Shown: positions 1 to 64,000 of the stretch, in pieces
How the letters are laid out: every line of letters begins with the position of its first letter
Numbering within the stretch: the first letter of the stretch is position 1
Origin: Cryobacterium cheniae
Lineage (GTDB): Bacteria > Actinomycetota > Actinomycetes > Actinomycetales > Microbacteriaceae
Assembly (NCBI RefSeq): GCF_004403395.1
Contig: NZ_SOGN01000035.1
Span: forward strand, 1-64,000
Reading direction: 5' to 3'
Length of the DNA stretch: 64,000 bases
Notes under the pieces: generated by a model
Database searches by the model: none
What the model saw: only the letters and a program-made list of their open reading frames with translations
What the model was told of the DNA's origin: nothing
Position numbers and translations under genes: made by a program

Positions 1-1
1 G

Positions 2-1054
2 CCGGACCGCATCGGGGTGCGCGAGGCGCGCGCCCGGTTCCGCGGCGGGCGCGGCTACCTGGCCGCCTGCACGCTCGGGCTGCCGACCCGGGAAACGGAG
101 GCTGCCCTGCGCGCGGACGCCGACGCGTGGGCGCTGGGAACCGCGTCGGTGGCGGGGTACGCCGCCGTGGTCGAACGGGTTCGGCACGCGTATGCCGGGC
201 TCGTCATGGTGCCGGCGAGCCGGGTCGCGATCGGGTCGCAGGCATCCGTGCTGGCCGGCCTGGTCGCGGCAAGCGTGCCCGACGGCGCCGAGGTGCTCTG
301 CGTCGACGGCGACTTCAGCTCGATGGTGTTCCCGTTCCTCAGCCAGGCGCACCGAGGGGTCACCGTGCGCCACCTGCCTCTGACCGAGCTGGCCACCGGG
401 ATCACCGCCGACACCTGGCTCGTGGCGTTCTCGCTCGTGCAGTCCGCCACCGGTGCCGTCGCCGACACCGCGGGGATTGTGGCCGCCGCCCACGCTCACG
501 GGAGCTTCACGCTCTGCGACACGACGCAGGCCGCCGGGTGGATGCCGGTGGACGCATCCGTCTTCGACGCCACCATCTGCCACAGCTACAAGTGGCTCTG
601 CGCCCCGCGCGGCGTGGCCTTTCTGACCGTGGCGGAACGGCTGGGCGCCCTGCTGCACCCGGTGCAGGCCGGCTGGTATGCCGGCCGAGACCCGTGGGCA
701 TCCTGCTACGGACCGGGCATGGATCTCGCGCTCGACGCGCGCCGCTTCGACGTCTCCCCGGCCTGGAATGCCTGGGTGGGCGCCGAGCCGGCACTGCACC
801 TGTTCGGCCGACTCGACCTGGCGGAGGTGCGCGACCACGCGGTGGCCCTGGGCGACGCGCTCTGCGCCGGCCTCGGCCTTGCCCCGGCCGGTCAGTCGAT
901 CGTGACCTGGCCGGATGCCGGCGGCACTGACCTCGACCGCCTCACCCGGGCGGGCCTGACCGCGTCGGGCCGGGCCGGACGGGCGCGCGTCGCCTTTCAC
1001 CTCTGGAACGACGAGGACGACGTCGCCGACGCCCTGCGCGCCCTCCGCCCGTAG
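2..1054 (+). CDS. Class V aminotransferase (5' end outside window)
   Basis: PLP-dependent aminotransferase or cysteine desulfurase-like enzyme of fold type I. Numbered from the GTG at 17, the likely PLP lysine is K192 in SYKWLCAPRG, and D168 in CDTTQ is the usual aspartate that contacts the pyridine nitrogen. The frame stays open to the window edge (PDRIGV before the GTG), so the real start is probably upstream and the gene is annotated as 5' partial. No cysteine loop or Fe-S partner is visible, so a desulfurase role is not supported. The substrate is unknown. It converges with the DJ-1 gene across a long hairpin. Confidence 0.8.
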   Translation, partial: PDRIGVREARARFRGGRGYLAACTLGLPTRETEAALRADADAWALGTASVAGYAAVVERVRHAYAGLVMVPASRVAIGSQASVLAGLVAASVPDGAEVLCVDGDFSSMVFPFLSQAHRGVTVRHLPLTELATGITADTWLVAFSLVQSATGAVADTAGIVAAAHAHGSFTLCDTTQAAGWMPVDASVFDATICHSYKWLCAPRGVAFLTVAERLGALLHPVQAGWYAGRDPWASCYGPGMDLALDARRFDVSPAWNAWVGAEPALHLFGRLDLAEVRDHAVALGDALCAGLGLAPAGQSIVTWPDAGGTDLDRLTRAGLTASGRAGRARVAFHLWNDEDDVADALRALRP

Positions 1055-1106
1055 CCGTACGCACCGCATCCCGACACGGACAACCACCGACGGAGACCCC
1101 TCACAA

Positions 1107-1174
1107 CCTCGCCGAACCGTGAGCAACGCCCCTGAACGAGAAGGAAACAGGGGCGAACTCACTGCTCGGCGAGG
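1107..1174. terminator. Long interrupted hairpin between convergent genes
   Basis: Three nested pairs of arms are visible: CCTCGCCGA with TCGGCGAGG, GTGAG with CTCAC, and CGCCCCTG with CAGGGGCG around a 13-nt loop. It lies between the 3' ends of the aminotransferase (+) and the DJ-1 gene (-), so it probably serves as a two-way terminator. The U-tracts are weak (GGTTTGGG on the plus side). Confidence 0.55.
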
Positions 1175-1195
1175 TTTGGGTGGGTTTGAGGGCGA

Positions 1196-1903
1196 CTACT
1201 TCTTCGCGGTGACGGCGGCGATGATCTCGCCGGCGAGAGCGGCGGAGGAGGCCGGGTTCTGGCCGGTGTAGAGGTTGCGGTCGATTTCGGTGTGCTCCCC
1301 CCACGCCTCGCCGGCGACGAAGACGGCGCCCAGCTCGACCAGGCGGCTCTGCACGAGCCACTTCGCCTTCGGGGCAAGTCCGCCGAGGGTCTCCTCCTCG
1401 TCGGTGAAGCCGGTCATCCGGTAGCCGGTGAAGGGCCAGCTGCCGTCAGCGCGCTTAGCGGCGAGCATCGCGGCCGGGGCATGGCAGACCACGCCGAGGA
1501 TGAGACCGGAGTCGAGGGTCTCGGTCATGATGGCTCCGGAGACGGCGTCGACGGCCAGGTCTTCCATCGGCCCGTGGCCGCCGGGGTAGAAGACCACGTC
1601 GTAGTCGGCGACCGTGATGTCCGCGATCGAGCGCGGCTCGTCGAGTTCACTGCCGATGGTGTCGAGGTAGGCCACGATGGCCGCGGCGCGGTCTTCTCCG
1701 CCGGCCGCCTCGGGCGCCAGGCTTCCCGCGTCGATGGTGGGGGCGACGCCGTCCGGCGTTGCGATGGTGATCTGCCAGCCGGCCTCGGTGAACAGACGGT
1801 GCGGCTCGGCGAGCTCTTCGGCCCAGTAGCCGGTCGGGTGCAGAGAGCCGTCGTTGAGGGTCCAGTGGTCAGCGGCGCTGACGACGAAAAGTACGGAATT
1901 CAT
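1196..1903 (-). CDS. DJ-1/PfpI family type 1 glutamine amidotransferase-like protein
   Basis: 235-residue protein of the DJ-1/PfpI superfamily, closest in pattern to the Hsp31/YhbO-like glyoxalase III and protein-repair enzymes. The nucleophile elbow is C140-H141 in GVVCHAPAAML. An acidic residue in GYWAEE (29-30) matches the usual glutamate partner, and FYPGGHG at 106-112 is the second conserved glycine-rich turn. The ATG at 1903 was chosen over the longer frame to 2122 because GGAGAACCC sits directly before it and the protein then begins at the family's usual first strand (MNSVLFVVSAAD). It is 49 bp downstream of the oxidoreductase on the same strand and probably co-transcribed, which suggests a shared role in detoxifying reactive carbonyls (inference). 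Confidence 0.85.
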   Translation of the reverse strand: MNSVLFVVSAADHWTLNDGSLHPTGYWAEELAEPHRLFTEAGWQITIATPDGVAPTIDAGSLAPEAAGGEDRAAAIVAYLDTIGSELDEPRSIADITVADYDVVFYPGGHGPMEDLAVDAVSGAIMTETLDSGLILGVVCHAPAAMLAAKRADGSWPFTGYRMTGFTDEEETLGGLAPKAKWLVQSRLVELGAVFVAGEAWGEHTEIDRNLYTGQNPASSAALAGEIIAAVTAKK

Positions 1904-1952
1904 GGGTTCTCCAGAGTTTGTGATCGTGTGAAATGGATGATGTCGAAAAAAG

Positions 1953-2972
1953 TCAGACGTTCGTGCTGACGACCATCTTGCCGGTGTTCTCGCCGCGCAT
2001 GAGGCCGAGGAAGGCGTCGACCGCGTGGTCGATCCCGTCGACCACGGTCTCGTCGAAGACGACCTCACCCGAGGCCAGCCAGCCCGCCATGTCGGCCGAG
2101 AACGCGGGGAAGTGCTGCACATAGTTCCCCACGATGAAGCCCTGGAGGGTCAGCCCGCGGCCGATCATGTTGGCCAGGTTGCGGGGGCCGGGGGCCGCCT
2201 CGGTGTTGTTGTATACGGAGATCGCGCCGCAAAGGGCCGCGCGTCCGCCGTCGTTGAAGTTGGCGAGTGCCGCCTCGAGGTGCTCCCCGCCGACGTTGTC
2301 GAAGTAGACGTCGATGCCGCCCGGAGCCGCGGCGGCGAGCTGCTCGGCGATGTCGCCGTCCTTGTAGTTGAAGGCGGCATCGAAGCCGTACTTCTCGGTC
2401 AAAACGGCGACCTTCTCGGCCGACCCGGCGGAACCGATCACGCGCTTCGCGCCCTTGAGACGGGCGATCTGCCCGACCATGCTGCCCACGGCGCCCGCGG
2501 CGCCGGACACGAAGACGGTGTCGCCTTCCTTGAGGCCGGCGACCTCGAGCAGGCCGACGTAGGCGGTGAGGGCGGTCATACCCAGAACGCCGAGGTAGGC
2601 GGATAGCGGCACGCCGGGCAGCTCCGGCACAACCCGGAAGCCGGCCGCGTCTTCCTGCACCAGGTCACGCCAGCCGAACTGGTGCACCACGACGTCGCCG
2701 ACGGCGACCGCGTCAGTGGCGGATGCGACGACGCGGCCGACGGCGCCGCCGGTCATGGTCTCCCCCAGCGCGTAGGGGGCGGAGTAGGACTTGACATCGT
2801 TCATCCGGCCACGCATATAAGGATCGACCGAAATGAATTCGTTGGCAACGCGAACCTGGCCCGGGGTCAGCTCGGGCAGGTCGATGCGGATGGTGCCGAA
2901 GTCGGCATCCGTCGGCCAGCCGGCGGGGCGGGCGACGAGCTGGACCTGGGTACTGGTGGTGGGCGAGGCCAT
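1953..2972 (-). CDS. NADP-dependent MDR-family oxidoreductase (zinc-free, CurA-like)
   Basis: 339-residue medium-chain reductase of the zinc-independent leukotriene B4 dehydrogenase / curcumin reductase / YncB group. The N-terminal GroES-like domain contains SVDPYMRGRM (about 47-56), typical of this group, and there are no zinc-ligand cysteines. The Rossmann domain carries VSGAAGAVGSMVGQ (about 154-167) for NADP binding. These enzymes reduce the double bond of alpha,beta-unsaturated ketones and aldehydes. The gene is divergent from a TetR regulator over a 7-bp dyad at 3014-3035, so it is probably induced when the regulator binds a substrate-like ligand (inference). Confidence 0.88.
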   Translation of the reverse strand: MASPTTSTQVQLVARPAGWPTDADFGTIRIDLPELTPGQVRVANEFISVDPYMRGRMNDVKSYSAPYALGETMTGGAVGRVVASATDAVAVGDVVVHQFGWRDLVQEDAAGFRVVPELPGVPLSAYLGVLGMTALTAYVGLLEVAGLKEGDTVFVSGAAGAVGSMVGQIARLKGAKRVIGSAGSAEKVAVLTEKYGFDAAFNYKDGDIAEQLAAAAPGGIDVYFDNVGGEHLEAALANFNDGGRAALCGAISVYNNTEAAPGPRNLANMIGRGLTLQGFIVGNYVQHFPAFSADMAGWLASGEVVFDETVVDGIDHAVDAFLGLMRGENTGKMVVSTNV

Positions 2973-3013
2973 GGGGGGCTCCTCTGCTATTTCGTAACGG
3001 ATGGTCTAATATA

Positions 3014-3035
3014 TTGTGTACTGAGCGATACACAA
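3014..3035. promoter_or_regulatory. Putative TetR operator between oxidoreductase and regulator
   Basis: Perfect inverted repeat TTGTGTA, 8-nt spacer, TACACAA, in the 94-bp space between two divergent genes. Its place and dyad form suit autoregulation by the adjacent TetR-family protein together with control of the oxidoreductase. Confidence 0.6.
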
Positions 3036-3066
3036 AACTACTCACAGCGAAAACGGAGGAATCACG

Positions 3067-3684
3067 ATGGGACGGCTGCGGACTTTCGAGCGCCAGACCG
3101 TGGTGCAGGCGGCCAGGGACCTGTTCTGGGACCGGGGCTTCGACCTGGTGTCACTCTCCGACCTCGAGCTCGTCACCGGGCTCAAACGGTCCAGCCTCTA
3201 CCACGCCTTCGGCAGCAAACGCGGGCTCTTCGACGCCGCCGTCGAGGACTACCAGGACGCGGTCATCCGCCCGCGGCTGCGTATTCTGACCGGGCCGGGC
3301 ATCGGCAGGGGGTCGCTGCTCGCCTACTTCGACAATCTCCGGTCGTCGGTCGCCGCCCTGCCGGAGGACTCCCCGCGGCGCGGCTGCCTGCTGGTGAATT
3401 GCGCTGCGGGTCTCGCCGGGCACGACGACCCGGCCCGCCGGGTGGTCGAGGGCTACCGAGCCGAGCTCACAAGCACCCTGCAGGACGCCCTTCGCGCGGC
3501 CGCAGTCCACGAATCCGGGCCGGACCGCTCCCCCGAGCGCGCGCGCACCCTCGCCTCGCTCGGGATGAGCGCCATGCTGCTCGCCCGGGTCAACGCAAGC
3601 GAGTCGGTGTCGCTGCTCGACACGGCGACGGAGCAGATCCGGTCGTGGTTCCCCGAGGGCACCGAACCCGGACCCGCCGCCTGA
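3067..3684 (+). CDS. TetR/AcrR family transcriptional regulator
   Basis: 205-residue regulator. The N-terminal helix-turn-helix covers about residues 8-54, with DLELVTGLKRSSLYHAFGSKRGLFDAAVEDY matching the TetR recognition-helix region in form (broken here only for reading: DLELVTGLKRSSLYH, then AFGSKRGLF). The C-terminal half has the CLLVN segment seen in the AcrR/YcdC-like TetR_C group. The ATG is preceded by GGAGGA seven bases upstream. It is divergent from the MDR oxidoreductase and likely represses both that operon and itself through the dyad at 3014-3035. Confidence 0.88.
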   Translation: MGRLRTFERQTVVQAARDLFWDRGFDLVSLSDLELVTGLKRSSLYHAFGSKRGLFDAAVEDYQDAVIRPRLRILTGPGIGRGSLLAYFDNLRSSVAALPEDSPRRGCLLVNCAAGLAGHDDPARRVVEGYRAELTSTLQDALRAAAVHESGPDRSPERARTLASLGMSAMLLARVNASESVSLLDTATEQIRSWFPEGTEPGPAA

Positions 3685-3706
3685 CAGCAGCCGCGCAGTC
3701 TGACAG

Positions 3707-4471
3707 TCAGGCGCGCCGCACCGGGTTCGCCAGCACGCCGATGCCGGCGATCTCGACCTGCACGGCGTCGCCGTCCACGACGGACGCGGACCGGCCGGGG
3801 GCGCCCGTCAGGATGACATCGCCCGGCAGCAGGGTGAACACTCCGGAAAGGAAGGAGATCATCTCCGCGACGGTGTGCTTGAGCAGCGTCGCGGTGCCCG
3901 TCTGGAAGACCTCACCGTTGATGCGGGACTCGATGGTCAGCCCGGTCCAGTCGTATTCGGTGTCGATGACGGGCCCCAGCGGGCAAAACGAATCGAAGCT
4001 CTTGGCCCGCGTGAGGTGGCCGTCGCGCTCCTGCAGGTCCCGGGCGGTGACGTCGTTGGCGACCGTGTAGCCCCAGATGGAGTCCTCGGCATCGGCGACG
4101 GACACGTTGCGGGTGATCTTGCCGATCACGATCGCGAGCTCGCCCTCGACGTGCACGTCGTGCGACGGCGCCGGGAGCGTGATCGAGTCGCCGGGGCCGA
4201 CGACGCAGGTGTTCGGCTTGAGGAAGAACCGGGGCTCGCCCGGTGCGACGGCGGACTGCTCGGCCGCGTCGGCGAAGAAGGACCACGCCATGCCCACGAT
4301 CTTCGACCGCGGGATCACCGGGGCGAGCAGCTTCACGTCGCGCAGGGCCTCGCGCTGCCCGGTCGGGTCGAAGCCCGCGAACATCGGGTCGCCCTTCAGC
4401 ACCACGATCTCGTCGTCGTCGATGATGCCGAACGAGATGAGTCCCTCGTGGCTGAAACGTGCGATCTTCAC
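3707..4471 (-). CDS. Fumarylacetoacetate hydrolase family protein
   Basis: 254-residue FAH-superfamily enzyme (2-hydroxyhepta-2,4-diene-1,7-dioate isomerase / acylpyruvase-like). The short N-terminal segment is followed by the catalytic core with the metal-binding pattern HVEGELAIVIGK, in which both glutamates are expected metal ligands, then GYTVANDVTARDLQ, the K of the FDSFCPLGP segment, and LLPGDVILTGAP near the end. These enzymes hydrolyse or decarboxylate beta-diketo acids using Mg2+. The GTG start at 4471 overlaps the ilvE stop by four bases (GTGA), so the longer frame to 4972 was rejected. Position after leuB-ilvE suggests co-transcription; the real substrate cannot be told. Confidence 0.85.
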   Translation of the reverse strand: MKIARFSHEGLISFGIIDDDEIVVLKGDPMFAGFDPTGQREALRDVKLLAPVIPRSKIVGMAWSFFADAAEQSAVAPGEPRFFLKPNTCVVGPGDSITLPAPSHDVHVEGELAIVIGKITRNVSVADAEDSIWGYTVANDVTARDLQERDGHLTRAKSFDSFCPLGPVIDTEYDWTGLTIESRINGEVFQTGTATLLKHTVAEMISFLSGVFTLLPGDVILTGAPGRSASVVDGDAVQVEIAGIGVLANPVRRA

Positions 4472-5613
4472 GCTTGTCCCGCCGGGGCGTCGAGTCGGGT
4501 GAGCCAGCCGTGGCGGTCGGGCAGACGCCCGTACTGGATGTCGGTCAGCTCCTGGCGGAGCGCCATCGTGATCTCCCCGGCCGGGGCATCCGGGTCGCCG
4601 ATGGAGAGGTTCGGGCCCTTGAGCTGAGAGATCGGGGTGACGACGGCGGCCGTGCCGCAGGCGAACACCTCGGTAATGGCACCGGATGCAACTCCGTCCT
4701 GCCATTCGCCGAGCGTCACGTCGCGCTCCTCCACGGTCAGGCCGCGGTCCCGTGCCAGCTGCAGGATGCTGTCGCGGGTGACGCCCTCGAGGATCGAGCC
4801 GGTCAGGCGCGGGGTGACGAGCGTGTCGGTGCCGTGGACGAAGAAGACGTTCATGCCGCCGAGCTCGTCGATGCGACTGCTCGTCTCCCCGTCGAGGAAG
4901 AGCACCTGGGCGCAGCCGTTGTCGTAGGCCTGCATCTGAGGCAGCAGGCTGGCGGCGTAGTTGCCGCCGCACTTGGCCGCCCCGGTGCCGCCGCGCCCGG
5001 CGCGGGAGTACTCGGTCGAGAGCCAGATCTTGATCGGCGCCACCCCGTCGGAGAAGTAGGCGCCGGCCGGGCTGGCGATCACGTAGTAGCCGACCTGGTG
5101 TGCGGCCCGCACACCGAGGAAGCTCTCGTTCGCGATCATGAACGGCCGCAGGTAGAGGCTGGTCTCCGGGGCGGAGGGCACCCAGTCGCCGTCAACGGCG
5201 ACGATCTGCCGGATCGATTCGATGAAGTCGGCCTCGGAGAGCTCCGGCAGGGCGAGACGGCGCGCCGAGCGCTGCAGACGCTCGGCGTTCTTCTCCGGGC
5301 GGAAGGTCCAGATCGACCCGTCGGCGTGGCGGTAGGCCTTCAGCCCCTCGAAGATCTCCTGGCCGTAGTGCAGCACCGAGGAGGCCGGGTCGAGTTGCAG
5401 CGGCCCGTAGGGCATGACCCGGGCGTTGTGCCAGCCCTCGTCGAGGGTCCAGTCGATGGCGACCATGTGGTCGGTGAACTTCTTGCCGAAGCCGGGGTCG
5501 GCGAGGATCTCCTCCCGCTCGATCTCCGTTCGGGCCGCCGTGGACGGCGTCAGGCTGAACTTCAGCGGGAACGTGGTGGTGCCGGATGTCGTCGCGGGCG
5601 CTGCCTGGGTCAT
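4468..5613 (-). CDS. ilvE: Branched-chain amino acid aminotransferase
   Basis: 381-residue class IV aminotransferase of the long actinobacterial/eukaryotic type (BCAT group II). K214 in [13 protein letters not shown] is the Schiff-base lysine; [10 protein letters not shown] (87-96) and [17 protein letters not shown] hold the substrate- and phosphate-binding loops. It catalyses the last, reversible transamination of leucine, isoleucine and valine with glutamate. The ATG overlaps the leuB stop by four bases (ATGA) and its own stop overlaps the next GTG start, so leuB-ilvE-FAH form a translationally coupled operon. Confidence 0.96.
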
Positions 5614-6683
5614 TGGATTCCCTTGTCTGTCAGTCGAGTCACGATGGCATCGCCCACGGCGCTGGTGCTCCGGGGGGTGCCGAGAGCCGCACGGGCCACG
5701 ATGTCGGCGGTCACGGCGGCACTCACCCGGGCCGCGGCATCCGTCAGTCCGAGGTGCTCCAGGAGGAGCACCACCGAGAGGATGGCCGCCGTGGGGTCAG
5801 CCAATTGCTTTCCCGCGATGTCCGGTGCCGAACCGTGTACCGGCTCGAACATGCTGGGGAACCTGCCTTCGGGGTTAATGTTCCCGGAGGCCGCAAGACC
5901 GATGCCGCCGCTGATTGCCGCCGCGAGATCGGTGAGGATGTCGCCGAAGAGGTTGTCCGTGACGATGACGTCAAATCTACTCGGATCCGAGACCAGGAAA
6001 ATCGTGGCCGCGTCCACGTGCAGGTAGTCGACCGTCACATCCGGGTACTCGGCCGCGACGGCGATGACGATCCGCTGCCACAGGCTACCGGCGAAGACGA
6101 GCACATTGGTCTTGTGCACGAGGGTGAGGTGGCGGCGGGGCCGACCCTGGGCCTGGGCGAAGGCGTAGCGCACCACACGCTCGACGCCAAAGGCCGTGTT
6201 GACGGAGACCTCGTTGGCCACCTCGTGCGCGGTGCCCTGCCGGATCGCTCCGCCGTTTCCCACGTACGGGCCCTCCGTGCCCTCCCGAACGACGACGAAG
6301 TCGACGTTGCCGGGTGCCGCCAGCGGGCTCTGCACGCCGGGGAAGAGCACGCTCGGGCGCAGGTTCACGTAGTGGTCGAGCGAGAAGCGCAGCTTGAGCA
6401 GCAGTCCGCGCTCGATGTTCGCGTTGGCGAGGCGGGGATCCCCCGGCACGCCGCCGACGGCACCGAGCAGGATGGCGTCGTGGCCGGCGATCGCCGCGAG
6501 GTCGTCGTCGGTGAGCACATCGCCGGTCTCGAGGAACCGGGCCGCGCCCAGGGAGAACCAGGTGGCGTCGAAAGTGACGTCGTCGGCCGCCGTCACCGCT
6601 TCGAGAACCTTGACCGCTTCGGCGACGACTTCGGGGCCGATCCCGTCACCGGGAATGACAGCAAGCTTGATGAGAGGGGACAT
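5610..6683 (-). CDS. leuB: 3-isopropylmalate dehydrogenase
   Basis: 357-residue NAD-dependent decarboxylating dehydrogenase, third step of leucine synthesis. The N-terminus [15 protein letters not shown] is the family signature; NADEAD-type metal and substrate residues lie in [20 protein letters not shown], the PROSITE isocitrate/isopropylmalate dehydrogenase region. The ATG at 6683 starts the conserved N-terminus, whereas extending to 6755 adds 24 residues with no family match. It heads the leuB-ilvE-FAH operon. It is divergent from the small membrane protein at 6785, with about 100 bp between the starts for both promoters. Confidence 0.96.
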
Positions 6684-6784
6684 TCGACTCCGTATGTCTG
6701 GAAGTTGGCTGTAGATAAACCCTACTGCGACGCATCGAGTGTCTAAGCTGGACAACTCCTGATAACCAAAAGAAAGCAGTCAGC

Positions 6785-7051
6785 ATGAGTATCGGATTCG
6801 GAATCTTCCTCCTCGTCGTCGGCGCCGTCATGGTGTTCGCCCTGAACATCTCCGTGGATTGGATGGACATCGAGCTGGTCGGCTACATCCTGATGGCCGC
6901 CGGCGCCGTCATCACCGTCCTCGGCATCGTGCTGCTGACCCGCAAGCGCAGCAGCATCACCACGACCCGCAGTGCCGTCGACCCCGCCAGCGGCGAACAG
7001 GTCACGTCTCGGAAGAGCTCCGTCGACGATAACCCGACGAACGGTATCTAG
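6785..7051 (+). CDS. DUF6458-type small two-helix membrane protein
   Basis: 88-residue protein with two predicted membrane helices (about 3-21 and 29-50) joined by a short loop, then a polar tail RKRSSITTTRSAVDPASG. This architecture and wording match the DUF6458 family that is common in Actinomycetota; no function is known. The upstream AAAGAAAG may serve as a weak ribosome site. It is divergent from leuB and convergent with the exporter at 7074. Confidence 0.75.
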   Translation: MSIGFGIFLLVVGAVMVFALNISVDWMDIELVGYILMAAGAVITVLGIVLLTRKRSSITTTRSAVDPASGEQVTSRKSSVDDNPTNGI

Positions 7052-7073
7052 CAGACCGGCGGCTGGCGGCGGC

Positions 7074-8609
7074 TCACGTGGCCTTGCGCAGGGTGACCAG
7101 CGCCACGAACGCCGCCGCCAGCACCAGAATGGTGCCGATCCAGGCCGTGGGCCCGATGCCGCTGGTGAAGGCGTCCCGGGCCGACGCGAGCAGCACCTCG
7201 GCCAGACCCGCCGGCAGCCCCTCGGCCACCGCCACCGCCCCGCCCAGAGTCTCCGCCGCCGCCGCGCTCTGCGCCGCGGTGAGCGCCTCCGGCAGCTCGA
7301 CCGCGCTGCGGTATGACGCCGTCAGGATGGTGCCGAGCACGGTCGTGCCGAGCACGGCGCCCAGCTCGTACGCCGTTTCGCCGACGGCGGATGCCGCCCC
7401 CATCTTGTCTGCCGGGGCGTTCGCCACGATCAGTTCGTTCGAAACCGTCTCGGCCGCGCCGATCCCGACACCGAGGGCCACGAAGACCAGGGCGATGCCG
7501 GCGGCGTCGAGGTCTGCCCCGCCCAGGGCAGCGGCCGCATAGCCTGCGGCCGAGATCAGTAACGCCACCGGCACGACGAGCGCAGGGCGCACGCGCCGGG
7601 CGATAGGCACGATCACCAGACCCGACACGATCATCGCCGCCAGTCCCGGCACGAGCACCAGTCCGGCTTCCAGGGGCGAGAGGGCCAGCACGAGCTGCAG
7701 GTACTGGGAGACGAAGAACAGGCCGCCCACGAGGGCCACCACGCTCAGGAGGTTGACGCCGATCGCCCCGCTGAAGGCACCCTGCCGAAACAGCCCGAGG
7801 TCGATCATCGGGTGCGTCAGACGAGGCTGGCGGCGCGCGAAGAGGATGCCGGCGGCGAGTCCGAGCACAATCGGTCCGACCGAGAAGGGCGTGGGTCCGT
7901 GTTCGGCCAGGGCTTTGATCCCATAGACGATCGGCAGCATGGTTGCCAGCGAGAGCGCGATGCTCGGGGCGTCGATGCGGCCGGGGTTCGGGTCGCGGGA
8001 CTCGGGCACGACCAGCGGCCCGAGCACCAGCAGCGGCACGAGCAGCGGCACGGCGAGCAGGAAGACGGAGCCCCAGGCGAAGTGTTCCAACAACACGCCG
8101 CCCACCACGGGGCCGAGCGCGCTGCCGGCGGCGAACCCGCTCGCCCAGATCGCGATCGCCAGTCGGCGCTGGTTGCGGTCGGTGAAGACGGATCGCAACA
8201 GGGACAGGGTCGGCGGCATCAGCATCGCGCCGAAGAAGCCCAGCACGGCACGGTCGACGATGAGCCACTCGACGCTCGGAGCGAAGGCCGCCACCACGGA
8301 GACGGCGCCGAAGCCGGCCGACCCGATCAACAACAGCCGGCGGCGCCCGATGCGGTCACCGAGGCTGCCCATGGCCACCAGGAGGCCGGCGAGCATGAGC
8401 GGGTAGATGTCGATCACCCAGAGCAGCTGCGTGCCGGTCGGGCGGAGGTCCTCTGAAATGGCCGGCAGGGCGAGGTTGAGCACCGTGTTGTCGATCGAGA
8501 CCAGGAGCACGGGCAACATCAGCACGACAAGCGCCCACCAGCGGCGGCGGGGGCTGATCGCCCGGCCGACGGCGGCGACGGTGATGGTCTCTCGGACGGA
8601 ATTCGACAC
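7074..8609 (-). CDS. MFS exporter, DHA2 family (14 helices), multidrug type
   Basis: 511-residue drug:H+ antiporter resembling SmvA/QacA/LfrA. Motif A is visible as GSLGDRIGRRRLL in the loop after helix 2, and motif D1 (NTVLNLALPAISEDL) follows helix 1. About 14 hydrophobic segments fit DHA2 and not the 12-helix DHA1. The GTG at 8609 is chosen because the protein then begins just before the first helix (WWALVVLMLPVLL); the much longer frame to 9050 runs through the operator and regulator gene. Expression is very likely controlled by the divergent TetR protein binding the double operator at 8641-8687. Substrates such as quaternary amines or biocides are suggested by the family only. Confidence 0.9.
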   Translation of the reverse strand: MSNSVRETITVAAVGRAISPRRRWWALVVLMLPVLLVSIDNTVLNLALPAISEDLRPTGTQLLWVIDIYPLMLAGLLVAMGSLGDRIGRRRLLLIGSAGFGAVSVVAAFAPSVEWLIVDRAVLGFFGAMLMPPTLSLLRSVFTDRNQRRLAIAIWASGFAAGSALGPVVGGVLLEHFAWGSVFLLAVPLLVPLLVLGPLVVPESRDPNPGRIDAPSIALSLATMLPIVYGIKALAEHGPTPFSVGPIVLGLAAGILFARRQPRLTHPMIDLGLFRQGAFSGAIGVNLLSVVALVGGLFFVSQYLQLVLALSPLEAGLVLVPGLAAMIVSGLVIVPIARRVRPALVVPVALLISAAGYAAAALGGADLDAAGIALVFVALGVGIGAAETVSNELIVANAPADKMGAASAVGETAYELGAVLGTTVLGTILTASYRSAVELPEALTAAQSAAAAETLGGAVAVAEGLPAGLAEVLLASARDAFTSGIGPTAWIGTILVLAAAFVALVTLRKAT

Positions 8610-8640
8610 GGCAACGACTGCTTTCGGCTTAAGGAACGGA

Positions 8641-8687
8641 TACTGTACCGTCCAGACGGTAAAGTAAACCGTCCAGACGGTACAGTA
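8641..8687. promoter_or_regulatory. Double, nested TetR operator (QacR-style layout)
   Basis: Two identical copies of the dyad ACCGTCCAGACGGT (8647-8660 and 8668-8681) have centres 21 bp apart, two helical turns. The outer flanks TACTGTACCGTC and GACGGTACAGTA are exact reverse complements, so the whole 47 bp is one near-palindrome. It sits between the exporter and TetR starts and ends six bases before the TetR ATG. Confidence 0.8.
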
Positions 8688-8692
8688 GCACC

Positions 8693-9286
8693 ATGAGCTC
8701 TGATACCGCAGCCCCGGCCGGGAACGTGCCACACCCCTCCCCCACGCGCGATCGCATCCTGAATGCGTTCGCGCACCTCCTGATCGACCAGGGCGAACGG
8801 GCGACCACACTCGAGGCGGTTGCGGCGGCGGCCGGCCTGTCCAAGGGCGGCCTGCTCTACCACTTCGGGGCGAAGGACGCGCTCGTGGAGGGGCTCCTGG
8901 CCCGGCTCGACGCGCTCGTCGCCGACGATGTCGAACAGATTCGAGCGGCCCCGGCCGGAGCCGTCGACTACCTGATCCGAACCTCGATGAGCGAGGGAAC
9001 GGTGCTCGACCAGTCGATCGGCGCGGCCGTCCGGCTGGCGCAGGGGGCACATCCGCTGGCCAATGCGGCCCTGGCCTCTACTCGGCGCCAATGGCTGAGC
9101 GTCATCGAGGAGGCGGTGGGAGACCCGGACGTGGCGGAGGTGATCATGCTCGTCAGTGACGGGCTGTACTACGAATCCACGCTCGCGAGCCCCGGCCAGC
9201 CTGCCGTCGATGACGCATCGACGACGAGGCTGGACCGGTTGCTCGCGGTGATCGGCCGAATGACCGACGGAACGGCTATTCGGTGA
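8693..9286 (+). CDS. TetR/AcrR family regulator of the adjacent MFS exporter
   Basis: 197-residue TetR-type repressor. Residues about 13-60 form the helix-turn-helix, with TLEAVAAAAGLSKGGLLYHF containing the turn and recognition helix and GAKDALVEGLL closing the domain. The C-terminal part is the TetR_C ligand domain often linked with MFS efflux genes. Its ATG lies immediately after the nested operator, so it should repress its own gene as well as the exporter. Its 3' end overlaps the 3' end of serA by 11 bases, an unusual tail-to-tail overlap between unrelated genes. Confidence 0.9.
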   Translation: MSSDTAAPAGNVPHPSPTRDRILNAFAHLLIDQGERATTLEAVAAAAGLSKGGLLYHFGAKDALVEGLLARLDALVADDVEQIRAAPAGAVDYLIRTSMSEGTVLDQSIGAAVRLAQGAHPLANAALASTRRQWLSVIEEAVGDPDVAEVIMLVSDGLYYESTLASPGQPAVDDASTTRLDRLLAVIGRMTDGTAIR

Positions 9287-10868
9287 TGGAGATTTCGATC
9301 ATGGCCTCGGCCTCGATCGCGTCGCGCACCTTGGCCAGCAGGCTCGCCGGAACGGGCGAGTCGACCGTCAGCACGCTGAGTGCCTTGCCGCCGGCCACGT
9401 GGCGGGCGATCTGCATGCCGGCGATGTTGATCTCGGCGTCGCCGAACTCGCGACCGTAGACGGCCACGATTCCCGGACGGTCCGTGTACAGCATCACGAT
9501 CAGGTGGTCATCGAAGGGAACCTCGACGTCGTAGCCGTTGATCTCGACGATCTTCTCGATCTGCTTGGTGCCGGTCAGAGTGCCGGACACCGAGACCTGC
9601 GAGCCGTCCGCGAGGGCGCCACGCAGCGTGATGACGTTGCGGTACTCCGGCGACTGCTTGTCGGTGATCAGTCGCACGGCGACGCCGCGCTGCTCGGCGA
9701 GCAGCGGCGCGTTGACGTAGGACACCGTTTCGCTGACCACGTTGGTGAAGATGCCCTTGAGCGCGGCCAGCCGGAGCACGCTCACGTCGTAGTCGGCGAG
9801 CTCTCCGCGCACCTCGACGTCGACGCTGGTCAACGGGCTGTGGGCGCCGAGGCCGGAGAAGACCTGGCCGAGCTTCTCCACCAACGGGATGCCGGGGCGC
9901 ACGTAGGGGTCGATGACGCCGCCGGCGACGTTGACCGCGTCGGGCACGAGCTCTCCCGACAGGGCGAGGCGAACCGACTTGGCGACGGAGACGCCGGCCT
10001 TCTCCTGCGCCTCGTCCGTGGAGGCGCCGAGGTGGGGCGTGGTGATGATGTTGTCGAGGCCGAGCAGCTTCGAACCGGTCGGCGGCTCGCTGACGAACAC
10101 GTCGAGGCCGGCGCCGGCGATCGTGCCGGCCGTCAGGGCGTCGTAGAGGTCGTCCTCGTTGATGAGGCCGCCGCGGGCCACGTTCACGACGAACGCGGTG
10201 GGCTTCATCAGTTTGAACTGCTCGGCGCCGATCATGCCGTTGGTCTCGGGCGTCTTGGGCATGTGAATGGTGATGAAGTCCGACTGCGCGAGGAGCTCGT
10301 CGAGGCTGACCGGCACCACGCCGAGCTGCTGGGCGCGGGCGGAAGTGATGTAGGGGTCGTAGGCGATGATGTTCGTGCCGAAGGCCTGCATTCGCGCCGC
10401 GATGAGCGCACCGATGCGGCCGAGCCCGATGATGCCGATGGTCTTTTCGTAGAGCTCGACGCCGGTGTACTTGGAGCGCTTCCACTGGCCCTGCGCCAAC
10501 GCGCCGTGGGCGGCCGGGATGTGACGGGCCAGGCTGATGATGTGCCCGACGGTCAGTTCCGCTGCGGAGATAATGTTGGAGGTCGGGGCATTGACGACCA
10601 TGACGCCCGCGGCCGTGGCCGCTTTAATGTCGACGTTGTCGAGGCCGACGCCCGCGCGGGCGATGACCTTCAGCAGCGGTGCGGCGGCGATCGCCTCGGC
10701 GTCCACCTTGGTGGCGGAGCGCACCAGCACGGCATGCGCCGTGGCCAGTTCGGCGAGCAGAGCGACCCGATCGGTGCCGTCTACGGAGCGAACCTCGAAG
10801 TCGGGCCCGAGGGCGTCGACGGTGGCAGGCGATAATTCTTCAGCGATTAGGACAACAGGTTTTGACAC
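9276..10868 (-). CDS. serA: D-3-phosphoglycerate dehydrogenase
   Basis: 530-residue type I enzyme that commits 3-phosphoglycerate to serine synthesis using NAD. The substrate domain is interrupted by the Rossmann domain, with GIIGLGRIG at about 145-153 and the downstream catalytic region MKPTAFVVNVARGGLINEDDL. The family pattern continues with an intervening allosteric (ASB) domain and a C-terminal ACT domain (about 455-530), which usually gives feedback inhibition by serine. Length equals that of mycobacterial SerA. The gene stands alone; it converges on the TetR gene at 9286. Confidence 0.97.
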   Translation of the reverse strand: MSKPVVLIAEELSPATVDALGPDFEVRSVDGTDRVALLAELATAHAVLVRSATKVDAEAIAAAPLLKVIARAGVGLDNVDIKAATAAGVMVVNAPTSNIISAAELTVGHIISLARHIPAAHGALAQGQWKRSKYTGVELYEKTIGIIGLGRIGALIAARMQAFGTNIIAYDPYITSARAQQLGVVPVSLDELLAQSDFITIHMPKTPETNGMIGAEQFKLMKPTAFVVNVARGGLINEDDLYDALTAGTIAGAGLDVFVSEPPTGSKLLGLDNIITTPHLGASTDEAQEKAGVSVAKSVRLALSGELVPDAVNVAGGVIDPYVRPGIPLVEKLGQVFSGLGAHSPLTSVDVEVRGELADYDVSVLRLAALKGIFTNVVSETVSYVNAPLLAEQRGVAVRLITDKQSPEYRNVITLRGALADGSQVSVSGTLTGTKQIEKIVEINGYDVEVPFDDHLIVMLYTDRPGIVAVYGREFGDAEINIAGMQIARHVAGGKALSVLTVDSPVPASLLAKVRDAIEAEAMIEISITE

Positions 10869-10965
10869 GAAAACGGATCCTCCGATTGCAGCAGAAAAGC
10901 ATGGCTTGCGCCGCGACCGTGGGGCGCCAGATATGAAAACACTCTATCGGCAGGAGAATGGGGCC

Positions 10966-11361
10966 ATGAGCAGCGTTACAGTCACCGACCTTCAGTTCGC
11001 CCTCCGCATCGTGCTGGCGGTGATCTTCATCGGTGCCGGAATCACACATTTCGTGCCGCCCGTGGCGCGCACGATGCGGGCGATGATCCCGCCACGACTG
11101 CGAACGACGGGGGTGCTGCGCCCCGGCAACCTCGTCATCCTCACCGGGGTCTGCGAGATCGCGGGCGGACTCGGGCTGCTCTACCCACCCACGATTGTGA
11201 CGTCGGGCGTCTGCCTGATCGTGTTCCTCGCGGCGGTCTTCCCGGCCAACGCCTTCGCCGCAACCTACCCGGACCGCTTCGGCCTGGCCGCGATTCCCCT
11301 CGTGCCGCGGCTGGTTGGGCAGCTCGTGCTGATGGGGCTGATCGCCGTCGCGATCGTCTGA
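10966..11361 (+). CDS. DoxX-family membrane protein
   Basis: 131-residue protein with four hydrophobic helices. FALRIVLAVIFIGAGITHFVPP in the first helix, here read as FALRIVLAVIFIGAGITHF, is typical of DoxX/DoxD-like proteins, and the loop PGNLVILTGVCEIAGGLGLL begins the second helix pair. The ATG at 10966 is preferred to that at 10933 because AGGAG lies nine bases before it and the protein then lacks a non-family extension. Function in DoxX-like proteins is mostly unknown; some take part in thiosulfate oxidation or oxidative stress. Confidence 0.82.
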   Translation: MSSVTVTDLQFALRIVLAVIFIGAGITHFVPPVARTMRAMIPPRLRTTGVLRPGNLVILTGVCEIAGGLGLLYPPTIVTSGVCLIVFLAAVFPANAFAATYPDRFGLAAIPLVPRLVGQLVLMGLIAVAIV

Positions 11362-11364
11362 GCG

Positions 11365-11733
11365 CTAGGCGAGCAGGCTGCCCGCGCCGAGCGTGAAGAT
11401 GTTGGCGGCCATCGCGGCGTTCAGGCAGAGGCCCGCCAGGAACAGCGCAGCCTGGGCGGCGGCGGCGCGGGAACGCCCGAGCCACGCGGCGAGCACGAAG
11501 ACGAGGAGCGGGCCCAGGATGCCGACGAACAGCACGACGATGCCGAGCCCGCTCAGCTGGGTGTCGAGGCTCTGAGCCAGGAGGTTCAGGCCGACAAGGT
11601 TGCCGACGCCCTCCCAGATGTCGTAGGCGTAGAAGAGGCCGAACAGGATCGCGATGCCCGTCGACAGCCAGCGCGGGGCGCGGCGTCGGGACGAGGAGAC
11701 GGCCGGGGACGAGGTGACGGGTGCGTCGCTCAT
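11365..11733 (-). CDS. Small membrane protein, unknown function
   Basis: 122-residue protein with a basic, serine-rich N-terminus (SSSRRRAPRW) followed by three hydrophobic segments at about 28-45, 64-85 and 95-115. Its ATG overlaps the stop of the upstream gene by four bases (ATGA), so the two are translationally coupled and probably act together in the membrane. I do not recognise the family. Confidence 0.72.
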   Translation of the reverse strand: MSDAPVTSSPAVSSSRRRAPRWLSTGIAILFGLFYAYDIWEGVGNLVGLNLLAQSLDTQLSGLGIVVLFVGILGPLLVFVLAAWLGRSRAAAAQAALFLAGLCLNAAMAANIFTLGAGSLLA

Positions 11734-12254
11734 GCGATGACCCCCGGTCCGGCGATGAATGGCAGCGGCGCGAGCAACACGACTCCGAGGAGCAGCCAGC
11801 CGATCCGGGCTCGGGGATGCGTTCTGGTCAGCCAGAATGTCACCGCGAACCAGACCGCGGGTGCGGCCACGGCCAGCCAGAGGCCGAGGGAGAACATGAA
11901 CTCGGACAACACGTCGGCCTGTGGATTCTGGATGCGCGCCACGCCGATGAACCAGCCGATCGTGTAGAGCAGGTAGATGCCGCCGAAGATGCCGAGCGAG
12001 ACGAGTGCCAGGGAAGTCGTCGCCGTGCGGGTCAGGGCGGCGTCGGCCGCGTTCTGCGCCTCGACAGCGGATGCCGGACCGGCCACGGTCCATCCCTCGG
12101 GCGGTTCGAGGGCGCCGGTGCCGGCATCCGCCGCGGTGCCCGTGGAGGTGCCGGTCTCGCCTCCTTCGTCCCCGGAGACGAGCGTGGGGTCGTCGTCGCC
12201 GGCCCAGCCCAGGGCGTCGTCCCGGTTGTCACCGTCGGAGTATCCAGAAGTCAT
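11730..12254 (-). CDS. Membrane protein with acidic N-terminal region, unknown function
   Basis: 174-residue protein. The first 60 residues are polar and acidic (GDNRDDALGWAGDDDPTLVS, then Gly/Thr/Ala-rich sequence), followed by three membrane helices at about 77-100, 111-136 and 145-168. The ATG at 12254 starts at the acidic segment; the longer frame to 12341 reads through a dyad and was rejected. The DDALxWxGDDDPTL pattern looks like a conserved cytosolic motif, but I cannot name it. It is followed by a coupled second membrane gene. Confidence 0.68.
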   Translation of the reverse strand: MTSGYSDGDNRDDALGWAGDDDPTLVSGDEGGETGTSTGTAADAGTGALEPPEGWTVAGPASAVEAQNAADAALTRTATTSLALVSLGIFGGIYLLYTIGWFIGVARIQNPQADVLSEFMFSLGLWLAVAAPAVWFAVTFWLTRTHPRARIGWLLLGVVLLAPLPFIAGPGVIA

Positions 12255-12296
12255 CTCCCCAGCGTACCGAGCCGCCGCGGATATCCCCGCCAGCGA

Positions 12297-12362
12297 AACT
12301 GTTGCCCAAGCGGACGAATGTCGCCGGTGTGCCGGCAACAAATGTCCGACCGGGCAACAGTT
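12297..12362. promoter_or_regulatory. Nested dyad between alcohol dehydrogenase and membrane-protein pair
   Basis: AACTGTTGCCC pairs perfectly with GGGCAACAGTT across 44 bp, with GGAC/GTCC and GCCGG/CCGGC pairs inside. It lies just after the 3' end of the alcohol dehydrogenase and 43 bp before the membrane gene start, on the minus strand. No U-tract follows, so it may be an operator or a structured leader instead of a terminator. Confidence 0.45.
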
Positions 12363-12380
12363 GCGCCTGCCGGTGGACCG

Positions 12381-13436
12381 CTACCGGCTGATCACGACTT
12401 TCAGCGCCTTCGTCTCCGCGGCCCGGGAGAAGGTGTCGTACGCCTCCAGGATCTGGTCGAGTCGGAAACGATGCGTGGCCAGCTTGTCGGCGGGAATCTT
12501 CTTCTGCGCCACCAGCTTGAGCAGCATCGGTGTGGTGTTGGTGTTGACGAGCCCCATGCTGATGTTGATGTTCTGGATCCACAGGTTCTCCAGGTGCAAC
12601 TCCACCGGCTTACCGTGCACGCCCACATTGGCCACGTTGCCGCCGGGGCGCACCACCTCGATCGCGATGCCGAAGGTCTCCGGGATGCCGACCGCCTCGA
12701 TGGCGACGTCGACGCCCGCTCCGTCGGTCAACGCCAGCACCTGCTTCTTCCAATCGGGGCTGCCGGAGACGACGACATCCGTCGCCCCGAACACCCGAGC
12801 CTGCTCCAGCCGGTTCAGATCGGTGTCGATGGCGATGACGATTCCGGCGCCGTAGAGCCCGGCCGTCGCGATGGCGGCGAGGCCCACCGGCCCGGCGCCG
12901 ATCACGGCCACCACGTCGCCCGGCTTGACCCGGCCGTACTGCACGCCGATTTCGAACCCGGTCGGCAGGATGTCGGAGAGCATGACGGCCTCCTCGTCGG
13001 TAACCCCGGGAGGCAACAGGTGCAGCGAGTTCTCCGCATAGGGCACCCGCACGTATTCGGCCTGGGTGCCGTCGATGAGGTGGCCGAAGACCCAGCCGGT
13101 TCCGGATGCCCCTTCGTCGCCGAGGCAGTGCGAGTACAGTCCGATCTTGCAGTTGGCGCAGTGCCCGCAGGACTTGATGCAGGAGACGATGACCCGGTCG
13201 CCCACCGCGAGGGTCTGCACGGCGCTGCCGATCTCCACGATCGTGCCCACTGCCTCATGCCCGAGGATGCGGCCCTCCTGCACGGCCGGCACGTCGCCCT
13301 TGAGGATATGCAGGTCCGTGCCGCAGATCGTGGTCGTGTCCACGCGCACGATCGCGTCGCCCGCCCCGACGATCGTCGGGTCGGGCACGTCCTCCCACGC
13401 CTTCTGGCCCGGACCGTGATAAACCAGTGCCTTCAT
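12381..13436 (-). CDS. Zinc-dependent alcohol dehydrogenase family protein
   Basis: 351-residue zinc MDR dehydrogenase. Catalytic-zinc residues are C38, H60 and E61 (CGTDLH and GHE), and structural-zinc cysteines are C90, C93, C96 and C104 in the CGHCANC region. NAD binding is by VIGAGPVG (178-185), followed by an aspartate after the second strand (AIDTD), which favours NAD over NADP. The sequence resembles the glutathione-independent formaldehyde / short-chain alcohol dehydrogenases such as AdhA of actinobacteria. The gene stands alone with its own probable promoter in the 95-bp space before it. Likely substrates are short alcohols (inference). Confidence 0.93.
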   Translation of the reverse strand: MKALVYHGPGQKAWEDVPDPTIVGAGDAIVRVDTTTICGTDLHILKGDVPAVQEGRILGHEAVGTIVEIGSAVQTLAVGDRVIVSCIKSCGHCANCKIGLYSHCLGDEGASGTGWVFGHLIDGTQAEYVRVPYAENSLHLLPPGVTDEEAVMLSDILPTGFEIGVQYGRVKPGDVVAVIGAGPVGLAAIATAGLYGAGIVIAIDTDLNRLEQARVFGATDVVVSGSPDWKKQVLALTDGAGVDVAIEAVGIPETFGIAIEVVRPGGNVANVGVHGKPVELHLENLWIQNINISMGLVNTNTTPMLLKLVAQKKIPADKLATHRFRLDQILEAYDTFSRAAETKALKVVISR

Positions 13437-13531
13437 GGTGACTCCTTCGTCGGGGATCCGGGTGTTCACCCGGCGCGGAACACGGTACTCCCCTAGCTGT
13501 CGTCGAGGCCCGGCGCCGCCTGCGTCTGTCG

Positions 13532-14842
13532 TCAGGACCGGAACGCCGCGGCCCTCTCGGTACCGTCATAGCCGCCCGTCGGCGGGGCCAGCCCGAACAG
13601 CGCACCAACGGTGGGTGCGACGTCGATCGTGCGCGCCGGCTCGGACAGCACTGCGCCGCGAATGACCCGCGGGCTGCCACCGCTGATGAAGAACGGTATC
13701 GGCTCCGTGGCAGGGTGCCCGTGATTGCCGGGGATGGGGTTGGACGCGACCCACGGATCAGAGAAACGCCAGCCGGCCCGGCAGAATGCGACGAGATCGC
13801 CGGCCTCCGGACCCAGGACCAGCTCGGCCGGGTTGCTGATTGACAAGACGCCGGGATGCGCCGCCACGAGAGAGCGGACCTCTGCCAGCCCGGCATCACG
13901 GGCGGCCGCCGGTCCGGTCCAGTAGAGCAGGTCGGCTCCGCCGTTCTGCGCGATCTGGATCTGCCCCCGCAGCTCCGGTCGGGCACTGAGAACCTGGTCG
14001 ACGGAGATGACGTTCGACGGAATGGACCAGTCCATGGAATGGTCCGCCAGAACGATCAGCACGCTGCTCTCCCATCGGCCGGTGGCCGACAGGTGGTCCA
14101 CAAAGCGGCCGACCTGGCCATCGGTGCTCCGCAGCGCAGCGCTCCGTGCGGCCTGGACGGTGGTTCCGGTGACATCCGAATGCCCCACCCGGTCGACGTC
14201 ACCGAGGTTGGTGAACACGAAGTCGGGATCCACGCCGTCGACCATGGCGATCAGGGCATCCATCGTGAAGTTGTCCGGTGCGTGCCCGGTCACCGGGAGG
14301 AGCGGGGACGGCTCCCAACGGTAGCTGGCGCGCTCGCCGAAGATACCGAAAAGATACCTCTTGCTGAGTACCGAGCCGGTCGTGAAGCCAGTGTCCCGGA
14401 GCCGGTCCAAGAGGGTGGGGAAGCGCAGATCTGTCGGGCGGTCGAGGTCGCGCACGGCGGCGGCGGCACGGTCGTAGACAGCATTGGCCGGTACGCCGGA
14501 GCGAGCCGGTCGCACGCCGGTCATCATCATCACGTGGTTGGGGATGGTCTCCATCACCGGCAGCGACCGGGCTCCCGGGAAGTTGGTCCCGGCCGCGCGC
14601 AGCGCCGCCAGCCGAGGGGTCAGCCGCGGCGTCATCTCGTCGGGCCGGCATCCGTCCACCACCATGACGTACACCCGAGTGCGGGTCGACGGGTCAGGGC
14701 CGACGGCCGCCCGTGCGGAGGCCGGGAAGGCGGTCCCGGCTGCGGCGGACAGGAGGACGGAGGCGCCGCCGACCGCGGCGAGTCGGAGGAATTGGCGTCG
14801 GTCCGCCGCAGGGTGGGCGGCATCGGTCGGCAGGCCGTTCAC
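13532..14842 (-). CDS. Tat-exported alkaline phosphatase-superfamily hydrolase
   Basis: 436-residue protein of the type I phosphodiesterase / nucleotide pyrophosphatase branch. A twin-arginine signal (DRRQFLRLAAVGGASV, about 15-30) predicts folded export. Metal-binding segments include VMVVDGCRPDEMTP near 55-68, with D as the first metal ligand, and VLIVLADHSMDWS, the usual D-H pair, with a late H in IPGNHGHPATEP. The expected Thr nucleophile region (NAVYD follows GVPAN) is not clear. The GTG start overlaps the stop of the phoD gene by four bases, so the two exported phosphatases form a coupled pair, probably for phosphate scavenging. Confidence 0.85.
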   Translation of the reverse strand: MNGLPTDAAHPAADRRQFLRLAAVGGASVLLSAAAGTAFPASARAAVGPDPSTRTRVYVMVVDGCRPDEMTPRLTPRLAALRAAGTNFPGARSLPVMETIPNHVMMMTGVRPARSGVPANAVYDRAAAAVRDLDRPTDLRFPTLLDRLRDTGFTTGSVLSKRYLFGIFGERASYRWEPSPLLPVTGHAPDNFTMDALIAMVDGVDPDFVFTNLGDVDRVGHSDVTGTTVQAARSAALRSTDGQVGRFVDHLSATGRWESSVLIVLADHSMDWSIPSNVISVDQVLSARPELRGQIQIAQNGGADLLYWTGPAAARDAGLAEVRSLVAAHPGVLSISNPAELVLGPEAGDLVAFCRAGWRFSDPWVASNPIPGNHGHPATEPIPFFISGGSPRVIRGAVLSEPARTIDVAPTVGALFGLAPPTGGYDGTERAAAFRS

Positions 14843-16521
14843 TGGGCGCGCCGGACGGACTGGGTGCCGGCGTCAACCTGCCACGACGTGGCCAGCCTGC
14901 TGGTCGCGGCTCTGTCGGTGCGTTCCGACAGCACGTACCAGTCCATCCGCAGGGCTCCCGGCGTGACCTCGAGCACTGAGAATCCGTGGGAGTCGAAATC
15001 CAGGTACTTCACGTGCGGGTTCGCGGCCTTGAACGCTTCCTCGACGACGAGGGATGTTGTGCGTGGCGGTGACCCCAGGATGTCGTCCAGGTTGTCGCTG
15101 GTCACCGATGTACAGACGAGTTCCGCGGCCACGGACGCGCCGTTGAACGGATAGGTCAGCGGATCCGCCGGCACGTCGCAGGCCCAGCCGGAGTGGATGT
15201 CCCCGGTGAGGAAGACCGCATCCGTGATGGCGTTGTCACGCAGGTGGCCGATCACCCGGCTGCGGTCGGCCGTGTAGCCGTCCCACTGGTCCACGTTGTA
15301 CGGCACGCCGTCGATCGTGGTGGTTCCGAGGAGTTGTTCGACCGCGCCGACTTCCCGCGCGCTGAGCGTCGAAGGGAAGCGCACCGGAGCGATCATGACC
15401 GGATTGCCGATCAGTTTCCACTGCGTCGCCGGCGACGAGAAGCCGTTCAGCAGCCACTCCATCTGGGCGTCACCGGTCAGGGTGCGCGCCGGGCTCCCGA
15501 TTGCGGGATCGACGACGCTGGCCGCCTGTTGGCTTCGGTACGTGCGCAAATCCAGCATGGAGATGCTGGCCAGGGATCCGAACGCGAAGCGCCGGTAGAT
15601 GTGGCCGCCGGGTTCGAAGCGCACCGGCATCCACTCGGCGTACGCCTGCTTGGATGCGTCGCGTCGGGTCGCCCAGGCGCCTTCCGCACCTTCCGTGTGG
15701 TTCTCGGCTCCGCCCGACCAGGCATCGTTGGCGAATTCATGGTCGTCCCAGGTCACCACGAACGGGACCGCGGCATGCAAAGCCTGCAGGTCGAGGTCCG
15801 TCTTGTACTGGGCATGCCGACGCCGGTAGTGCGCCAGCGTCGTCATCTCGACCGCCGGATCATGTGGGCGCACCACGACATCGCGCGCCTGGTACTCCCC
15901 TGGGGCGTACTCGTACAGGTAGTCGCCGAGGTGCAGGACGATGTCCAGGTCGCCGCGGTCCGCGAGGTAGCGGTAGGCGGAGAAGTAGCCGGCCTGCCAG
16001 TTGGCGCAGGACACGACGCCCATGCGCAGCCGGTCTACGGCAGCGCCTGCGGCGGGTGCCGTGCGCGTGCGGCCCGTCGCCGAGGTTGCCCCGGCCGCGT
16101 TGAAGCGGTACCAGTAGGTTGTGCCGGGCCGCAGCCCCGTCGGGACCACCTTGACCGTGTGGTCGCGCTGGATTCCGGTTCGGACGGAGCCCCGGGCCGC
16201 CACCCGAAGGAAGCCGGAGTCCTCGGCCACCTCCCAGTGCACCTGGACATCGGGGCCGACCCCGGAGCCGGGCTGCGCCTCGGGCGTCGGGGTGACGCGC
16301 GTCCACAGCAGTACGCTGTCCGGCATGGGGTCACCCGAGGCAACGCCGTGTGCGAAGCCGGGCCGGGCGGCTGCGGCCCGGGCGGGCTGGGTGTGCGCGG
16401 TCGTCGCGGCGGCACCGGCAAAGGCGATGACGCCCGCTGAGCGCAGCAGGTCACGTCTATTGAAAGGACTCATCCCCCCAGTCTGGGGGTGCCTGCCGGC
16501 GGCATCCCGCGCTTGTGTCAT
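14839..16521 (-). CDS. phoD: Alkaline phosphatase D, Tat-exported
   Basis: 560-residue PhoD-family phosphodiesterase/monoesterase. The twin-arginine signal FNRRDLLRSAG lies at about 20-30, followed by a hydrophobic stretch and a TQPARAAAA-type cleavage region. The PhoD N-terminal domain contains HGVASGDPMPDSVLLWTRV, here the recognised family opening (HGVASGDPMPDSVLLW). Catalytic segments LHLGDYLYEY, VTWDDHEFAND and FLTGDIHSGW carry the metal ligands of the Ca/Fe-type PhoD centre. The start at 16521 is decided by a near-ideal AGGAGGTG before the ATG; the internal ATG at 16473 lacks such a site. Expected under phosphate starvation, though no Pho box was identified. Confidence 0.92.
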   Translation of the reverse strand: MTQARDAAGRHPQTGGMSPFNRRDLLRSAGVIAFAGAAATTAHTQPARAAAARPGFAHGVASGDPMPDSVLLWTRVTPTPEAQPGSGVGPDVQVHWEVAEDSGFLRVAARGSVRTGIQRDHTVKVVPTGLRPGTTYWYRFNAAGATSATGRTRTAPAAGAAVDRLRMGVVSCANWQAGYFSAYRYLADRGDLDIVLHLGDYLYEYAPGEYQARDVVVRPHDPAVEMTTLAHYRRRHAQYKTDLDLQALHAAVPFVVTWDDHEFANDAWSGGAENHTEGAEGAWATRRDASKQAYAEWMPVRFEPGGHIYRRFAFGSLASISMLDLRTYRSQQAASVVDPAIGSPARTLTGDAQMEWLLNGFSSPATQWKLIGNPVMIAPVRFPSTLSAREVGAVEQLLGTTTIDGVPYNVDQWDGYTADRSRVIGHLRDNAITDAVFLTGDIHSGWACDVPADPLTYPFNGASVAAELVCTSVTSDNLDDILGSPPRTTSLVVEEAFKAANPHVKYLDFDSHGFSVLEVTPGALRMDWYVLSERTDRAATSRLATSWQVDAGTQSVRRAQ

Positions 16522-16621
16522 TGTTCACCTCCTGTTCCGCGAGGGTTCTCCGGAGGTCCCTTGCCCGCCTCGGCTGAGCATCCGACCGCATCCTCCAGTC
16601 CACCAAAGGTTTAAACGCGGC

Positions 16622-16652
16622 AGCGGGGCCAATCGGATGGATTGGCCCCGCT
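16622..16652 (-). terminator. Terminator downstream of ilvC
   Basis: A perfect 12-bp stem, AGCGGGGCCAAT with ATTGGCCCCGCT around a 7-nt loop, lies 20 bp after the ilvC stop on the minus strand. The following U-rich stretch is short (TTTAAAC after GCCGCG). Confidence 0.75.
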
Positions 16653-16671
16653 GGTGATACGCGCTGGGGTG

Positions 16672-18263
<1,592 letters not shown>

Positions 18264-18266
18264 GGG

Positions 18267-20081
18267 TTATTCCTCTTCCCAGGTCGGGGCGTGGTCCTTG
18301 GCGTACTGCACATAACTGTTGCTGACTCCCTGCGGCACCATCGGCCAGACCATGGCGTCACGGCTCACGATGAAGTCGATCACCACCGGTCGGTCGTTGG
18401 TCGCGAGCGCCAGCTTGATGGCGTCGTCGACCTGGTCGGGGCTGGTGACCCGGATGGCGAGGGCGCCGTAGGCCTCCGACAGTTTCACGAAGTCCGGCAC
18501 CATGGCTGAACCGTGACCGGTGTGCAGATCGGTGAAGGAATGCCGTCCGTCGTAGAACAGGGTCTGCCACTGGCGCACCATGCCCAGCGAGGAATTGTTG
18601 ATGATGGCAACCTTGATCGGGATGTTGTTGATCGTGCAGGTGGCCAGTTCCTGGTTGGTCATCTGGAAGCATCCGTCGCCGTCGATCGACCAGACCACCC
18701 GGTCGGGCTCGGCGACCTTGGCGCCCATCGCTGCGGGAATGGAGTAGCCCATCGTGCCGGCTCCCCCGGAGTTCAGCCACGCGTTGGGGCGCTCGTACTT
18801 GATGAATTGGGCCGCCCACATCTGGTGCTGGCCGACGCCGGCGGCGTAGACGGCTTCCGGCCCGGTCAGTTCGCCGATGCGCTGGATCACGAACTGCGGG
18901 CTCATCAGGCCGTCGGTCGGCTCGGAGTAGCCCAGCGGGAACTCCTCGCGCAGACCCTTGAGGTAGGTCCACCAGGCGCTGATGTCGGGCGTCGTCGTGG
19001 TGACGGCGGCCGCATAGGCGACGGCGAGGTCGGCGAGGACTTCCTTGGCGTCACCGACGATGGGAACGTCGGCGGCGCGGATCTTGCCGATCTCCGCGGG
19101 GTCGATGTCGACGTGCACGATCGCGGCGTGCGGGGCGAACTCGGAGACCTTGCCGGTGACGCGGTCGTCGAAGCGGGCGCCGAGGGCGATGATCAGGTCG
19201 GCTTCCTGCAGCGCGAGCACTGCGGAGACCGTGCCGTGCATGCCGGGCATGCCCAGGTGCTGGTCGTGCGAGTCCGGGAAAGCGCCGCGCGCCATCAGGG
19301 TGGTGACGACGGGCGTGTTGCTCAATTCGGCGAAGGCGAGCAGCTCTTCCGACGCGCGGGCACGGATGACGCCGCCGCCCACGTAGAGAACGGGCTTCTC
19401 CGCCGCGGCGAGCAGCTGGGCCGCGGCCTGCACCTGCTTGCCGTGGGCCTTGGTGACCGGCCGGTAGCCGGGCAGGTCGAGCTTGGGCGGCCAGATGAAC
19501 GGGGCGGTCTTCTGCTGGGCGTCCTTGGTGATGTCCACCAGGACCGGTCCTGGCCGGCCGGTGGAGGCGATCAGGTGCGCCGACGCGATGGCCGCGGGGA
19601 TGTCCTCGGGTCGCCTGACCAGGAAGGAGTGCTTCGTGATCGGCATGGTGATGCCCACGATGTCGGCCTCCTGGAAGGCATCCGTGCCCATCAGGGTGGA
19701 GAAGACCTGGCCGGTGATGCAGAGCATCGGCACCGAGTCCATGTAGGCGTCCGCGATGGCGGTGACCAGGTTGGTGGCGCCGGGGCCGGAGGTGGCGATG
19801 GCCACCCCGACCCGGTTGCTCGCCGAGGCGTAGCCCTCCGCGGCGTGGCCGGCGCCCTGCTCGTGGCGCACCAGGATGTGCCGGATGGCGGTCTGGCTCA
19901 TCAGTTCGTCGTAGAGCGGGATGACGGCCCCGCCCGGCAGGCCGAAGACGTCGGTGACACCCAGCAGCTCCAGCGAGCGGATGATCGCGCCGGAACCCGT
20001 GAGGATTTCCGGCCCGCCCGGTTCCGGTGCCACGACGGACGAGGCAGGCGAGGGTGATGGCACGGGCGTTTCCGCGGTCAT
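18267..20081 (-). CDS. ilvB: Acetolactate synthase catalytic subunit
   Basis: 604-residue thiamine diphosphate enzyme that makes 2-acetolactate or 2-aceto-2-hydroxybutyrate. The N-terminal domain has [15 protein letters not shown] and the catalytic glutamate in [17 protein letters not shown]. The FAD/ADP-like middle domain follows. The C-terminal ThDP-Mg domain begins its binding motif at [13 protein letters not shown] and ends with [11 protein letters not shown]. Only 37 bp separates it from ilvD, so no leader-peptide attenuator fits there; control must act further upstream or at an internal promoter. Confidence 0.97.
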
Positions 20082-20118
20082 GTGATCAGTTCCCTAGTTC
20101 GATGACGAATGGTGAGTG

Positions 20119-21813
20119 CTAGCCCGTGACGGCGCCGACGGCCGCAGACTGGACAAGCTTCGAGTACTTGGCGAGAACGCCCCGGGTGTAGCGCGGAGGC
20201 AGAGGAGCCCAGCCGACACTCCGGGCGGCCAGCTCATCAGGGTCGACCAGTAGGTCGAGCGTGCGAGCTGCGATATCGACCCGTATGAGATCACCATCGC
20301 GCACGAAGGCGATGGGACCTGCGTCCACCGCTTCGGGTGCTATATGGCCGATGCACAGTCCGGTTGTGCCGCCTGAGAATCGACCGTCCGTTAAGAGTAG
20401 TACATCGGCACCGAGCCCGGCGCCCTTGATGGCCGCGGTGATCGAGAGCATCTCCCGCATCCCGGGGCCGCCCTTGGGTCCCTCGTAGCGGATGACGACG
20501 ACGTCGCCCTTCTGGATCTCCCCCGCGGTGAGCGCGTCCATGGCGGCCCGCTCGCGTTCGAACACCCGCGCGGGTCCTTCGAAGATGTCGGAGTCGAAGC
20601 CGGCGGTCTTGACGACGGCACCCTCGGGGGCGATCGAGCCCTTGAGGATGGTGATTCCGCCGCTGGCGTGAATGGGGTTGTCGAGGGTGCGCAGCACCTC
20701 GCCGTCCAGTTCGGGCGGGTCGATCTCGGCGAGGTTTTCGGCGACGGTCTTGCCGGTCACGGTGAGCGCGTCGCCGTGGATGAGCCCGGCCTCGAGCAGG
20801 GCACGCATCACGGCCGGGACGCCGCCGTGACGGTCGACGTCGTTCATGACGTACTTGCCGAACGGTTTCAGGTCGCCGATGTGCGGCACCGTGTCGCCGA
20901 TGCGGTTGAAGTCGTCGAGGGTGAGCTCGACCTCGGCCTCGTTCGCGATGGCCAGCAGGTGCAGCACCACGTTGGTGGAGCCGCCGAACGCCATCGCCAC
21001 GGCGATCGCGTTCTCGAAGGCCTTGCGGGTCAGGATGTCCCTGGCCGTGATCCCGAGGCGCAGCAGGTTGACGACGGCTTCGCCGGAGCGGTGCGCGTAG
21101 TAGTCGCGGCGGCGGTCGGCGGAGGCCGGGGAGGCGGAGCCGGGCAGGCTCATGCCGAGGGCCTCGGCCACGCTGGCCATGGTGTTGGCGGTGTACATGC
21201 CGCCGCAGGCACCCTCGCCGGGGGCGAAGGCGCACTCGATGCGCTTGGCGTCGGCCACGGACATCCGCCCGGCCTTGACGGCGCCGACCGCTTCGAAGGA
21301 GTCGATGATGGTGATGTCTTTTTCGGTGCCGTCGGAGAGTTTGACCCAGCCGGGGGCGATCGACCCGGCGTAGAGGAAGACGCTGGCCAGGTCGAGGCGG
21401 GCCGCGGCCATCAGCATGCCGGGAAGGGACTTGTCGCAGCCGGCCAGCAGGACGGAGCCGTCGAGCCGCTCGGCCTGCATGACGACCTCGACCGAGTCGG
21501 CGATGACCTCGCGGGAGACGAGGGAGAAATGCATGCCCTCATGGCCCATCGAGATGCCGTCGGAGACGGAGATCGTGCCGAACTGCAGCGGGTAGCCGCC
21601 GCCGCCGTGCACGCCTTCCTTGGCGGCCTGAGCGAGGCGGTCCAGGGAGAGGTTGCATGGCGTGATCTCGTTCCAGGAACTGGCGATGCCGATCTGGGGC
21701 TTGTCCCAGTCGGCATCCCCCATACCGACGGCCCGGAGCATCCCACGCGAGGTGGTGGCTTCGATTCCGTCGGTGACGTCGCGGCTGCGCGGCTTCATGT
21801 CGATCTCAGTCAT
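20119..21813 (-). CDS. ilvD: Dihydroxy-acid dehydratase
   Basis: 564-residue Fe-S dehydratase of the IlvD/Edd family, which forms 2-keto acids for valine and isoleucine. Cluster-ligand cysteines appear in [21 protein letters not shown] and [14 protein letters not shown], the usual three positions of a [2Fe-2S]-type enzyme. The late segment [18 protein letters not shown] includes the catalytic serine region. The gene is 46 bp downstream of otsAB and on the same strand; it may share its transcript. It precedes ilvB. Confidence 0.96.
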
Positions 21814-21859
21814 GCACTGAGTCTAGAACGTCCGCTGAGGGCGGGCCGTCGCCGGGGAC

Positions 21860-24136
21860 TCACGCTCCGGCGGCGGCCTCACGCTCGGCGGCGACGGCCG
21901 CACGCTGGTCGGCGATGAGGCCCAGCACCAGCGGCACGTCTTCCGGGCCGCGCACGCGGTAGCCGGCGAGCGAGTCGCCCGCCCCGATCTTGAGCCCGAC
22001 GTCGCCGGGCTGCAGCACGGCGAAGGCGTCCTCGTCGGTGGTGTCGTCGCCGGCGTAGAAGACCCGGTCGGCGCCCGTGTGCCGGCGCAGCCGCTCGAGG
22101 GCGTCACCCTTGGTGCTGGAGCGCACCGCGAATTCGATGACGTCCTTGCCGTCCCGCACGGTCAGGCCGGGCAGCAGCGCGCCCAGTTCCTCGCGCGCGG
22201 TCTTCTGGGCGGCCGCCGCGTTCCGGGGCGTGGCCAACCGGGTGTGCAGGGCGAGGCCGGCCGGTTTGCGTTCGATCCAGGTGCCGTCGATGCTGCCGGA
22301 GATGCGCTCGAGCACCCGGGCGAGGTCGGCGAGCTGCTCGAGTTCCGGGGTATCGAGTTCGAGTTTGATGTCGGGGGTGTCCAGCTGCACCTCGATCCCG
22401 TGCGAGCCGGTCAGGAGCACGCCGGTCTGCGGCTGCGACACGTGCTGCAGGCTGACCAGGGCCCGGCCGGAGACGAAGGCGACCCGCACGCCCTCGAGGT
22501 CGAGCAGGCGCTGCACGGCTTCGCGGGTCCCGGGCACGGCGCGCGCGTCCTCGGGCTTGTCGACGTGCGGGGCGAGCGTCCCGTCGAAGTCCAGGGCCAC
22601 CAGGATGTTGTCCGCGCGGCTCAGATCCTTCAGCGCGCCGGTGAGGGTGTCCGGGATGCCGGGACGCACGGCGGCTCCCTCGGTCAGGGTGCGCAGGAAC
22701 GAGGAGGACCAGGCGGCGACGTCGTTGTCGAAGACCTTGCGGCGGAGCGCGCGCATGCGTCGCAGCCGCTCCTGGCGGGGCATCGCGACGGCACGGAGGA
22801 TGGCGGCCTTCACACCGTCGATGTCGTGCGGGTTGATCAGCACGGCCTGTTTGAGCTCGTCGGCCGCCCCGGCGAACTCGCTCAGCACGAGCACGCCGTC
22901 CCGGTCGAAGCGCACGGCCACATATTCCTTGGCGACGAGGTTCATGCCGTCGCGGAGCGCGGTCACCAGCATCACGTCGGCGGCGAGGTAGAGCGCCACC
23001 ATCTCCTCGCGCGGGTAGCCGTGGTGGTGGTAGCTGATGGCGGTGTGGCTGATGGTGGAGAAGTCGCCGTTGAGGCGGCCGACGGCCAGTTCGATTTCGT
23101 CACGCAGGGCGATGTAGGGGCCGACGCGTTCCCGGGAGGGGCTGGCCACCTGCACCAGCGTCACATCTTCCACGCTCAGGCTGCCGTCGGCGAGCAGTTC
23201 GCCGAACGCCTTGATGCGGTGGGCGATGCCCTTGGTGTAGTCGAGGCGGTCAACGCCCAGCATGATCGTCTTGGGGTTGCCGAGGTCTTCCCGGATCTGA
23301 CGCGCCCGCTCCTGGATCTCGGGGCGCCGCGCCAGTTCCTCGTAGGCGGCGGCGTCGATGGAGATCGGGAAGTGCTTGGCGATCACCCGACGGTGCGTGC
23401 CCTCGGGCGCGGGAACGTCGATGGCGACGCCGCGGGTCGGATAGCCGTACAGGCGGCGCACGGCGCGGGAGAAGTTGCCGGCGTCGGCGAGGCGCTGGAA
23501 ACCGATCAGATCGGCGCCGAGCAGGCCGTCGAGGATCTGCTTGCGCCAGGGCAGCTGGGCGTAGATCCCGTACGGCGGGAAGGGAATGTGGTTGAAGAAG
23601 CCGATCACGAGGTCGGGGCGCGCGTCGCGCAGCATCCGTGGCACCAGCTGCAACTGGTAGTCGTGCACCCAGACCGTGGCCCCCGGCGCGGCGGCGGATG
23701 CTGCGGCGTCGGCGAATCGGCGATTCACCCGCACATAGGCCTCCCACCATTCGCGGTGGAAGCGCGGCGGCGCGATCACGTCGTGGTACAGCGGCCAGAT
23801 GGTGTCGTTGGAGAAACCCTCGTAGTACTCCTCCAGCTCGGACGCGCCGAGCCGCACCGGGACGATGGAGATGCCGTCGTTCTCGAACGGCTCGAATGTG
23901 CGGTCGGCGATACCGGGCCAGCCCACCCACGCTCCGTCGGAGCTGCGCATCATGGGTTCGAGAGCGGTGACCAGGCCGCCCGGTGAGGTGCGCCAGCTCT
24001 CGGTCCCGTCGTCGGCGACCTCGATCTCGACCGGGAGGCGGTTGGAGACCACGACCAGCGAGTAGGTGGGGTGCGGGGCGGCGGATGCCGTGGGTTCGGC
24101 TGCAGGAGAGATGGGATCGTCCGTTCCGGCGGGCAC
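21860..24136 (-). CDS. otsAB: Fused trehalose-6-phosphate synthase / trehalose-6-phosphatase
   Basis: 758-residue bifunctional enzyme that makes trehalose from UDP-glucose and glucose 6-phosphate. Residues about 25-490 are the GT20 synthase, with VVSNRLPVEIE, VWVHDYQLQLVPRMLR and the late VLSEFAGAADELKQAVLINP. Residues about 505-755 are the HAD phosphatase, with DFDGTLAPHVDKP as motif I, FVSGRAL as motif II, and YAGDDTTDEDAF as motif IV. A single polypeptide replaces the separate otsA and otsB genes of many actinobacteria, so intermediate channelling is possible. Trehalose protects against cold, drying and salt stress. It precedes the ilv genes on the same strand. Confidence 0.93.
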   Translation of the reverse strand: MPAGTDDPISPAAEPTASAAPHPTYSLVVVSNRLPVEIEVADDGTESWRTSPGGLVTALEPMMRSSDGAWVGWPGIADRTFEPFENDGISIVPVRLGASELEEYYEGFSNDTIWPLYHDVIAPPRFHREWWEAYVRVNRRFADAAASAAAPGATVWVHDYQLQLVPRMLRDARPDLVIGFFNHIPFPPYGIYAQLPWRKQILDGLLGADLIGFQRLADAGNFSRAVRRLYGYPTRGVAIDVPAPEGTHRRVIAKHFPISIDAAAYEELARRPEIQERARQIREDLGNPKTIMLGVDRLDYTKGIAHRIKAFGELLADGSLSVEDVTLVQVASPSRERVGPYIALRDEIELAVGRLNGDFSTISHTAISYHHHGYPREEMVALYLAADVMLVTALRDGMNLVAKEYVAVRFDRDGVLVLSEFAGAADELKQAVLINPHDIDGVKAAILRAVAMPRQERLRRMRALRRKVFDNDVAAWSSSFLRTLTEGAAVRPGIPDTLTGALKDLSRADNILVALDFDGTLAPHVDKPEDARAVPGTREAVQRLLDLEGVRVAFVSGRALVSLQHVSQPQTGVLLTGSHGIEVQLDTPDIKLELDTPELEQLADLARVLERISGSIDGTWIERKPAGLALHTRLATPRNAAAAQKTAREELGALLPGLTVRDGKDVIEFAVRSSTKGDALERLRRHTGADRVFYAGDDTTDEDAFAVLQPGDVGLKIGAGDSLAGYRVRGPEDVPLVLGLIADQRAAVAAEREAAAGA

Positions 24137-24311
24137 AGAGCGCGGCCGCCTTGCTGGACTCCAAGGCTACCAGCGGGTTGAAACGTCCTGCCGGGTCGGC
24201 GTATCGGTCAGGACCGCCCGGTATGGTGACAACTCAAAGGTAACGAGCGTATTTTGACCGTGTCGTGTTCCGGCGCGAAACCCCAAGACCTGTTCGATCA
24301 AAGGCGGACCC

Positions 24312-24935
24312 ATGGACCTGAATTCTCTGTTGAGCTGGGTGCTGATCGCACTCGCGACCATCAGCCTCGTTGTCTCCGTCTCGTTCTTCGTCCTGATTCG
24401 GGTGCTCATCAAACGCATCCGTCGTAGCCGCAGGATCTCCGGCGCGGTGCTGCGCTCTCGCACCCTTCTCAGCCGGGGCCCGCAACACAAGATTTTGAAG
24501 CTGCAGTTGCGACTGAAGGAATCACTCGACAGCGGGCAGGCGGCCGTCGACCTGGCCGTGCGGAGCGAGGGCCCGCGGGGTGAGCTTCCGCGACTCTTCC
24601 GGCGGATTGCGAGCGAAGGCATCACGCTGCAGTCGCAGTTGCGGCTGCTGGCGAGCGAGAACGATGCCGTCCTGCTCGCCGAGGCGCTACCGGCGGCCGG
24701 ACGCCGCGTCGACCAGGTGGCCGGGTTGGTGGGCCGACTGCGCTCGGCCGTCACGGCCGGTCTCGGAGATCTCAGCGATGACACCCTCGCGACGCTGCAC
24801 TCCGACGTCGACCACGAGGTTGCCGCGCTCCGAGCCGGAGTTGCGGAGCTGCGCACCCTCAACGGCAACGACGGGTTCCCCGTTCCGCGTCAACCCCTGT
24901 CCACGGACCACTTCAGCAAAGGGAACCAATCATGA
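24312..24935 (+). CDS. Single-helix membrane protein coupled to PspA, unknown
   Basis: 207-residue protein with one N-terminal membrane helix (about 8-33), then a strongly basic stretch (LIKRIRRSRR) and a mainly helical cytosolic region. I do not recognise the family. Its stop overlaps the pspA ATG by four bases (ATGA), so it is probably a membrane partner of PspA. Its start is divergent from otsAB. Confidence 0.72.
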   Translation: MDLNSLLSWVLIALATISLVVSVSFFVLIRVLIKRIRRSRRISGAVLRSRTLLSRGPQHKILKLQLRLKESLDSGQAAVDLAVRSEGPRGELPRLFRRIASEGITLQSQLRLLASENDAVLLAEALPAAGRRVDQVAGLVGRLRSAVTAGLGDLSDDTLATLHSDVDHEVAALRAGVAELRTLNGNDGFPVPRQPLSTDHFSKGNQS

Positions 24936-25714
24936 GCCTCACTTCGCGGCTGCGCGTCATCCTCCGCAGCAAGTCCGACCGGGCCCTGACCCGGCTTGAA
25001 GACCCCCGCGAGGCCCTCGATGACAGCTACGAGCAGCAGGTGAAGATGCTCCAGCAGGTGCGGCAGGGGCTGGCCGAGGTCGCGACGGCGAAGAAACGGA
25101 TCGAGCTGCAGGGCCAGGAGATGGGCGGTCGCTATCAGCGGCTGGGAGACCAGGCCCAGGAGGCTCTGAACCAGGACCGGGAAGATCTGGCCCGGACGGC
25201 GTTGGAACGCCGCTCGCTCCTCGAGGGCCAGGTGGCCGCGATCCGGGATCAGTACCTCGCGTTGGCGCAGCAGCAGGCTCAGCTGCAGGACAACGAGCGA
25301 CGTCTCGCCGAACGGGTCGCCGCCTTCCGCACGGAAAAGGAAACGATCAAGGCCACCTACGCCGCCTCCGAGGCTCGGGTCAAGGCCAACGAGGCCGCGG
25401 CGGGCATCGGCTCGCAGGTGGGGGCGGTCGGCGCCGACCTCGACCGGGCCAGAGACCGGGTGGCCCAGATGCAGGCCCGCGCCGCCGCCACCGACGAGCT
25501 GCTCTCCAGCGGCGCCCTCAACGATGCCACCGCCGCGCCCGACGCGGACCTCGAGCGGCAGCTGTCGGCCGGTGCGACGAAAGCGGATGTCGACCGTCAG
25601 CTTCAGTCGATGAAGAACGCCCGGGCCGCGGACCGGAGCCCCGGCCCCCACCCCGGTTCTCGGGGAGGGACCGACGCCTGGTTGGGCATCGGCGAGGGCA
25701 CGACCACCCCCTGA
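24932..25714 (+). CDS. PspA/IM30 family protein
   Basis: 260-residue helical protein with the family opening SLTSRLRVILRSKSDRALTRLEDP and the phrase DPREALDDSYEQQVKMLQQVRQG, shown here in part (DPREALDDSYEQQ). Long heptad-like helices run from about 25 to 200. The C-terminal tail is Pro/Gly-rich and probably disordered. PspA/IM30 proteins coat and stabilise stressed membranes and may regulate stress transcription. Translation is coupled to the preceding membrane protein. A two-gene membrane-stress unit is the simplest reading. Confidence 0.88.
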   Translation: MSLTSRLRVILRSKSDRALTRLEDPREALDDSYEQQVKMLQQVRQGLAEVATAKKRIELQGQEMGGRYQRLGDQAQEALNQDREDLARTALERRSLLEGQVAAIRDQYLALAQQQAQLQDNERRLAERVAAFRTEKETIKATYAASEARVKANEAAAGIGSQVGAVGADLDRARDRVAQMQARAAATDELLSSGALNDATAAPDADLERQLSAGATKADVDRQLQSMKNARAADRSPGPHPGSRGGTDAWLGIGEGTTTP

Positions 25715-25740
25715 CCCGGTCCGTCAGGGACGAGACTGCG

Positions 25741-27657
25741 TCAGGTGCGCGCCTGCGCCAGACCGAACGATCGGGCTCCGCGCCGGCCGGCGACGGTCCA
25801 GTACGAGGCCAGCACGCTCACCAGGGCGAAGATCACCAGGATGGCCGCCGGCCCGCCGGCGCCGCCACCTCCCCCGGAAACGATGGCCTGCATCCCCTGT
25901 ACCGCCCAGGTCAGCGGCAGGAACGGGCTGAGCACCTGGAACGGCGCCGACACCAGCTCGATCGGGTAGAGCCCGCCCACCGCGGTGAGCTGCAGCGCCA
26001 GCAGCACCAGGGAGAGCACGATGCCGACCCGGCCGAAGGCCGCCGTGAGGAAGTGGTGCACCGCCGTGAACGTCAAACCGAGGAACACCGCGAAGGCCAG
26101 GGTGGATGGCAGGATCGACCACGAGACGCCGAGCGTGCTGTGCAGCAACATCACCACGACCACGGCCTGCGCCGCGGCGATGCCGAACGCGCGGCCGAGG
26201 CTGCGGGCCACGAGGCCGCCGGTCGACGCGGTCGACGCCAGTGCGATCGCGGACAGCGGCTTCATCACCAGGAAGATTGCCAGGGCACCGATCCACAGCC
26301 CGATCGGCACGAAGACCATGCCGATGACCGGGCCGATCGACGCGAACGCGTTGTCGCGCTCCGCGGTGATGCCGACCGGTTCGGCGACGACCGCCGCGGT
26401 CGTCTCCGGGTCGGTGTCGCTGAGCGGGGCGGCAGTGTCCGCGCCGTCTCGCAGCCCACTGGCGAGTTCGCCCGCGCCCGATTCGAGCAGGCGGGCGCCC
26501 GCGGCGGCATCCGTTGTTCCGGTGGCCAGTTGCGAAAGGCCGGTGGAAATGCCGGCGACGCCGGTCGCGAGGTCACCGGCGCCGCCGCGCAGGTCGCTGC
26601 CGCCGGCGGAGAGCAGGCTCGCCCCGTTGGCGCTCTGGGACAGACCATCCAGTACGCCCTCGATTCCGGGGCCGGCCTCGCTGATGCCGGGGCTCTGCGC
26701 GGCGAGGGCATCGAGCCCGCCCTGCAGCTGCAGCAGGGCCGGCGCATAGTCGGCGACCCGCGGGTCGCTCTGCATGGCGGCGTTCAGCTGCCTGAAACCG
26801 TCGGCGCTGGCCTGCACCCCGGCCGCGTACGCCGGCAGGCCGGTCGTCAACGGGGCCAGCCCGGCCGCGCCTATGTCCAGTCGGGTCAGGCCGTCGCTGA
26901 GGCCGGTGACGCCCCGGGTGTACTCGGTCACGCCGGAGGAGAAGGAGGCGGCGCCGTTCGCCGCCGACGACGCCCCGGATGCCGCTGCGGCCGTGCCGCC
27001 GGCCAGCGAATCGAGTCCGGTGGCCACCCCCGCAACCCCGGCCCTGACCTGCGCGGCGCCATCCGCCGCCTGGGTGAGGGACTCGCCCAGCACGGCCAGG
27101 TTCGTGTAGAGCCCGTTGAGGTACTGCGAGGTGATCTCACGGCCGAAGACGCCCGACATGGCGGTGCCCACCGACTGGGCCACCGATCCGGCCAGGTACG
27201 AGTGCGCGTCGTCCGTGCGGATGCCCAGGTCGGCCTGGATGGGTGTCGCCCCGCCCAGCGAGGTCACCGACGCGGAGAAGTCCTTCGGGATCGTGAGCAC
27301 CGCGTAGGCGTCTCCGGAGGCCAAAGCCGCCGCGGCATCCTCGGAGTTCGAGATGGTCCAGGCGAACCCGGTGGCCTGGGACCCGTCGCCGGACGGCTTG
27401 GTCAGCTCGGTCACCAGCAGGCGGCCGGCGAGCACCGGCTGCTCGGTGCCGTCGGGCAGGGTGGTGGTGACGATTTCGTCATTGTTGACGACGATCGCCG
27501 GCAGGGTGTCCACCCGTTGGTCGGCGGTGGCGAGCGCTCCGGCGAAGAGGCCCGCCACCGCGAGCGGCACCACGATCAGGCCCGCCAGCAGGGCTCCGAA
27601 TGCCCCGCGGCGCTGCCCGGGGGTGCGGCTGAACAGTTTCTCAAGCCTGGTGCTCAT
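25741..27657 (-). CDS. YhgE/Pip domain membrane protein
   Basis: 638-residue protein. One N-terminal helix (about 19-45) is followed by an extracellular YhgE-type domain with VVNNDEIVTTTLPDG, then a long Ala/Ser/Gly-rich repeat region of GxxxLxxG-type heptads (about 200-420), and about six C-terminal helices resembling an ABC-2 permease. YhgE/Pip proteins are linked with export or phage receptor function (Lactococcus Pip, ESX-associated YueB). The ATG at 27657 overlaps the MMPL stop by four bases (ATGA). The downstream position in a TetR-MMPL-YhgE operon suggests joint export of an envelope component (inference). Confidence 0.86.
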   Translation of the reverse strand: MSTRLEKLFSRTPGQRRGAFGALLAGLIVVPLAVAGLFAGALATADQRVDTLPAIVVNNDEIVTTTLPDGTEQPVLAGRLLVTELTKPSGDGSQATGFAWTISNSEDAAAALASGDAYAVLTIPKDFSASVTSLGGATPIQADLGIRTDDAHSYLAGSVAQSVGTAMSGVFGREITSQYLNGLYTNLAVLGESLTQAADGAAQVRAGVAGVATGLDSLAGGTAAAASGASSAANGAASFSSGVTEYTRGVTGLSDGLTRLDIGAAGLAPLTTGLPAYAAGVQASADGFRQLNAAMQSDPRVADYAPALLQLQGGLDALAAQSPGISEAGPGIEGVLDGLSQSANGASLLSAGGSDLRGGAGDLATGVAGISTGLSQLATGTTDAAAGARLLESGAGELASGLRDGADTAAPLSDTDPETTAAVVAEPVGITAERDNAFASIGPVIGMVFVPIGLWIGALAIFLVMKPLSAIALASTASTGGLVARSLGRAFGIAAAQAVVVVMLLHSTLGVSWSILPSTLAFAVFLGLTFTAVHHFLTAAFGRVGIVLSLVLLALQLTAVGGLYPIELVSAPFQVLSPFLPLTWAVQGMQAIVSGGGGGAGGPAAILVIFALVSVLASYWTVAGRRGARSFGLAQART

Positions 27658-30584
27658 CGCTGCAGGGCCTTTCGGTCTCGGGTGCCTCTGTCGAAGGAAC
27701 CCCGGCCAAGTGAATCGAGGTTGATGGTCTGCAGCGGCCGGGCGCCGCGGTAGACCGGAGTTGCGCCGGGGACGGAGGCGGCACCGAGGATCAGGGTGGT
27801 CGATGCCGGCGCGAGGGTCGCGAGCACCTGCACGAGGTCGCGCCCCGCCGGGTCGACGGGCAGCCCCTCGCCCAGGTCGACGACGACGACTCCCGGGGTC
27901 TCGGTGAGCGCCGCTGCCACGAGCACCGCGGCGCGGTCGAGGGCGGAGAGCGACGACACGGTCGTGCCGGCCACGATCGGGCCGGCCGGGAGGCCGCTCG
28001 AAGCGGTGCCGAGCGCGCCGTTCAGACGCGTGATCCATCCGGCGAGCAGGGAGCGGCGCGACGCGGCGCGGTACCACGGATGCGCCAGGTCCAGCCGTTC
28101 GGCCAGCAGTTCCCCCACGGTGAGCCCGTTGTCGCTGCTGTCGCCCACGTCGGCGAGCGCCACCGCGCGGAGGGCGCGGCCGCGCTCGGACGGCAACGGG
28201 GAACCCATGACCTGGATGCGGCCGAAGACCGGATCCAGCCGGCCGGCCAGCGTGGCGGCGAGGACGCGGCGGTGGGTGGCGGAGCCGGTCAGCACCACCA
28301 TCGTGCCGACGTCGACGGCGAGTTCCAGCGGTCCGAATGGGCTCTCCGGCAGCCCGAGGACGGCTGCTTCGGCGGTGATGGCGTGCGTCTGACTGGTGGC
28401 CCATTCCTTGTCGGCCAGGTGCTGGCGCAGCCCCTCACCCTCGATGTCGACGTCGGGCAGGATGCGGGAGAGCCAGCGCGGCAACCACCAGGCGGCGTCG
28501 CCGGCGAGGGCCATCGCGGCCGGGACCAGGGTCATCCGCACCAGGAACGCGTCGAGGAAGACTCCGACGGCGAGCGCGAACGCGATGCCCTTGATCGCCC
28601 CGGTGCCCTCGGGGACGAAGGCGAAGAAGACGAAGAACATGATCAGCGCGGCGGCCGTGACGACTCGGGCCGCGTGGGAGAACCCGTGCACGATGGATTC
28701 GCGGGCCAGGCCGGTCTTCACGAACTCCTCCCGCATCCCGGAGACGAGGAACACCTCGTAGTCCATGGCGAGGCCGAAGAGCACGGCCATCAACAGGATG
28801 GGCAGGAAGCTCAGGATCGGTCCGGGGGTTTCGACCCCGAGCAGCTCGGAGAACCAGCCCCACTGGAAGATCGCCACGGTGGCGCCGATCGACGCGGCCA
28901 CCGACAGGAGGAATCCGAGGGCCGCCTTGATCGGCACGAAGATCGAGCGGAACACCATGGTCAGCAGGAGGATCGAGAGCCCCACCACGATCAGGGCGAA
29001 CGGCACGAGCGCGTTGCTGAGGCGGTTGGAGATGTCGATCGACACGGCGGTCGCTCCGGTCACCGCGATGGGCGTGCCCAGGTCGTCGTCGATCGATGGT
29101 GCCAGATCACGGATGGCCTGCACGAGCGCCTTGGTTTCGGGCGCGTTCGGCGCGCTGTCCGGCATGACCTGGATGATGGCGGTGTCGACGGTCGGGTTCG
29201 GGGTGCCCTTGCCGACGAAGGCGACGTCGGGGAGAGTGCGCAGGGCCGCGCCGATGGTGTCGAGGTCACCGAAGATATCCGTCGTCTGGGTGATGTCGAC
29301 GACGACGATGAGCGGACCGTTGTAGCCCGGCCCGAAGCCCTCCTCCAGCATGGTGAACGCCTCGCGTTGCGTCGAACCGGCCGGTTCGGACGCCCCGTCG
29401 GGCAGATTCAGGTCGAGGCTGAGGGCCGGGATCGCCAGCGTGCCGAGCACGCCCACGACGAGGAGCACGGCCACGACCGGCGCCCTGAGGACGAGGTTCA
29501 CCCAGCGGTGGCCAAGGGTGGGCCGGCCGGTGTCGGGCCGGGTGGCCCGGCGGTGCGCGCGGCTGCCGGCTTGGGGTGTGAGGCGTCCCTTGGCGAGGCC
29601 GAGCACGGCGGGGAGGAGCGTGACCGCCACGAAGATCGAGATCAGCACGGCGAGGGCCGCGCCGAGCCCCATCACGCTGAGGAACGGGATACCGACCACG
29701 AGCAGCCCGAGCAGGGCGATGATCACGGTGATCCCGGCGAAGACGACGGCGCTGCCGGCCGTGGCCACGGCGGAGGCGGCCGAGTCGTGCGGTTCGACCC
29801 CGTTGGCGAGCTGCGTTCGGTGCCGCGAGAGGATGAAGAGGGCGTAGTCGATGCCCACGGCGAGCCCGAGCATCAGGGCGAGCATGGGGGCCGTGCTCGA
29901 GACGGGCACGAACGCGGAGATCACGGTGATGCCGCCGATGGCGACGCCGACGCCGACCAGAGCCATCAGCAGCGGCATCCCGGCGGACACGAGCGAGCCG
30001 AAGGTGATCACCAGCACCACACCGGCGAAGATCAGGCCGAGGACCTCGGAGATGGTGATGCCGAAGGTGGTGTCCTGGAACACCTGGCCGCCGAAGGCGA
30101 CCTCGAGGCCGGCCTCCTCGGCGATGGCCCGCGTACCAGTCACCTCGGCGAGGGTTTCCGGGGTGACGTCGGTCGACAGACCGGACAGCTGCACCTGACT
30201 GAAGGCGCTCCCGGAATCATCGGAGATCGCGCCCGACGCGTATTCGTCATAGGGGCTCAGCACCGAGTCGACGCCGGGAACGGCCGCGAGCTCGGCCGCC
30301 ATGTCGACGATGGCCGTGCGGTAGGGCTCGTCACTGACGGATGCCCCGTCCGGGGCCGTGTAGACCACCTGCACCGCAGCGCCGGCCGCCTGGGGGAACA
30401 CCTCGCCGAGCTTGTCGACGGTGTCCTGGGATTCCGTGCCGGGAATCGCGTAGGACTCCTGGGTCTGGCCGCCGAGGGCAACCCCGGCGCCGAGGATCCC
30501 GACCAGCAGAATGGTCCAGATACCGAGCACCAGGCCCGCGCGCCGGTAGGCGAAGTGGCCGATTCGATAGAGCAGGGTTGCCAT
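27654..30584 (-). CDS. MMPL/RND transporter with C-terminal pseudo-ABC-ATPase domain
   Basis: 976-residue protein. Residues 1-710 are a full MMPL-type RND transporter: an N-terminal helix, an extracellular loop (about 45-170), five helices, a second extracellular loop, and a second helix bundle that includes FGLAMDYEVFLVSGMREEF. Residues about 735-940 look like an ABC nucleotide-binding domain: strand pattern before LTGSATHRRVL where Walker A should be, TTVSSLSALDRAAVLVAAAL in place of the signature, and PGVVVVDLGEGLP at the Walker B position. The catalytic lysine and the GKS/T and aspartate-glutamate residues are absent, so ATP hydrolysis is unlikely. It is in an operon with TetR and YhgE. 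Confidence 0.85.
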   Translation of the reverse strand: MATLLYRIGHFAYRRAGLVLGIWTILLVGILGAGVALGGQTQESYAIPGTESQDTVDKLGEVFPQAAGAAVQVVYTAPDGASVSDEPYRTAIVDMAAELAAVPGVDSVLSPYDEYASGAISDDSGSAFSQVQLSGLSTDVTPETLAEVTGTRAIAEEAGLEVAFGGQVFQDTTFGITISEVLGLIFAGVVLVITFGSLVSAGMPLLMALVGVGVAIGGITVISAFVPVSSTAPMLALMLGLAVGIDYALFILSRHRTQLANGVEPHDSAASAVATAGSAVVFAGITVIIALLGLLVVGIPFLSVMGLGAALAVLISIFVAVTLLPAVLGLAKGRLTPQAGSRAHRRATRPDTGRPTLGHRWVNLVLRAPVVAVLLVVGVLGTLAIPALSLDLNLPDGASEPAGSTQREAFTMLEEGFGPGYNGPLIVVVDITQTTDIFGDLDTIGAALRTLPDVAFVGKGTPNPTVDTAIIQVMPDSAPNAPETKALVQAIRDLAPSIDDDLGTPIAVTGATAVSIDISNRLSNALVPFALIVVGLSILLLTMVFRSIFVPIKAALGFLLSVAASIGATVAIFQWGWFSELLGVETPGPILSFLPILLMAVLFGLAMDYEVFLVSGMREEFVKTGLARESIVHGFSHAARVVTAAALIMFFVFFAFVPEGTGAIKGIAFALAVGVFLDAFLVRMTLVPAAMALAGDAAWWLPRWLSRILPDVDIEGEGLRQHLADKEWATSQTHAITAEAAVLGLPESPFGPLELAVDVGTMVVLTGSATHRRVLAATLAGRLDPVFGRIQVMGSPLPSERGRALRAVALADVGDSSDNGLTVGELLAERLDLAHPWYRAASRRSLLAGWITRLNGALGTASSGLPAGPIVAGTTVSSLSALDRAAVLVAAALTETPGVVVVDLGEGLPVDPAGRDLVQVLATLAPASTTLILGAASVPGATPVYRGARPLQTINLDSLGRGSFDRGTRDRKALQR

Positions 30585-30589
30585 GGGTG

Positions 30590-31207
30590 CTACTTCCGGG
30601 ACGGGGTCGTGCGAACGGTGACGGGGGCGAGCAGCTCGGTGATGACGGCCAGCAGCGCGGGCCGGATCTCCTCGGCGGGGGCGATCTCCGCGCCGAGAAA
30701 GGTCATGCCGGCGACCAGGGTGTAAGCGGCACCGCCGAGGGCGATGCCGAAACGGATGCGGTCTTCGGTGCTCGCAGCGCCGTGGCAGAGGGTGTCGGAC
30801 AGGCGCACGATCAGCACGCCGGCCCGGTCGATCACGGGGATGCCGCGCAGGGACTGGGACTGGTTGATGAAGGTGTGCAACTCGAGACGGAATTCGAGGA
30901 TGAAGTCGATGAAGTCGTTCACGAAGCGACTCCGGGACAGGGCGCTCTCCTCGGTGGCGAGAAACCGTTCGAGGATGGCCTCCAGCCGGTCGACCGCCGG
31001 GGTGAGCACCTCGTCGAGGAGCGCCTCCTTGGAGGCGAAGTGGTACAGCACGCTCGACTTCGAGTAGCCGGCCGCGTCGGCGATCTGTTGCAGGGAGGTG
31101 CCGGCGAACCCGACCGAGGCGAACTGTTCCAGCGCCGTCGCCCGCAGTTCGAGGCTGGTGCTCTGGCGGTTGTGCGGGGGCTGGGGCAGAACGGGCTCTG
31201 GGGTCAC
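30590..31207 (-). CDS. TetR/AcrR family regulator of the MMPL-YhgE operon
   Basis: 205-residue regulator with the helix-turn-helix at about 17-63 (TSLQQIADAAGYSKSSVLYHF). It begins with GTG at 31207. It lies five bases before the MMPL start on the same strand, so regulator and transporters form one operon. The two 16-bp palindromes at 31221-31255 are directly upstream and probably mediate autoregulation of the whole operon. Confidence 0.9.
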   Translation of the reverse strand: MTPEPVLPQPPHNRQSTSLELRATALEQFASVGFAGTSLQQIADAAGYSKSSVLYHFASKEALLDEVLTPAVDRLEAILERFLATEESALSRSRFVNDFIDFILEFRLELHTFINQSQSLRGIPVIDRAGVLIVRLSDTLCHGAASTEDRIRFGIALGGAAYTLVAGMTFLGAEIAPAEEIRPALLAVITELLAPVTVRTTPSRK

Positions 31208-31220
31208 TCGTTCACGCTAG

Positions 31221-31255
31221 CTGACCGATCGGTCAGAGCCTGTCCGATCGGTCAG
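31221..31255. promoter_or_regulatory. Paired palindromic TetR operators
   Basis: CTGACCGATCGGTCAG (31221-31236) is a perfect 16-bp palindrome. A second copy at 31240-31255, CTGTCCGATCGGTCAG, differs at one base. They begin 13 bp upstream of the TetR GTG and lie before the divergent small gene at 31314. Confidence 0.75.
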
Positions 31256-31313
31256 ATTGTCGGGGAACGCGCAGCCGGGCAACTTCCGGGTAGCGTTAGG
31301 GCCGGAGGTCTTC

Positions 31314-31502
31314 ATGCGAAAGTACATTTTCAGCAGTGCCATCATCGGCGTGCTCGCCGGCGGATGGAACATTCTGAGCGCCACCCGCTCCGGTCCCCGC
31401 GACTGGCGCCTGGCCCTGATGTGGGTCGGCTGGCTGCTCAGCGCGGCCGTCGCCATCGGAACCGTCATCCAGGACGCCGACGATCGCCGAATCGAGAACT
31501 AA
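31314..31502 (+). CDS. Small two-helix membrane protein, unknown
   Basis: 62 residues: helices at about 5-20 and 33-50, with the link SATRSGPRDWRL and the acidic end DADDRRIEN. The ATG at 31314 has GGAGG six bases upstream and is preferred to the start at 31257, which overlaps the operator. Divergent from the TetR-MMPL operon. Family not recognised. Confidence 0.6.
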   Translation: MRKYIFSSAIIGVLAGGWNILSATRSGPRDWRLALMWVGWLLSAAVAIGTVIQDADDRRIEN

Positions 31503-31593
31503 CTCCCCGGTCCGTCGGCGTGTCCGCGCGCCCCGTTCCGGGCCGCGCGGCAGACTGGGGAGTGCACGGGCACGTTAGCCGAAAGGGGCCCCG

Positions 31594-32031
31594 ATGTTTG
31601 GTCGACGGCGTCGCGTCACACCGGTTGCACCGGTCACTCCTCCGCCCGTTCCCGAGCTCAGTGACGCTCAGATTTTCGATCTGCTGCACACCGAGATCGC
31701 TCGTCTCGTCGGCGCCCAGGGCCAGTGGACCCTGGTCCCTCGCAGCATCGACGACACCGACGTGATCTTCCACGGCCTGAAGGCAAACCAGATCGCCTCG
31801 ACTCTGGCCACCGTGCTCCGCACCGAGACCGCCGCACTGCGCGGCGAGGTCATCGCGGAGCCCACCGCGCTCCCCTTCAGTCCCGCCCCGATCTCCGTCT
31901 GGGCCGATCCAGAACGCGCCGATCCAGAACGCGCCGGTCCAGAACGCGCCGGTCCAGAACGCGCGCCGGCCATCGCCGTGCCGCGCTTCTCCGCCGCTGA
32001 TTCGAAGGATCGCGCCCGGCTCGTCGCCTGA
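31594..32031 (+). CDS. Hypothetical protein with ADPER/AGPER repeats
   Basis: 145 residues. The N-terminus is basic and proline-rich; residues about 22-90 look like a small alpha/beta domain (LSDAQIFDLLHTEIARLVG). Residues about 105-123 consist of four copies of a five-residue unit (ADPER, then AGPER), encoded by a 15-bp tandem repeat, and are probably an unstructured linker of variable length. Function unknown. Confidence 0.6.
   Translation: MFGRRRRVTPVAPVTPPPVPELSDAQIFDLLHTEIARLVGAQGQWTLVPRSIDDTDVIFHGLKANQIASTLATVLRTETAALRGEVIAEPTALPFSPAPISVWADPERADPERAGPERAGPERAPAIAVPRFSAADSKDRARLVA
31906..31965 (+). repeat. Four 15-bp tandem repeats in coding sequence
   Basis: Unit GATCCAGAACGCGCC occurs at 31906, 31921, 31936 and 31951, the last two with GGT for GAT. 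The unit length keeps the reading frame, so copy number could change without truncating the protein. Confidence 0.9.
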
Positions 32032-32053
32032 CCCGGCCACCCGCCCTCCCTGG

Positions 32054-32072
32054 GGTTGAGCCTGCCGAAACC
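32054..32072 (+). repeat. Dispersed 19-bp repeat beside HNH remnant
   Basis: GGTTGAGCCTGCCGAAACC, a member of the GGTYGAGCCTGTCGARACC family that also flanks the intact HNH gene (44351-44369 and 46050-46068). Here it replaces the last codons of the HNH remnant. Confidence 0.7.
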
Positions 32073-32074
32073 CG

Positions 32075-32346
32075 GTGCGAATGATCGTCCAGTACCGGTT
32101 GTGCACCAGCAGATGATGCGGATGGCAGAGCAGCACGCCGTCAGCCGGATCGGTATACCCGTTGTCCTTCAACCACTCATTGATGTGGTGGGCTGCGGTC
32201 CAGGCCGGTGGTTTCTCGCAGTCGACCCAGCGGCATCCGTCGGCGTCGAACTGGATGCCGCGGGTTCCGGTCTCACAGAGCAACCGGTCGACGGTTTCCT
32301 GCGAGATCGGGACCGGGTTGACCTCGATCTGCCCGTGGGCAGCCGG
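32075..32346 (-). pseudogene. Remnant of a DUF222/HNH endonuclease (C-terminal part)
   Basis: The minus-strand frame reads AHGQIEVNPVPISQETVD, then RLLCETGTRGIQFDADG, CRWVDCEKPPAWTAAHH and GVLLCHPHHLLVHNRYWTI. Each segment matches the intact HNH protein at 44381-45859 almost word for word. Relative to it, the stretch between DADG and CRWVDC is deleted, the frame upstream of AHGQ meets a TAA, and the last roughly 20 codons are replaced by the 19-bp repeat. No complete domain remains outside the HNH core. A dead copy is the likely reading. Confidence 0.85.
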
Positions 32347-32394
32347 TTACCGTGTGAGGCTGATTCGGTGCCGCCTCGGCGTCTGCCGTATCAG

Positions 32395-32481
32395 TCTCGT
32401 GGCGCAGGTTGTGGCTCGCGGCAGGCGTTCGAACGTGCGCCCGCTTCCAGAACGTGCTCCGCGACGGGCGGGACCTCCGGA
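32395..32481 (-). repeat. Relic of the upstream region of an HNH gene
   Basis: About 87 bp closely matching 45943-46037, which lies upstream of the intact HNH gene. Shared blocks include AACGTGCGCCCGCTTCC or its one-base variant and GACCTCCGGA. It lies on the upstream side of the HNH remnant in the same relative orientation, so both are parts of one decayed locus with the gene body deleted. Confidence 0.75.
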
Positions 32482-32561
32482 CGCACCGGTATAGAGTTCC
32501 GCGCCATTCTTTGTAGGTCTTCTTCGGGATCCGGTCGCCGCCGAATTCTAGATTGAAGAAC

Positions 32562-33215
32562 ATGACTGCCAACACCCGCCCTGCCCGCACCCCGGCGCCC
32601 CGCATCCTGAGCGTGCGCGATCTCGCTCAGATCGCCATCTTCGCAGCCCTCATCGCCGCGCTCGGGCTGCCCGGCGCCCTGAGCCTCGGGGCTGTGGCCG
32701 TGCCGATCACCTTCCAGACCCTCGGCGTCATGCTGGCCGGCGCCGTCCTCGGGGCGCGCAAGGGTTTCTTCGCCGTACTCCTCCTGCTCGCCCTCGCCGC
32801 AGCCGGCCTGCCGCTGTTGTCGGGCGGGCGCGGCGGCATCGTCTGGTTCACCACCTCGCCCGCCGCCGGTTACCTCTACGGCTGGCTGCTCGGAGCCCTG
32901 GTCATCGGCTACCTCACCGGGCGACTCCTCCCCCGCTACCGGCTCTGGGCGGCGCTCGGGGCCACCGCGCTCGGCGGTGTCGTCGTGGTCTACCTGATCG
33001 GCGTGCCCGTCACCGCGATCAACCTGGGGCTGCCGCTCTGGGTGGCCCTGGTCGATGCCGCCAAGTTCCTGCCCGGTGACCTGGTCAAGGTCGTCGTGAC
33101 CGTGCTGGTGGCCCGCCAGGTGCACAGGGCCTACCCGGGCCTGATCCCCGCGCGCCGTCGCGCAGCCGTAGCCCCTGCCGACGCCACCGCCGGAGCTGTC
33201 ACCTCCGCGTCATGA
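32562..33215 (+). CDS. bioY: Biotin transporter substrate-binding subunit BioY
   Basis: 217-residue integral membrane S-component with about six helices. Family features include PITFQTLGVMLAGAVLG (about 45-61) and GRGGIVWFTTSPAAGYLYGW near the middle (the conserved G(x)PxxGYL-type segment). It captures biotin for the ECF complex. ATG at 32562 is chosen over TTG at 32553. Its stop overlaps the bioM ATG by four bases. No BioQ or BirA box was recognised upstream. Confidence 0.93.
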   Translation: MTANTRPARTPAPRILSVRDLAQIAIFAALIAALGLPGALSLGAVAVPITFQTLGVMLAGAVLGARKGFFAVLLLLALAAAGLPLLSGGRGGIVWFTTSPAAGYLYGWLLGALVIGYLTGRLLPRYRLWAALGATALGGVVVVYLIGVPVTAINLGLPLWVALVDAAKFLPGDLVKVVVTVLVARQVHRAYPGLIPARRRAAVAPADATAGAVTSAS

Positions 33216-33892
33216 GCACGATCGACTTCGACGGCGTCTCGCATGCGTTCGGCGAACGGATGGTGCTGCGGGACATCCGTCTGAGCCTCACCGAACAGCG
33301 CATCGGCATTGTCGGGGCGAACGGCTCGGGAAAGTCCACCCTGGTGCGCCTGATCAACGGCCTGATCAGGCCCGACACCGGAACCGTGAGCGTCGGCGGC
33401 CTCGACGTGGCCCGGAACGCCAAGGCGGTGCGACGGCAGGTCGGCTTCATCTTCACCAACCCGGACAATCAGATCGTGATGCCCACCGTCGCCGAAGACG
33501 TCGCCTTCACCCTGCGCCGCCGCGGGCTGACCCCCCTCGAGATCACAACCCGCACGCAGGCGGCGCTCGAGCGCTTCGGTCTCGACCAGCACGCCGACCA
33601 TCCGGCGCACCGCCTGTCGGGCGGCCAAAAGCAGTTGCTTGCGCTGGCGGCCGTGCTCGTGGCCGAGCCGGAGATCGTGGTCGCCGACGAACCGACCACG
33701 CTGCTCGACGCTCGCAACGCCCGGCGCATCACCGAGCTCCTGCTCGGCCTGAGCCAGCAGGTCATCGTGGTCACCCACCAGCTCGACCTGCTCGCCGCCT
33801 TCGACCGCGTCATCGTGATGGAGGACGGCCGGGTGGTCGCCGACAACGCCCCGGATGCCGCGCTCGGCGCCTACCGGGAGCTGCTGGCATGA
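33212..33892 (+). CDS. bioM: ECF transporter ATPase for biotin (BioM)
   Basis: 226-residue ABC ATPase. Walker A is GANGSGKST (35-43), the signature is LSGGQKQ near 131, Walker B is EIVVADEPTTLLD, and the switch histidine is in VVTHQLD. It powers the BioY-BioN complex. The ATG overlaps the bioY stop, and its stop overlaps a nine-codon frame leading into bioN. Confidence 0.95.
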   Translation: MSTIDFDGVSHAFGERMVLRDIRLSLTEQRIGIVGANGSGKSTLVRLINGLIRPDTGTVSVGGLDVARNAKAVRRQVGFIFTNPDNQIVMPTVAEDVAFTLRRRGLTPLEITTRTQAALERFGLDQHADHPAHRLSGGQKQLLALAAVLVAEPEIVVADEPTTLLDARNARRITELLLGLSQQVIVVTHQLDLLAAFDRVIVMEDGRVVADNAPDAALGAYRELLA

Positions 33893-33918
33893 GCGCCGAC
33901 ACGGTCGGGCTCGCATGA
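33889..33918 (+). other. Nine-codon ORF linking bioM and bioN
   Basis: ATG AGC GCC GAC ACG GTC GGG CTC GCA TGA: its ATG overlaps the bioM stop (ATGA) and its TGA overlaps the bioN ATG (ATGA). Because bioN has no clear ribosome site, ribosomes may pass through this short frame to reach bioN. Whether it is translated is unknown. Confidence 0.45.
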
Positions 33919-34508
33919 TCGGGCTGTACCACCCGGGCCACTCGCTGATCCACCGCGCGCCGATGCTGCTCAAGCTGTCACTCCTTTCCCTCGCGGTGCT
34001 GCTGGTCGGCCTGCTCGGCGAGCTCGGGCAGCTGGGCGCCTGCCTGCTCGCCGTCATCGCCCTGTTCCTGCTGGCACGGGTGCCGCTGGGCGCCGCGTGG
34101 AAGCAGATCGGGCCGATCCTCTGGATCCTGGTGATCGCCGTGCCGCTCCAGGCGCTGTTCGCCGGCTGGACCACGGCCGGGCTGATGGCCGGACGGCTGC
34201 TGATCGCCGTGGCGCTGGCGGCGCTGTTCACCCTGACGACCACGGTCACGGCCGTGCTCGAGGGGTTCCAGAAGCTGCTCCGACCGTTCCGCCGCTGGGT
34301 CGACGCCGACCGGGTGGGCCTGCTCCTCGCCCTCACCCTGCGCTGCATACCGCTCGTCGCCGAGATCGTGTCCGAGGTGATCGAAGCCCGTCGGGCGCGC
34401 GGCACCCAGGGGTCCCTCCTCGCCCTGGCCGTGCCGGTGGTCGTGCGCTCCTTGTACGCAGCGGATGCGATCGGAGAGGCCCTGGCCGCCCGCGGCCTCG
34501 ACGACTGA
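33915..34508 (+). CDS. bioN: ECF transporter transmembrane subunit for biotin (BioN)
   Basis: 197-residue EcfT-type membrane subunit starting MIGLYHPGHSLIHRAPMLLKL, the usual amphipathic opening (shown to MIGLYHPGHSLIHRAP). Four to five helices follow, and the coupling region contains the two ARG motifs EARRARG and ALAARGL that contact the ATPase. ATG at 33915 begins the conserved opening; the longer frame from 33855 is inside bioM. Last gene of the bioYMN operon. Confidence 0.93.
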   Translation: MIGLYHPGHSLIHRAPMLLKLSLLSLAVLLVGLLGELGQLGACLLAVIALFLLARVPLGAAWKQIGPILWILVIAVPLQALFAGWTTAGLMAGRLLIAVALAALFTLTTTVTAVLEGFQKLLRPFRRWVDADRVGLLLALTLRCIPLVAEIVSEVIEARRARGTQGSLLALAVPVVVRSLYAADAIGEALAARGLDD

Positions 34509-34526
34509 GATTCCCCGGCGGCACGT

Positions 34527-34556
34527 TTGAAACGACCCCTTCGCGGCAGCTAGGTT
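34527..34556 (+). promoter_or_regulatory. Candidate promoter for the alpha/beta hydrolase
   Basis: TTGAAA at 34527, an 18-bp spacer and TAGGTT at 34551, ending 57 bp before the gene start. Pattern match only. Confidence 0.4.
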
Positions 34557-34613
34557 GAAACCGACAGCCGCTTCGCGGTTCACCCCGACCGAACAGTCAA
34601 GGATCGGAGCCCG

Positions 34614-35396
34614 ATGACCCAGCCCGATAGCACGGACGAGGCGCGACGACGCGGCAGTCTGCGGCGCGGCATCCGGGCCGGTGGCTGGTGGAGCCTGAGC
34701 GCTTTGGCAGTCGTCGTCATCGTGTTCCTGGCGTGGGCGAACACGGTGCGGGTGGCCGATCGAGCGGCCGCCGACGCGGTGTTCGCCAACCCGAACGTCA
34801 CCGTCACCGACAGGTCGACGTCGGTCGTGCTTGCCCCGGCCGACGGCGCCGGGCACACGGGCCTGGTCTTCTTCCCCGGCGCCAGGGTCGACCCGTATGC
34901 CTACCTCTACAAACTCGCCGGCACGGTCGAGGCGACCGGGCTGACCGTGGTGATCGCCAAGCCGGTGCTCAACCTCGCCATTCTCGACCGGCGGCCACTG
35001 TCGACCTTCACCGACGCGGTCCCCGAGGTGACCACCTGGTACCTGGGCGGCCATTCGGTCGGCGGAGTGCGGGCCTGCCTGCTCGCGGACAACCCCGAGG
35101 TGGCCGGATTGGTGCTGTTCGGCAGCTACTGCTCGGCCGCGCCGGAGCGCACCGACCTGCGGGCCCTCAGCCTCAGCGGCAGCGCCGACGGCCTCAGCAC
35201 GCCGGAGAAGATCGCCGACAGCGCGAATCTGCTCCCGTCCGACACCCGGTTCAGCGAGCTCGAGGGCGCCAACCACGCACGGTTCGGCGACTACGGCACG
35301 GAGAACGGCGACGGCGTGGCCACCCGGTCAACGGATGCGGTGGCCGCCGAAATCACCCGCGAACTCTCCGATTTCCTGGCACCACCGGCCCCCTGA
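34614..35396 (+). CDS. Membrane-anchored alpha/beta hydrolase
   Basis: 260-residue protein. An N-terminal helix (about 26-43) after a basic cytosolic stretch suggests a signal anchor. The hydrolase domain has the oxyanion strand GLVFFPGARVDPYAY and the nucleophile S148 in GHSVGG, with a late H in EGANHARFGDYG as the likely catalytic histidine. This matches the compact alpha/beta hydrolase type often called alpha/beta hydrolase family 5. Substrate unknown. Confidence 0.82.
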   Translation: MTQPDSTDEARRRGSLRRGIRAGGWWSLSALAVVVIVFLAWANTVRVADRAAADAVFANPNVTVTDRSTSVVLAPADGAGHTGLVFFPGARVDPYAYLYKLAGTVEATGLTVVIAKPVLNLAILDRRPLSTFTDAVPEVTTWYLGGHSVGGVRACLLADNPEVAGLVLFGSYCSAAPERTDLRALSLSGSADGLSTPEKIADSANLLPSDTRFSELEGANHARFGDYGTENGDGVATRSTDAVAAEITRELSDFLAPPAP

Positions 35397-35476
35397 CCGG
35401 CAGCCTTGCCGCGGTTCCGGTCGCGGGGCACACTGAAGCGATCAGCACCTGATGAACCCGATCGTTGGAGGTCGAT

Positions 35477-35956
35477 ATGAGCATCCTCGTCATCTGTGAT
35501 TCGAGCTCGGGCTTCACTGCGAACTCGGGCGCCCCGGCGAATTCCGGCACCACGGAGGCCATCGCCGAGACCATCGCCATCGAACTCGGCGAAGGCACCA
35601 GAGCCGTTCCCGTCGCCGGTCTCGGGCTCGACAGCCTGACCGGTGTGGAGTTGCTCGTCGTCGGCCGCCTGGTCGTCGGCCGACGGCCCTCGCCGCGCCT
35701 GAAGGCCTTCCTCGCCCAACTTCGCCCCGGCACCCTGCGGGGTGTGCGGGCGGCCGCCTTCGACACCCGGGTGCGCACCGTGCTCCACGGCGATGCCGCC
35801 CGAAAGATCTCCCGTGCCCTGGAGAAGGCCGGCGCCCACGTCGTGGCCCCGCCGACCGGCTTCATCGTCGAAGGTCGAGAGGGTCCACTGGCTGCGGGCG
35901 AGGTGGACCGGGCCGCTGCCTGGGCCGGTTCGATCGCATCCGTGCTCCGTCACTGA
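35477..35956 (+). CDS. Flavodoxin-like protein
   Basis: 159-residue single-domain flavodoxin fold. The first strand SILVICDSSSGFTANSGAPANSGTTEAIAETIA (opening SILVICDSSSG) should form the FMN phosphate loop, though it is longer and lacks the exact T/S-x-T-G-x-T of flavodoxins. LVVGRLVVGRRPSPRLKAFL and AAAFDTRVRT follow the pattern of flavodoxin-fold reductases. ATG at 35477 has GGAGG six bases upstream. The stop lies in the first unit of a 15-bp tandem repeat. Redox partner unknown. Confidence 0.75.
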   Translation: MSILVICDSSSGFTANSGAPANSGTTEAIAETIAIELGEGTRAVPVAGLGLDSLTGVELLVVGRLVVGRRPSPRLKAFLAQLRPGTLRGVRAAAFDTRVRTVLHGDAARKISRALEKAGAHVVAPPTGFIVEGREGPLAAGEVDRAAAWAGSIASVLRH

Positions 35957-36010
35957 GTGATGCGTCACTGAGTGCTGCGTCACTGAGTGTTGCATCACTG
36001 AGTGCTGCGT
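35951..36010. repeat. Four 15-bp tandem repeats overlapping a stop codon
   Basis: Units CACTGAGTG plus six bases at 35951, 35966, 35981 and 35996. Each CACTGAGTG is itself a small dyad. The first unit includes the flavodoxin stop codon. Confidence 0.9.
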
Positions 36011-36022
36011 CACCGGACGTCG

Positions 36023-36053
36023 AAAGGCCCAGGTCGCGGTGACCTGGGCCTTT
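36023..36053. terminator. Bidirectional terminator
   Basis: Perfect 13-bp stem AAAGGCCCAGGTC / GACCTGGGCCTTT with a 5-nt loop between convergent genes. A/T ends on both sides give U-runs in either direction. Confidence 0.88.
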
Positions 36054-36081
36054 CTTCACGCTGTGCGTGTGGAGCGTCGTG

Positions 36082-36978
36082 TTACTTGCTGGTCAGCGAG
36101 TCCACGTACTCCTGGTTCTCGGAGATCCACTTCGCCACGATCGGGTCGTAGTCCTGGCCGTCGTAATCGACGAACATCGCCTTCTCGAGCGAGTACAGCC
36201 GGTCGAGGTCCATCTCGAAGCCCTCGATCCACTCGGTGGCCTGGGGGAAGTCCGCGGCGAAGTCAGCACTCGCGTAGCTGTGCAGGGCCTCAGTGCTTTC
36301 GAGGGTGCCCTCGGGGTCTTCCAGGGTCTTGATCGGAAGCGAGCCGTAGGCCCAGTGCGGCTCCCACAGGGTGACGACGATGTTCTCGCCGGCCTTGGTG
36401 GCCGCGGTCAGCTCGGTGAGCATGGCGGCGGTCGAGGAGGTCAGGTACTCCATGTCCTCGAGTCCGTAGGTGGGGATGACCCGGTCGGTGGTGGCCGTGG
36501 TCAGGCCGGCGCCGGGCTCGATGCCCACGATGGTGTTGTTGAACTTGTCCGCGTTGGCGGCGAGGTCCGCGAGGGAGTCGATCGGGGCATCCTCGTTGAC
36601 CGCGATGGTCAGGCGGGATTCCTCGTTCCACGCACCGAGGTCGACGATGTCATCGCCGTACTCCTTCACGTACGCGGCGTGGGTCTCCGGCATCCAGACA
36701 TCCATGTTGAGGTCGTAGTCACCGGTGGACAGTCCCGAGTAGACGGGGGCGACGTCGGCGTATTCCAGCTCGGCGTTGTAGCCCTTCTCGTCGAGGATGG
36801 CCTTCCACAGTTCGGAGACCGCGACGCCTTCGTCCCAGCCGTTGAAGACGGCGATGGTGATGTCCTTCTGGTCCTTGTTGCCGTCGCCGACGACGGCGGC
36901 CTCGGCGGAGGCGCAGCCACTGAGTGCAAGGAGCCCGACGGCTCCGAGGGCGACGAGGGACAGTGATCGGTTCTTCAT
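36082..36978 (-). CDS. Glycine betaine ABC transporter substrate-binding lipoprotein
   Basis: 298-residue OpuAC/ProX-type binding protein. Lipobox LSGC with the lipidated C22; then the binding domain with FNGWDEGVAVSELWKAIL, DVWMPETHAAYV and VVTLWEPHWAYGSL, which carry the tryptophans of the betaine cage. The ATG at 36978 has AAGGAAAAACT before it and gives a normal signal peptide. Last gene of a three-gene importer for osmoprotectants. Confidence 0.92.
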   Translation of the reverse strand: MKNRSLSLVALGAVGLLALSGCASAEAAVVGDGNKDQKDITIAVFNGWDEGVAVSELWKAILDEKGYNAELEYADVAPVYSGLSTGDYDLNMDVWMPETHAAYVKEYGDDIVDLGAWNEESRLTIAVNEDAPIDSLADLAANADKFNNTIVGIEPGAGLTTATTDRVIPTYGLEDMEYLTSSTAAMLTELTAATKAGENIVVTLWEPHWAYGSLPIKTLEDPEGTLESTEALHSYASADFAADFPQATEWIEGFEMDLDRLYSLEKAMFVDYDGQDYDPIVAKWISENQEYVDSLTSK

Positions 36979-37057
36979 AGTTTTTCCTTTCATGTCGCCC
37001 TGACGGGCGACCGGGGCAGATTCAGGATCCAGGTGTTCGTGTGCGGGGCGCACCGGA

Positions 37058-37945
37058 TCAGGCGGCCAGCGCCTGCTGGGCGCGGCGTTTGCGGGTGTTC
37101 CTGATGCGGCCGAGCGGAGTGTCGCCGGTTCCCAGCGCCGCGGTGAGGCGGTCCAGGAAGATGGCGAGGATCACGACGGCGAGACCGGCTTCGAAGCCGA
37201 GAGACACGTCGATACGGTTCAGGCTGGCGACGACCTGGGCGCCGAGGCCACCGGCGCCGACCATTCCCGCGATGACGACCATCGACAGGGAGAGCATGAT
37301 GACCTGGTTGATGCCGGCCATGATGGTCGGCATCGCCAGCGGCAGCTGGATCTGGCGCAGGATGCGCCACGGCGAGGCGCCGAAGGCCTGACCGGCCTCG
37401 ACGACTTCCCGGTCGACCCCGCGAATGCCCAGCTCGGTGAGGCGAACGCCCGGCGCCATCGCGAAGATGATGGTGGCCACAATGCCCGGCACGACGCCGA
37501 CGCGGAACAGGATCAGCGCGGGAATCAGGTACACGAAGGCCGGCATGGTCTGCATGAAGTCGAGAATGGGGCGGATGATGCCGGACGCCACCGACGACTT
37601 CGCGGCCAGGATGCCGAGCGGCACGCTGAACGCGATCGCGAGCAGGCTGGCCACCAGCACGAGCGCGAGGGTGTCCATCGCGTTCTCCCACTGGTCGACG
37701 CCGACGATCACCAGCAGACCGACGATGGTGCCGGTCATGAACTTCCAGCCGCGGGCGGCGAGGGCGAGGCCCGCTGCGAGCAGCACGATCACCCAGAAGG
37801 GCGGGGTGATCAGGAGCAGGTCCACGAACTCGTAGGCGCCGTCGAAGACGACCCGGATGAAGTCGAAGAGGAAGCCGAAGGTCTCGGTGACATAGTCGAT
37901 GAACCCCTCGACGAGGGTGCCCAGAGGAAGTCGGAAGTCGTTCAC
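37058..37945 (-). CDS. Glycine betaine ABC transporter permease
   Basis: 295-residue ProW/OpuAB-type permease with about seven helices. The ABC contact (EAA) loop reads ELGIRGVDREVVEAGQAFGASPWRIL, in part GQAFGASPWRIL. The ATG overlaps the stop of the ATPase gene by four bases. Works with the upstream ATPase and downstream lipoprotein. Confidence 0.93.
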   Translation of the reverse strand: MNDFRLPLGTLVEGFIDYVTETFGFLFDFIRVVFDGAYEFVDLLLITPPFWVIVLLAAGLALAARGWKFMTGTIVGLLVIVGVDQWENAMDTLALVLVASLLAIAFSVPLGILAAKSSVASGIIRPILDFMQTMPAFVYLIPALILFRVGVVPGIVATIIFAMAPGVRLTELGIRGVDREVVEAGQAFGASPWRILRQIQLPLAMPTIMAGINQVIMLSLSMVVIAGMVGAGGLGAQVVASLNRIDVSLGFEAGLAVVILAIFLDRLTAALGTGDTPLGRIRNTRKRRAQQALAA

Positions 37946-39228
37946 AGGTCGGCTCCTTCCAGAGCGGTGTCGCGGAGGGTTTCGGTGATCATGTTGACGG
38001 AAATCGTTGCCACGGGCTCGATCACGGGTAGTTCGCCCGTGTTCGTGCTCACGTTGCCGAGCGCGGCCAGCAGGGTCACCCGAGGGATGACGCCGAGCAG
38101 ACGGTTCTTCTCATCGACCACGGCAATGGCCAGGTCGCTGCCCACCGACGGTTCGACCAGGTCGACCAGCGGTGTGTCCGGGCTGACGGAGATCGCATCC
38201 GTGCGCACGATGGCACGCAGATCGGTCTCGCCGGCCTTGACCTGCTTCAGCACGTCACGGTCGCGCACCACCCCGGCGAAGCTGCGGTCGCGGTTGAGCA
38301 CGAAGGTGGCGGAAGTCTGCAGGTCCCGCATGGTGCGGAGCGCCGCACGGGGGCCGCCGGTGATCGTGACCACGGAGCGCACGGGTTCCATCACGCTGGC
38401 CGCGGTCAGCACCCGGGCGCGGTCGACATCCTGAACGAACTGGGCGACGTAGTCGTTGGCCGGGTCGGTGAGGATCTCCTCCGGCGTGCCGATCTGCACG
38501 ATCCGCCCGTCCCGCATGACCGCGATGCGGTCGCCGAGGAACATGGCCTCATTGAGGTCGTGGGTGATGAAGATGATGGTCTTGCCGAGCTCGGCCTGCA
38601 GCTCGATCAACTGTTCCTGCATTTCGCGGCGGATCAGCGGGTCGAGGGCCGAGAAGGCCTCGTCCATCAGGAGCACATCGGTGTCGGCGGCGAGGGCGCG
38701 GCCGAGGCCGACGCGCTGCTGCATTCCGCCGGACAGCTCGGCGGGCAGGCTGTCGGCCCAACCGTCCAGCCCGACCAGACGGATGATTGTGCGCGCCTTG
38801 GCCAGTCGCTCCTCGCGGCCCATTCCCTGCACCTCGAGGCCGTAGGCGACGTTGTCGATCACGGTGCGGTGCGGCAATAGGGCGAAGTGCTGGAAGACCA
38901 TCGAGATGTTCTTGCGGCGCACCTCGCGCAGCGCGGCAGCGGAGATGCCGGTGATCGACTGACCTGCCACCGTCACGGTTCCGGACGTGGCGTCCAGCAG
39001 CCCGTTCAGCATGCGGATCAGGGTGGACTTGCCGGAACCGGACAGTCCCATCACCACGAAGATCTCGCCGCGGCGCACCTCGAACGAGGCGTCGATCACG
39101 GCGGCGGTGCCCAGCGAAGACACCTCATCGCGGCTGGCTCCCGCGGTCAGTTTCTTGACGAGCTCGTGCGGGCGACGCCCGAACGCTTTGTACAGTCGAT
39201 CTGCCTTCACGGCAATGGTTTCGGTCAC
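37942..39228 (-). CDS. Glycine betaine/proline ABC transporter ATPase with CBS pair
   Basis: 428-residue QAT-family ATPase (ProV/OpuAA). Walker A GLSGSGKST, signature LSGGMQQRVGLGRALA and Walker B VLLMDEAFSALDPLIR are all intact. The C-terminal 150 residues hold two CBS modules, which in OpuA sense ionic strength. GTG start at 39228 with GGGAGA upstream. First gene of the importer operon. Confidence 0.94.
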   Translation of the reverse strand: MTETIAVKADRLYKAFGRRPHELVKKLTAGASRDEVSSLGTAAVIDASFEVRRGEIFVVMGLSGSGKSTLIRMLNGLLDATSGTVTVAGQSITGISAAALREVRRKNISMVFQHFALLPHRTVIDNVAYGLEVQGMGREERLAKARTIIRLVGLDGWADSLPAELSGGMQQRVGLGRALAADTDVLLMDEAFSALDPLIRREMQEQLIELQAELGKTIIFITHDLNEAMFLGDRIAVMRDGRIVQIGTPEEILTDPANDYVAQFVQDVDRARVLTAASVMEPVRSVVTITGGPRAALRTMRDLQTSATFVLNRDRSFAGVVRDRDVLKQVKAGETDLRAIVRTDAISVSPDTPLVDLVEPSVGSDLAIAVVDEKNRLLGVIPRVTLLAALGNVSTNTGELPVIEPVATISVNMITETLRDTALEGADL

Positions 39229-39639
39229 GGATTCTCCCGGTGCACGCCGGGCGGGGCCGGGTCACGGCCGACGGAACGGATGCACGCTGTGTCGGACGGG
39301 TAGGCCGTGATTGGCCTCGACGCAGTGAAAACGTGGGCTGGAACGATCATTGGGATCGCGCCGTCAGAGCCTCACCATACGAAGCGGCCGTCCCGATGGG
39401 GCCGTCGGCTGCACGTTCGCGTCCTGGTGAAGGGTCGTTAGACCAGAAACGATCGTAGCACAAGGGGCATTTGCGTCGGATCTCCGGGGGAATCGACGAT
39501 TTCGGCAGATGAGAACGCAGGCCACCACGCGTTCGCGGCGCAGGCCGGGGAACCCGGCGCACGATGGAGCGTGCGCCCGATTCCCGGGCCTGCGCCGCGG
39601 ACATCCGTGCCGGGCCGCGCACGGCGACTCGGGGCGGGC
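39229..39639. other. 411-bp intergenic space upstream of betaine importer
   Basis: No convincing gene. It contains a candidate minus-strand promoter (39452-39480) and is otherwise GC-rich sequence without a clear terminator for the symporter gene ending at 39640. Confidence 0.5.
39452..39480 (-). promoter_or_regulatory. Candidate promoter of the betaine importer
   Basis: On the minus strand TCCGAC, a 17-bp spacer, TACGAT, with a TG three bases before the -10. It predicts a leader of about 215 nt to the GTG at 39228. Pattern match only. Confidence 0.35.
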
Positions 39640-41019
39640 TCAGACCTTCAGTGCGGCGGTCTGGGCGACCTTCTCGTTCTCCGCGGCCGTCTCCGCGGTG
39701 CTGGGCAGGCCGTGGTGGGCGATCATCGTGGTCTCGTCGAACGGTTCCTCGCGACTGAGAACGCGGTCGAGCTGGGCACGGTCGAGCTCCTTGGTCCAGG
39801 AGCCGATCAGCACGGTGGCAACGGCGTTGCCGGTGAAGTTGGTGAGCGCGCGGGCCTCGGACATGAAGCGGTCGATGCCGACGATGAAGCCGACCCCGTC
39901 GAGCAGCTGCGGGGCGTGGGCCTGCAGGCCGGCGGCGAGGGTCGCGATGCCGGCACCGGACACCCCGGCGGCACCCTTGGAGGCGATGATCATGAAGGCG
40001 AGGAGCCCGATCTGCTCGCCCAGGGCGAGCGGCTGGCCCATGGCCGTGGCGATGAAGAGCGACGCCATGGTCAGGTAGATCGCGGTGCCGTCGAGGTTGA
40101 AGGAATAGCCGGTGGGGACCGTGACGCCCACGACGGGCTTGGAGACGCCGAGGTGCTCCATCTTGGCGATCAGCCGCGGCAGCGCAGCCTCGGAGGAGGA
40201 GGTCGAGAAGATCAGCAGGTATTCGCGGCCGAGGTAGCGCATCAGCTTGAAGATGCTGACGCCGGTGACCAGTTTGAGCAGCCCACCGAGGATGACCACG
40301 ATGAACAGGATGCAGGTGGCGTAGAAGGCGCCCATCAGGGTGAAGAGGCTGATCACGGCCTGCATGCCGGTGGCACCGACGACGGCGGCGATCGCGCCGA
40401 AGGCACCGATCGGCGCGAGCCACATGACCATGATCAGGATGCGGAACACCAGCGCCTGCACGTGCGCGATGCCCTCGAGGATCGGCTTGCCGGCCGGGCC
40501 CATCTTCTGCAGCGCGAAACCGGCGATCAGGGCCACCAGCAGGGTCTGCAGGATGTTGCCGGCGGTCAGCGAGGAGAACAGCGTGGTCGGGATGATGCCG
40601 AGGAAGAAGTTCGTCTCGGCGGCTTCCGGCGGCACGAAGGTGGTCGCGTTGATGTCGAGTCCCGTACCGGGCTTGACCAGGTTGCCGACGAAGAGGCCGA
40701 TGGCCAGGGCGAAGGTGGACATGGTCAGGAAGTAGCCGAGGGCCAGACCGCCGATCCGGCCGACTGTGGCCGCCTTCGCGATGGAGCCGATGCCGAGGAT
40801 GATCGTGCAGAAGATGATCGGCGAGATCATCATCTTGATCAGGGCGATGAAGATGTCGCCGAGCGGTTTGAGCGAAACGGCGAAGCCGTCCTTGCCGCCG
40901 AACATCAGACCGACGATGACGCCGAGGATCACGGCGACGATGACCGCCATGTACAGGTAGTGGGACTTGTCCAACTTCTTCGCGGGCTGTGCAGCCCGAG
41001 CGCGAGGCATTGATGCCAT
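39640..41019 (-). CDS. Cation:dicarboxylate symporter (DctA/GltP family)
   Basis: 459-residue DAACS-family transporter. Features are the first helix MAVIVAVILGVIVGLMF, the serine-rich STSSSEAALPRLIAKME re-entrant loop, and PTGYSFNLDGTAIYLTMAS with the N-x-D substrate/Na+ motif. It imports C4-dicarboxylates or glutamate with Na+ or H+. ATG at 41019 has AAAGGAG upstream. It is divergent from a CitA/DcuS-type kinase and its regulator, which fits dicarboxylate-induced expression. Confidence 0.93.
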   Translation of the reverse strand: MASMPRARAAQPAKKLDKSHYLYMAVIVAVILGVIVGLMFGGKDGFAVSLKPLGDIFIALIKMMISPIIFCTIILGIGSIAKAATVGRIGGLALGYFLTMSTFALAIGLFVGNLVKPGTGLDINATTFVPPEAAETNFFLGIIPTTLFSSLTAGNILQTLLVALIAGFALQKMGPAGKPILEGIAHVQALVFRILIMVMWLAPIGAFGAIAAVVGATGMQAVISLFTLMGAFYATCILFIVVILGGLLKLVTGVSIFKLMRYLGREYLLIFSTSSSEAALPRLIAKMEHLGVSKPVVGVTVPTGYSFNLDGTAIYLTMASLFIATAMGQPLALGEQIGLLAFMIIASKGAAGVSGAGIATLAAGLQAHAPQLLDGVGFIVGIDRFMSEARALTNFTGNAVATVLIGSWTKELDRAQLDRVLSREEPFDETTMIAHHGLPSTAETAAENEKVAQTAALKV

Positions 41020-41034
41020 AAAAGACTCCTTTGT

Positions 41035-41045
41035 CTAGTAACTAG
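41035..41045. promoter_or_regulatory. Small palindrome between symporter and kinase genes
   Basis: CTAGTAACTAG, a perfect 11-base dyad 16 bp before the symporter start. A possible site for the adjacent response regulator, but short. Confidence 0.3.
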
Positions 41046-41167
41046 GCTGGGGTGAGGCGTTGGTGCGCCCGGGCCATCCGTTGTGGATCTCACACTGGTA
41101 GACCGAAGCGCCCGCGTCACGGTTGCGGTCATATTGGTCATGGCCGCGCAAATGGGAGAAGGATGCG

Positions 41168-42844
41168 ATGGGGCGAGGCTGGAGCATTGCGCGCCGCCTG
41201 TTCCTGGCGAACGCCCTGCTCATCATCGCGATGACCGTGTTCGTGGGCACCGCCGCCTTCGTCGACGCCCGCGACCGCGGTTTCGTCGCCGCCGAGGAAC
41301 GGATGCTGTCAGTCGCCACCGCCATCGCCGACAACCCGCTCCTGCTGGAAGCCAGTCGCGCGGCCGATCCGAGCGCGGTGCTGCAGCCCTACGCCCTGCG
41401 GGTCACCGAGGATGCCGGCCTCGACTTCATCACGATCATGTCGCCCGACCGCACCCGCTGGACCCACCCCACAGAGTCGGAGATCGGCCGTCCCTACATC
41501 GGCACCGTCACGCCCGCCCTGTCCGGGGAGCCGTTCACCGAGGTGACCACGGGCACACTCGGTCCCTCGGTGCGGGCCGTCGTGCCGATCACCGACGAGC
41601 AGGGTGCCGTGCAGGGCCTGGTCGCGGCGGGCGTGAAGACGAGCAACCTCTCGATCGCGTTGAGCGCCCGCCTGCCGGCCGTGCTGGGTGTGGCCCTGAT
41701 GCTGCTGGCCGCCGGTACCGTCGCCGCCTGGCTGCTCGGCCGCTACCTGAGCCGGGTCACCCTCGGCTGGGGTCCCGAACAGCTCGCCCAGCTTTTCGTC
41801 TACTACGACTCGGTGCTGCATTCGGTGCGGGAGGGGCTCGTGCTCGTCGGTCTCACGGGTGAGGTCGTGCTCTACAACGACCAGGCCGCCCGGCTGCTCG
41901 GCCTGCCGCCGCGCGCACCGGCCGGCGGACGGTCATCCGCTGCCGCCGCGCACGGCCTCGACCGGCTGGATCTTCCCCCGGCGCTCGCCGAGTTGCTGCA
42001 GAGCGGCCGCCCGGCCACCGACGAGATCCACGTCACCGATACGCGCGTGCTGGTCGTCAGTCAGCAACCGGCGCTGAAACCGGGAAGCGGCCGCAGCAGG
42101 CCCACCCCGATGGGCTGGGTTGCCACCATCCGCGACCACACCGACCTGCAGTCGATGGGCAGCGAACTCCGGTCGATGCGCACCCTCTCGGATGCCCTCC
42201 GCGCGCAGACCCACGAGCACGCGAACCGTCTGCACACCATCGTGTCCCTGATGGAACTCGGTCGCGGGGCCGAGGCCCTCGACTTCGCCACCAAGGACCT
42301 GGCGCAGAGCCAGCAGCTCACCGACGACATGCTCGACTCGGTGGACGAACCGGTGCTCAGCGCCCTGCTGATGGGCAAGTTCGCCCAGGCCAGCGAGCTG
42401 GGTGTGCTGCTCACGGTCGAGGCTGCCGGAACCCTCGCCGAATCCGGGCTGAACGCGCAAGACCTGGTCACGGTCGTGGGCAACCTGGTCGACAACGCGC
42501 TCGACGCCGCCGCCGGCGGCGAGGCGCCCCGCCAGGTTCACCTCGCGGTCAGCTCCACTCCCGCGTCGGTGACGATCGAGGTGGCCGACTCCGGGCCCGG
42601 CGTCGCCCCGGACGCCGTGACCGACATCCTCCGCCGCGGCTACAGCACCAAGGAGCCCGGCACCTTCGGCCGCGGCCTCGGCCTGGCACTGGTGCGGCAG
42701 ACGGTCAACCGGCTCGGCGGCAGCCTCGGCATCACCCGCCGGGACGGCGCCGTGTTCACGGTCACCCTCCCCCGGCAGCCGGGCCAGTCCCCTGCGCCGA
42801 AACAACCCGGCCTCGCGGCAACGGTGGGCGGATCGCATGGCTGA
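41168..42844 (+). CDS. CitA/DcuS-type sensor histidine kinase
   Basis: 558-residue kinase. Helix 1 (about 10-31) and helix 2 (about 168-191) bracket a periplasmic sCache/PAS domain that in relatives binds citrate, malate or fumarate. A cytosolic PAS domain (about 208-330) leads to the phosphoacceptor region THEHANRLHTIV with H349 as the expected phosphorylated histidine. The HATPase region has NLVDNALDAA and DSGPGVAP. The ATG at 41168 has AGAAGGA five to ten bases before it. It overlaps the regulator gene by eight bases. Confidence 0.93.
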   Translation: MGRGWSIARRLFLANALLIIAMTVFVGTAAFVDARDRGFVAAEERMLSVATAIADNPLLLEASRAADPSAVLQPYALRVTEDAGLDFITIMSPDRTRWTHPTESEIGRPYIGTVTPALSGEPFTEVTTGTLGPSVRAVVPITDEQGAVQGLVAAGVKTSNLSIALSARLPAVLGVALMLLAAGTVAAWLLGRYLSRVTLGWGPEQLAQLFVYYDSVLHSVREGLVLVGLTGEVVLYNDQAARLLGLPPRAPAGGRSSAAAAHGLDRLDLPPALAELLQSGRPATDEIHVTDTRVLVVSQQPALKPGSGRSRPTPMGWVATIRDHTDLQSMGSELRSMRTLSDALRAQTHEHANRLHTIVSLMELGRGAEALDFATKDLAQSQQLTDDMLDSVDEPVLSALLMGKFAQASELGVLLTVEAAGTLAESGLNAQDLVTVVGNLVDNALDAAAGGEAPRQVHLAVSSTPASVTIEVADSGPGVAPDAVTDILRRGYSTKEPGTFGRGLGLALVRQTVNRLGGSLGITRRDGAVFTVTLPRQPGQSPAPKQPGLAATVGGSHG

Positions 42845-43538
42845 CCGGGACATCCGGGTGCTCGTCGTGGAAGACGAGGCCATCGCCGCCGAGGCGCACA
42901 CGGCCTACCTCGGCCGCCTGACCGGCTTCGTGCACGCGGGCACCGCCGGCGACGGCCACTCCGCCCTGCGCGCCCTGGCCGCGGCCGTGGCCGCCGGGCA
43001 GCCCATCGACCTGGTGCTGATGGACATGACCCTGCCCGATCTGCACGGCCTCGACGTGAGCCGACGGATGCGCGCGGCCGGCCTGACCACCGACATCATC
43101 GCCATCACGGCGGTGCGCGAACTGCACATCGTGCGCGGAGCGGTGGCGGCCGGCATCGTGCAATACCTGATCAAGCCGTTCAGCTACGCGACCTTCGCGC
43201 AGAAGCTGGTGCAGTACCGGGACTTCCGGCTACACCTGGGAAGCCAATCCGCGATGACCAGCCAGAACGACGTGGACCAGGCGTTCGCGAGCCTGCGCAC
43301 GCCCACCGAGCTGCCTCGACCGAAGGGTCTGGCGGAGAGCACTCTGGGCGCGGTGATCGAGTTGCTGAAGCTTCAGACCGTGCCACTGTCCTCCAGCGAG
43401 GTCACGGAGCAGCTGGGAATTTCCCGGGTGACCGCCCGGCGCTACCTCGAGCATCTGGCCGACACCGGACTACTCGACCGGTCCCCGCGCTACGGCACGC
43501 CGGGGCGGCCCGAGAACGAATACGCCTGGCGCCGCTGA
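42837..43538 (+). CDS. CitB/DcuR-type response regulator
   Basis: 233-residue regulator. Receiver domain at about 6-125 with phosphoacceptor D63 in VLMDMTLPD and the late K of LIKPFSY. The output domain (about 165-225) is a winged/HTH type with SSEVTEQLGISRVTARRYLEHL. The N-terminus overlaps the kinase gene. It likely activates the divergent symporter in response to external dicarboxylate. Confidence 0.93.
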   Translation: MADRDIRVLVVEDEAIAAEAHTAYLGRLTGFVHAGTAGDGHSALRALAAAVAAGQPIDLVLMDMTLPDLHGLDVSRRMRAAGLTTDIIAITAVRELHIVRGAVAAGIVQYLIKPFSYATFAQKLVQYRDFRLHLGSQSAMTSQNDVDQAFASLRTPTELPRPKGLAESTLGAVIELLKLQTVPLSSSEVTEQLGISRVTARRYLEHLADTGLLDRSPRYGTPGRPENEYAWRR

Positions 43539-43539
43539 G

Positions 43540-43582
43540 CCGGTCGGTCGGTCGAGCCGGTCGGTCGAGCCGGTCGGTCGAG
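43540..43582. repeat. GAGCCGGTCGGTC tandem repeat
   Basis: Three partial copies of a 13-bp unit (GAGCCGGTCGGTC) after the regulator stop, related to the dispersed GGTCGAGCC repeat family of this window. Confidence 0.75.
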
Positions 43583-43590
43583 GGCGCAGC

Positions 43591-44103
43591 TCAGTGACCG
43601 GCGCGCTGCGCCAGGCCGCTCACATAGGCGGCCTGGCCGGCGTGTTGGAGGTCGTCGACGAGCACACTGACCAGGCGCACTGCGAGCGTGACCGGCGGCG
43701 TCCACCGGGTGTCGACGACGCGGGAATAGTCCGACTCGGCGAGGGTGGGCAGCCACGCGATGGTGCGGGAGTGCACGGCGTCGAAGTAGCCGCCGAGATC
43801 GGATGCGTCCGCGCGCAGCTGACCGACCTCCTCGGCGGTCTGTCCGTACCCGGTGGCGGCGCGGTCGAAAGGCAGTGCGAACCGGTCGGCCCAGCCGCCG
43901 CTGATCCAGAGCTGGTCCTCCTGCATGATCTCGCTCAGGTGGTCGTCCTGCACCCGGGTCAGGTGCCAGATCAGCCACGCGATGCTGTTCGCCTCCGAGT
44001 GGGGCCGGAAGGTCAGCAGTTCCGCCCCGGCATCCTGGAGCACGGCGTGCACGACCCCGCGGATGCGGCCGTACGATTCGGCGATCAGGTAGCTCGACAG
44101 CAT
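43591..44103 (-). CDS. DinB-family (DUF664, mycothiol-transferase-like) protein
   Basis: 170-residue four-helix DinB-fold protein. Metal-ligand histidines are expected in AWLIWHLTRVQDDHL, with a third in LVDDLQHAGQAAYV. Proteins of this type in mycothiol-containing actinobacteria include mycothiol-dependent isomerases and S-transferases. No operon partner. Confidence 0.82.
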   Translation of the reverse strand: MLSSYLIAESYGRIRGVVHAVLQDAGAELLTFRPHSEANSIAWLIWHLTRVQDDHLSEIMQEDQLWISGGWADRFALPFDRAATGYGQTAEEVGQLRADASDLGGYFDAVHSRTIAWLPTLAESDYSRVVDTRWTPPVTLAVRLVSVLVDDLQHAGQAAYVSGLAQRAGH

Positions 44104-44297
44104 CCGAGGTCCTCCGTCTGGTCGTGAGTGAGTCTGGTCGTGAGTCAGCGGGTCTTCGGTGCGTCCCGCTCGGTCGGAGTCAGAGTAGACCGGGCTGCCG
44201 GATTGCGCATTCCGCGACCCACCCCTCGGGAGGCGGCCTGGTCAGCCGGGGTCTGGTTCGCCGGGTCGGCTTCGGCGGGGCCGGACCTGTCGACGTT

Positions 44298-44369
44298 GGT
44301 CGAGCCGGTCGGGACCAGGCGACCCATCCGCCGAAGGTTCCCGCGACGCTGGTCGAGCCTGTCGAGACC
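44298..44369 (+). repeat. Two copies of the dispersed 19-bp repeat
   Basis: GGTCGAGCCGGTCGGGACC at 44298-44316 and GGTCGAGCCTGTCGAGACC at 44351-44369, the second 12 bp from the HNH stop codon. The rest of the 277-bp space after the DinB gene holds no clear gene. Confidence 0.75.
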
Positions 44370-44380
44370 AGGAGCCAGAG

Positions 44381-45859
44381 CTAGCGTTTGCTCGGCAGTG
44401 CGATCAGTTTCTGCTCCGGATCCACTTCTATTGGCGGCCGGCGCCAGTAGTCGGTCCCGTTGCGGAGGATCGTCCAGTGCTGGTTGTGCAGCAGCAGGTG
44501 GTGCGGGTGGCAGAGGAGTACTCCGTCGGCGAGGTCGGTGTAGCCGTTGTTTTTCAGCCATTCGTCGCTGTGGTGGGCTTCGGTCCAGGCGGGTGATCGG
44601 TCGCAGTCGACCCAGAGGCATCCGCCGTCGCGTACGGCCATCGCGGCGCGCTGTTTCTCTGTGAAGAGTCGTTCGTCACTGCCGACGTTGATGATCTGGC
44701 CTTCTGCGTCGAGCTGGATGCCGCGGGTTCCGGTGTCGCAGAGCAGCCGGTCGATGGTTTCCTGCGAGATCGGGACCGGGTTTCCCTCGATCTGACCGTG
44801 AGCGGCGGGCTCGGCGGAATCGGCGGGCTCGGCGGAATCGGCGGGCTCGGCGGGCTCGGCGGGTTCCGTGGCTTTCGGCTGCCCAGCCGGGAGCGCCTTC
44901 TCGGTCACGATCACACGCACCGCGGGGCGGCGCCCGCCGAACACCCGGTCGGGGTCGGCCTCACCCGCGATCTTGAGCAGCTGCACCAGGGAGTCCGCGG
45001 CGATCTGCTCCGTGCTGCGCGGGTCCTCCTGCAGGCGTTTGGCCCAGGCGGCCCGCTGCGGGTCGACGAACCTCACTCCGCCGCGGCGGGGAGCGGTGAT
45101 GGAGTCGAAGGTGGAGAGCACGAATTCGCCGTCTTCCGGGGCGAAGAGCCCGTTCAGGCGTACGTTGCCGTTGCTGAGCCGGTAGACCTTCAGGTAGCGG
45201 TCGTCGTGGGCCTGTTTCTCGCGGGCGGCGATGCCGGCCTCGTCGAGCCGGTCGCGCATCCGTCTCGCGCGTTTGAAGACCTCGTCGGCGTTCAGAGTCG
45301 ACGCCTCGGCCAACAGCGTCTCGAGTGCCGCCCCGAGCTTCTCGGCCGTGACCGCGGCATCGATCTGACCGAGCCCGGCCCGGATCGACTCCGCCGCGTC
45401 GACGGAGAGGGTGCCGGTTGTCACGGCCCGGGCGATCGGGGCCTGCCAGGGCACCTTTGCGACGAATCCGGCCATGCCGGCGGCATCAATGTCGGGCGAC
45501 GAGAGGGCGGCTTCGACGAGCTTCTCGGCCGCCTCGGTGTCGGCCATCATGGTGCCGACCGCGACCAGCTTGTACGCGTCGCCCTTCGACGAGCCGGTCC
45601 ACTTCTGGATCAGAGCCTCCGGGGACAGGAAACCCTGCTGCGCGACCAGACCCGAGTGCCCGAGCTCGGGCCGGGAGCGGCGGGCGATGGTCGCGGCCAT
45701 CCACGCGGAATGGGTGTCCAGGAGGCGCCGGGCGGCCGCGATCTGCTTCTGCCCTGCCGGTAGCGCGGCGTCGGGCAGGGCTTCATAGTCCGCGCTCGAG
45801 GAACCCAACAGGGCCACGGCATCGGCCGCCCGCCTGAGGTCTTCCGCGTGGTTGATCAT
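44381..45859 (-). CDS. DUF222/HNH endonuclease (13E12-type family)
   Basis: 492-residue protein. Residues about 20-300 are DUF222, a helical domain found with HNH nucleases in many actinobacterial multicopy families, including the mycobacterial 13E12 repeats. A low-complexity proline/alanine/glutamate linker (TEPAEPAEPADSAEP) follows. The HNH core is near the end: CLWVDCDRSPAWTEAHHSDEW and GVLLCHPHHLLLHN, with two CxxC-like positions missing but the His-His, Asn and His residues present. ATG at 45859 is preferred to 45886, which sits on a TATA-like stretch; neither has a ribosome site. Flanked by inverted copies of a 19-bp repeat. A damaged relative is at 32075-32346. Confidence 0.88.
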   Translation of the reverse strand: MINHAEDLRRAADAVALLGSSSADYEALPDAALPAGQKQIAAARRLLDTHSAWMAATIARRSRPELGHSGLVAQQGFLSPEALIQKWTGSSKGDAYKLVAVGTMMADTEAAEKLVEAALSSPDIDAAGMAGFVAKVPWQAPIARAVTTGTLSVDAAESIRAGLGQIDAAVTAEKLGAALETLLAEASTLNADEVFKRARRMRDRLDEAGIAAREKQAHDDRYLKVYRLSNGNVRLNGLFAPEDGEFVLSTFDSITAPRRGGVRFVDPQRAAWAKRLQEDPRSTEQIAADSLVQLLKIAGEADPDRVFGGRRPAVRVIVTEKALPAGQPKATEPAEPAEPADSAEPADSAEPAAHGQIEGNPVPISQETIDRLLCDTGTRGIQLDAEGQIINVGSDERLFTEKQRAAMAVRDGGCLWVDCDRSPAWTEAHHSDEWLKNNGYTDLADGVLLCHPHHLLLHNQHWTILRNGTDYWRRPPIEVDPEQKLIALPSKR

Positions 45860-45942
45860 GAAATGAAAATACCATTTAGAGCACATATAGTCGAGGGTTA
45901 CTCACCTGCTGTGGACAGTAGTCTCGTATTTCTGTTCAGGTT

Positions 45943-46037
45943 CAGTCGGTCCCGTGGCTCAGGCTGTGGATCGCGGCGGATGTTCTACGTGCGCCCGCTT
46001 CCGGAACGTGCGCCGCGACGCACGGGAACCTCCGGAG
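45943..46037 (-). repeat. Conserved region upstream of the HNH gene
   Basis: Matches 32395-32481 near the HNH remnant. It contains a dyad CGTGCG(CCGCGA)CGCACG here that is partly lost in the other copy. Confidence 0.7.
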
Positions 46038-46049
46038 GGCGTCTCGCCT

Positions 46050-46068
46050 GGTCTCGACAGGCTCGATC
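46050..46068 (-). repeat. Dispersed 19-bp repeat, inverted copy
   Basis: GGTCTCGACAGGCTCGATC, the reverse complement of the copy at 44351-44369 except for one base. The two copies enclose the HNH gene and its upstream region. Confidence 0.75.
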
Positions 46069-46105
46069 ACCGACTCGCGCGACCACCGACCGGGGACACA
46101 AAAAA

Positions 46106-46136
46106 CCCCTCCATCCGGCGAAACCTGATGAAGGGG
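46106..46136 (-). terminator. Original terminator of tRNA-Lys, now displaced
   Basis: Stem CCCCTCCATC / GATGAAGGGG (one mismatch), followed on the minus strand by TTTTTTGTG. It lies just outside the left att repeat, in the place where the terminator of tRNA-Lys would be if the element were removed. Confidence 0.75.
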
Positions 46137-46141
46137 ACCTG

Positions 46142-46179
46142 TTGGTGCACCCCCCCGGACTTGAACCGGGAACCCACTG
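46142..46179 (-). repeat. attL: 38-bp duplicate of the tRNA-Lys 3' end
   Basis: Identical over 38 bp to 56482-56519. It holds the T-arm and acceptor 3' half of tRNA-Lys (CGGACTTGAACCGGG and GGTGCACC on the plus strand), then diverges at 46180. Left boundary of the integrated element. Confidence 0.93.
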
Positions 46180-46304
46180 TTCAAATCTGGCAACTCACAC
46201 GAAATAACGACGCATCACGGCACCTCATAAACACCAGATGAATAGCTATTTTCTCGAAATCGAGCTTCGCGTTTGTTCACGGGATCTCACATAGCTTTCG
46301 ATTG

Positions 46305-46327
46305 TCATCCTGACCAAATCCTGACTG
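46305..46327 (+). promoter_or_regulatory. Putative left arm-type integrase site
   Basis: 23 bp matching 56406-56428 with one mismatch, in the same orientation. It consists of two direct ATCCTGACY units 11 bp apart. Lies 126 bp inside attL. Confidence 0.65.
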
Positions 46328-46332
46328 GATCC

Positions 46333-46445
46333 GGGAGCCTATTTCTGGATCATGGCGCTCGCCGGGTCTCGCTGCCGCCACGTGTGCTAATCGGTTTTAA
46401 GCACACGTGACCGGCGATTAAACGAGCTGGACCCGGCGAGCGCCA
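46333..46445. repeat. Composite repeat and nested palindrome
   Basis: GGGAGCCTATTTC (46333-46345) leads into a large dyad: TGGCGCTCGCCGGGTC (46353-46368) pairs exactly with GACCCGGCGAGCGCCA (46430-46445), and inside it CACGTGTGCT (46379-46388) pairs exactly with AGCACACGTG (46400-46409). GGCGCTCGCCGG recurs at 46489-46500 and 46662-46673, and GGGAGCCTATTTC at 46640-46652. Could be a replication, transfer or packaging signal or a regulatory site; no test is possible here. Confidence 0.8.
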
Positions 46446-46512
46446 AGAGGTCTCAGATGGGCTCACAGGGCCGCTGAGAGGTAGATGCGGCGCTCGCCGG
46501 ACGGTATGCCGG

Positions 46513-46635
46513 TCAGAGCTTCTTGAGGCCACATCCCGGGCACTGCCACCAGACTGACAAGCCTCTGCCCACTGCCTCCATACGCACGAGGCAGTCCGGA
46601 CAGTTCGGCGTGTCGAGGTCGTCTAGGTCGTCCAT
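46513..46635 (-). CDS. 40-residue zinc-ribbon-like protein
   Basis: Short frame starting MDDLDDLDTPNCPDCLVRM and ending QCPGCGLKKL. Two CPxC knuckles (C12/C15 and C32/C35) 16 residues apart make a small zinc ribbon. The N-terminus is strongly acidic. The ribosome site is weak (CCCGAGC before ATG). It lies between copies of the composite repeat. Function unknown; small zinc ribbons of this kind occur in phage and mobile elements. Confidence 0.6.
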   Translation of the reverse strand: MDDLDDLDTPNCPDCLVRMEAVGRGLSVWWQCPGCGLKKL

Positions 46636-46692
46636 GCTCGGGAGCCTATTTCATGAATTGCGGCGCTCGCCGGAGTTGTCCACAGGACCGCG

Positions 46693-47082
46693 CTAGAAGG
46701 GCCGGACAATCCCACCGCAGTTGATGACCTCGCCGTTACGGTCTAAAAGCAGCCGCCTGACTGTCAGCGTCCCTCGCCGTGGCAAGACGATTGCGAAATC
46801 GTTCCAGGGCTTCTTGATTTCGATTGCCAGCGACCATGTGAGGCGACCAACAGAGCCAGCTTCTGTCGCGGCCCACCAGTGCGTCCCATCGAACGACACC
46901 GCCAATTCGTCGTCAAGCCGAACTCCACCCACACGCTCAGTCACTGATGACTGGAGCAACTTATTGACGGTCGGCGTGCCCGCACGATTGAACGCGTCAA
47001 CCGAGCCGTCCTCGTGGCCGATATACCTGCCACCGTCCTTGTGGACGTTACCGAGCTGAGGCCAGTCGCCTATTTCTCTCAT
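46693..47082 (-). CDS. Hypothetical protein of the element
   Basis: 129 residues, no signal peptide or membrane helix. Sequence such as YIGHEDGSVDAFNRAGTPTVNK and LAIEIKKPWNDFAIVLPRRG suggests mostly beta strands. I do not recognise it. It lies 28 bp after the next gene on the same strand. Confidence 0.55.
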   Translation of the reverse strand: MREIGDWPQLGNVHKDGGRYIGHEDGSVDAFNRAGTPTVNKLLQSSVTERVGGVRLDDELAVSFDGTHWWAATEAGSVGRLTWSLAIEIKKPWNDFAIVLPRRGTLTVRRLLLDRNGEVINCGGIVRPF

Positions 47083-47109
47083 CAGTTGTCACTCCCCATT
47101 CAGTCCCGT

Positions 47110-47790
47110 TTAGCCGACCTTGGTCCACTTCCCACATCGGTTGGACTCGAATACTTCGCCCGCCTTGAGCGTCACGGTCGCTGGTCCATTCACGATTTCA
47201 TTGTCAACGATTTCAGCGTCACTACCCGTTCCCGATTTCCAGGCGTAGTAGCACCGCGTACTGGTGCTAATCGCGTAGGTGCCCGGTGTGACATTGGTCC
47301 CGACCAAGTGCATTCCATCGGAAAACTGGTCCTTTGCAACTTGCTGCGTTGAGGCAGCCAATGCGTCCTGACCCGCTTTCAGCGAGGCCTGATCAGCCAG
47401 CAGCGTGGCTTCGGAATCAGCCACAGCAACTTCCCGATCAATCAGCTCAGCGTTTCTGTCCCGTGCATCTTGGACTTTCTCGTTCGCCGCCTGGAACTTG
47501 TCCGACATTACTTCGACCTTTTCGGTCAAGTTGGCTTCCATTACGAGGTACTCCTCGGTGGTTGCCACGGCTGGCCGGGTGATGACTCCGAGCACGCCGC
47601 CGAGGACTACACCAGCGACCAGAACTGCCGCCGCTGTGATTCCCAATGACCGCGCAGTGTGATTCTTCGCCTGAAGCCACTTCGGGGAATTGAGCCCCTT
47701 TTTCCAGTTCCTGCCCGACGACGCGGATTGAGCCGAACCGGTGTGCTCCGGCAGTGCCTTCTTAGATGGTTGTTGCGTATCGTCGGTCAT
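47110..47790 (-). CDS. Membrane-anchored coiled-coil protein with extracellular C-terminal domain
   Basis: 226 residues: polar N-terminus, one membrane helix (about 49-71), a helical coil (about 78-150), and a C-terminal domain with DGMHLVGTNVTPGTYAI, CYYAWKSG and FESNRCGKWTKV. The pattern of GTYxx, CYxA and the closing CGxWxK is common in secreted actinobacterial and phage-borne proteins whose role is unknown; the two cysteines may be disulfide-bonded. ATG at 47790 has GGGGGA four bases upstream and is preferred to 47802. Could alter the cell surface (inference). Confidence 0.65.
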   Translation of the reverse strand: MTDDTQQPSKKALPEHTGSAQSASSGRNWKKGLNSPKWLQAKNHTARSLGITAAAVLVAGVVLGGVLGVITRPAVATTEEYLVMEANLTEKVEVMSDKFQAANEKVQDARDRNAELIDREVAVADSEATLLADQASLKAGQDALAASTQQVAKDQFSDGMHLVGTNVTPGTYAISTSTRCYYAWKSGTGSDAEIVDNEIVNGPATVTLKAGEVFESNRCGKWTKVG

Positions 47791-48000
47791 TCGATCCCCC
47801 ATGTCACTGCACTCACCCCCGAGTGCATACTTACGTGAAATCTACTGTGGGCCGGAATCGGCAGAAGAACTGAGAACACCCCCCAAAACGGGATCCATCA
47901 ACCAAGGAGGACTGGAACCGGGATCTTGACTCCGTTTCACGCTTCAGTGGCTGCCGGAGCTGTCCTCCCGCGCTCGTCCTCATCGAGGAGGTGACAATCC

Positions 48001-48010
48001 TGCCGATAGT
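48001..48010 (+). promoter_or_regulatory. Shared element promoter-like motif, copy 1
   Basis: TGCCGATAGT ends eight bases before the ATG of the restriction-like gene, which has no ribosome site at normal distance. The same ten bases occur on the minus strand at 53733-53742 and 54738-54747. It may be a -10 region giving a leaderless mRNA. Confidence 0.45.
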
Positions 48011-48018
48011 CTCTGGAC

Positions 48019-49035
48019 ATGGCGATAAAAGCGTGGTGGGACGGCCAATTGAGTCAGCGATATTGGATGGAAATAACGGATAGACCCGATCTTGGTGGTG
48101 AGCTGACAGCCCCTCAGTACAACATCGCACTCAAACCCGAGTGGTCTTACGAACTTGTGACCCATGTTCGGCCCGGGGATATCGTCATCCACTGGCACAA
48201 GAAGCTGGTCGGAGAGCCGGCCATTGTCGGCTGGTCAAGGGCGGTTGGTCCGCTCTCGGAATCGACCATGTCATGGACTTCTCCCGGCGCAAAGGACTCC
48301 GCACGGCATCATGTGGATGTCCCGAACTGGATCATGCCGCTTGGGGCGCTGCACCTTCTCGATGCCCCGATTACCAGCGCCGATTTGCAGAGTATCTTCC
48401 CGCAGATCGTCTCGACACTAGAAGGTTTCTCCTACGCGCCCTTCTACGTCTACGGGGGCCGTCAGCTTCGAGCGATGCAGTCCTACCTGACCAAGTTTCC
48501 GGCGGAGCTGATCCCGGTTATTGAGTCGGTCGGCTCGTTGGAGCTTGATGCCGAGCCGAACGACTTCCCCCTACTCCCCGACACCAAGACGACACCGAAC
48601 GGCCACGGAGGCGGACAAGGTTGGCTACGTGACGCGAAACTCAAGGTCGCTATCGAGCTACACGCCGTTCAGAAGGCGGTCGAGCACTATGTAGAACTCG
48701 GGGCCACAGACATCTTGGAGCTTGGCAAACCCTTCGATATCAAGTTGATGCTTGGCGGTGATGAGCGGCGCATCGAGGTAAAGGGATCATCCGGGGCTGT
48801 CGATTCCGTCCTCCTCACACGGAACGAGGTGATCCACGCCCGGGGGTTCGAGAGCATGGACTTGGTCGTCGTGGACGAGATTGAATTCGAGCGACTGAGC
48901 AACGGTGAGTACGCAACCAAGGGCGGACGAATTCGCGTCTGGAACGGGTGGAGTCCCTCTGAACAGAGCCTCACTGCCATGTCTTATAAACACGAGCTGA
49001 GCCCGTCCGCCCTCGGGAATGGGATCCCGTGCTAG
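48019..49035 (+). CDS. Putative restriction enzyme: EVE-like domain plus DUF3883 nuclease-like domain
   Basis: 338 residues. The N-terminal 130 residues resemble EVE/PUA-like modified-base readers found at the start of type IV restriction proteins: WWDGQLSQRYWMEITDRPDL, RPGDIVIHWHKK and IVGWSRAVG. Residues about 205-312 match DUF3883, a PD-(D/E)xK-type fold: PFD with D240, then IEVK with E253 and K255, then LLTRNEV. This would let the protein read modified bases and cut DNA, but neither function is proved. No methylase is adjacent. A GTG start of the next gene overlaps its end, so the two are coupled. Confidence 0.65.
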   Translation: MAIKAWWDGQLSQRYWMEITDRPDLGGELTAPQYNIALKPEWSYELVTHVRPGDIVIHWHKKLVGEPAIVGWSRAVGPLSESTMSWTSPGAKDSARHHVDVPNWIMPLGALHLLDAPITSADLQSIFPQIVSTLEGFSYAPFYVYGGRQLRAMQSYLTKFPAELIPVIESVGSLELDAEPNDFPLLPDTKTTPNGHGGGQGWLRDAKLKVAIELHAVQKAVEHYVELGATDILELGKPFDIKLMLGGDERRIEVKGSSGAVDSVLLTRNEVIHARGFESMDLVVVDEIEFERLSNGEYATKGGRIRVWNGWSPSEQSLTAMSYKHELSPSALGNGIPC

Positions 49036-49643
49036 CTCGGCTGAAAGCCGTTGGTGGCCTGTTGCTTGTCTTGGCAGGATTCGGGCTCGGACTTGGCCTC
49101 GTCAGCGTGCCATTGAGTCAAACCGGGAAGTGGTTTCTCGCATTGCCACCACAAACAATGGCCGTTGTCGCAAGTGTGTCAGCCCTCTTGATCGTGCCTA
49201 TCATCACGTACTTCACGACGAAGTCGCTCGAACAAGGCAAGTCCCGTGAGAACGCCGTGCGTCAACAGAAAACGGAATTCTACGACCGGTTGATACAGCA
49301 GTTGATATCCACTCTGGGCATTGCGAGCGGAGGAAAGGCGACCTCCGACGAGATGCTGGCCATCTTTGCGAGTGTCCCCGCTCCGCTCCTCACATTTGGT
49401 TCTGGGGGTGTTATTCGGGCGTGGAACCACTTCACCCGAGTGGGCCGAGAGAAGAGCGGCGACACCAAGGCGGTGATGATCGCATTCGAGGGCCTTCTCC
49501 GAGCAATCCGAAACGATCTCGGCCACAAGGATTTCTTGTACGAGAAGGGCGAACTGATTGGTGTGTTCCTCAAGGACGCAAACACAGTCTTCGGCAGTCC
49601 CAAGAAGGCATCTGTCCCCGTGAGGCAAATCCCCACAACGTAG
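49029..49643 (+). CDS. Two-helix membrane protein coupled to the restriction-like gene
   Basis: 204 residues. Two membrane helices (about 8-28 and 44-63) are followed by a cytosolic helical domain with RQQKTEFYDRLIQQLIS, APLLTFGSGGVIRAWNHF and GLLRAIRNDLGHKDFL. The last two phrases recur in membrane proteins of unknown function in actinobacterial and phage-rich regions. The GTG start overlaps the upstream stop by seven bases. By context it could be a membrane-acting effector or accessory of the nuclease (inference). Confidence 0.65.
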   Translation: MLARLKAVGGLLLVLAGFGLGLGLVSVPLSQTGKWFLALPPQTMAVVASVSALLIVPIITYFTTKSLEQGKSRENAVRQQKTEFYDRLIQQLISTLGIASGGKATSDEMLAIFASVPAPLLTFGSGGVIRAWNHFTRVGREKSGDTKAVMIAFEGLLRAIRNDLGHKDFLYEKGELIGVFLKDANTVFGSPKKASVPVRQIPTT

Positions 49644-49713
49644 GGCCCAGCCTGCCCGTATGCGATTGACCATTCCGGCAATCAAAGAACGAAGTTCAGG
49701 AAGAAATTTTCAG

Positions 49714-50562
49714 ATGCAAACATTTGCCGAACGAAACGGCTACACGGCCAAGAGGTCCGCGATTCAGATTGATTCGTTTGACAGTGAAACTCGAATCGCC
49801 ATGTGGAACGTCCTTGTGCTATTCCAAGACGACAACTCTGGTCAGCAGTATCGGATGGAAGGCGAAAAGTTCGCCACCGACATCTGGTCGCGGTTTTACA
49901 AGCTCCCCTTGGACGAATTCTGGGACTCCGGGCGGGTCTGGCAGATGGTCAAGAAAACCATCCTCGAATCATCGTGGCTTGAGATGTTCAACGTCGTGGA
50001 GTTCGTGGTTCGTAACGTGAACAAGAGGTTCAAGCGCCGTTGGTCGGAGGCGCTCTCAAAGGTGTTCAATTCCCTTTTCGAACATCACCTAGTCGGCTAT
50101 CGCTTCATAGATGAGATGATCACCCCGATTGATTCTCCGGATGCTTTGGCAGCAATTGAGGCTGCTCGGGATGCCACGGACCAGTACGCTGGCGCACGGC
50201 ACCACCTGAAGACCGCGCTAGCCAAGCTCTCGGATCGAAGTAGGCCAGATTACGCCAACTCCGTAAAGGAGAGCCTGTCAGCAGTTGAGTCGATGGGGGA
50301 AGCTCTAACTGGTGAGACGACGCTGGGGAAGGCGCTCGACAAGCTCGCATCAGTTGGGATTGTCACGCATCCAGCTCAGCTCAAGGCCTGGAAGGCGATG
50401 TACGGCTGGGCGAGCGATGAAGGCGGGATCCGTCACTCGGCTCAGGCTCCACCCACAGTCGATCAGGCAACGGCCAAGTACACGCTCATTTCGTCCAGTG
50501 CATTCATTTCGCTGCTGATCGATGCAGCACTTCACGCGACCGACCGCATTGAGGTCGGCTAG
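49714..50562 (+). CDS. AbiJ-NTD4-type abortive infection protein
   Basis: 282 residues. The opening TFAERNGYTAKRSAIQID, the central WLEMFNVVEFVV, the C-terminal LSDRSRPDYANSVKESLSAVE and the closing MYGWASDEGGIRHS follow the AbiJ_NTD4 family pattern closely. Members are linked with abortive phage defence, and many carry HEPN-like ribonuclease features, but the active residues here are not certain. The ATG at 49714 has AGGAAG ten bases upstream and begins at the family's usual N-terminus; the ATG at 49660 adds 18 residues without a ribosome site. It follows the two-helix protein by 70 bp. Confidence 0.78.
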   Translation: MQTFAERNGYTAKRSAIQIDSFDSETRIAMWNVLVLFQDDNSGQQYRMEGEKFATDIWSRFYKLPLDEFWDSGRVWQMVKKTILESSWLEMFNVVEFVVRNVNKRFKRRWSEALSKVFNSLFEHHLVGYRFIDEMITPIDSPDALAAIEAARDATDQYAGARHHLKTALAKLSDRSRPDYANSVKESLSAVESMGEALTGETTLGKALDKLASVGIVTHPAQLKAWKAMYGWASDEGGIRHSAQAPPTVDQATAKYTLISSSAFISLLIDAALHATDRIEVG

Positions 50563-50627
50563 ACGGCGAGCTGAGCAGTGGCCTCAGGCCGGGAGCGACC
50601 CACTGTTCTCCGTCTCGGAGATACTTA

Positions 50628-51659
50628 CTAGCTCCCGAGGTACTCAGTCTGAGCTGCCAGCTCCTCGCTGGTGCGGTCATAGCCTCTGAGAATATTCATG
50701 TTCTTGTGTCCGGAGATTGCGGCCACCTTCGCCTCTGTCACCCCGGCCTGTGCCGAGAGCGTGATGAAGGTGGATCGGAGGCTGTGGCTCGAATAGGCCT
50801 GTGCGCCGCTCTCGGTCACGACACCAGCATTCAGGAGCACTCCGCGCACGATGTGGCTAACCGCGTCTGAGGCGTTGCTGAGGCGCTCTCCGACCTGAAC
50901 GCTGGCTCCCCGCACGTGGGGAAAGAGTGGAGCATCCGGCGTGGCCGCAGCCGTGACCCCGAGCGAGCCGAGATAGTCGATCCAGTCCTGAATGGCGCGT
51001 ACCGGATCGATCTTCCGATTCGATGCCCGTGCAATCGTGACCTCTCGGCCTTCCCCGGTCTGGTCCGTCTTGCTCCACCGGATCCGCACATTGAGACCAT
51101 TCACGGCGAGCGCTGAAGTCACGTCCGAAACATTGAGGTCAGCGAGAGACTGGCTCCGGAGCGCCGCCCCGATACCGAGGGCGATCAGGGCACGGTTCCG
51201 GAGGTTTTTAGCTGTGCGGCGCTGGAGGCTCCTGTGGACCTGTCCAAGCTGCTCCAGCGTGAGCGCCTGGGCCTTCCGCACGACTGTGGTCTTGCTGGTG
51301 CGGGAGATCCCGGCCATGAATGCTTTGACCTCACGGGAGGAGTTCAAGATCATGAATCCCAAGTGGGACTCACGGGATGCGAAGAACTTGATTCCGCTCA
51401 GGTTCTTGTTCACCGTGGACACGGACTTCCCATCGTCAGCCAGCGTTTGAAGGTAGGAGAGCACCTGTGCAACGTACAGCCCGGAGTCGGATGCATCCGT
51501 GGGGTACAGGCTCCAGCCACGTTCCCCGCAGTAGCTCCGGAATTTCTGCTGGGCAATGTTGTACGCCTTCAGCGTGGACTCAGCCACGGACGCGTCCAAG
51601 GTGGCCGCAATGTTGGCGAGGTTGTGAACCGGAGCGGCGGGGAGGAGTGCTGAAGTCAT
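50628..51659 (-). CDS. Second tyrosine recombinase
   Basis: 343 residues. A SAM-like N-terminal DNA-binding domain (about 15-120) is followed by the catalytic domain with R168 (AALRSQSL), K197 (WSKTDQ), H292 and R295 (HSLRS), H318 (GHKN) and the nucleophile Y327 (GYDRT): a full active-site set. It lacks an arm-binding domain, so it is Xer-like or a solitary phage/transposon recombinase and not the island integrase. It is preceded by overlapping dyads (51682-51715). It may resolve element multimers or act on a separate target (inference). Confidence 0.86.
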   Translation of the reverse strand: MTSALLPAAPVHNLANIAATLDASVAESTLKAYNIAQQKFRSYCGERGWSLYPTDASDSGLYVAQVLSYLQTLADDGKSVSTVNKNLSGIKFFASRESHLGFMILNSSREVKAFMAGISRTSKTTVVRKAQALTLEQLGQVHRSLQRRTAKNLRNRALIALGIGAALRSQSLADLNVSDVTSALAVNGLNVRIRWSKTDQTGEGREVTIARASNRKIDPVRAIQDWIDYLGSLGVTAAATPDAPLFPHVRGASVQVGERLSNASDAVSHIVRGVLLNAGVVTESGAQAYSSHSLRSTFITLSAQAGVTEAKVAAISGHKNMNILRGYDRTSEELAAQTEYLGS

Positions 51660-51681
51660 GGTTCAAGATTAACACCTATCC

Positions 51682-51715
51682 TAGAGAACATCCATTCTCT
51701 CGGGTATGTTCTCTA
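51682..51715. promoter_or_regulatory. Overlapping dyads upstream of the second recombinase
   Basis: TAGAGAACAT pairs exactly with ATGTTCTCTA across 14 bp, and AGAGAA(CATCCA)TTCTCT shares the left half. GAACATCCATTC is one base from a GAAC-N4-GTTC type SOS box. Lies 22 bp upstream of the recombinase ATG. Confidence 0.6.
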
Positions 51716-51732
51716 CGATTTGTTTACGGAAA

Positions 51733-51771
51733 AGTGCCCCGGTCCTAATGGAGTCTAAGGACCGGGGCACT
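51733..51771 (-). terminator. Terminator of the small-gene operon
   Basis: Perfect 14-bp stem AGTGCCCCGGTCCT / AGGACCGGGGCACT, followed on the minus strand by TTTTCC. It is 85 bp after the stop at 51856. Confidence 0.85.
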
Positions 51772-51855
51772 GAGGCCAGGTTTCGCGGCTGACCCCGGAA
51801 ATGGCACAAGCTGACCGTCGAGTACTTGTGCCACTTCCGCAGCTAGCCGATCTTT

Positions 51856-52026
51856 CTACCTGTTGGCTACGGCGAGCGCCTGTGCTGTTTTCTTGAAATC
51901 CCGCAGGGCTGACAACTGCGCGGGAGTGGCGTGGATCCTTCCGGCTGCCACTTCCTCCAGCACCCACAGGAGGTCATTCAGGAGGGCGCGTGCGGCGTTT
52001 TGACCAGCGCCCTCCCTGTCGGTCAT
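51856..52026 (-). CDS. Short helical protein, last gene of the phage-like operon
   Basis: 56 residues: MTDREGAGQNAARALLNDLL followed by a mixed helix ending KTAQALAVANR. ATG overlaps the upstream stop by four bases (ATGA). Likely one long amphipathic helix pair. Family not recognised. Confidence 0.65.
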   Translation of the reverse strand: MTDREGAGQNAARALLNDLLWVLEEVAAGRIHATPAQLSALRDFKKTAQALAVANR

Positions 52027-52421
52027 GTGGAGGCCTGAATCCGCTTCAGGAGCCTCGTGAGGGTGGCGACATCTGTAAACACAAGATTGTCATCCGGCGA
52101 GGCCTGACCCTGCCGAAACTGCACTGCAAAGTACAGCTCATTCCCTGCCTGCTCCGCGTCGATTCGTGCCCGGTTGACCTGCTGGCCCGGGAGAAAATCG
52201 CGCTCGTGGTGTGTGTTGACGGTCACGCCGTTAGCGCCTTCGGCGGTCTTGGTTCCTAGATCCCTCAGACCCAAGATGTGCCCGGTCTCGAAGTCGGGAG
52301 CGAGAGCCTGTGCCATGGTGACTGCGTAGGGCCGTGGTCTGGTCCTGATCCCGGTCTCTGCCGTGATCCAAAGGGAAATGAGCTGACGAAATCTGATCGT
52401 CGTTGCACGCGTGCTCGCCAT
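52023..52421 (-). CDS. Hypothetical protein of the phage-like operon
   Basis: 132 residues, no membrane segment. N-terminus TRATTIRFRQLISLWITAE is basic; the C-terminal part DNLVFTDVATLTRLLKRIQ is helical. Translationally coupled to the gene after it; starts two bases after the previous stop. Not recognised. Confidence 0.62.
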   Translation of the reverse strand: MASTRATTIRFRQLISLWITAETGIRTRPRPYAVTMAQALAPDFETGHILGLRDLGTKTAEGANGVTVNTHHERDFLPGQQVNRARIDAEQAGNELYFAVQFRQGQASPDDNLVFTDVATLTRLLKRIQAST

Positions 52422-52423
52422 TC

Positions 52424-52864
52424 TCAGGCTCCCGAATACTTCGTGGTGCTCTGCTTGCTTGCGGCTGGTCCGAACTCCTCTGAGACGGCACGGAGAGCCT
52501 CTCCGCGCTCTACTTCGTCAGGCATGGCCCATGCTGCGAGTCGGCGGCGCTCACGCTCTGCGACATGCTCGACTGAGCCGGGAACGAGCACGGTCTCTGA
52601 GCTGAGCCACGGTCCTCGTGCGAACATTACTCGGCCAAATTTCTGGACCTGACCGGCTGCATCAAGGTCGAGGAAGCTATCTCCATTGCGGTCTTGGTTC
52701 TCAAAGATCATTGCGTCAGTCAGCGTGATGGTCTGGCCCCGCTTCAGTACGGCACCCCCGGTTGTGTAACCGTTGCTCACGGCGACGGTCAGACCGCTCT
52801 GGAGGATGTGGATCTGATCTCCAGCCTTCAGGGCTGTGAGAGTTGCGCTCTTTGTGGTGGTCAT
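52424..52864 (-). CDS. Small beta-rich protein with helical tail, paralogue of next gene upstream
   Basis: 146 residues. ALKAGDQIHILQSGLTVAVS begins a beta-rich domain of about 75 residues that aligns with the 88-residue protein at 52876: GDQIHIL/GDVIHFL, then ITLTDAMI/LTITPELI, GDSFLDL/NHSWLEL, and FGRVMFARGPW/YGAVHFGIGPY. A helical tail follows (AERERRRLAAWAMP). ATG at 52864 with AAGGAAT upstream; longer frame rejected. May bind nucleic acid or form part of a phage-like particle (unproven). Confidence 0.65.
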   Translation of the reverse strand: MTTTKSATLTALKAGDQIHILQSGLTVAVSNGYTTGGAVLKRGQTITLTDAMIFENQDRNGDSFLDLDAAGQVQKFGRVMFARGPWLSSETVLVPGSVEHVAERERRRLAAWAMPDEVERGEALRAVSEEFGPAASKQSTTKYSGA

Positions 52865-52875
52865 GATGATTCCTT

Positions 52876-53142
52876 TCAGTCGTCTGTGTTGGCTGGATAG
52901 GGTCCGATACCGAAGTGAACGGCCCCGTATCGTGCGAGCTGTGCGGCTGGATTGTCTGCCAGCTCCAGCCATGAGTGATTTGAACCATCCCAGCTCGCAG
53001 TGATCAGCTCCGGGGTGATAGTCAGCTCGTCACCCTGACGAGCGACATGCCCACGGCCCGGGAAATCGAATACCGAAAGGCCGGTAACGAGAAAATGAAT
53101 GACATCTCCCGGCTGTACGGGGAGATGAGGTGTTTGTGTCAT
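52876..53142 (-). CDS. Small beta-rich protein, paralogue of downstream gene
   Basis: 88 residues. HLPVQPGDVIHFLVTGLSVF opens a domain homologous by eye to the first 80 residues of the protein at 52424-52864. The ATG overlaps the upstream stop by four bases. The pair seems a tandem duplication in which one copy gained or kept a helical tail. Confidence 0.65.
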   Translation of the reverse strand: MTQTPHLPVQPGDVIHFLVTGLSVFDFPGRGHVARQGDELTITPELITASWDGSNHSWLELADNPAAQLARYGAVHFGIGPYPANTDD

Positions 53143-53789
53143 TTTGAAGACCTTTCAAGGGATGTTGCTTTGGCCTGGATCTCCCTGTAGGAGTCAGCAA
53201 GTTCTGGGGAGCGCTTCGCAAGCTCATCTATCAAGAGTGATCCCGGTAGTGGATTCTGGGCTATGAAAGCTCCCACTGACCGGAGGAGGGCCTTCGATGC
53301 CACGAGGAGATCAATGGTCTCCGTGCTGTCGATTCCCAGTCGCTCCATGAGGGTATTGAGAGCCTTCAGCTCGTGATCTCCGGCCTTCAGAGCTGTGATC
53401 GTTGATCCTGTTGCCTGTGCACTCCGGCGAGCGCTGAGAGCGTCGTCTGCGATTGCTTGGATCCGTTCCATCAGGGAAGTGGTGTCGAGTGTCTCGCTGC
53501 CTCTGATTGCACCCCGAAGCAGCGGAGCCATATGGGAGCTGATATGCCGATACAGCGAGGACGGAGAAATGGTGAACCTTGCGGAGACCGCTGAGACCGC
53601 TGAGACCGCTGAGACTCCCGATATTGTCGAAATTCCCCCGGCACCTGAGACCAGCATTTTCTCGATATTGGAGCGCTCGCCGGAGGTGCACACCTTGCAC
53701 GGTCTGCCTGCTTTGTTTTCCTGCACACAGTTACTATCGGCACTTTTGACTTTGAGTGAAGAAACTCGCCCCGGGGTACGTTTCAGCAC
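53139..53789 (-). CDS. Zinc-knuckle and helix-turn-helix DNA-binding protein, small-terminase-like
   Basis: 216 residues from the GTG at 53789, or 195 from the GTG at 53726. The segment GRPCKVCTSGERSNIEKMLVSG is a CxxC start of a common actinobacterial DNA-binding module, and SPSSLYRHISSHM is its recognition helix. A run of AVSAVSAVSA is encoded by three 9-bp repeats (GAGACCGCT at 53584-53610) and stretches the turn. The rest is long helices (ADDALSARRSAQATG to the end). Similar proteins occur in phages and satellites where small terminase genes lie; this is only a suggestion. The 53726 start is favoured if TGCCGATAGT at 53733-53742 is its promoter. Confidence 0.62.
   Translation of the reverse strand: MLKRTPGRVSSLKVKSADSNCVQENKAGRPCKVCTSGERSNIEKMLVSGAGGISTISGVSAVSAVSAVSARFTISPSSLYRHISSHMAPLLRGAIRGSETLDTTSLMERIQAIADDALSARRSAQATGSTITALKAGDHELKALNTLMERLGIDSTETIDLLVASKALLRSVGAFIAQNPLPGSLLIDELAKRSPELADSYREIQAKATSLERSSK
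53733..53742 (-). promoter_or_regulatory. Shared element promoter-like motif, copy 2
   Basis: TGCCGATAGT on the minus strand, six bases before a GTG at 53726 in the frame of the zinc-knuckle gene. Confidence 0.4.
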
Positions 53790-53886
53790 CCGTTAGGAGC
53801 TACCTGTTCTCACTCTGAGTTGCCGGTATCGACCGATTGGGGAGATCCCGCACCACGAGTAGGACAGGGAGTCCAACTAGATCTAG

Positions 53887-54522
53887 CTAGAGACTGAGGA
53901 GATCCCGCATGTCTTCTGGCGCGGCCTTCAGGCTGGCCTCCTGCTGCCTCTGGTGACGTGCTGTGGCCTCTGCCATGGTGTGCTGGTGCTCGTGCTCCCT
54001 GTGGTCTGCCCCGGCCTGGATGTCTTCTGGTGAGTACATCCCGCGTACCTCTCGCCACTCCGTAGTACGGCCTGCGAAGTCTTCCATTTTCCAGAAACGA
54101 GACTTGAGCTGTGCTGTCTCCTGCCTCATGGCATTGACGGAGAGATTGAGCACGTGAGCCAGCTCCGCTGGGGTGATCTCTTCCCTCAGCTTTGCCTTGT
54201 ACTGGCCCCAGTCGGTCATCTGGTGAGCTGTGGAGCGTGGACCGTCCGGATGTGCACTGCGGGCTGCCTCTACGGCTTCCGCCGCTTGGAGGAGAACCGC
54301 GATCTTCCCACTGGCCTCTGTGATGGTCATCTTCTTGAGCATATTCACGAGTGAGGAGGTAGGAGCGATACCAGTACGCACCATCAGATCCTTGAATAGC
54401 TGGATCTGATCCTTGGAGGGATAATCCCTCTTACTTCGTCGGCTGGGATGTGCGTCAGATGCTCCGGAGCGGAACGTTTTTGAGTAGGAATCTGAGGAGG
54501 AAGGATTAGAGCTGGTTTTCAT
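53887..54522 (-). CDS. Hypothetical helical protein, first gene of the small-gene operon
   Basis: 211 residues. Serine-rich disordered N-terminus, then DYPSKDQIQLFKDLMVRTGI and ITEASGKIAVLLQAAEAVE, which resemble the helical module seen in phage-type helicase loaders, and the coil EHEHQHTMAEATARHQRQQ at the C-terminal side. Family not recognised. About 100 bp of spacer separates it from the next gene. Confidence 0.6.
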   Translation of the reverse strand: MKTSSNPSSSDSYSKTFRSGASDAHPSRRSKRDYPSKDQIQLFKDLMVRTGIAPTSSLVNMLKKMTITEASGKIAVLLQAAEAVEAARSAHPDGPRSTAHQMTDWGQYKAKLREEITPAELAHVLNLSVNAMRQETAQLKSRFWKMEDFAGRTTEWREVRGMYSPEDIQAGADHREHEHQHTMAEATARHQRQQEASLKAAPEDMRDLLSL

Positions 54523-54737
54523 GAATTACCCCTGTAGGTACACGTGATGTGGAGGGGGTACTGCCCATGGAATTGGAGCTAGATCTCTATCTTCTTCCTG
54601 TCGGAAGAAGAACACACCCTTCCCTCAGAGCACCGTCTAGCAGTCTCTGACTCCTGTTCGATTTACAATCCCGGAGGACTCACGAAAGGAGCGGAAGGGG
54701 CGATTCGTCGGCTTAGAAGTTTCCACCCTCACTTAGT

Positions 54738-54747
54738 ACTATCGGCA
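54738..54747 (-). promoter_or_regulatory. Shared element promoter-like motif, copy 3
   Basis: TGCCGATAGT on the minus strand. It would start the small-gene operon with a leader of about 210 nt. Confidence 0.4.
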
Positions 54748-54835
54748 CCGGTCATAGGCTGGCCCGGGATTTCCGGAAAGCGTTACCAAGCTGTCACCGT
54801 TACCATTTCGTTATAATTGCTGTAGAGTCTTGATC

Positions 54836-54872
54836 AGCCCCGGCGGGGAGTTTCCACCTAATCGCCGGGGCT
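54836..54872 (-). terminator. Terminator downstream of the AlpA-like gene
   Basis: 10-bp stem AGCCCCGGCG / CGCCGGGGCT with a 17-nt loop. It fits the end of the minus-strand AlpA-like transcript; the U-tract is weak. Confidence 0.55.
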
Positions 54873-54969
54873 TCTGTCTGCCCTGTCGGGCTTGCCAATC
54901 ATCTGAGAGATAGAAGCCACGGCCACTCTCGGCGCACGAGGCGTTCACCAGCTCGCGCACCACGTTGGG

Positions 54970-55173
54970 CTAGGTCGTCGTGCGCTCCCCCGCCGTCGCC
55001 CAAGCCTCCAGATCTGCCAGCCGGTAACGCACCAGTCGCCCAGTCTTGACGTACTTCGGGCCGGTCCCCCGGTAGCGAAGCTGTGCGAGTGCAGCGGCTG
55101 ACCTTGACAGGTAGCGGGCTGCGTCATCCGGTCTGAGCAACCGGGGTCTGTCGGGAGTCTGTGGGAAGGTCAT
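54970..55173 (-). CDS. AlpA/excisionase-type helix-turn-helix protein
   Basis: 67 residues. LLRPDDAARYLSRSAAALAQ, GTGPKYVKTGRLVRYRLADLEAW is the usual winged-helix pattern of MerR-like excisionases. TATAAC (minus) six bases before the ATG suggests a leaderless mRNA. Divergent from the integrase across 44 bp. Likely directs excision or regulates integrase. Confidence 0.85.
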   Translation of the reverse strand: MTFPQTPDRPRLLRPDDAARYLSRSAAALAQLRYRGTGPKYVKTGRLVRYRLADLEAWATAGERTTT

Positions 55174-55217
55174 ATTAATGTTATACGGATGAGAATGGCT
55201 ATCGAAAAGGCTCAGGC

Positions 55218-56414
55218 ATGAAAGTTTGGATCAATGACCGGTGGAACACGGTAGACGGCACCAAAAACGCCGCTTGGGGCAAAGGCTCGCGCTGGCGCGC
55301 AGTATGGATAGACCCGACTAAGGCCGGTAAAGGTGAAACGTCCAAGTCCTTCGCAAAGAAAGCTGACGCTGAGGCCTACCGCGCGAAAATGGAGGATTCC
55401 CTCCGGGCGGGCACCTACCGGGCACCTGAGCTGGCGAACAAGAATTTTGCCGCTGCTGCTGACGCGTGGTTCTCAGGGAAGAAGAAACCTACAGGCTCAT
55501 CCCTGAAGCGGTACAGGGATGCACTCGATGTGTGGGTGCTGCCCAAGTGGGGAACCCGCAAACTTTCAACCATCGAGAAGACTGAAATAGACGAGTGGGT
55601 TACCGCGCTCGCAGACGGCTCAGCACCCCATGCAGAGGATAGAACTGTCCACGGTGGCGGGCTAAGCCCCAACGGCATCACAGCCGTCTGGGTGCCCTTC
55701 AGGGCTGCTGTAGCCAACGCTCTGCACCTCGGTTGGATCACCGGAGACCCATGCGTTGGGGTGGAGCTTCCAAAGACCCCGCACAAGGAGATTGACACAC
55801 TCACCCACACTGAAGTGAAGGCGCTGGCCGATGCCGCGCATAAGGTCGCTGACAACCGTTCAGATGCCCTCATGGTCGAGCTAATGGCGTATGCAGGCCT
55901 ACGCCCGGGTGAAGTCGTCGCGCTTCAGGTGAAGCACGTAGCGCTTACGGAGCGCCGAATCCAGATTCGCCGGACACTCACTATCGATGCAGCCGGCAAA
56001 GAAATCTTTGGCCCACCGAAACACGGCGAGCGCCGAGACGTTCCAATTGCTCCACATATCTTGGATGCCCTGGTTGCGCTGACTGCCGGTCGTGCAGCGA
56101 CTGCTCCCCTCGTGACCTCCACCCTCGGTAAGTCGGTGAATGTGCACAACTGGAGATCCCGGGTTTGGACTGCTGCGGTAGCTGGCTCCGGGCTTGACGG
56201 TCGGGGGTTGACCCCCAAGAGCCTGCGGCACACTGCGGCCTCCCGAGCAATCGAAGCTGGAGCCGATGTGAAGGTGATCCAGCGAATGCTGGGGCACGCT
56301 GACGCTACGTTGACCCTGAACACCTACGGGCACCTCTGGCCTGACCGTCTCGATGAAGTAGCCGGTGCCGTATCCGCTGCACGAGAGAAGGCACTGAGTC
56401 AGGAATCATCCTGA
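55218..56414 (+). CDS. Tyrosine integrase of the element
   Basis: 398 residues. The N-terminal part (about 22-70) is an arm-binding AP2-like domain (RWRAVWIDP), followed by a SAM-like core-binding domain (about 75-180) and the catalytic domain with R229 (GLRPGE), K268, R337 (LRHTAAS), H360 (GHAD) and nucleophile Y370 (NTYGHL). The first box-II position is K334 in TPKSLRHT, as is common in actinophage integrases. It points toward attR, and its stop codon lies in the right arm-type site. Inserts and excises the island at tRNA-Lys. Confidence 0.95.
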   Translation: MKVWINDRWNTVDGTKNAAWGKGSRWRAVWIDPTKAGKGETSKSFAKKADAEAYRAKMEDSLRAGTYRAPELANKNFAAAADAWFSGKKKPTGSSLKRYRDALDVWVLPKWGTRKLSTIEKTEIDEWVTALADGSAPHAEDRTVHGGGLSPNGITAVWVPFRAAVANALHLGWITGDPCVGVELPKTPHKEIDTLTHTEVKALADAAHKVADNRSDALMVELMAYAGLRPGEVVALQVKHVALTERRIQIRRTLTIDAAGKEIFGPPKHGERRDVPIAPHILDALVALTAGRAATAPLVTSTLGKSVNVHNWRSRVWTAAVAGSGLDGRGLTPKSLRHTAASRAIEAGADVKVIQRMLGHADATLTLNTYGHLWPDRLDEVAGAVSAAREKALSQESS

Positions 56415-56428
56415 CTAAATCCTGACTG
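56406..56428 (+). promoter_or_regulatory. Putative right arm-type integrase site
   Basis: TCATCCTGACTAAATCCTGACTG without its first base count matters little: two ATCCTGACT units 11 bp apart, overlapping the int stop codon (TGA at 56412). Matches 46305-46327 with one mismatch and lies 54 bp from attR. Confidence 0.65.
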
Positions 56429-56440
56429 CGGGCAAAAAGA

Positions 56441-56480
56441 AACCCCCTCTCATTTGGTAAATACCTAATGAGAGGGGGTT
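56441..56480. terminator. Shared terminator of integrase and tRNA-Lys
   Basis: Perfect 14-bp stem AACCCCCTCTCATT / AATGAGAGGGGGTT. U-runs occur on both strands (TTTTTGG and TTTCTTTTTG), so it can end the int mRNA and the tRNA transcript. Confidence 0.88.
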
Positions 56481-56481
56481 T

Positions 56482-56558
<77 letters not shown>

Positions 56559-56681
56559 TTATTCTGTTACTGTCCGACCCGGGGCGACCCGAACCGACTC
56601 TAGATACTAACAGCCCGATCACCCCGGGCGCGAATCGGGGCGCAACCCGGTGAGTCGCGCCAAAATTACTAGTCTTGGACT

Positions 56682-57536
56682 GTGACCCAGCCTCAGAACT
56701 ACTCCCTCGATGACGACCTCCAGCTCGCCGCCGAGCTCGCCGATCTGGCCGATGCGATCTCGCGCGACCGATTCACCGCAATGGACCTCGTCGTCACGAC
56801 CAAACCCGACCGCACCCCGGTGACGGATGCCGACCAGGCCGTGGAGCGCGCCATCCGCACCGCCCTGTCCGAACGGCGCCCGGCAGACGGCATCCTCGGC
56901 GAGGAATTCGGCACCGAGGGCACCAGCGTGCGGCAGTGGATCATCGACCCGATCGACGGCACGGCCGGGTTCCTGCGCGGCATCCCGATCTGGGGCACCC
57001 TCATCGCCCTCGCCGTCGATGGCGTTCCCGTGGTGGGCATGGTCAGCTCCCCCGCCCTCGGCAAGCGCTGGTGGGCGCGCTCCGGCGGCGGCGCCTGGAT
57101 GACTGACGAGCGCACCCCCGGAGCCGACCCCGTTCGTTTGCGCGTGTCCGGCGTCGCCCGGCTCGCCGACGCCTCGCTCAGCTACAACAGCATCCAGCAG
57201 TGGGACCAGACCGGTCACCTCGACGAACTGGTCGCACTGTCCCGCCAGGTCTGGCGCACCCGCGCCTACGGCGACATGTGGTCCTACATGCTCCTCGCCG
57301 AGGGCCTGCTCGACATCGTCGCGGAATACGACCTCCAGCCCTACGACCTGGCGGCCCTGGCCCCGATCGTGCAGGAGGCCGGCGGCCGGTTCACCTCCGC
57401 CGACGGGCGGCCCGGCCCCTGGCACGGCAGCGCACTGGCCACCAATGGCCTCCTGCACGAACCGACCCTGCAGGCCCTCGGCGCTGCTAGCACCGACACG
57501 GATGCCCCCGCGTCCCCGAGCACGCCGACCCGCTGA
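56682..57536 (+). CDS. hisN: Inositol-monophosphatase-family histidinol-phosphatase
   Basis: 284 residues. Metal-binding motifs GEEFG (73-77) and DPIDGTAGF (89-97, with D89 and D92), plus the late segment YDLQPYDLAALAPIV with the third aspartate, identify the IMPase fold. The wording TDADQAVERAIR and WIIDPIDGTAGFLRG is that of actinobacterial HisN. It removes phosphate from histidinol phosphate. GTG at 56682 follows a TACTAG ten bases upstream, so the mRNA may be leaderless. It is 123 bp from tRNA-Lys. Confidence 0.9.
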   Translation: MTQPQNYSLDDDLQLAAELADLADAISRDRFTAMDLVVTTKPDRTPVTDADQAVERAIRTALSERRPADGILGEEFGTEGTSVRQWIIDPIDGTAGFLRGIPIWGTLIALAVDGVPVVGMVSSPALGKRWWARSGGGAWMTDERTPGADPVRLRVSGVARLADASLSYNSIQQWDQTGHLDELVALSRQVWRTRAYGDMWSYMLLAEGLLDIVAEYDLQPYDLAALAPIVQEAGGRFTSADGRPGPWHGSALATNGLLHEPTLQALGAASTDTDAPASPSTPTR

Positions 57537-57539
57537 CCG

Positions 57540-58082
57540 ATGACCCGGCCGCGCACGCGTCCCCGAAACCCGGCCCTGCTGATCGTGGCAGCCTGCGTTC
57601 TGACCGGCAGCCTCACCGGCTGCAGCGTGATCGGCGACATGCTGCCGACCCCGGTCCGGAGCGTGGCGCCCGTGCCGGCATCCGCTCTCGGCGAGGTCAC
57701 GGCGGTCGCCGACCTTTTCGTCGGAGACTGCCTGCGCGAGGTCTCGGAGGGTCTCGACGTGAACGCGCGGACAGTTCCTCGTGTCCCCTGCGGCGAGAGA
57801 CACGAGTTCGAGGTGTTCGCCCGGTTCCCCGTGCCGGGAGACACCTTCCCCGGCGACAATGAAGTGACCGCGGCCGCAGAATCAGGCTGCGGGTCGCTGT
57901 TCGAGGACTTTGTGCTGGTCGAGTACACCGTGTCGTCCCTGGACTTCGCCTACCTCACGCCCACGGAGCGGAGCTGGGTCGAAGCGGACGAGACGGGGAG
58001 CCCGGACGGCCGCGAGGTGTCCTGCCTCCTCACCGACCCGGCCGGCGCCGTGACCGGGACTCTGGCCGGCGCAGCCCGCTGA
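57540..58082 (+). CDS. Septum-formation-family lipoprotein
   Basis: 180 residues. Lipobox LTGC with C28 predicts lipidation. FVGDCLREVSEG, VPCGERHEFEVFARF and CGSLFEDFV match the Septum_form-type domain of actinobacteria, with paired cysteines probably disulfide-bonded. Four bases after hisN, so likely co-transcribed. Exact role unknown. Confidence 0.8.
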   Translation: MTRPRTRPRNPALLIVAACVLTGSLTGCSVIGDMLPTPVRSVAPVPASALGEVTAVADLFVGDCLREVSEGLDVNARTVPRVPCGERHEFEVFARFPVPGDTFPGDNEVTAAAESGCGSLFEDFVLVEYTVSSLDFAYLTPTERSWVEADETGSPDGREVSCLLTDPAGAVTGTLAGAAR

Positions 58083-58121
58083 CCGCACCAACCCGCTGAC
58101 TCTCGGCCGTACTCTTGATTC

Positions 58122-58586
58122 ATGCGGATCACAGCCTTCTCGGACGTCTCCCTCCGGGCGCTCATGTTCCTGGCGACGCTCCCCGAGGGCGAGCTGGCGA
58201 CCTCGCGGGTCATCGCCGAGGCTGTGGCCACCCCCTATAGCCACGTCAGCAAGGCCGTCATGCGGCTCCGCGAGCTGGGACTCGTCGAGTCGCTGCGGGG
58301 CCGCACCGGCGGAGTTCGGATCAGCCCGGCCGGGCGCACGGCCACGGTGGGCTGGCTGCTGCGACAGCTCGACACCCGCACCGATGTCGCCGACTGCGAG
58401 ACACTTCACGGCGACTGCCCACTCAGCGGCGGCTGCGGTCTCCGGCGTGCGCTCCGCCGGGCCCGGGAGGCGTTCTACGCCGAACTCGACGGCATCGTGA
58501 TCGCGGGACTTCCCCACATCGGCTTCGCCACTCCCAGCCTGTTCGCCTGGGTACACTCGCCGGAACGCCGCCCCGATCAGGGGTAA
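58122..58586 (+). CDS. nsrR: Rrf2-family nitric oxide sensor NsrR
   Basis: 154 residues. Winged helix at about 1-80, with YSHVSKAVMRLRELGLVES as the recognition region and RGRTGGVRIS as the wing. C92, C99 and C105 in DCETLHGDCPLSGGC ligate an Fe-S cluster that NO destroys. TACTCT seven bases before the ATG suggests a leaderless mRNA. Directly upstream of hmp, its usual target. Confidence 0.9.
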   Translation: MRITAFSDVSLRALMFLATLPEGELATSRVIAEAVATPYSHVSKAVMRLRELGLVESLRGRTGGVRISPAGRTATVGWLLRQLDTRTDVADCETLHGDCPLSGGCGLRRALRRAREAFYAELDGIVIAGLPHIGFATPSLFAWVHSPERRPDQG

Positions 58587-58605
58587 TCGGGCCCGCCCCT
58601 TAATC

Positions 58606-58623
58606 AGTATAGAAAATGCTACT
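58606..58623 (+). promoter_or_regulatory. Possible NsrR site upstream of hmp
   Basis: AGTATAGAAAATGCTACT has AGTA/TACT ends and an AAAATGC core recalling NsrR half-sites. It is 33 bp before the hmp ATG. Weak match. Confidence 0.35.
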
Positions 58624-58656
58624 TTTGAGCACGTCCCTCAATTGCTTGGAGTCAGC

Positions 58657-59820
58657 ATGCTATCCACCCAGTCACTGCCCCTCATCGAAGCGACTCTGCC
58701 CCTGGTGGGCGAGCGCATGCCCGAGATCGCGAAGAACTTCTACGGCCGGATGCTGACGGCTCACCCCGAACTCTTCGACGGCCTGTTCAGCCGGTCCAAC
58801 CAGAAGAACGGTTCGCAGCAGCAGGCCCTGGCCGGCAGCATCGCCGTCTTCGCCACCTACCTGGTGCAGAACCCCGATACCACGCCTGAGGCCATGCTGT
58901 CCCGCATCGCCCACAAGCACATCTCCCTCGATATCCAGCCGGAGCAGTACGACATCGTCTACAAGTACCTCTTCGAGGCCATCGCCGACGAACTCAGCGA
59001 CGTCATCACTGCCGAGATCGCCGGCGCCTGGACCGAGGTCTACTGGCTGATGGCCCACGCCCTGATCAAGATGGAGAAGGGCCTCTACGCCGGTCTCGCC
59101 AGCGACAAGCCGCTCGCCCCCTGGACCGTCGTGAAGAAGGAATCTGCCGGAACCGACGCCGTCACGTTCACCCTCGAGCCGGCCGACGACACCCCCGTGA
59201 CACCCGCCCTGCCGGGCCAGTACGTCAGCGTGACGGCCACCATGCCCGACGGCATCCGCCAAGTGCGCCAGTACTCGCTGTCGGCCGGCACGGCCACGAC
59301 GCGCGTCTTCACCACCAAGCTCGACGCCGACGGCGAGGTCTCCCCCGTGCTGCACCGTGACGTGCAGGTCGGCGACACGCTCATCCTGTCGGTTCCGTGC
59401 GGCGACATCACGCTCGATCAGGGCACCGGCCCGCTGATCCTGGCCTCGGCCGGAATCGGCTGCACGCCCAGTGCGTCCATCCTGCGCTCCCTGGTCGACA
59501 CCGGCTCGAAGCGCGAGGTCCTTGTGCTGCACGCCGAGAGCAACCTCGAGCGTTGGGCGCTGCGCGACCAGATGAGCGAAGACATCGCGCTCCTGGAGGC
59601 GGCCGAACTGGAACTCTGGCTGGAGATCCCGAGCGAGGGCCACCACGAGGGCTTCATGTCACTGGAGAACGTGACGATCCCGGAGGATGCCTCGGTCTAC
59701 CTCTGCGGCCCGCTCCCATTCATGCGCAGCCTGCGCTCCCAGGCGCTGGAGTCCGGCGTGCCGGCCGACCGCATCCACTACGAGATCTTCGGCCCCGACC
59801 TCTGGCTCGCCGGCGTCTGA
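58657..59820 (+). CDS. hmp: Flavohemoprotein, nitric oxide dioxygenase
   Basis: 387 residues. Globin domain (1-135) with the proximal histidine in IAHKHISLDI (H88) and Y/Q heme-pocket residues. FAD domain with RQYSLSAG (about 206-213) and NAD domain with PLILASAGIGCTPSASIL and YLCGPLPFMRSL. Converts NO to nitrate with NADH and oxygen. The ATG at 58657 has TTGGAG upstream and is preferred to the TTG at 58642. Confidence 0.95.
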   Translation: MLSTQSLPLIEATLPLVGERMPEIAKNFYGRMLTAHPELFDGLFSRSNQKNGSQQQALAGSIAVFATYLVQNPDTTPEAMLSRIAHKHISLDIQPEQYDIVYKYLFEAIADELSDVITAEIAGAWTEVYWLMAHALIKMEKGLYAGLASDKPLAPWTVVKKESAGTDAVTFTLEPADDTPVTPALPGQYVSVTATMPDGIRQVRQYSLSAGTATTRVFTTKLDADGEVSPVLHRDVQVGDTLILSVPCGDITLDQGTGPLILASAGIGCTPSASILRSLVDTGSKREVLVLHAESNLERWALRDQMSEDIALLEAAELELWLEIPSEGHHEGFMSLENVTIPEDASVYLCGPLPFMRSLRSQALESGVPADRIHYEIFGPDLWLAGV

Positions 59821-59846
59821 CGCCTGACGCCTGACGCCTGACGCTG
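59817..59846. repeat. TGACGCC tandem repeat after hmp
   Basis: Four TGACGCY units including the hmp stop codon, between convergent genes. Confidence 0.75.
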
Positions 59847-59850
59847 GACG

Positions 59851-61575
59851 TCAGGGTTCGCTGTCCCATTCCGTGCCCTCGAGGTCGCCGCGCAGGGTTC
59901 CGGTGGCCTCGTCGACGGCCTCGCCGACGGTGCCCGCGAACCGCTCCGGCGGGAACCGTCGGCTCAAGCCGTAGTCGCGCAGGTGGTCCTTCGCCGGCCC
60001 TTTCATCTCGGCGAAGATCAGGGTGATGCCGCGGGAGGCGAGGAATGCGTCGAGTTCGAGCAGCTCTTCCACGGCGGTCGTGTCGATGTCCGTGATCGGC
60101 TCGGCCGCCAGGATGACGGTGCGCACGTCACTGCCGGCCTCGGTGACGACGCGACGCACGTAGTCGTCGAAGATCCCGCCGTTGGCGAAGAACAGCGGCG
60201 CGTCGAAGCGCACGATGACGATGCCGGGCAACCGCTCGCCCTCCGGATGCCGGGACAGGTCGTGGTACCCGCGCAGCCCATGGATGCGGCCGAGCTCGGC
60301 CCGGTAGGGTCGCCAGGCATTACTCACGAAGGCTCCGAGCGACAGCACGATCGCCACCCCGATGCCCTCGATCACTCCCACCACCAGAACGCCGAGGAAG
60401 GACGCGATCGAGAGCGCGGCATCCACTTTGTTCATCCGCACCAGCGCGATGAGGCCCTTCGCGTCGATCAGCCCGGCGGCGGCTACGATGACGACCGCGG
60501 CGATGCTCGCCGAGGGCAGGAATTCGGTCAGGCCGGGCGCGAGCAGCATGAACACCACGATCAGCACCGCCCCGACGACCCCGGTGAGCTGCGTGCGTGA
60601 ACCTGCGTTCTCGGCGACGGGCGTTCGAGAAGACGACGCCGAGATGGCGAAGCCGCCGAACAGGCCGCCCGCGATGTTCGACAGGCCGATCGCCGCCATC
60701 TCCTGGCTTCCGTCGACGTTCTCTCCGCGCCGCGCCGCGAACGTGCGCGACAGCACGGCGGTGTCGGCGAAGGCGATCAGGGCCACGCCGAGGGCCGGGA
60801 GGGCCAGCGCCGCGACATCCGCCCAGACCAGACCGCCGAGCGCCGGCGCGGGCAGGCCCTGAGGCATGGCCCCGACGACGGGCAGGGTGTTCTGCAGCCC
60901 CAGCACGGCAGTCAGGACCGTGGCCAGCACGACCGCCACGAGCACACCGGGAATCTTCGATTTACCCCAGGACAGACCGACGATGATGAGCAGCGACCCG
61001 AGGCCGAAGAGCAGCGCTGAGGGGTTGACCTCGCCGCCGGCGATCGCGGTCACGATGGCAGAGACATCGGCGAACGGCGAACCCGAGTCGATCGAGAACC
61101 CCAGGAGCGCCGGTAGCTGGGAGACGATCACCAGCAGTCCGAGGGCATTCAGGTAGCCGACCCGGATGGGCTTGGAGAGCAGGTCGGTCACGAATCCGAG
61201 GCGTAGGAGTCCACCCAGGAGGAGGATCAGGCCGACCATGATCGCCAGCAGTCCGGCGAGGGCCACCGCGCGCTCGTCGTCGCCGAGGGCGAGCGGCAGG
61301 ATCACGGCCGCGATGATCGGAGCCAGGGCCGAGTCGGGGCCGAGCACCAGCACCCGCGACGGTCCGAACACGGCGTAGGCCGCGAGGGGAACGATCGTGG
61401 CGTACAGTCCTGTCTCCGGCGGCAGGCCCGCCACCTCGGCGTAGCCGATGCCCACCGGGATCAGCAGGGCCGTCAGCACGAGCCCCGCCCGCAGGTCGGG
61501 GAACAGCCACGCGCGCCGGTAGTTCAGCGCGGTGTCGACACCCGGCACCCACCTCTTCACCCAGCCAACCGCCAT
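59851..61575 (-). CDS. SulP-family anion transporter with STAS domain
   Basis: 574 residues, about 12 helices (sulfate-transporter signature LTALLIPVGIGYAEVAGLPPETGLY, shown in part as IPVGIGYAEVAGLPPE), then a cytosolic STAS domain (about 430-560) with VIVRFDAPLFFANG and ILAAEPITDIDTTAVEEL. Carries sulfate, bicarbonate or another anion. ATG at 61575 has GGGAGGA upstream and is preferred to GTG 61617. Confidence 0.92.
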   Translation of the reverse strand: MAVGWVKRWVPGVDTALNYRRAWLFPDLRAGLVLTALLIPVGIGYAEVAGLPPETGLYATIVPLAAYAVFGPSRVLVLGPDSALAPIIAAVILPLALGDDERAVALAGLLAIMVGLILLLGGLLRLGFVTDLLSKPIRVGYLNALGLLVIVSQLPALLGFSIDSGSPFADVSAIVTAIAGGEVNPSALLFGLGSLLIIVGLSWGKSKIPGVLVAVVLATVLTAVLGLQNTLPVVGAMPQGLPAPALGGLVWADVAALALPALGVALIAFADTAVLSRTFAARRGENVDGSQEMAAIGLSNIAGGLFGGFAISASSSRTPVAENAGSRTQLTGVVGAVLIVVFMLLAPGLTEFLPSASIAAVVIVAAAGLIDAKGLIALVRMNKVDAALSIASFLGVLVVGVIEGIGVAIVLSLGAFVSNAWRPYRAELGRIHGLRGYHDLSRHPEGERLPGIVIVRFDAPLFFANGGIFDDYVRRVVTEAGSDVRTVILAAEPITDIDTTAVEELLELDAFLASRGITLIFAEMKGPAKDHLRDYGLSRRFPPERFAGTVGEAVDEATGTLRGDLEGTEWDSEP

Positions 61576-61623
61576 GCGCTTCCTCCCGGCCCTATCTTCC
61601 CCCACAACCTCGGCCACAATGCC

Positions 61624-61661
61624 GAAAGGCCCGGATCCCCAGGTGGGGGTTCGGGCCTTTC
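61624..61661 (-). terminator. Terminator downstream of tmRNA
   Basis: Stem GAAAGGCCCG / CGGGCCTTTC with an inner ATCCCC/GGGGGT pairing, 28 bp after the tmRNA 3' end on the minus strand. Confidence 0.75.
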
Positions 61662-61688
61662 ATCTCTTCAGCGTGTAACAGCAACCGG

Positions 61689-62063
61689 TGGTGGAGATGC
61701 GGGGAATTGAACCCCGGTCCACTGCTGTGGTCATATGCCTTCTACGGGTGTATCCAGTGAAATCGTTCTACTCGGCTCCGGAATTTGCCACTGGCATCTA
61801 ATCCGACAAGCCCAGCCCTCGTTCAAGTCCCCCTACACCCCGCGGCTCAGAGTAGGAGCAATCTCTCTAAATGACGTCAGGATCCGGGTAGAGAGCATTC
61901 CCGGCCTGGCGGACTTCTTAGTGCGCTCGCTTAGGCAGCGAGGGCGAAGTCAGTGCGGTTTGATTTGGCACTTATTGTTTTGCAGAGATCGTTTACGAGA
62001 TAACCCTGCATCCTCGACCCGCTTCTCATAATTGCGCAGGCAATGTCGAAACCGATCATCCCC
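61689..62063 (-). ncRNA. ssrA: tmRNA
   Basis: 375 nt. The 5' end GGGGATGATCGGTTTCGAC and the 3' end GGTTCAATTCCCCGCATCTC plus CACCA form the tRNA-Ala-like part (one G-U in the acceptor). The tag frame at 61931-61969 encodes AKSNRTDFALAA and stop. Releases stalled ribosomes with SmpB; the smpB gene is immediately upstream. Confidence 0.95.
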
Positions 62064-62198
62064 ATGTGCACTCACTGTCGGCATGCCGGCATTCGAGTGG
62101 GTTACTGTCACACGCTGTTGAGTTTTCAATCTGCTCGACCCGATCAGGTCGACCGCTTCGTACAGCCCCTCAGTATACAACACAACAGGGGCGGAGGG

Positions 62199-62675
62199 CT
62201 AGTCGCCCAGGTTCTTGCGGGCCGAGATGGCCCGGTCGGACTCGCGTTTGTCCTGACGCTCGCGCAGCGTCTGACGCTTGTCGTATTCCTTCTTGCCCTT
62301 GGCGACCGCGATCTCCACCTTGGCATTGCCGTTCTTGAAATACAGCCGCAGCGGAACGAGCGTGTAACCGCCCTCTTTGGTTTTGTGGCTGATTTTGATG
62401 ATCTCCTGCTTGTGCATCAGGAGTTTGCGTTTGCGCCGCGGCGGGTGGTTGGTCCACGTTCCGGCGACGTATTCCTGAATGTGCACGGCGTCGAGCCAGA
62501 TCTCGCCGTTCTCGATGAAGGCGTAGCCGTCCACTAGAGAGGCCCGGCCGGCCCGCAGAGACTTCACCTCGGTGCCGCTGAGCACCATTCCGGCCTCGTA
62601 GGTCTCCTCGATGAGGTAATCGTGGCGTGCCTTGCGATTGGTCGATACGACCTTCTCGCCAATTTCCCTGGGCAC
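62199..62675 (-). CDS. smpB: SsrA-binding protein
   Basis: 158 residues. [27 protein letters not shown] opens the OB-fold (shown in part [16 protein letters not shown]), and the basic C-terminal tail [18 protein letters not shown] enters the ribosomal mRNA channel. GTG start with GAGGAG upstream. Follows ftsX by 92 bp and precedes ssrA, the common arrangement. Confidence 0.97.
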
Positions 62676-62767
62676 GGCATACTCCTCGACTCGGTGTGGG
62701 TTCGACGCGATGCCGACCAGCCCGTCAGTCTAGCGCGCACCGGGGTCAAGGCAGGCAGCGCGAGGGG

Positions 62768-63682
62768 TCAAACCTTCAGGTAGCGCGTGATGGCGAATTG
62801 CGCGGAGAACGCCGCCAGCACCGCACCGACGACCAACAGGACCGGAACCACCACCAGGGCGTCTTGCATGCCGACCAGCGAGAAGTTGGTCAGGCGGTCG
62901 CCCAGATAGCCCTGCACGAACCAGTAGACAAGGGCGAGAACGGCGCCCCCCGCCAGCAGCGAACCAAGGAGGGCCGCGAACACTCCCTCCAGAATGAAGG
63001 GCGTTTGAATGAACCGGTTGGATGCGCCGACCAGCCTCATGATGCCCAGCTCGCGGCGCCGTGAGAACGCGGAGAGGCGGATGGTGGTGGCGATCAGCAG
63101 CGCTGCCGCCACAAGCATCAGCGAGGCGATGCCGATCGCGGTGTAACTGGCCACGTTGAGCACGGAGAAGATCTGGTCCAGGTATTTGCGTTGGTCGGCG
63201 ACGTTCTCCACGCCGGCGATGCCGGACAGACCTTCCACGAGCACATCCGATTGGGACGGATCGTCGAGGTTGACCCAGAAGGTCTCGTTCAGCTGGTCCG
63301 CGGTGACGTAGTCGACGACAGGGTTGTCCGCGAACTGCTTCTTGAAGTTCTCGAAGGCCTGCTCGTGGGTCTCGAAGTAGTACTTGTCGATGAACGGCGA
63401 CAGGGCGGGCGATTCGAGCTGAGCCTTGACCGTGTCGATCTGCTCGGGCGTGGCCGCGCCGGCCGTGCACGTTTCACCCGACGAGATGGCGGTGCACATG
63501 TAGATGCCCACCTGGGCGCGGTCGTACCAGAAATTCTTCATCTGGCCGATCTGCATCTGCATCAGGATCGCGGCGCCGACGAAGGTCAGCGAAATGAAGG
63601 TGACGAGCACCACGGAGACGACCATGGACGCGTTGCGGCGCAGGCCGTTGGCGGCTTCGGAGAGCACGAGTCCGAGTCTCAT
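62768..63682 (-). CDS. ftsX: Cell-division ABC permease FtsX
   Basis: 304 residues, four helices with a large extracellular loop between helices 1 and 2 (about 45-170, including two cysteines in MCTAISSGETC). RRRELGIMRLVGAS is the FtsE-contacting region. Works with FtsE to activate septal peptidoglycan hydrolases such as RipC. ATG overlaps the ftsE stop by four bases. Confidence 0.95.
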   Translation of the reverse strand: MRLGLVLSEAANGLRRNASMVVSVVLVTFISLTFVGAAILMQMQIGQMKNFWYDRAQVGIYMCTAISSGETCTAGAATPEQIDTVKAQLESPALSPFIDKYYFETHEQAFENFKKQFADNPVVDYVTADQLNETFWVNLDDPSQSDVLVEGLSGIAGVENVADQRKYLDQIFSVLNVASYTAIGIASLMLVAAALLIATTIRLSAFSRRRELGIMRLVGASNRFIQTPFILEGVFAALLGSLLAGGAVLALVYWFVQGYLGDRLTNFSLVGMQDALVVVPVLLVVGAVLAAFSAQFAITRYLKV

Positions 63683-64000
63683 CGGGTGGGTCCTACATTC
63701 TGTTCGCCGGTTTGGTCCGGTTTCTCGCCCGGTGCGCGCAGCCCGAGCTTTTCGGCCAGGGTCAGTTGCTCCGGCACGTCGTGCTGAATGATCGGAACAA
63801 CCGGACGGGTCATGGCCCGGCTGAGGTCGGTCTCGGAAGCGTCGGCGACGGCATCCGTTTCCGCTTCCGCTTCCGGCTCCGGCTCCGGCTGTGTGCTTGT
63901 GCCTGTGTCCTCGGACGATCCGTCGTCCAGCGGTTCCGGTACGGCCGGGCCGTCCACGGCTCGGAACGGTGCCGCGGCGGACGCCGGGGCAGGGACGGGC
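63679..64000 (-). CDS. ftsE: C-terminal tail of FtsE, cut by window edge
   Basis: About 106 residues of open frame reaching the right edge. Low-complexity Pro/Glu/Ala stretch (EPEPEAEAET), then a conserved end MTRPVVPIIQHDVPEQ, LTLAEKLGLRAPGEK. It has no ABC motif; these must lie outside. Coupling to ftsX and the known C-terminal extension of FtsE in Microbacteriaceae support the assignment. No internal start has a ribosome site. Confidence 0.75.
   Translation of the reverse strand, partial: PVPAPASAAAPFRAVDGPAVPEPLDDGSSEDTGTSTQPEPEPEAEAETDAVADASETDLSRAMTRPVVPIIQHDVPEQLTLAEKLGLRAPGEKPDQTGEQNVGPTR

What the first reader, a model, noticed from the sequence alone, without database searches (positions are those of the whole stretch)
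48019..50562. Possible new defence set: EVE-like/DUF3883 protein, two-helix membrane protein and AbiJ-NTD4 protein
Three plus-strand genes sit in the element's middle. The first two overlap; the third follows by 70 bp. The combination suggests a modified-base reader and nuclease, a membrane partner and an abortive-infection protein. I do not know this grouping as a described system.
Basis: partly seen in the sequence, partly recalled or inferred. Interest (0 to 1): 0.85.

Follow-up and report, generated by a model that had tools for sequence, protein, structure and literature searches.

The report
Island with three likely defence genes
A small mobile island in an actinobacterium carries, side by side, a probable enzyme that cuts modified DNA, a small membrane protein and an abortive-infection-like protein; they look like separately inherited anti-phage parts rather than one fixed three-gene system, and the membrane protein belongs to a small family without a name whose relatives also turn up beside other defence systems.

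Summary
Three plus-strand genes (48019-49035, 49029-49643, 49714-50562) sit in a 10.4-kb tRNA-Lys island. Gene 1 is an EVE reader fused to a DUF3883/NOV_C PD-(D/E)XK nuclease. Its reader half folds like that of VcaM4I, a 5hmC/5mC-cutting enzyme, with conserved pocket and catalytic-type residues. A 2020 paper predicts this architecture as type IV restriction enzymes. Gene 3 is AbiJ-NTD4, PADLOC candidate PDC-S32, with a relative in a Curtobacterium phage. Gene 2, with two membrane helices, matches no Pfam, NCBIfam, PHROGs or PADLOC family convincingly.

The grouping is not conserved. In 298 related genomes, genes 1, 2 and 3 hit 8, 4 and 7 genomes with no overlap; of 32 loci scanned in six frames, only the window holds more than one. 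Best reading: independent defence modules in one cargo slot.

The new part is gene 2's family. Of eight other loci, one lies beside a Druantia III-like helicase pair, one within a BREX cluster, one between a methyltransferase and an HKD-Snf2 helicase, and one near relatives of this island's own genes. Its RNDLGH motif and helical layout recall Csx28, the Cas13b membrane pore, but no sequence match or distinctive fold match supports kinship. No phage test exists.

The parts
46142..46179 (.). left attachment repeat (38-nt exact direct repeat)
   Evidence: identical to 56482-56519
48019..49035 (+). gene 1: EVE domain (about residues 10-181) fused to NOV_C/DUF3883 PD-(D/E)XK nuclease domain (about 204-336); predicted modification-dependent endonuclease
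   Evidence: Pfam NOV_C; model; fold matches; conserved residues; weak profile match to VcaM4I
49029..49643 (+). gene 2: two N-terminal transmembrane helices plus helical domain with R161-N-D-L-G-H166 motif; no known family
   Evidence: (best E 0.011, far below that model's cut-off)
49714..50562 (+). gene 3: AbiJ-NTD4 protein, PADLOC PDC-S32 (likely start 49714 rather than 49660)
50628..51659 (-). second tyrosine recombinase, next to the cargo
   Evidence: Pfam Phage_integrase E 4.3e-10
54970..55173 (-). excisionase-like protein of the island
   Evidence: PHROG 66 E 6.8e-7
55218..56414 (+). tyrosine integrase of the island
   Evidence: Pfam Phage_integrase E 5.2e-23
56482..56519 (.). right attachment repeat, at the 3' end of tRNA-Lys (56483-56558, minus strand)

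Best explanation
The three genes are cargo of a tRNA-Lys integrative island: separately inherited anti-phage modules that happen to be adjacent, not one conserved system. Gene 1 most likely flips a modified base (5mC/5hmC-like) of incoming DNA into its EVE pocket and cuts the DNA with its PD-(D/E)XK domain, as a stand-alone modification-dependent restriction enzyme. Gene 3 most likely acts alone as an abortive-infection protein triggered by infection. Gene 2 is a membrane-anchored accessory or effector from a small family, some members of which sit with DNA-targeting defence systems; its 7-nt overlap with gene 1 makes co-translation plausible here, but nothing shows that the pairing is old. 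Shown: the genes, domains, conserved motifs, island, and lack of co-occurrence in what was searched. Inferred: every biochemical step and the defence role.
Against: One strand, a 7-nt overlap and a 70-nt gap are what an operon looks like. Relatives of genes 1 and 2 each occur as the gene after related UvrD-type helicases (L032, L033, L065 for gene 1; L036 for gene 2), a hint of one pool of partners. Hit counts are small and some hits are weak or partial, so low co-occurrence has limited power. Models are of middling confidence (pLDDT 65.9 and 63.7). The individual stretches of the VcaM4I profile match are weak (i-E 0.19 and 170). No activity is known for any of the three proteins, and 5 of 8 other gene 2 loci showed no neighbouring defence operon in what was tested.
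Confidence: 0.7

Rival explanations
1. Genes 1 and 2 form a two-gene system: gene 1 senses or cuts modified phage DNA and gene 2 is its membrane effector (pore or membrane-tethered nuclease), with gene 3 an unrelated neighbour.
For: 7-nt overlap. Both families sit directly after related UvrD helicases in Druantia III-like operons: L032 and L033 with gene 1, L036 with gene 2, helicases 49-50% identical. Gene 2 relatives also lie within a BREX cluster (L038) and between a methyltransferase and an HKD-Snf2 helicase (L080).
Against: In the genomes searched, no relative of either gene shares a genome or locus with a relative of the other. Profile checks of 4 genomes that hold gene 2 and 3 that hold gene 1 found no partner (the tool warns that such empty answers alone show nothing).
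Confidence: 0.15
2. A true three-gene system in which gene 1 provides direct restriction and genes 2 and 3 provide back-up cell shutdown.
For: Adjacency, common strand, similar base composition.
Against: No second example; gene 3 relatives, including one in a phage genome, stand without genes 1 and 2.
Confidence: 0.06
3. [quoted passage not shown]
Confidence: 0.09

Closest known systems
VcaM4I and the EVE-HNH modification-dependent endonucleases
   Same: EVE reader, with residues aligned to VcaM4I pocket positions Y130, Q128 and P24 conserved, followed by a nuclease domain in one chain
   Different: Nuclease is PD-(D/E)XK (NOV_C/DUF3883), not HNH; the counterpart of VcaM4I W82 was not established
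EVE-PD(D/E)XK putative type IV restriction enzymes (Bell et al. 2020, PMC7641849)
   Same: Same two domain types and predicted role; section 9 read
   Different: A search of the main text found no DISARM, Druantia or HEPN, and no paper of the library holds both 'EVE domain' and 'DUF3883'. The text does mention UvrD-Cas4-like helicases near another class of EVE genes in Nocardia, so helicase neighbours as such are not new
PDC-S32 / AbiJ-NTD4 proteins
   Same: Gene 3 matches over nearly its whole length (residues 16-290, E 2.1e-87)
   Different: The HEPN Rx4-6H motif expected of AbiJ-type proteins is absent from gene 3 and aligned in no relative
Csx28 (membrane pore of type VI-B2 CRISPR-Cas13b)
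   Different: No Csx28 in two profile searches up to E 10; Z no better than unrelated helical bundles (up to 8.2); the motif His is missing in 4 of 8 aligned proteins; a CRISPR-Cas13 link was not searched for

Membership tests
Modification-dependent (type IV) EVE-nuclease | EVE-fold N-terminal domain | tested here: met
Modification-dependent (type IV) EVE-nuclease | base-flipping pocket residues of VcaM4I (Y130, Q128, P24) | tested here: met
   Aligned to invariant Y156, Q154, P32; both stretches of that alignment are weak (13.8 and 4.1 bits), so this is support, not proof; W82 not placed
Modification-dependent (type IV) EVE-nuclease | nuclease domain with intact PD-(D/E)XK residues | tested here: met
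   NOV_C; invariant E213, D240, E253, K255; Hjc and SPARDA nuclease folds; the assignment of these residues to the motif is my own reading
Modification-dependent (type IV) EVE-nuclease | cuts modified but not unmodified DNA | not testable with these tools
   needs purified protein or phage assay
PDC-S32 / AbiJ-NTD4 | match to the PDC-S32 and AbiJ_NTD4 models | tested here: met
AbiJ-type HEPN ribonuclease (C-terminal half of gene 3) | Rx4-6H motif | tested here: not met
   none in gene 3; 4 of 7 aligned proteins have none, 3 have one only at unaligned positions; an adjacent R258-H259 is invariant instead
Csx28-like HEPN membrane protein (gene 2) | sequence homology to Csx28 | tested here: inconclusive
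   not listed at E up to 10 with two profiles
Csx28-like HEPN membrane protein (gene 2) | Rx4-6H motif at the end of a helix, after N-terminal TM helices | tested here: met
   R161NDLGH166 at the end of predicted helix 146-163; same-position His in 4 of 8 aligned proteins and in a Calothrix piece
Csx28-like HEPN membrane protein (gene 2) | shared fold | tested here: inconclusive
Conserved three-gene defence system | genes recur together | tested here: not met
   no shared genome among the 8, 4 and 7 hit genomes of 298; 1 of 32 loci, the window itself

The most novel reading that the evidence does not exclude
Gene 2 belongs to a new family of small membrane effectors, pore-like or membrane-tethered RNases in the manner of Csx28, that plug into unrelated DNA-sensing defence systems (Druantia-like helicases, BREX, methyltransferase-helicase operons). 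In this island it has been coupled by overlapping genes to a modified-DNA endonuclease, so that recognition or cutting of modified phage DNA triggers membrane shutdown.
Probability: 0.12. Interest if true: 0.75.

Novelty: new member of a known kind. Interest (0 to 1): 0.42.

Why it matters
If gene 1 works as predicted, it adds a DUF3883-type enzyme to the modification-dependent nucleases and gives a testable function to a domain named after a plant protein. If gene 2's family is a defence effector that attaches to several systems, it would be a shared membrane 'off switch' for which the four libraries searched hold no model. The negative result also matters: adjacency inside one small island is not evidence of a joint system.

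Tried and rejected
Rejected: the conserved three-gene system (no recurrence). Not supported: gene 3 as a catalytic HEPN RNase by motif; gene 2 related to AbiJ-NTD4 proteins (profile comparison probability 0.2%) or to a solved structure by sequence. Foldseek of the gene 2 model found nothing at E 0.001 or better.

Led nowhere: viral contigs with genes 1 and 2 singly and as profiles (no relative confirmed); genome contigs with gene 2 alone (none) and as a profile (only the two Cryobacterium loci already held); phage records for genes 1 and 2 (no match); plasmid records for gene 2 and its L038 and L070 relatives: no match; the L036 relative found one Calothrix plasmid. Solved structures for the gene 3 profile: nothing at E 0.05 or better, only chance-like rows. 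Promoter and terminator scan of 47700-50800: one promoter-like site against 0.9 expected, no terminator against 2.3 expected. Helicase relatives on plasmids were looked at in three records (E. coli, Tsukamurella, Streptomyces); none had a match to the gene 1, 2 or 3 profiles.

Limits: neighbourhoods were read for 25 chosen genome regions; weaker matches were not extended (G135, G264, the seven phylum-only hits, and G721, G786, G706, G824). G135, counted as a gene 2 hit, is doubtful (long frame with stops), and L044, counted as a gene 3 hit, has no PDC-S32 match. Genes in these regions were called with a home-made caller; its first version missed several window genes, the second still over-extended some: the 695-aa 'fusion' in L066 was such an error, the real match being 8600-7659. 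Annotation was absent for L073 and L079. L080 was not scanned with the gene 1 and gene 3 profiles.

Full report
What is there. The window lies in a 3.2-Mb, 71-contig genome. Two 'same genus' relatives have contigs of the same length and match position as records of Cryobacterium glaciale and C. arcticum, so the host is most likely a Cryobacterium (inference). A 10.4-kb island is bounded by a 38-nt exact repeat, 46142-46179 and 56482-56519, the right copy at the 3' end of tRNA-Lys. It has an integrase (55218-56414), an excisionase-like gene (54970-55173) and a second tyrosine recombinase (50628-51659). G+C is 58.1% inside and 68.4% in 30000-46000. The three genes lie in the middle, on the plus strand. 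The first two overlap by 7 nt. The third probably starts at 49714, where its three closest relatives start, 70 nt after gene 2.

Gene 3. AbiJ_NTD4 (E 4.2e-23) and PDC-S32 (E 2.1e-87); that the S in the PADLOC name stands for a single-gene candidate is recalled. PMC3710099 (passages seen) describes AbiJ-NTD4 as a domain fused to AbiJ-type HEPN domains and proposes abortive infection by RNA cleavage. The HEPN Rx4-6H motif is, however, absent from gene 3 and aligned in no relative; R258-H259 is invariant. I therefore file it as PDC-S32/AbiJ-NTD4 but not as a HEPN nuclease. 'PDC-S32' and 'AbiJ-NTD4' occur in 0 and 1 papers of the library. A relative, gp17, lies just before the integrase gene of Curtobacterium phage Barebow and scores PDC-S32 E 4.9e-77.

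Do they belong together? In 298 related genomes besides the window's own, gene 3 hits 7, gene 1 hits 8 and gene 2 hits 4, and the lists share no genome. In 348 genomes of the family (some the same as before), profiles of gene 1 and gene 2 hit 9 and 5 with none shared. Among 396 genomes of the phylum (own included) gene 1 hits 9 others, 8 of them through the nuclease half alone. Six-frame scanning of the 32 loci then held (window included) with all three profiles found gene 1 in 15, gene 2 in 10 (two of them second copies of the same places) and gene 3 in 9; only the window holds more than one. With such low frequencies chance overlap would be rare too (8 x 4 / 298, about 0.1 genome, for genes 1 and 2), so the result shows that they are not an obligate set, not that they never pair.

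Neighbours of the relatives. Seven relatives of gene 1 align over both halves (L030, L031, L032, L033, L065, L066, L073). Three of the seven directly follow a UvrD-type helicase: L032 and L033, where a DruE-like gene precedes the helicase and DrmA and DrmB (DISARM) lie on the other side, and L065, whose helicase has a NERD domain. DrmA and DrmB were scored in L032; the L033 genes are 65 and 62% identical to them. L031 has a DUF5343 gene and a DUF4145-like gene (below cut-off) before it. L067, a relative of the nuclease half only, is followed by a DUF4145 protein that scores as PD-T7-4. For gene 2, eight distinct other loci were seen (L036, L037, L038, L069, L070, L071, L072, L080). L036 has it directly after a UvrD helicase and DruE3-like pair (DruE3 E 7.9e-81; helicases 49-50% identical to those of L032/L033). 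L038 has it, on the opposite strand, within a BREX cluster with BrxC/PglY, PglZ and PglX. L080, a Calothrix plasmid, has it between a type IIG-like methyltransferase (plus a 130-aa gene) and an HKD-Snf2 helicase. L037, in C. arcticum, has it beside a serine resolvase and two genes related to 52424-52972 and 53139-53789 of this island; whether that locus is an island was not tested beyond a tRNA search, which found none. Of the others, the neighbours tested at L069, L070 and L071 and L072 gave no PADLOC hit. Thus 3 of 8 lie in or beside multi-gene defence operons. The BREX and Calothrix relatives are distant (22% to gene 2; 28.7% to the L036 protein).

Verdict. The new-system reading fails on co-occurrence as far as it could be searched. 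The likeliest account is an island cargo slot filled with independent modules: a modification-dependent endonuclease, a membrane protein from a partly defence-associated family, and an abortive-infection-like protein. The open and interesting part is gene 2's family.

Noticed in passing
L032:7760-16001, L033:8164-15979 and L036:4150-13518: A DruE-like helicase plus UvrD-type helicase pair (Druantia III-like; no DruH among the 25 PADLOC rows shown of 45 and 43) is followed by an EVE-NOV_C gene in two actinobacteria and by a gene 2 relative in Cryobacterium glaciale: the third gene differs.
   Followed up: partly
window 46307-46327 and 56408-56428: Doubled ATCCTGAC boxes lie just inside both ends of the island (12-nt exact core at 46316-46327 and 56417-56428); they may be integrase arm-binding sites.
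   Followed up: no
window 50628-51659: A second tyrosine recombinase lies directly downstream of the three cargo genes, on the opposite strand, besides the tRNA-end integrase; it may serve the cargo slot.
   Followed up: no
L067:7364-8823: A gene related to the nuclease half of gene 1 overlaps a DUF4145 gene that scores as PD-T7-4 (E 3.1e-33); L031 also has a DUF4145-like gene before its EVE-NOV_C gene.
   Followed up: partly
L068:7484-8611: MrcB_N reader fused to NOV_C nuclease, a parallel architecture to EVE-NOV_C.
   Followed up: no
L076:5971-6888 (Curtobacterium phage Barebow gene 17): A PDC-S32 protein annotated as hypothetical in a phage, beside its integrase gene.
   Followed up: partly
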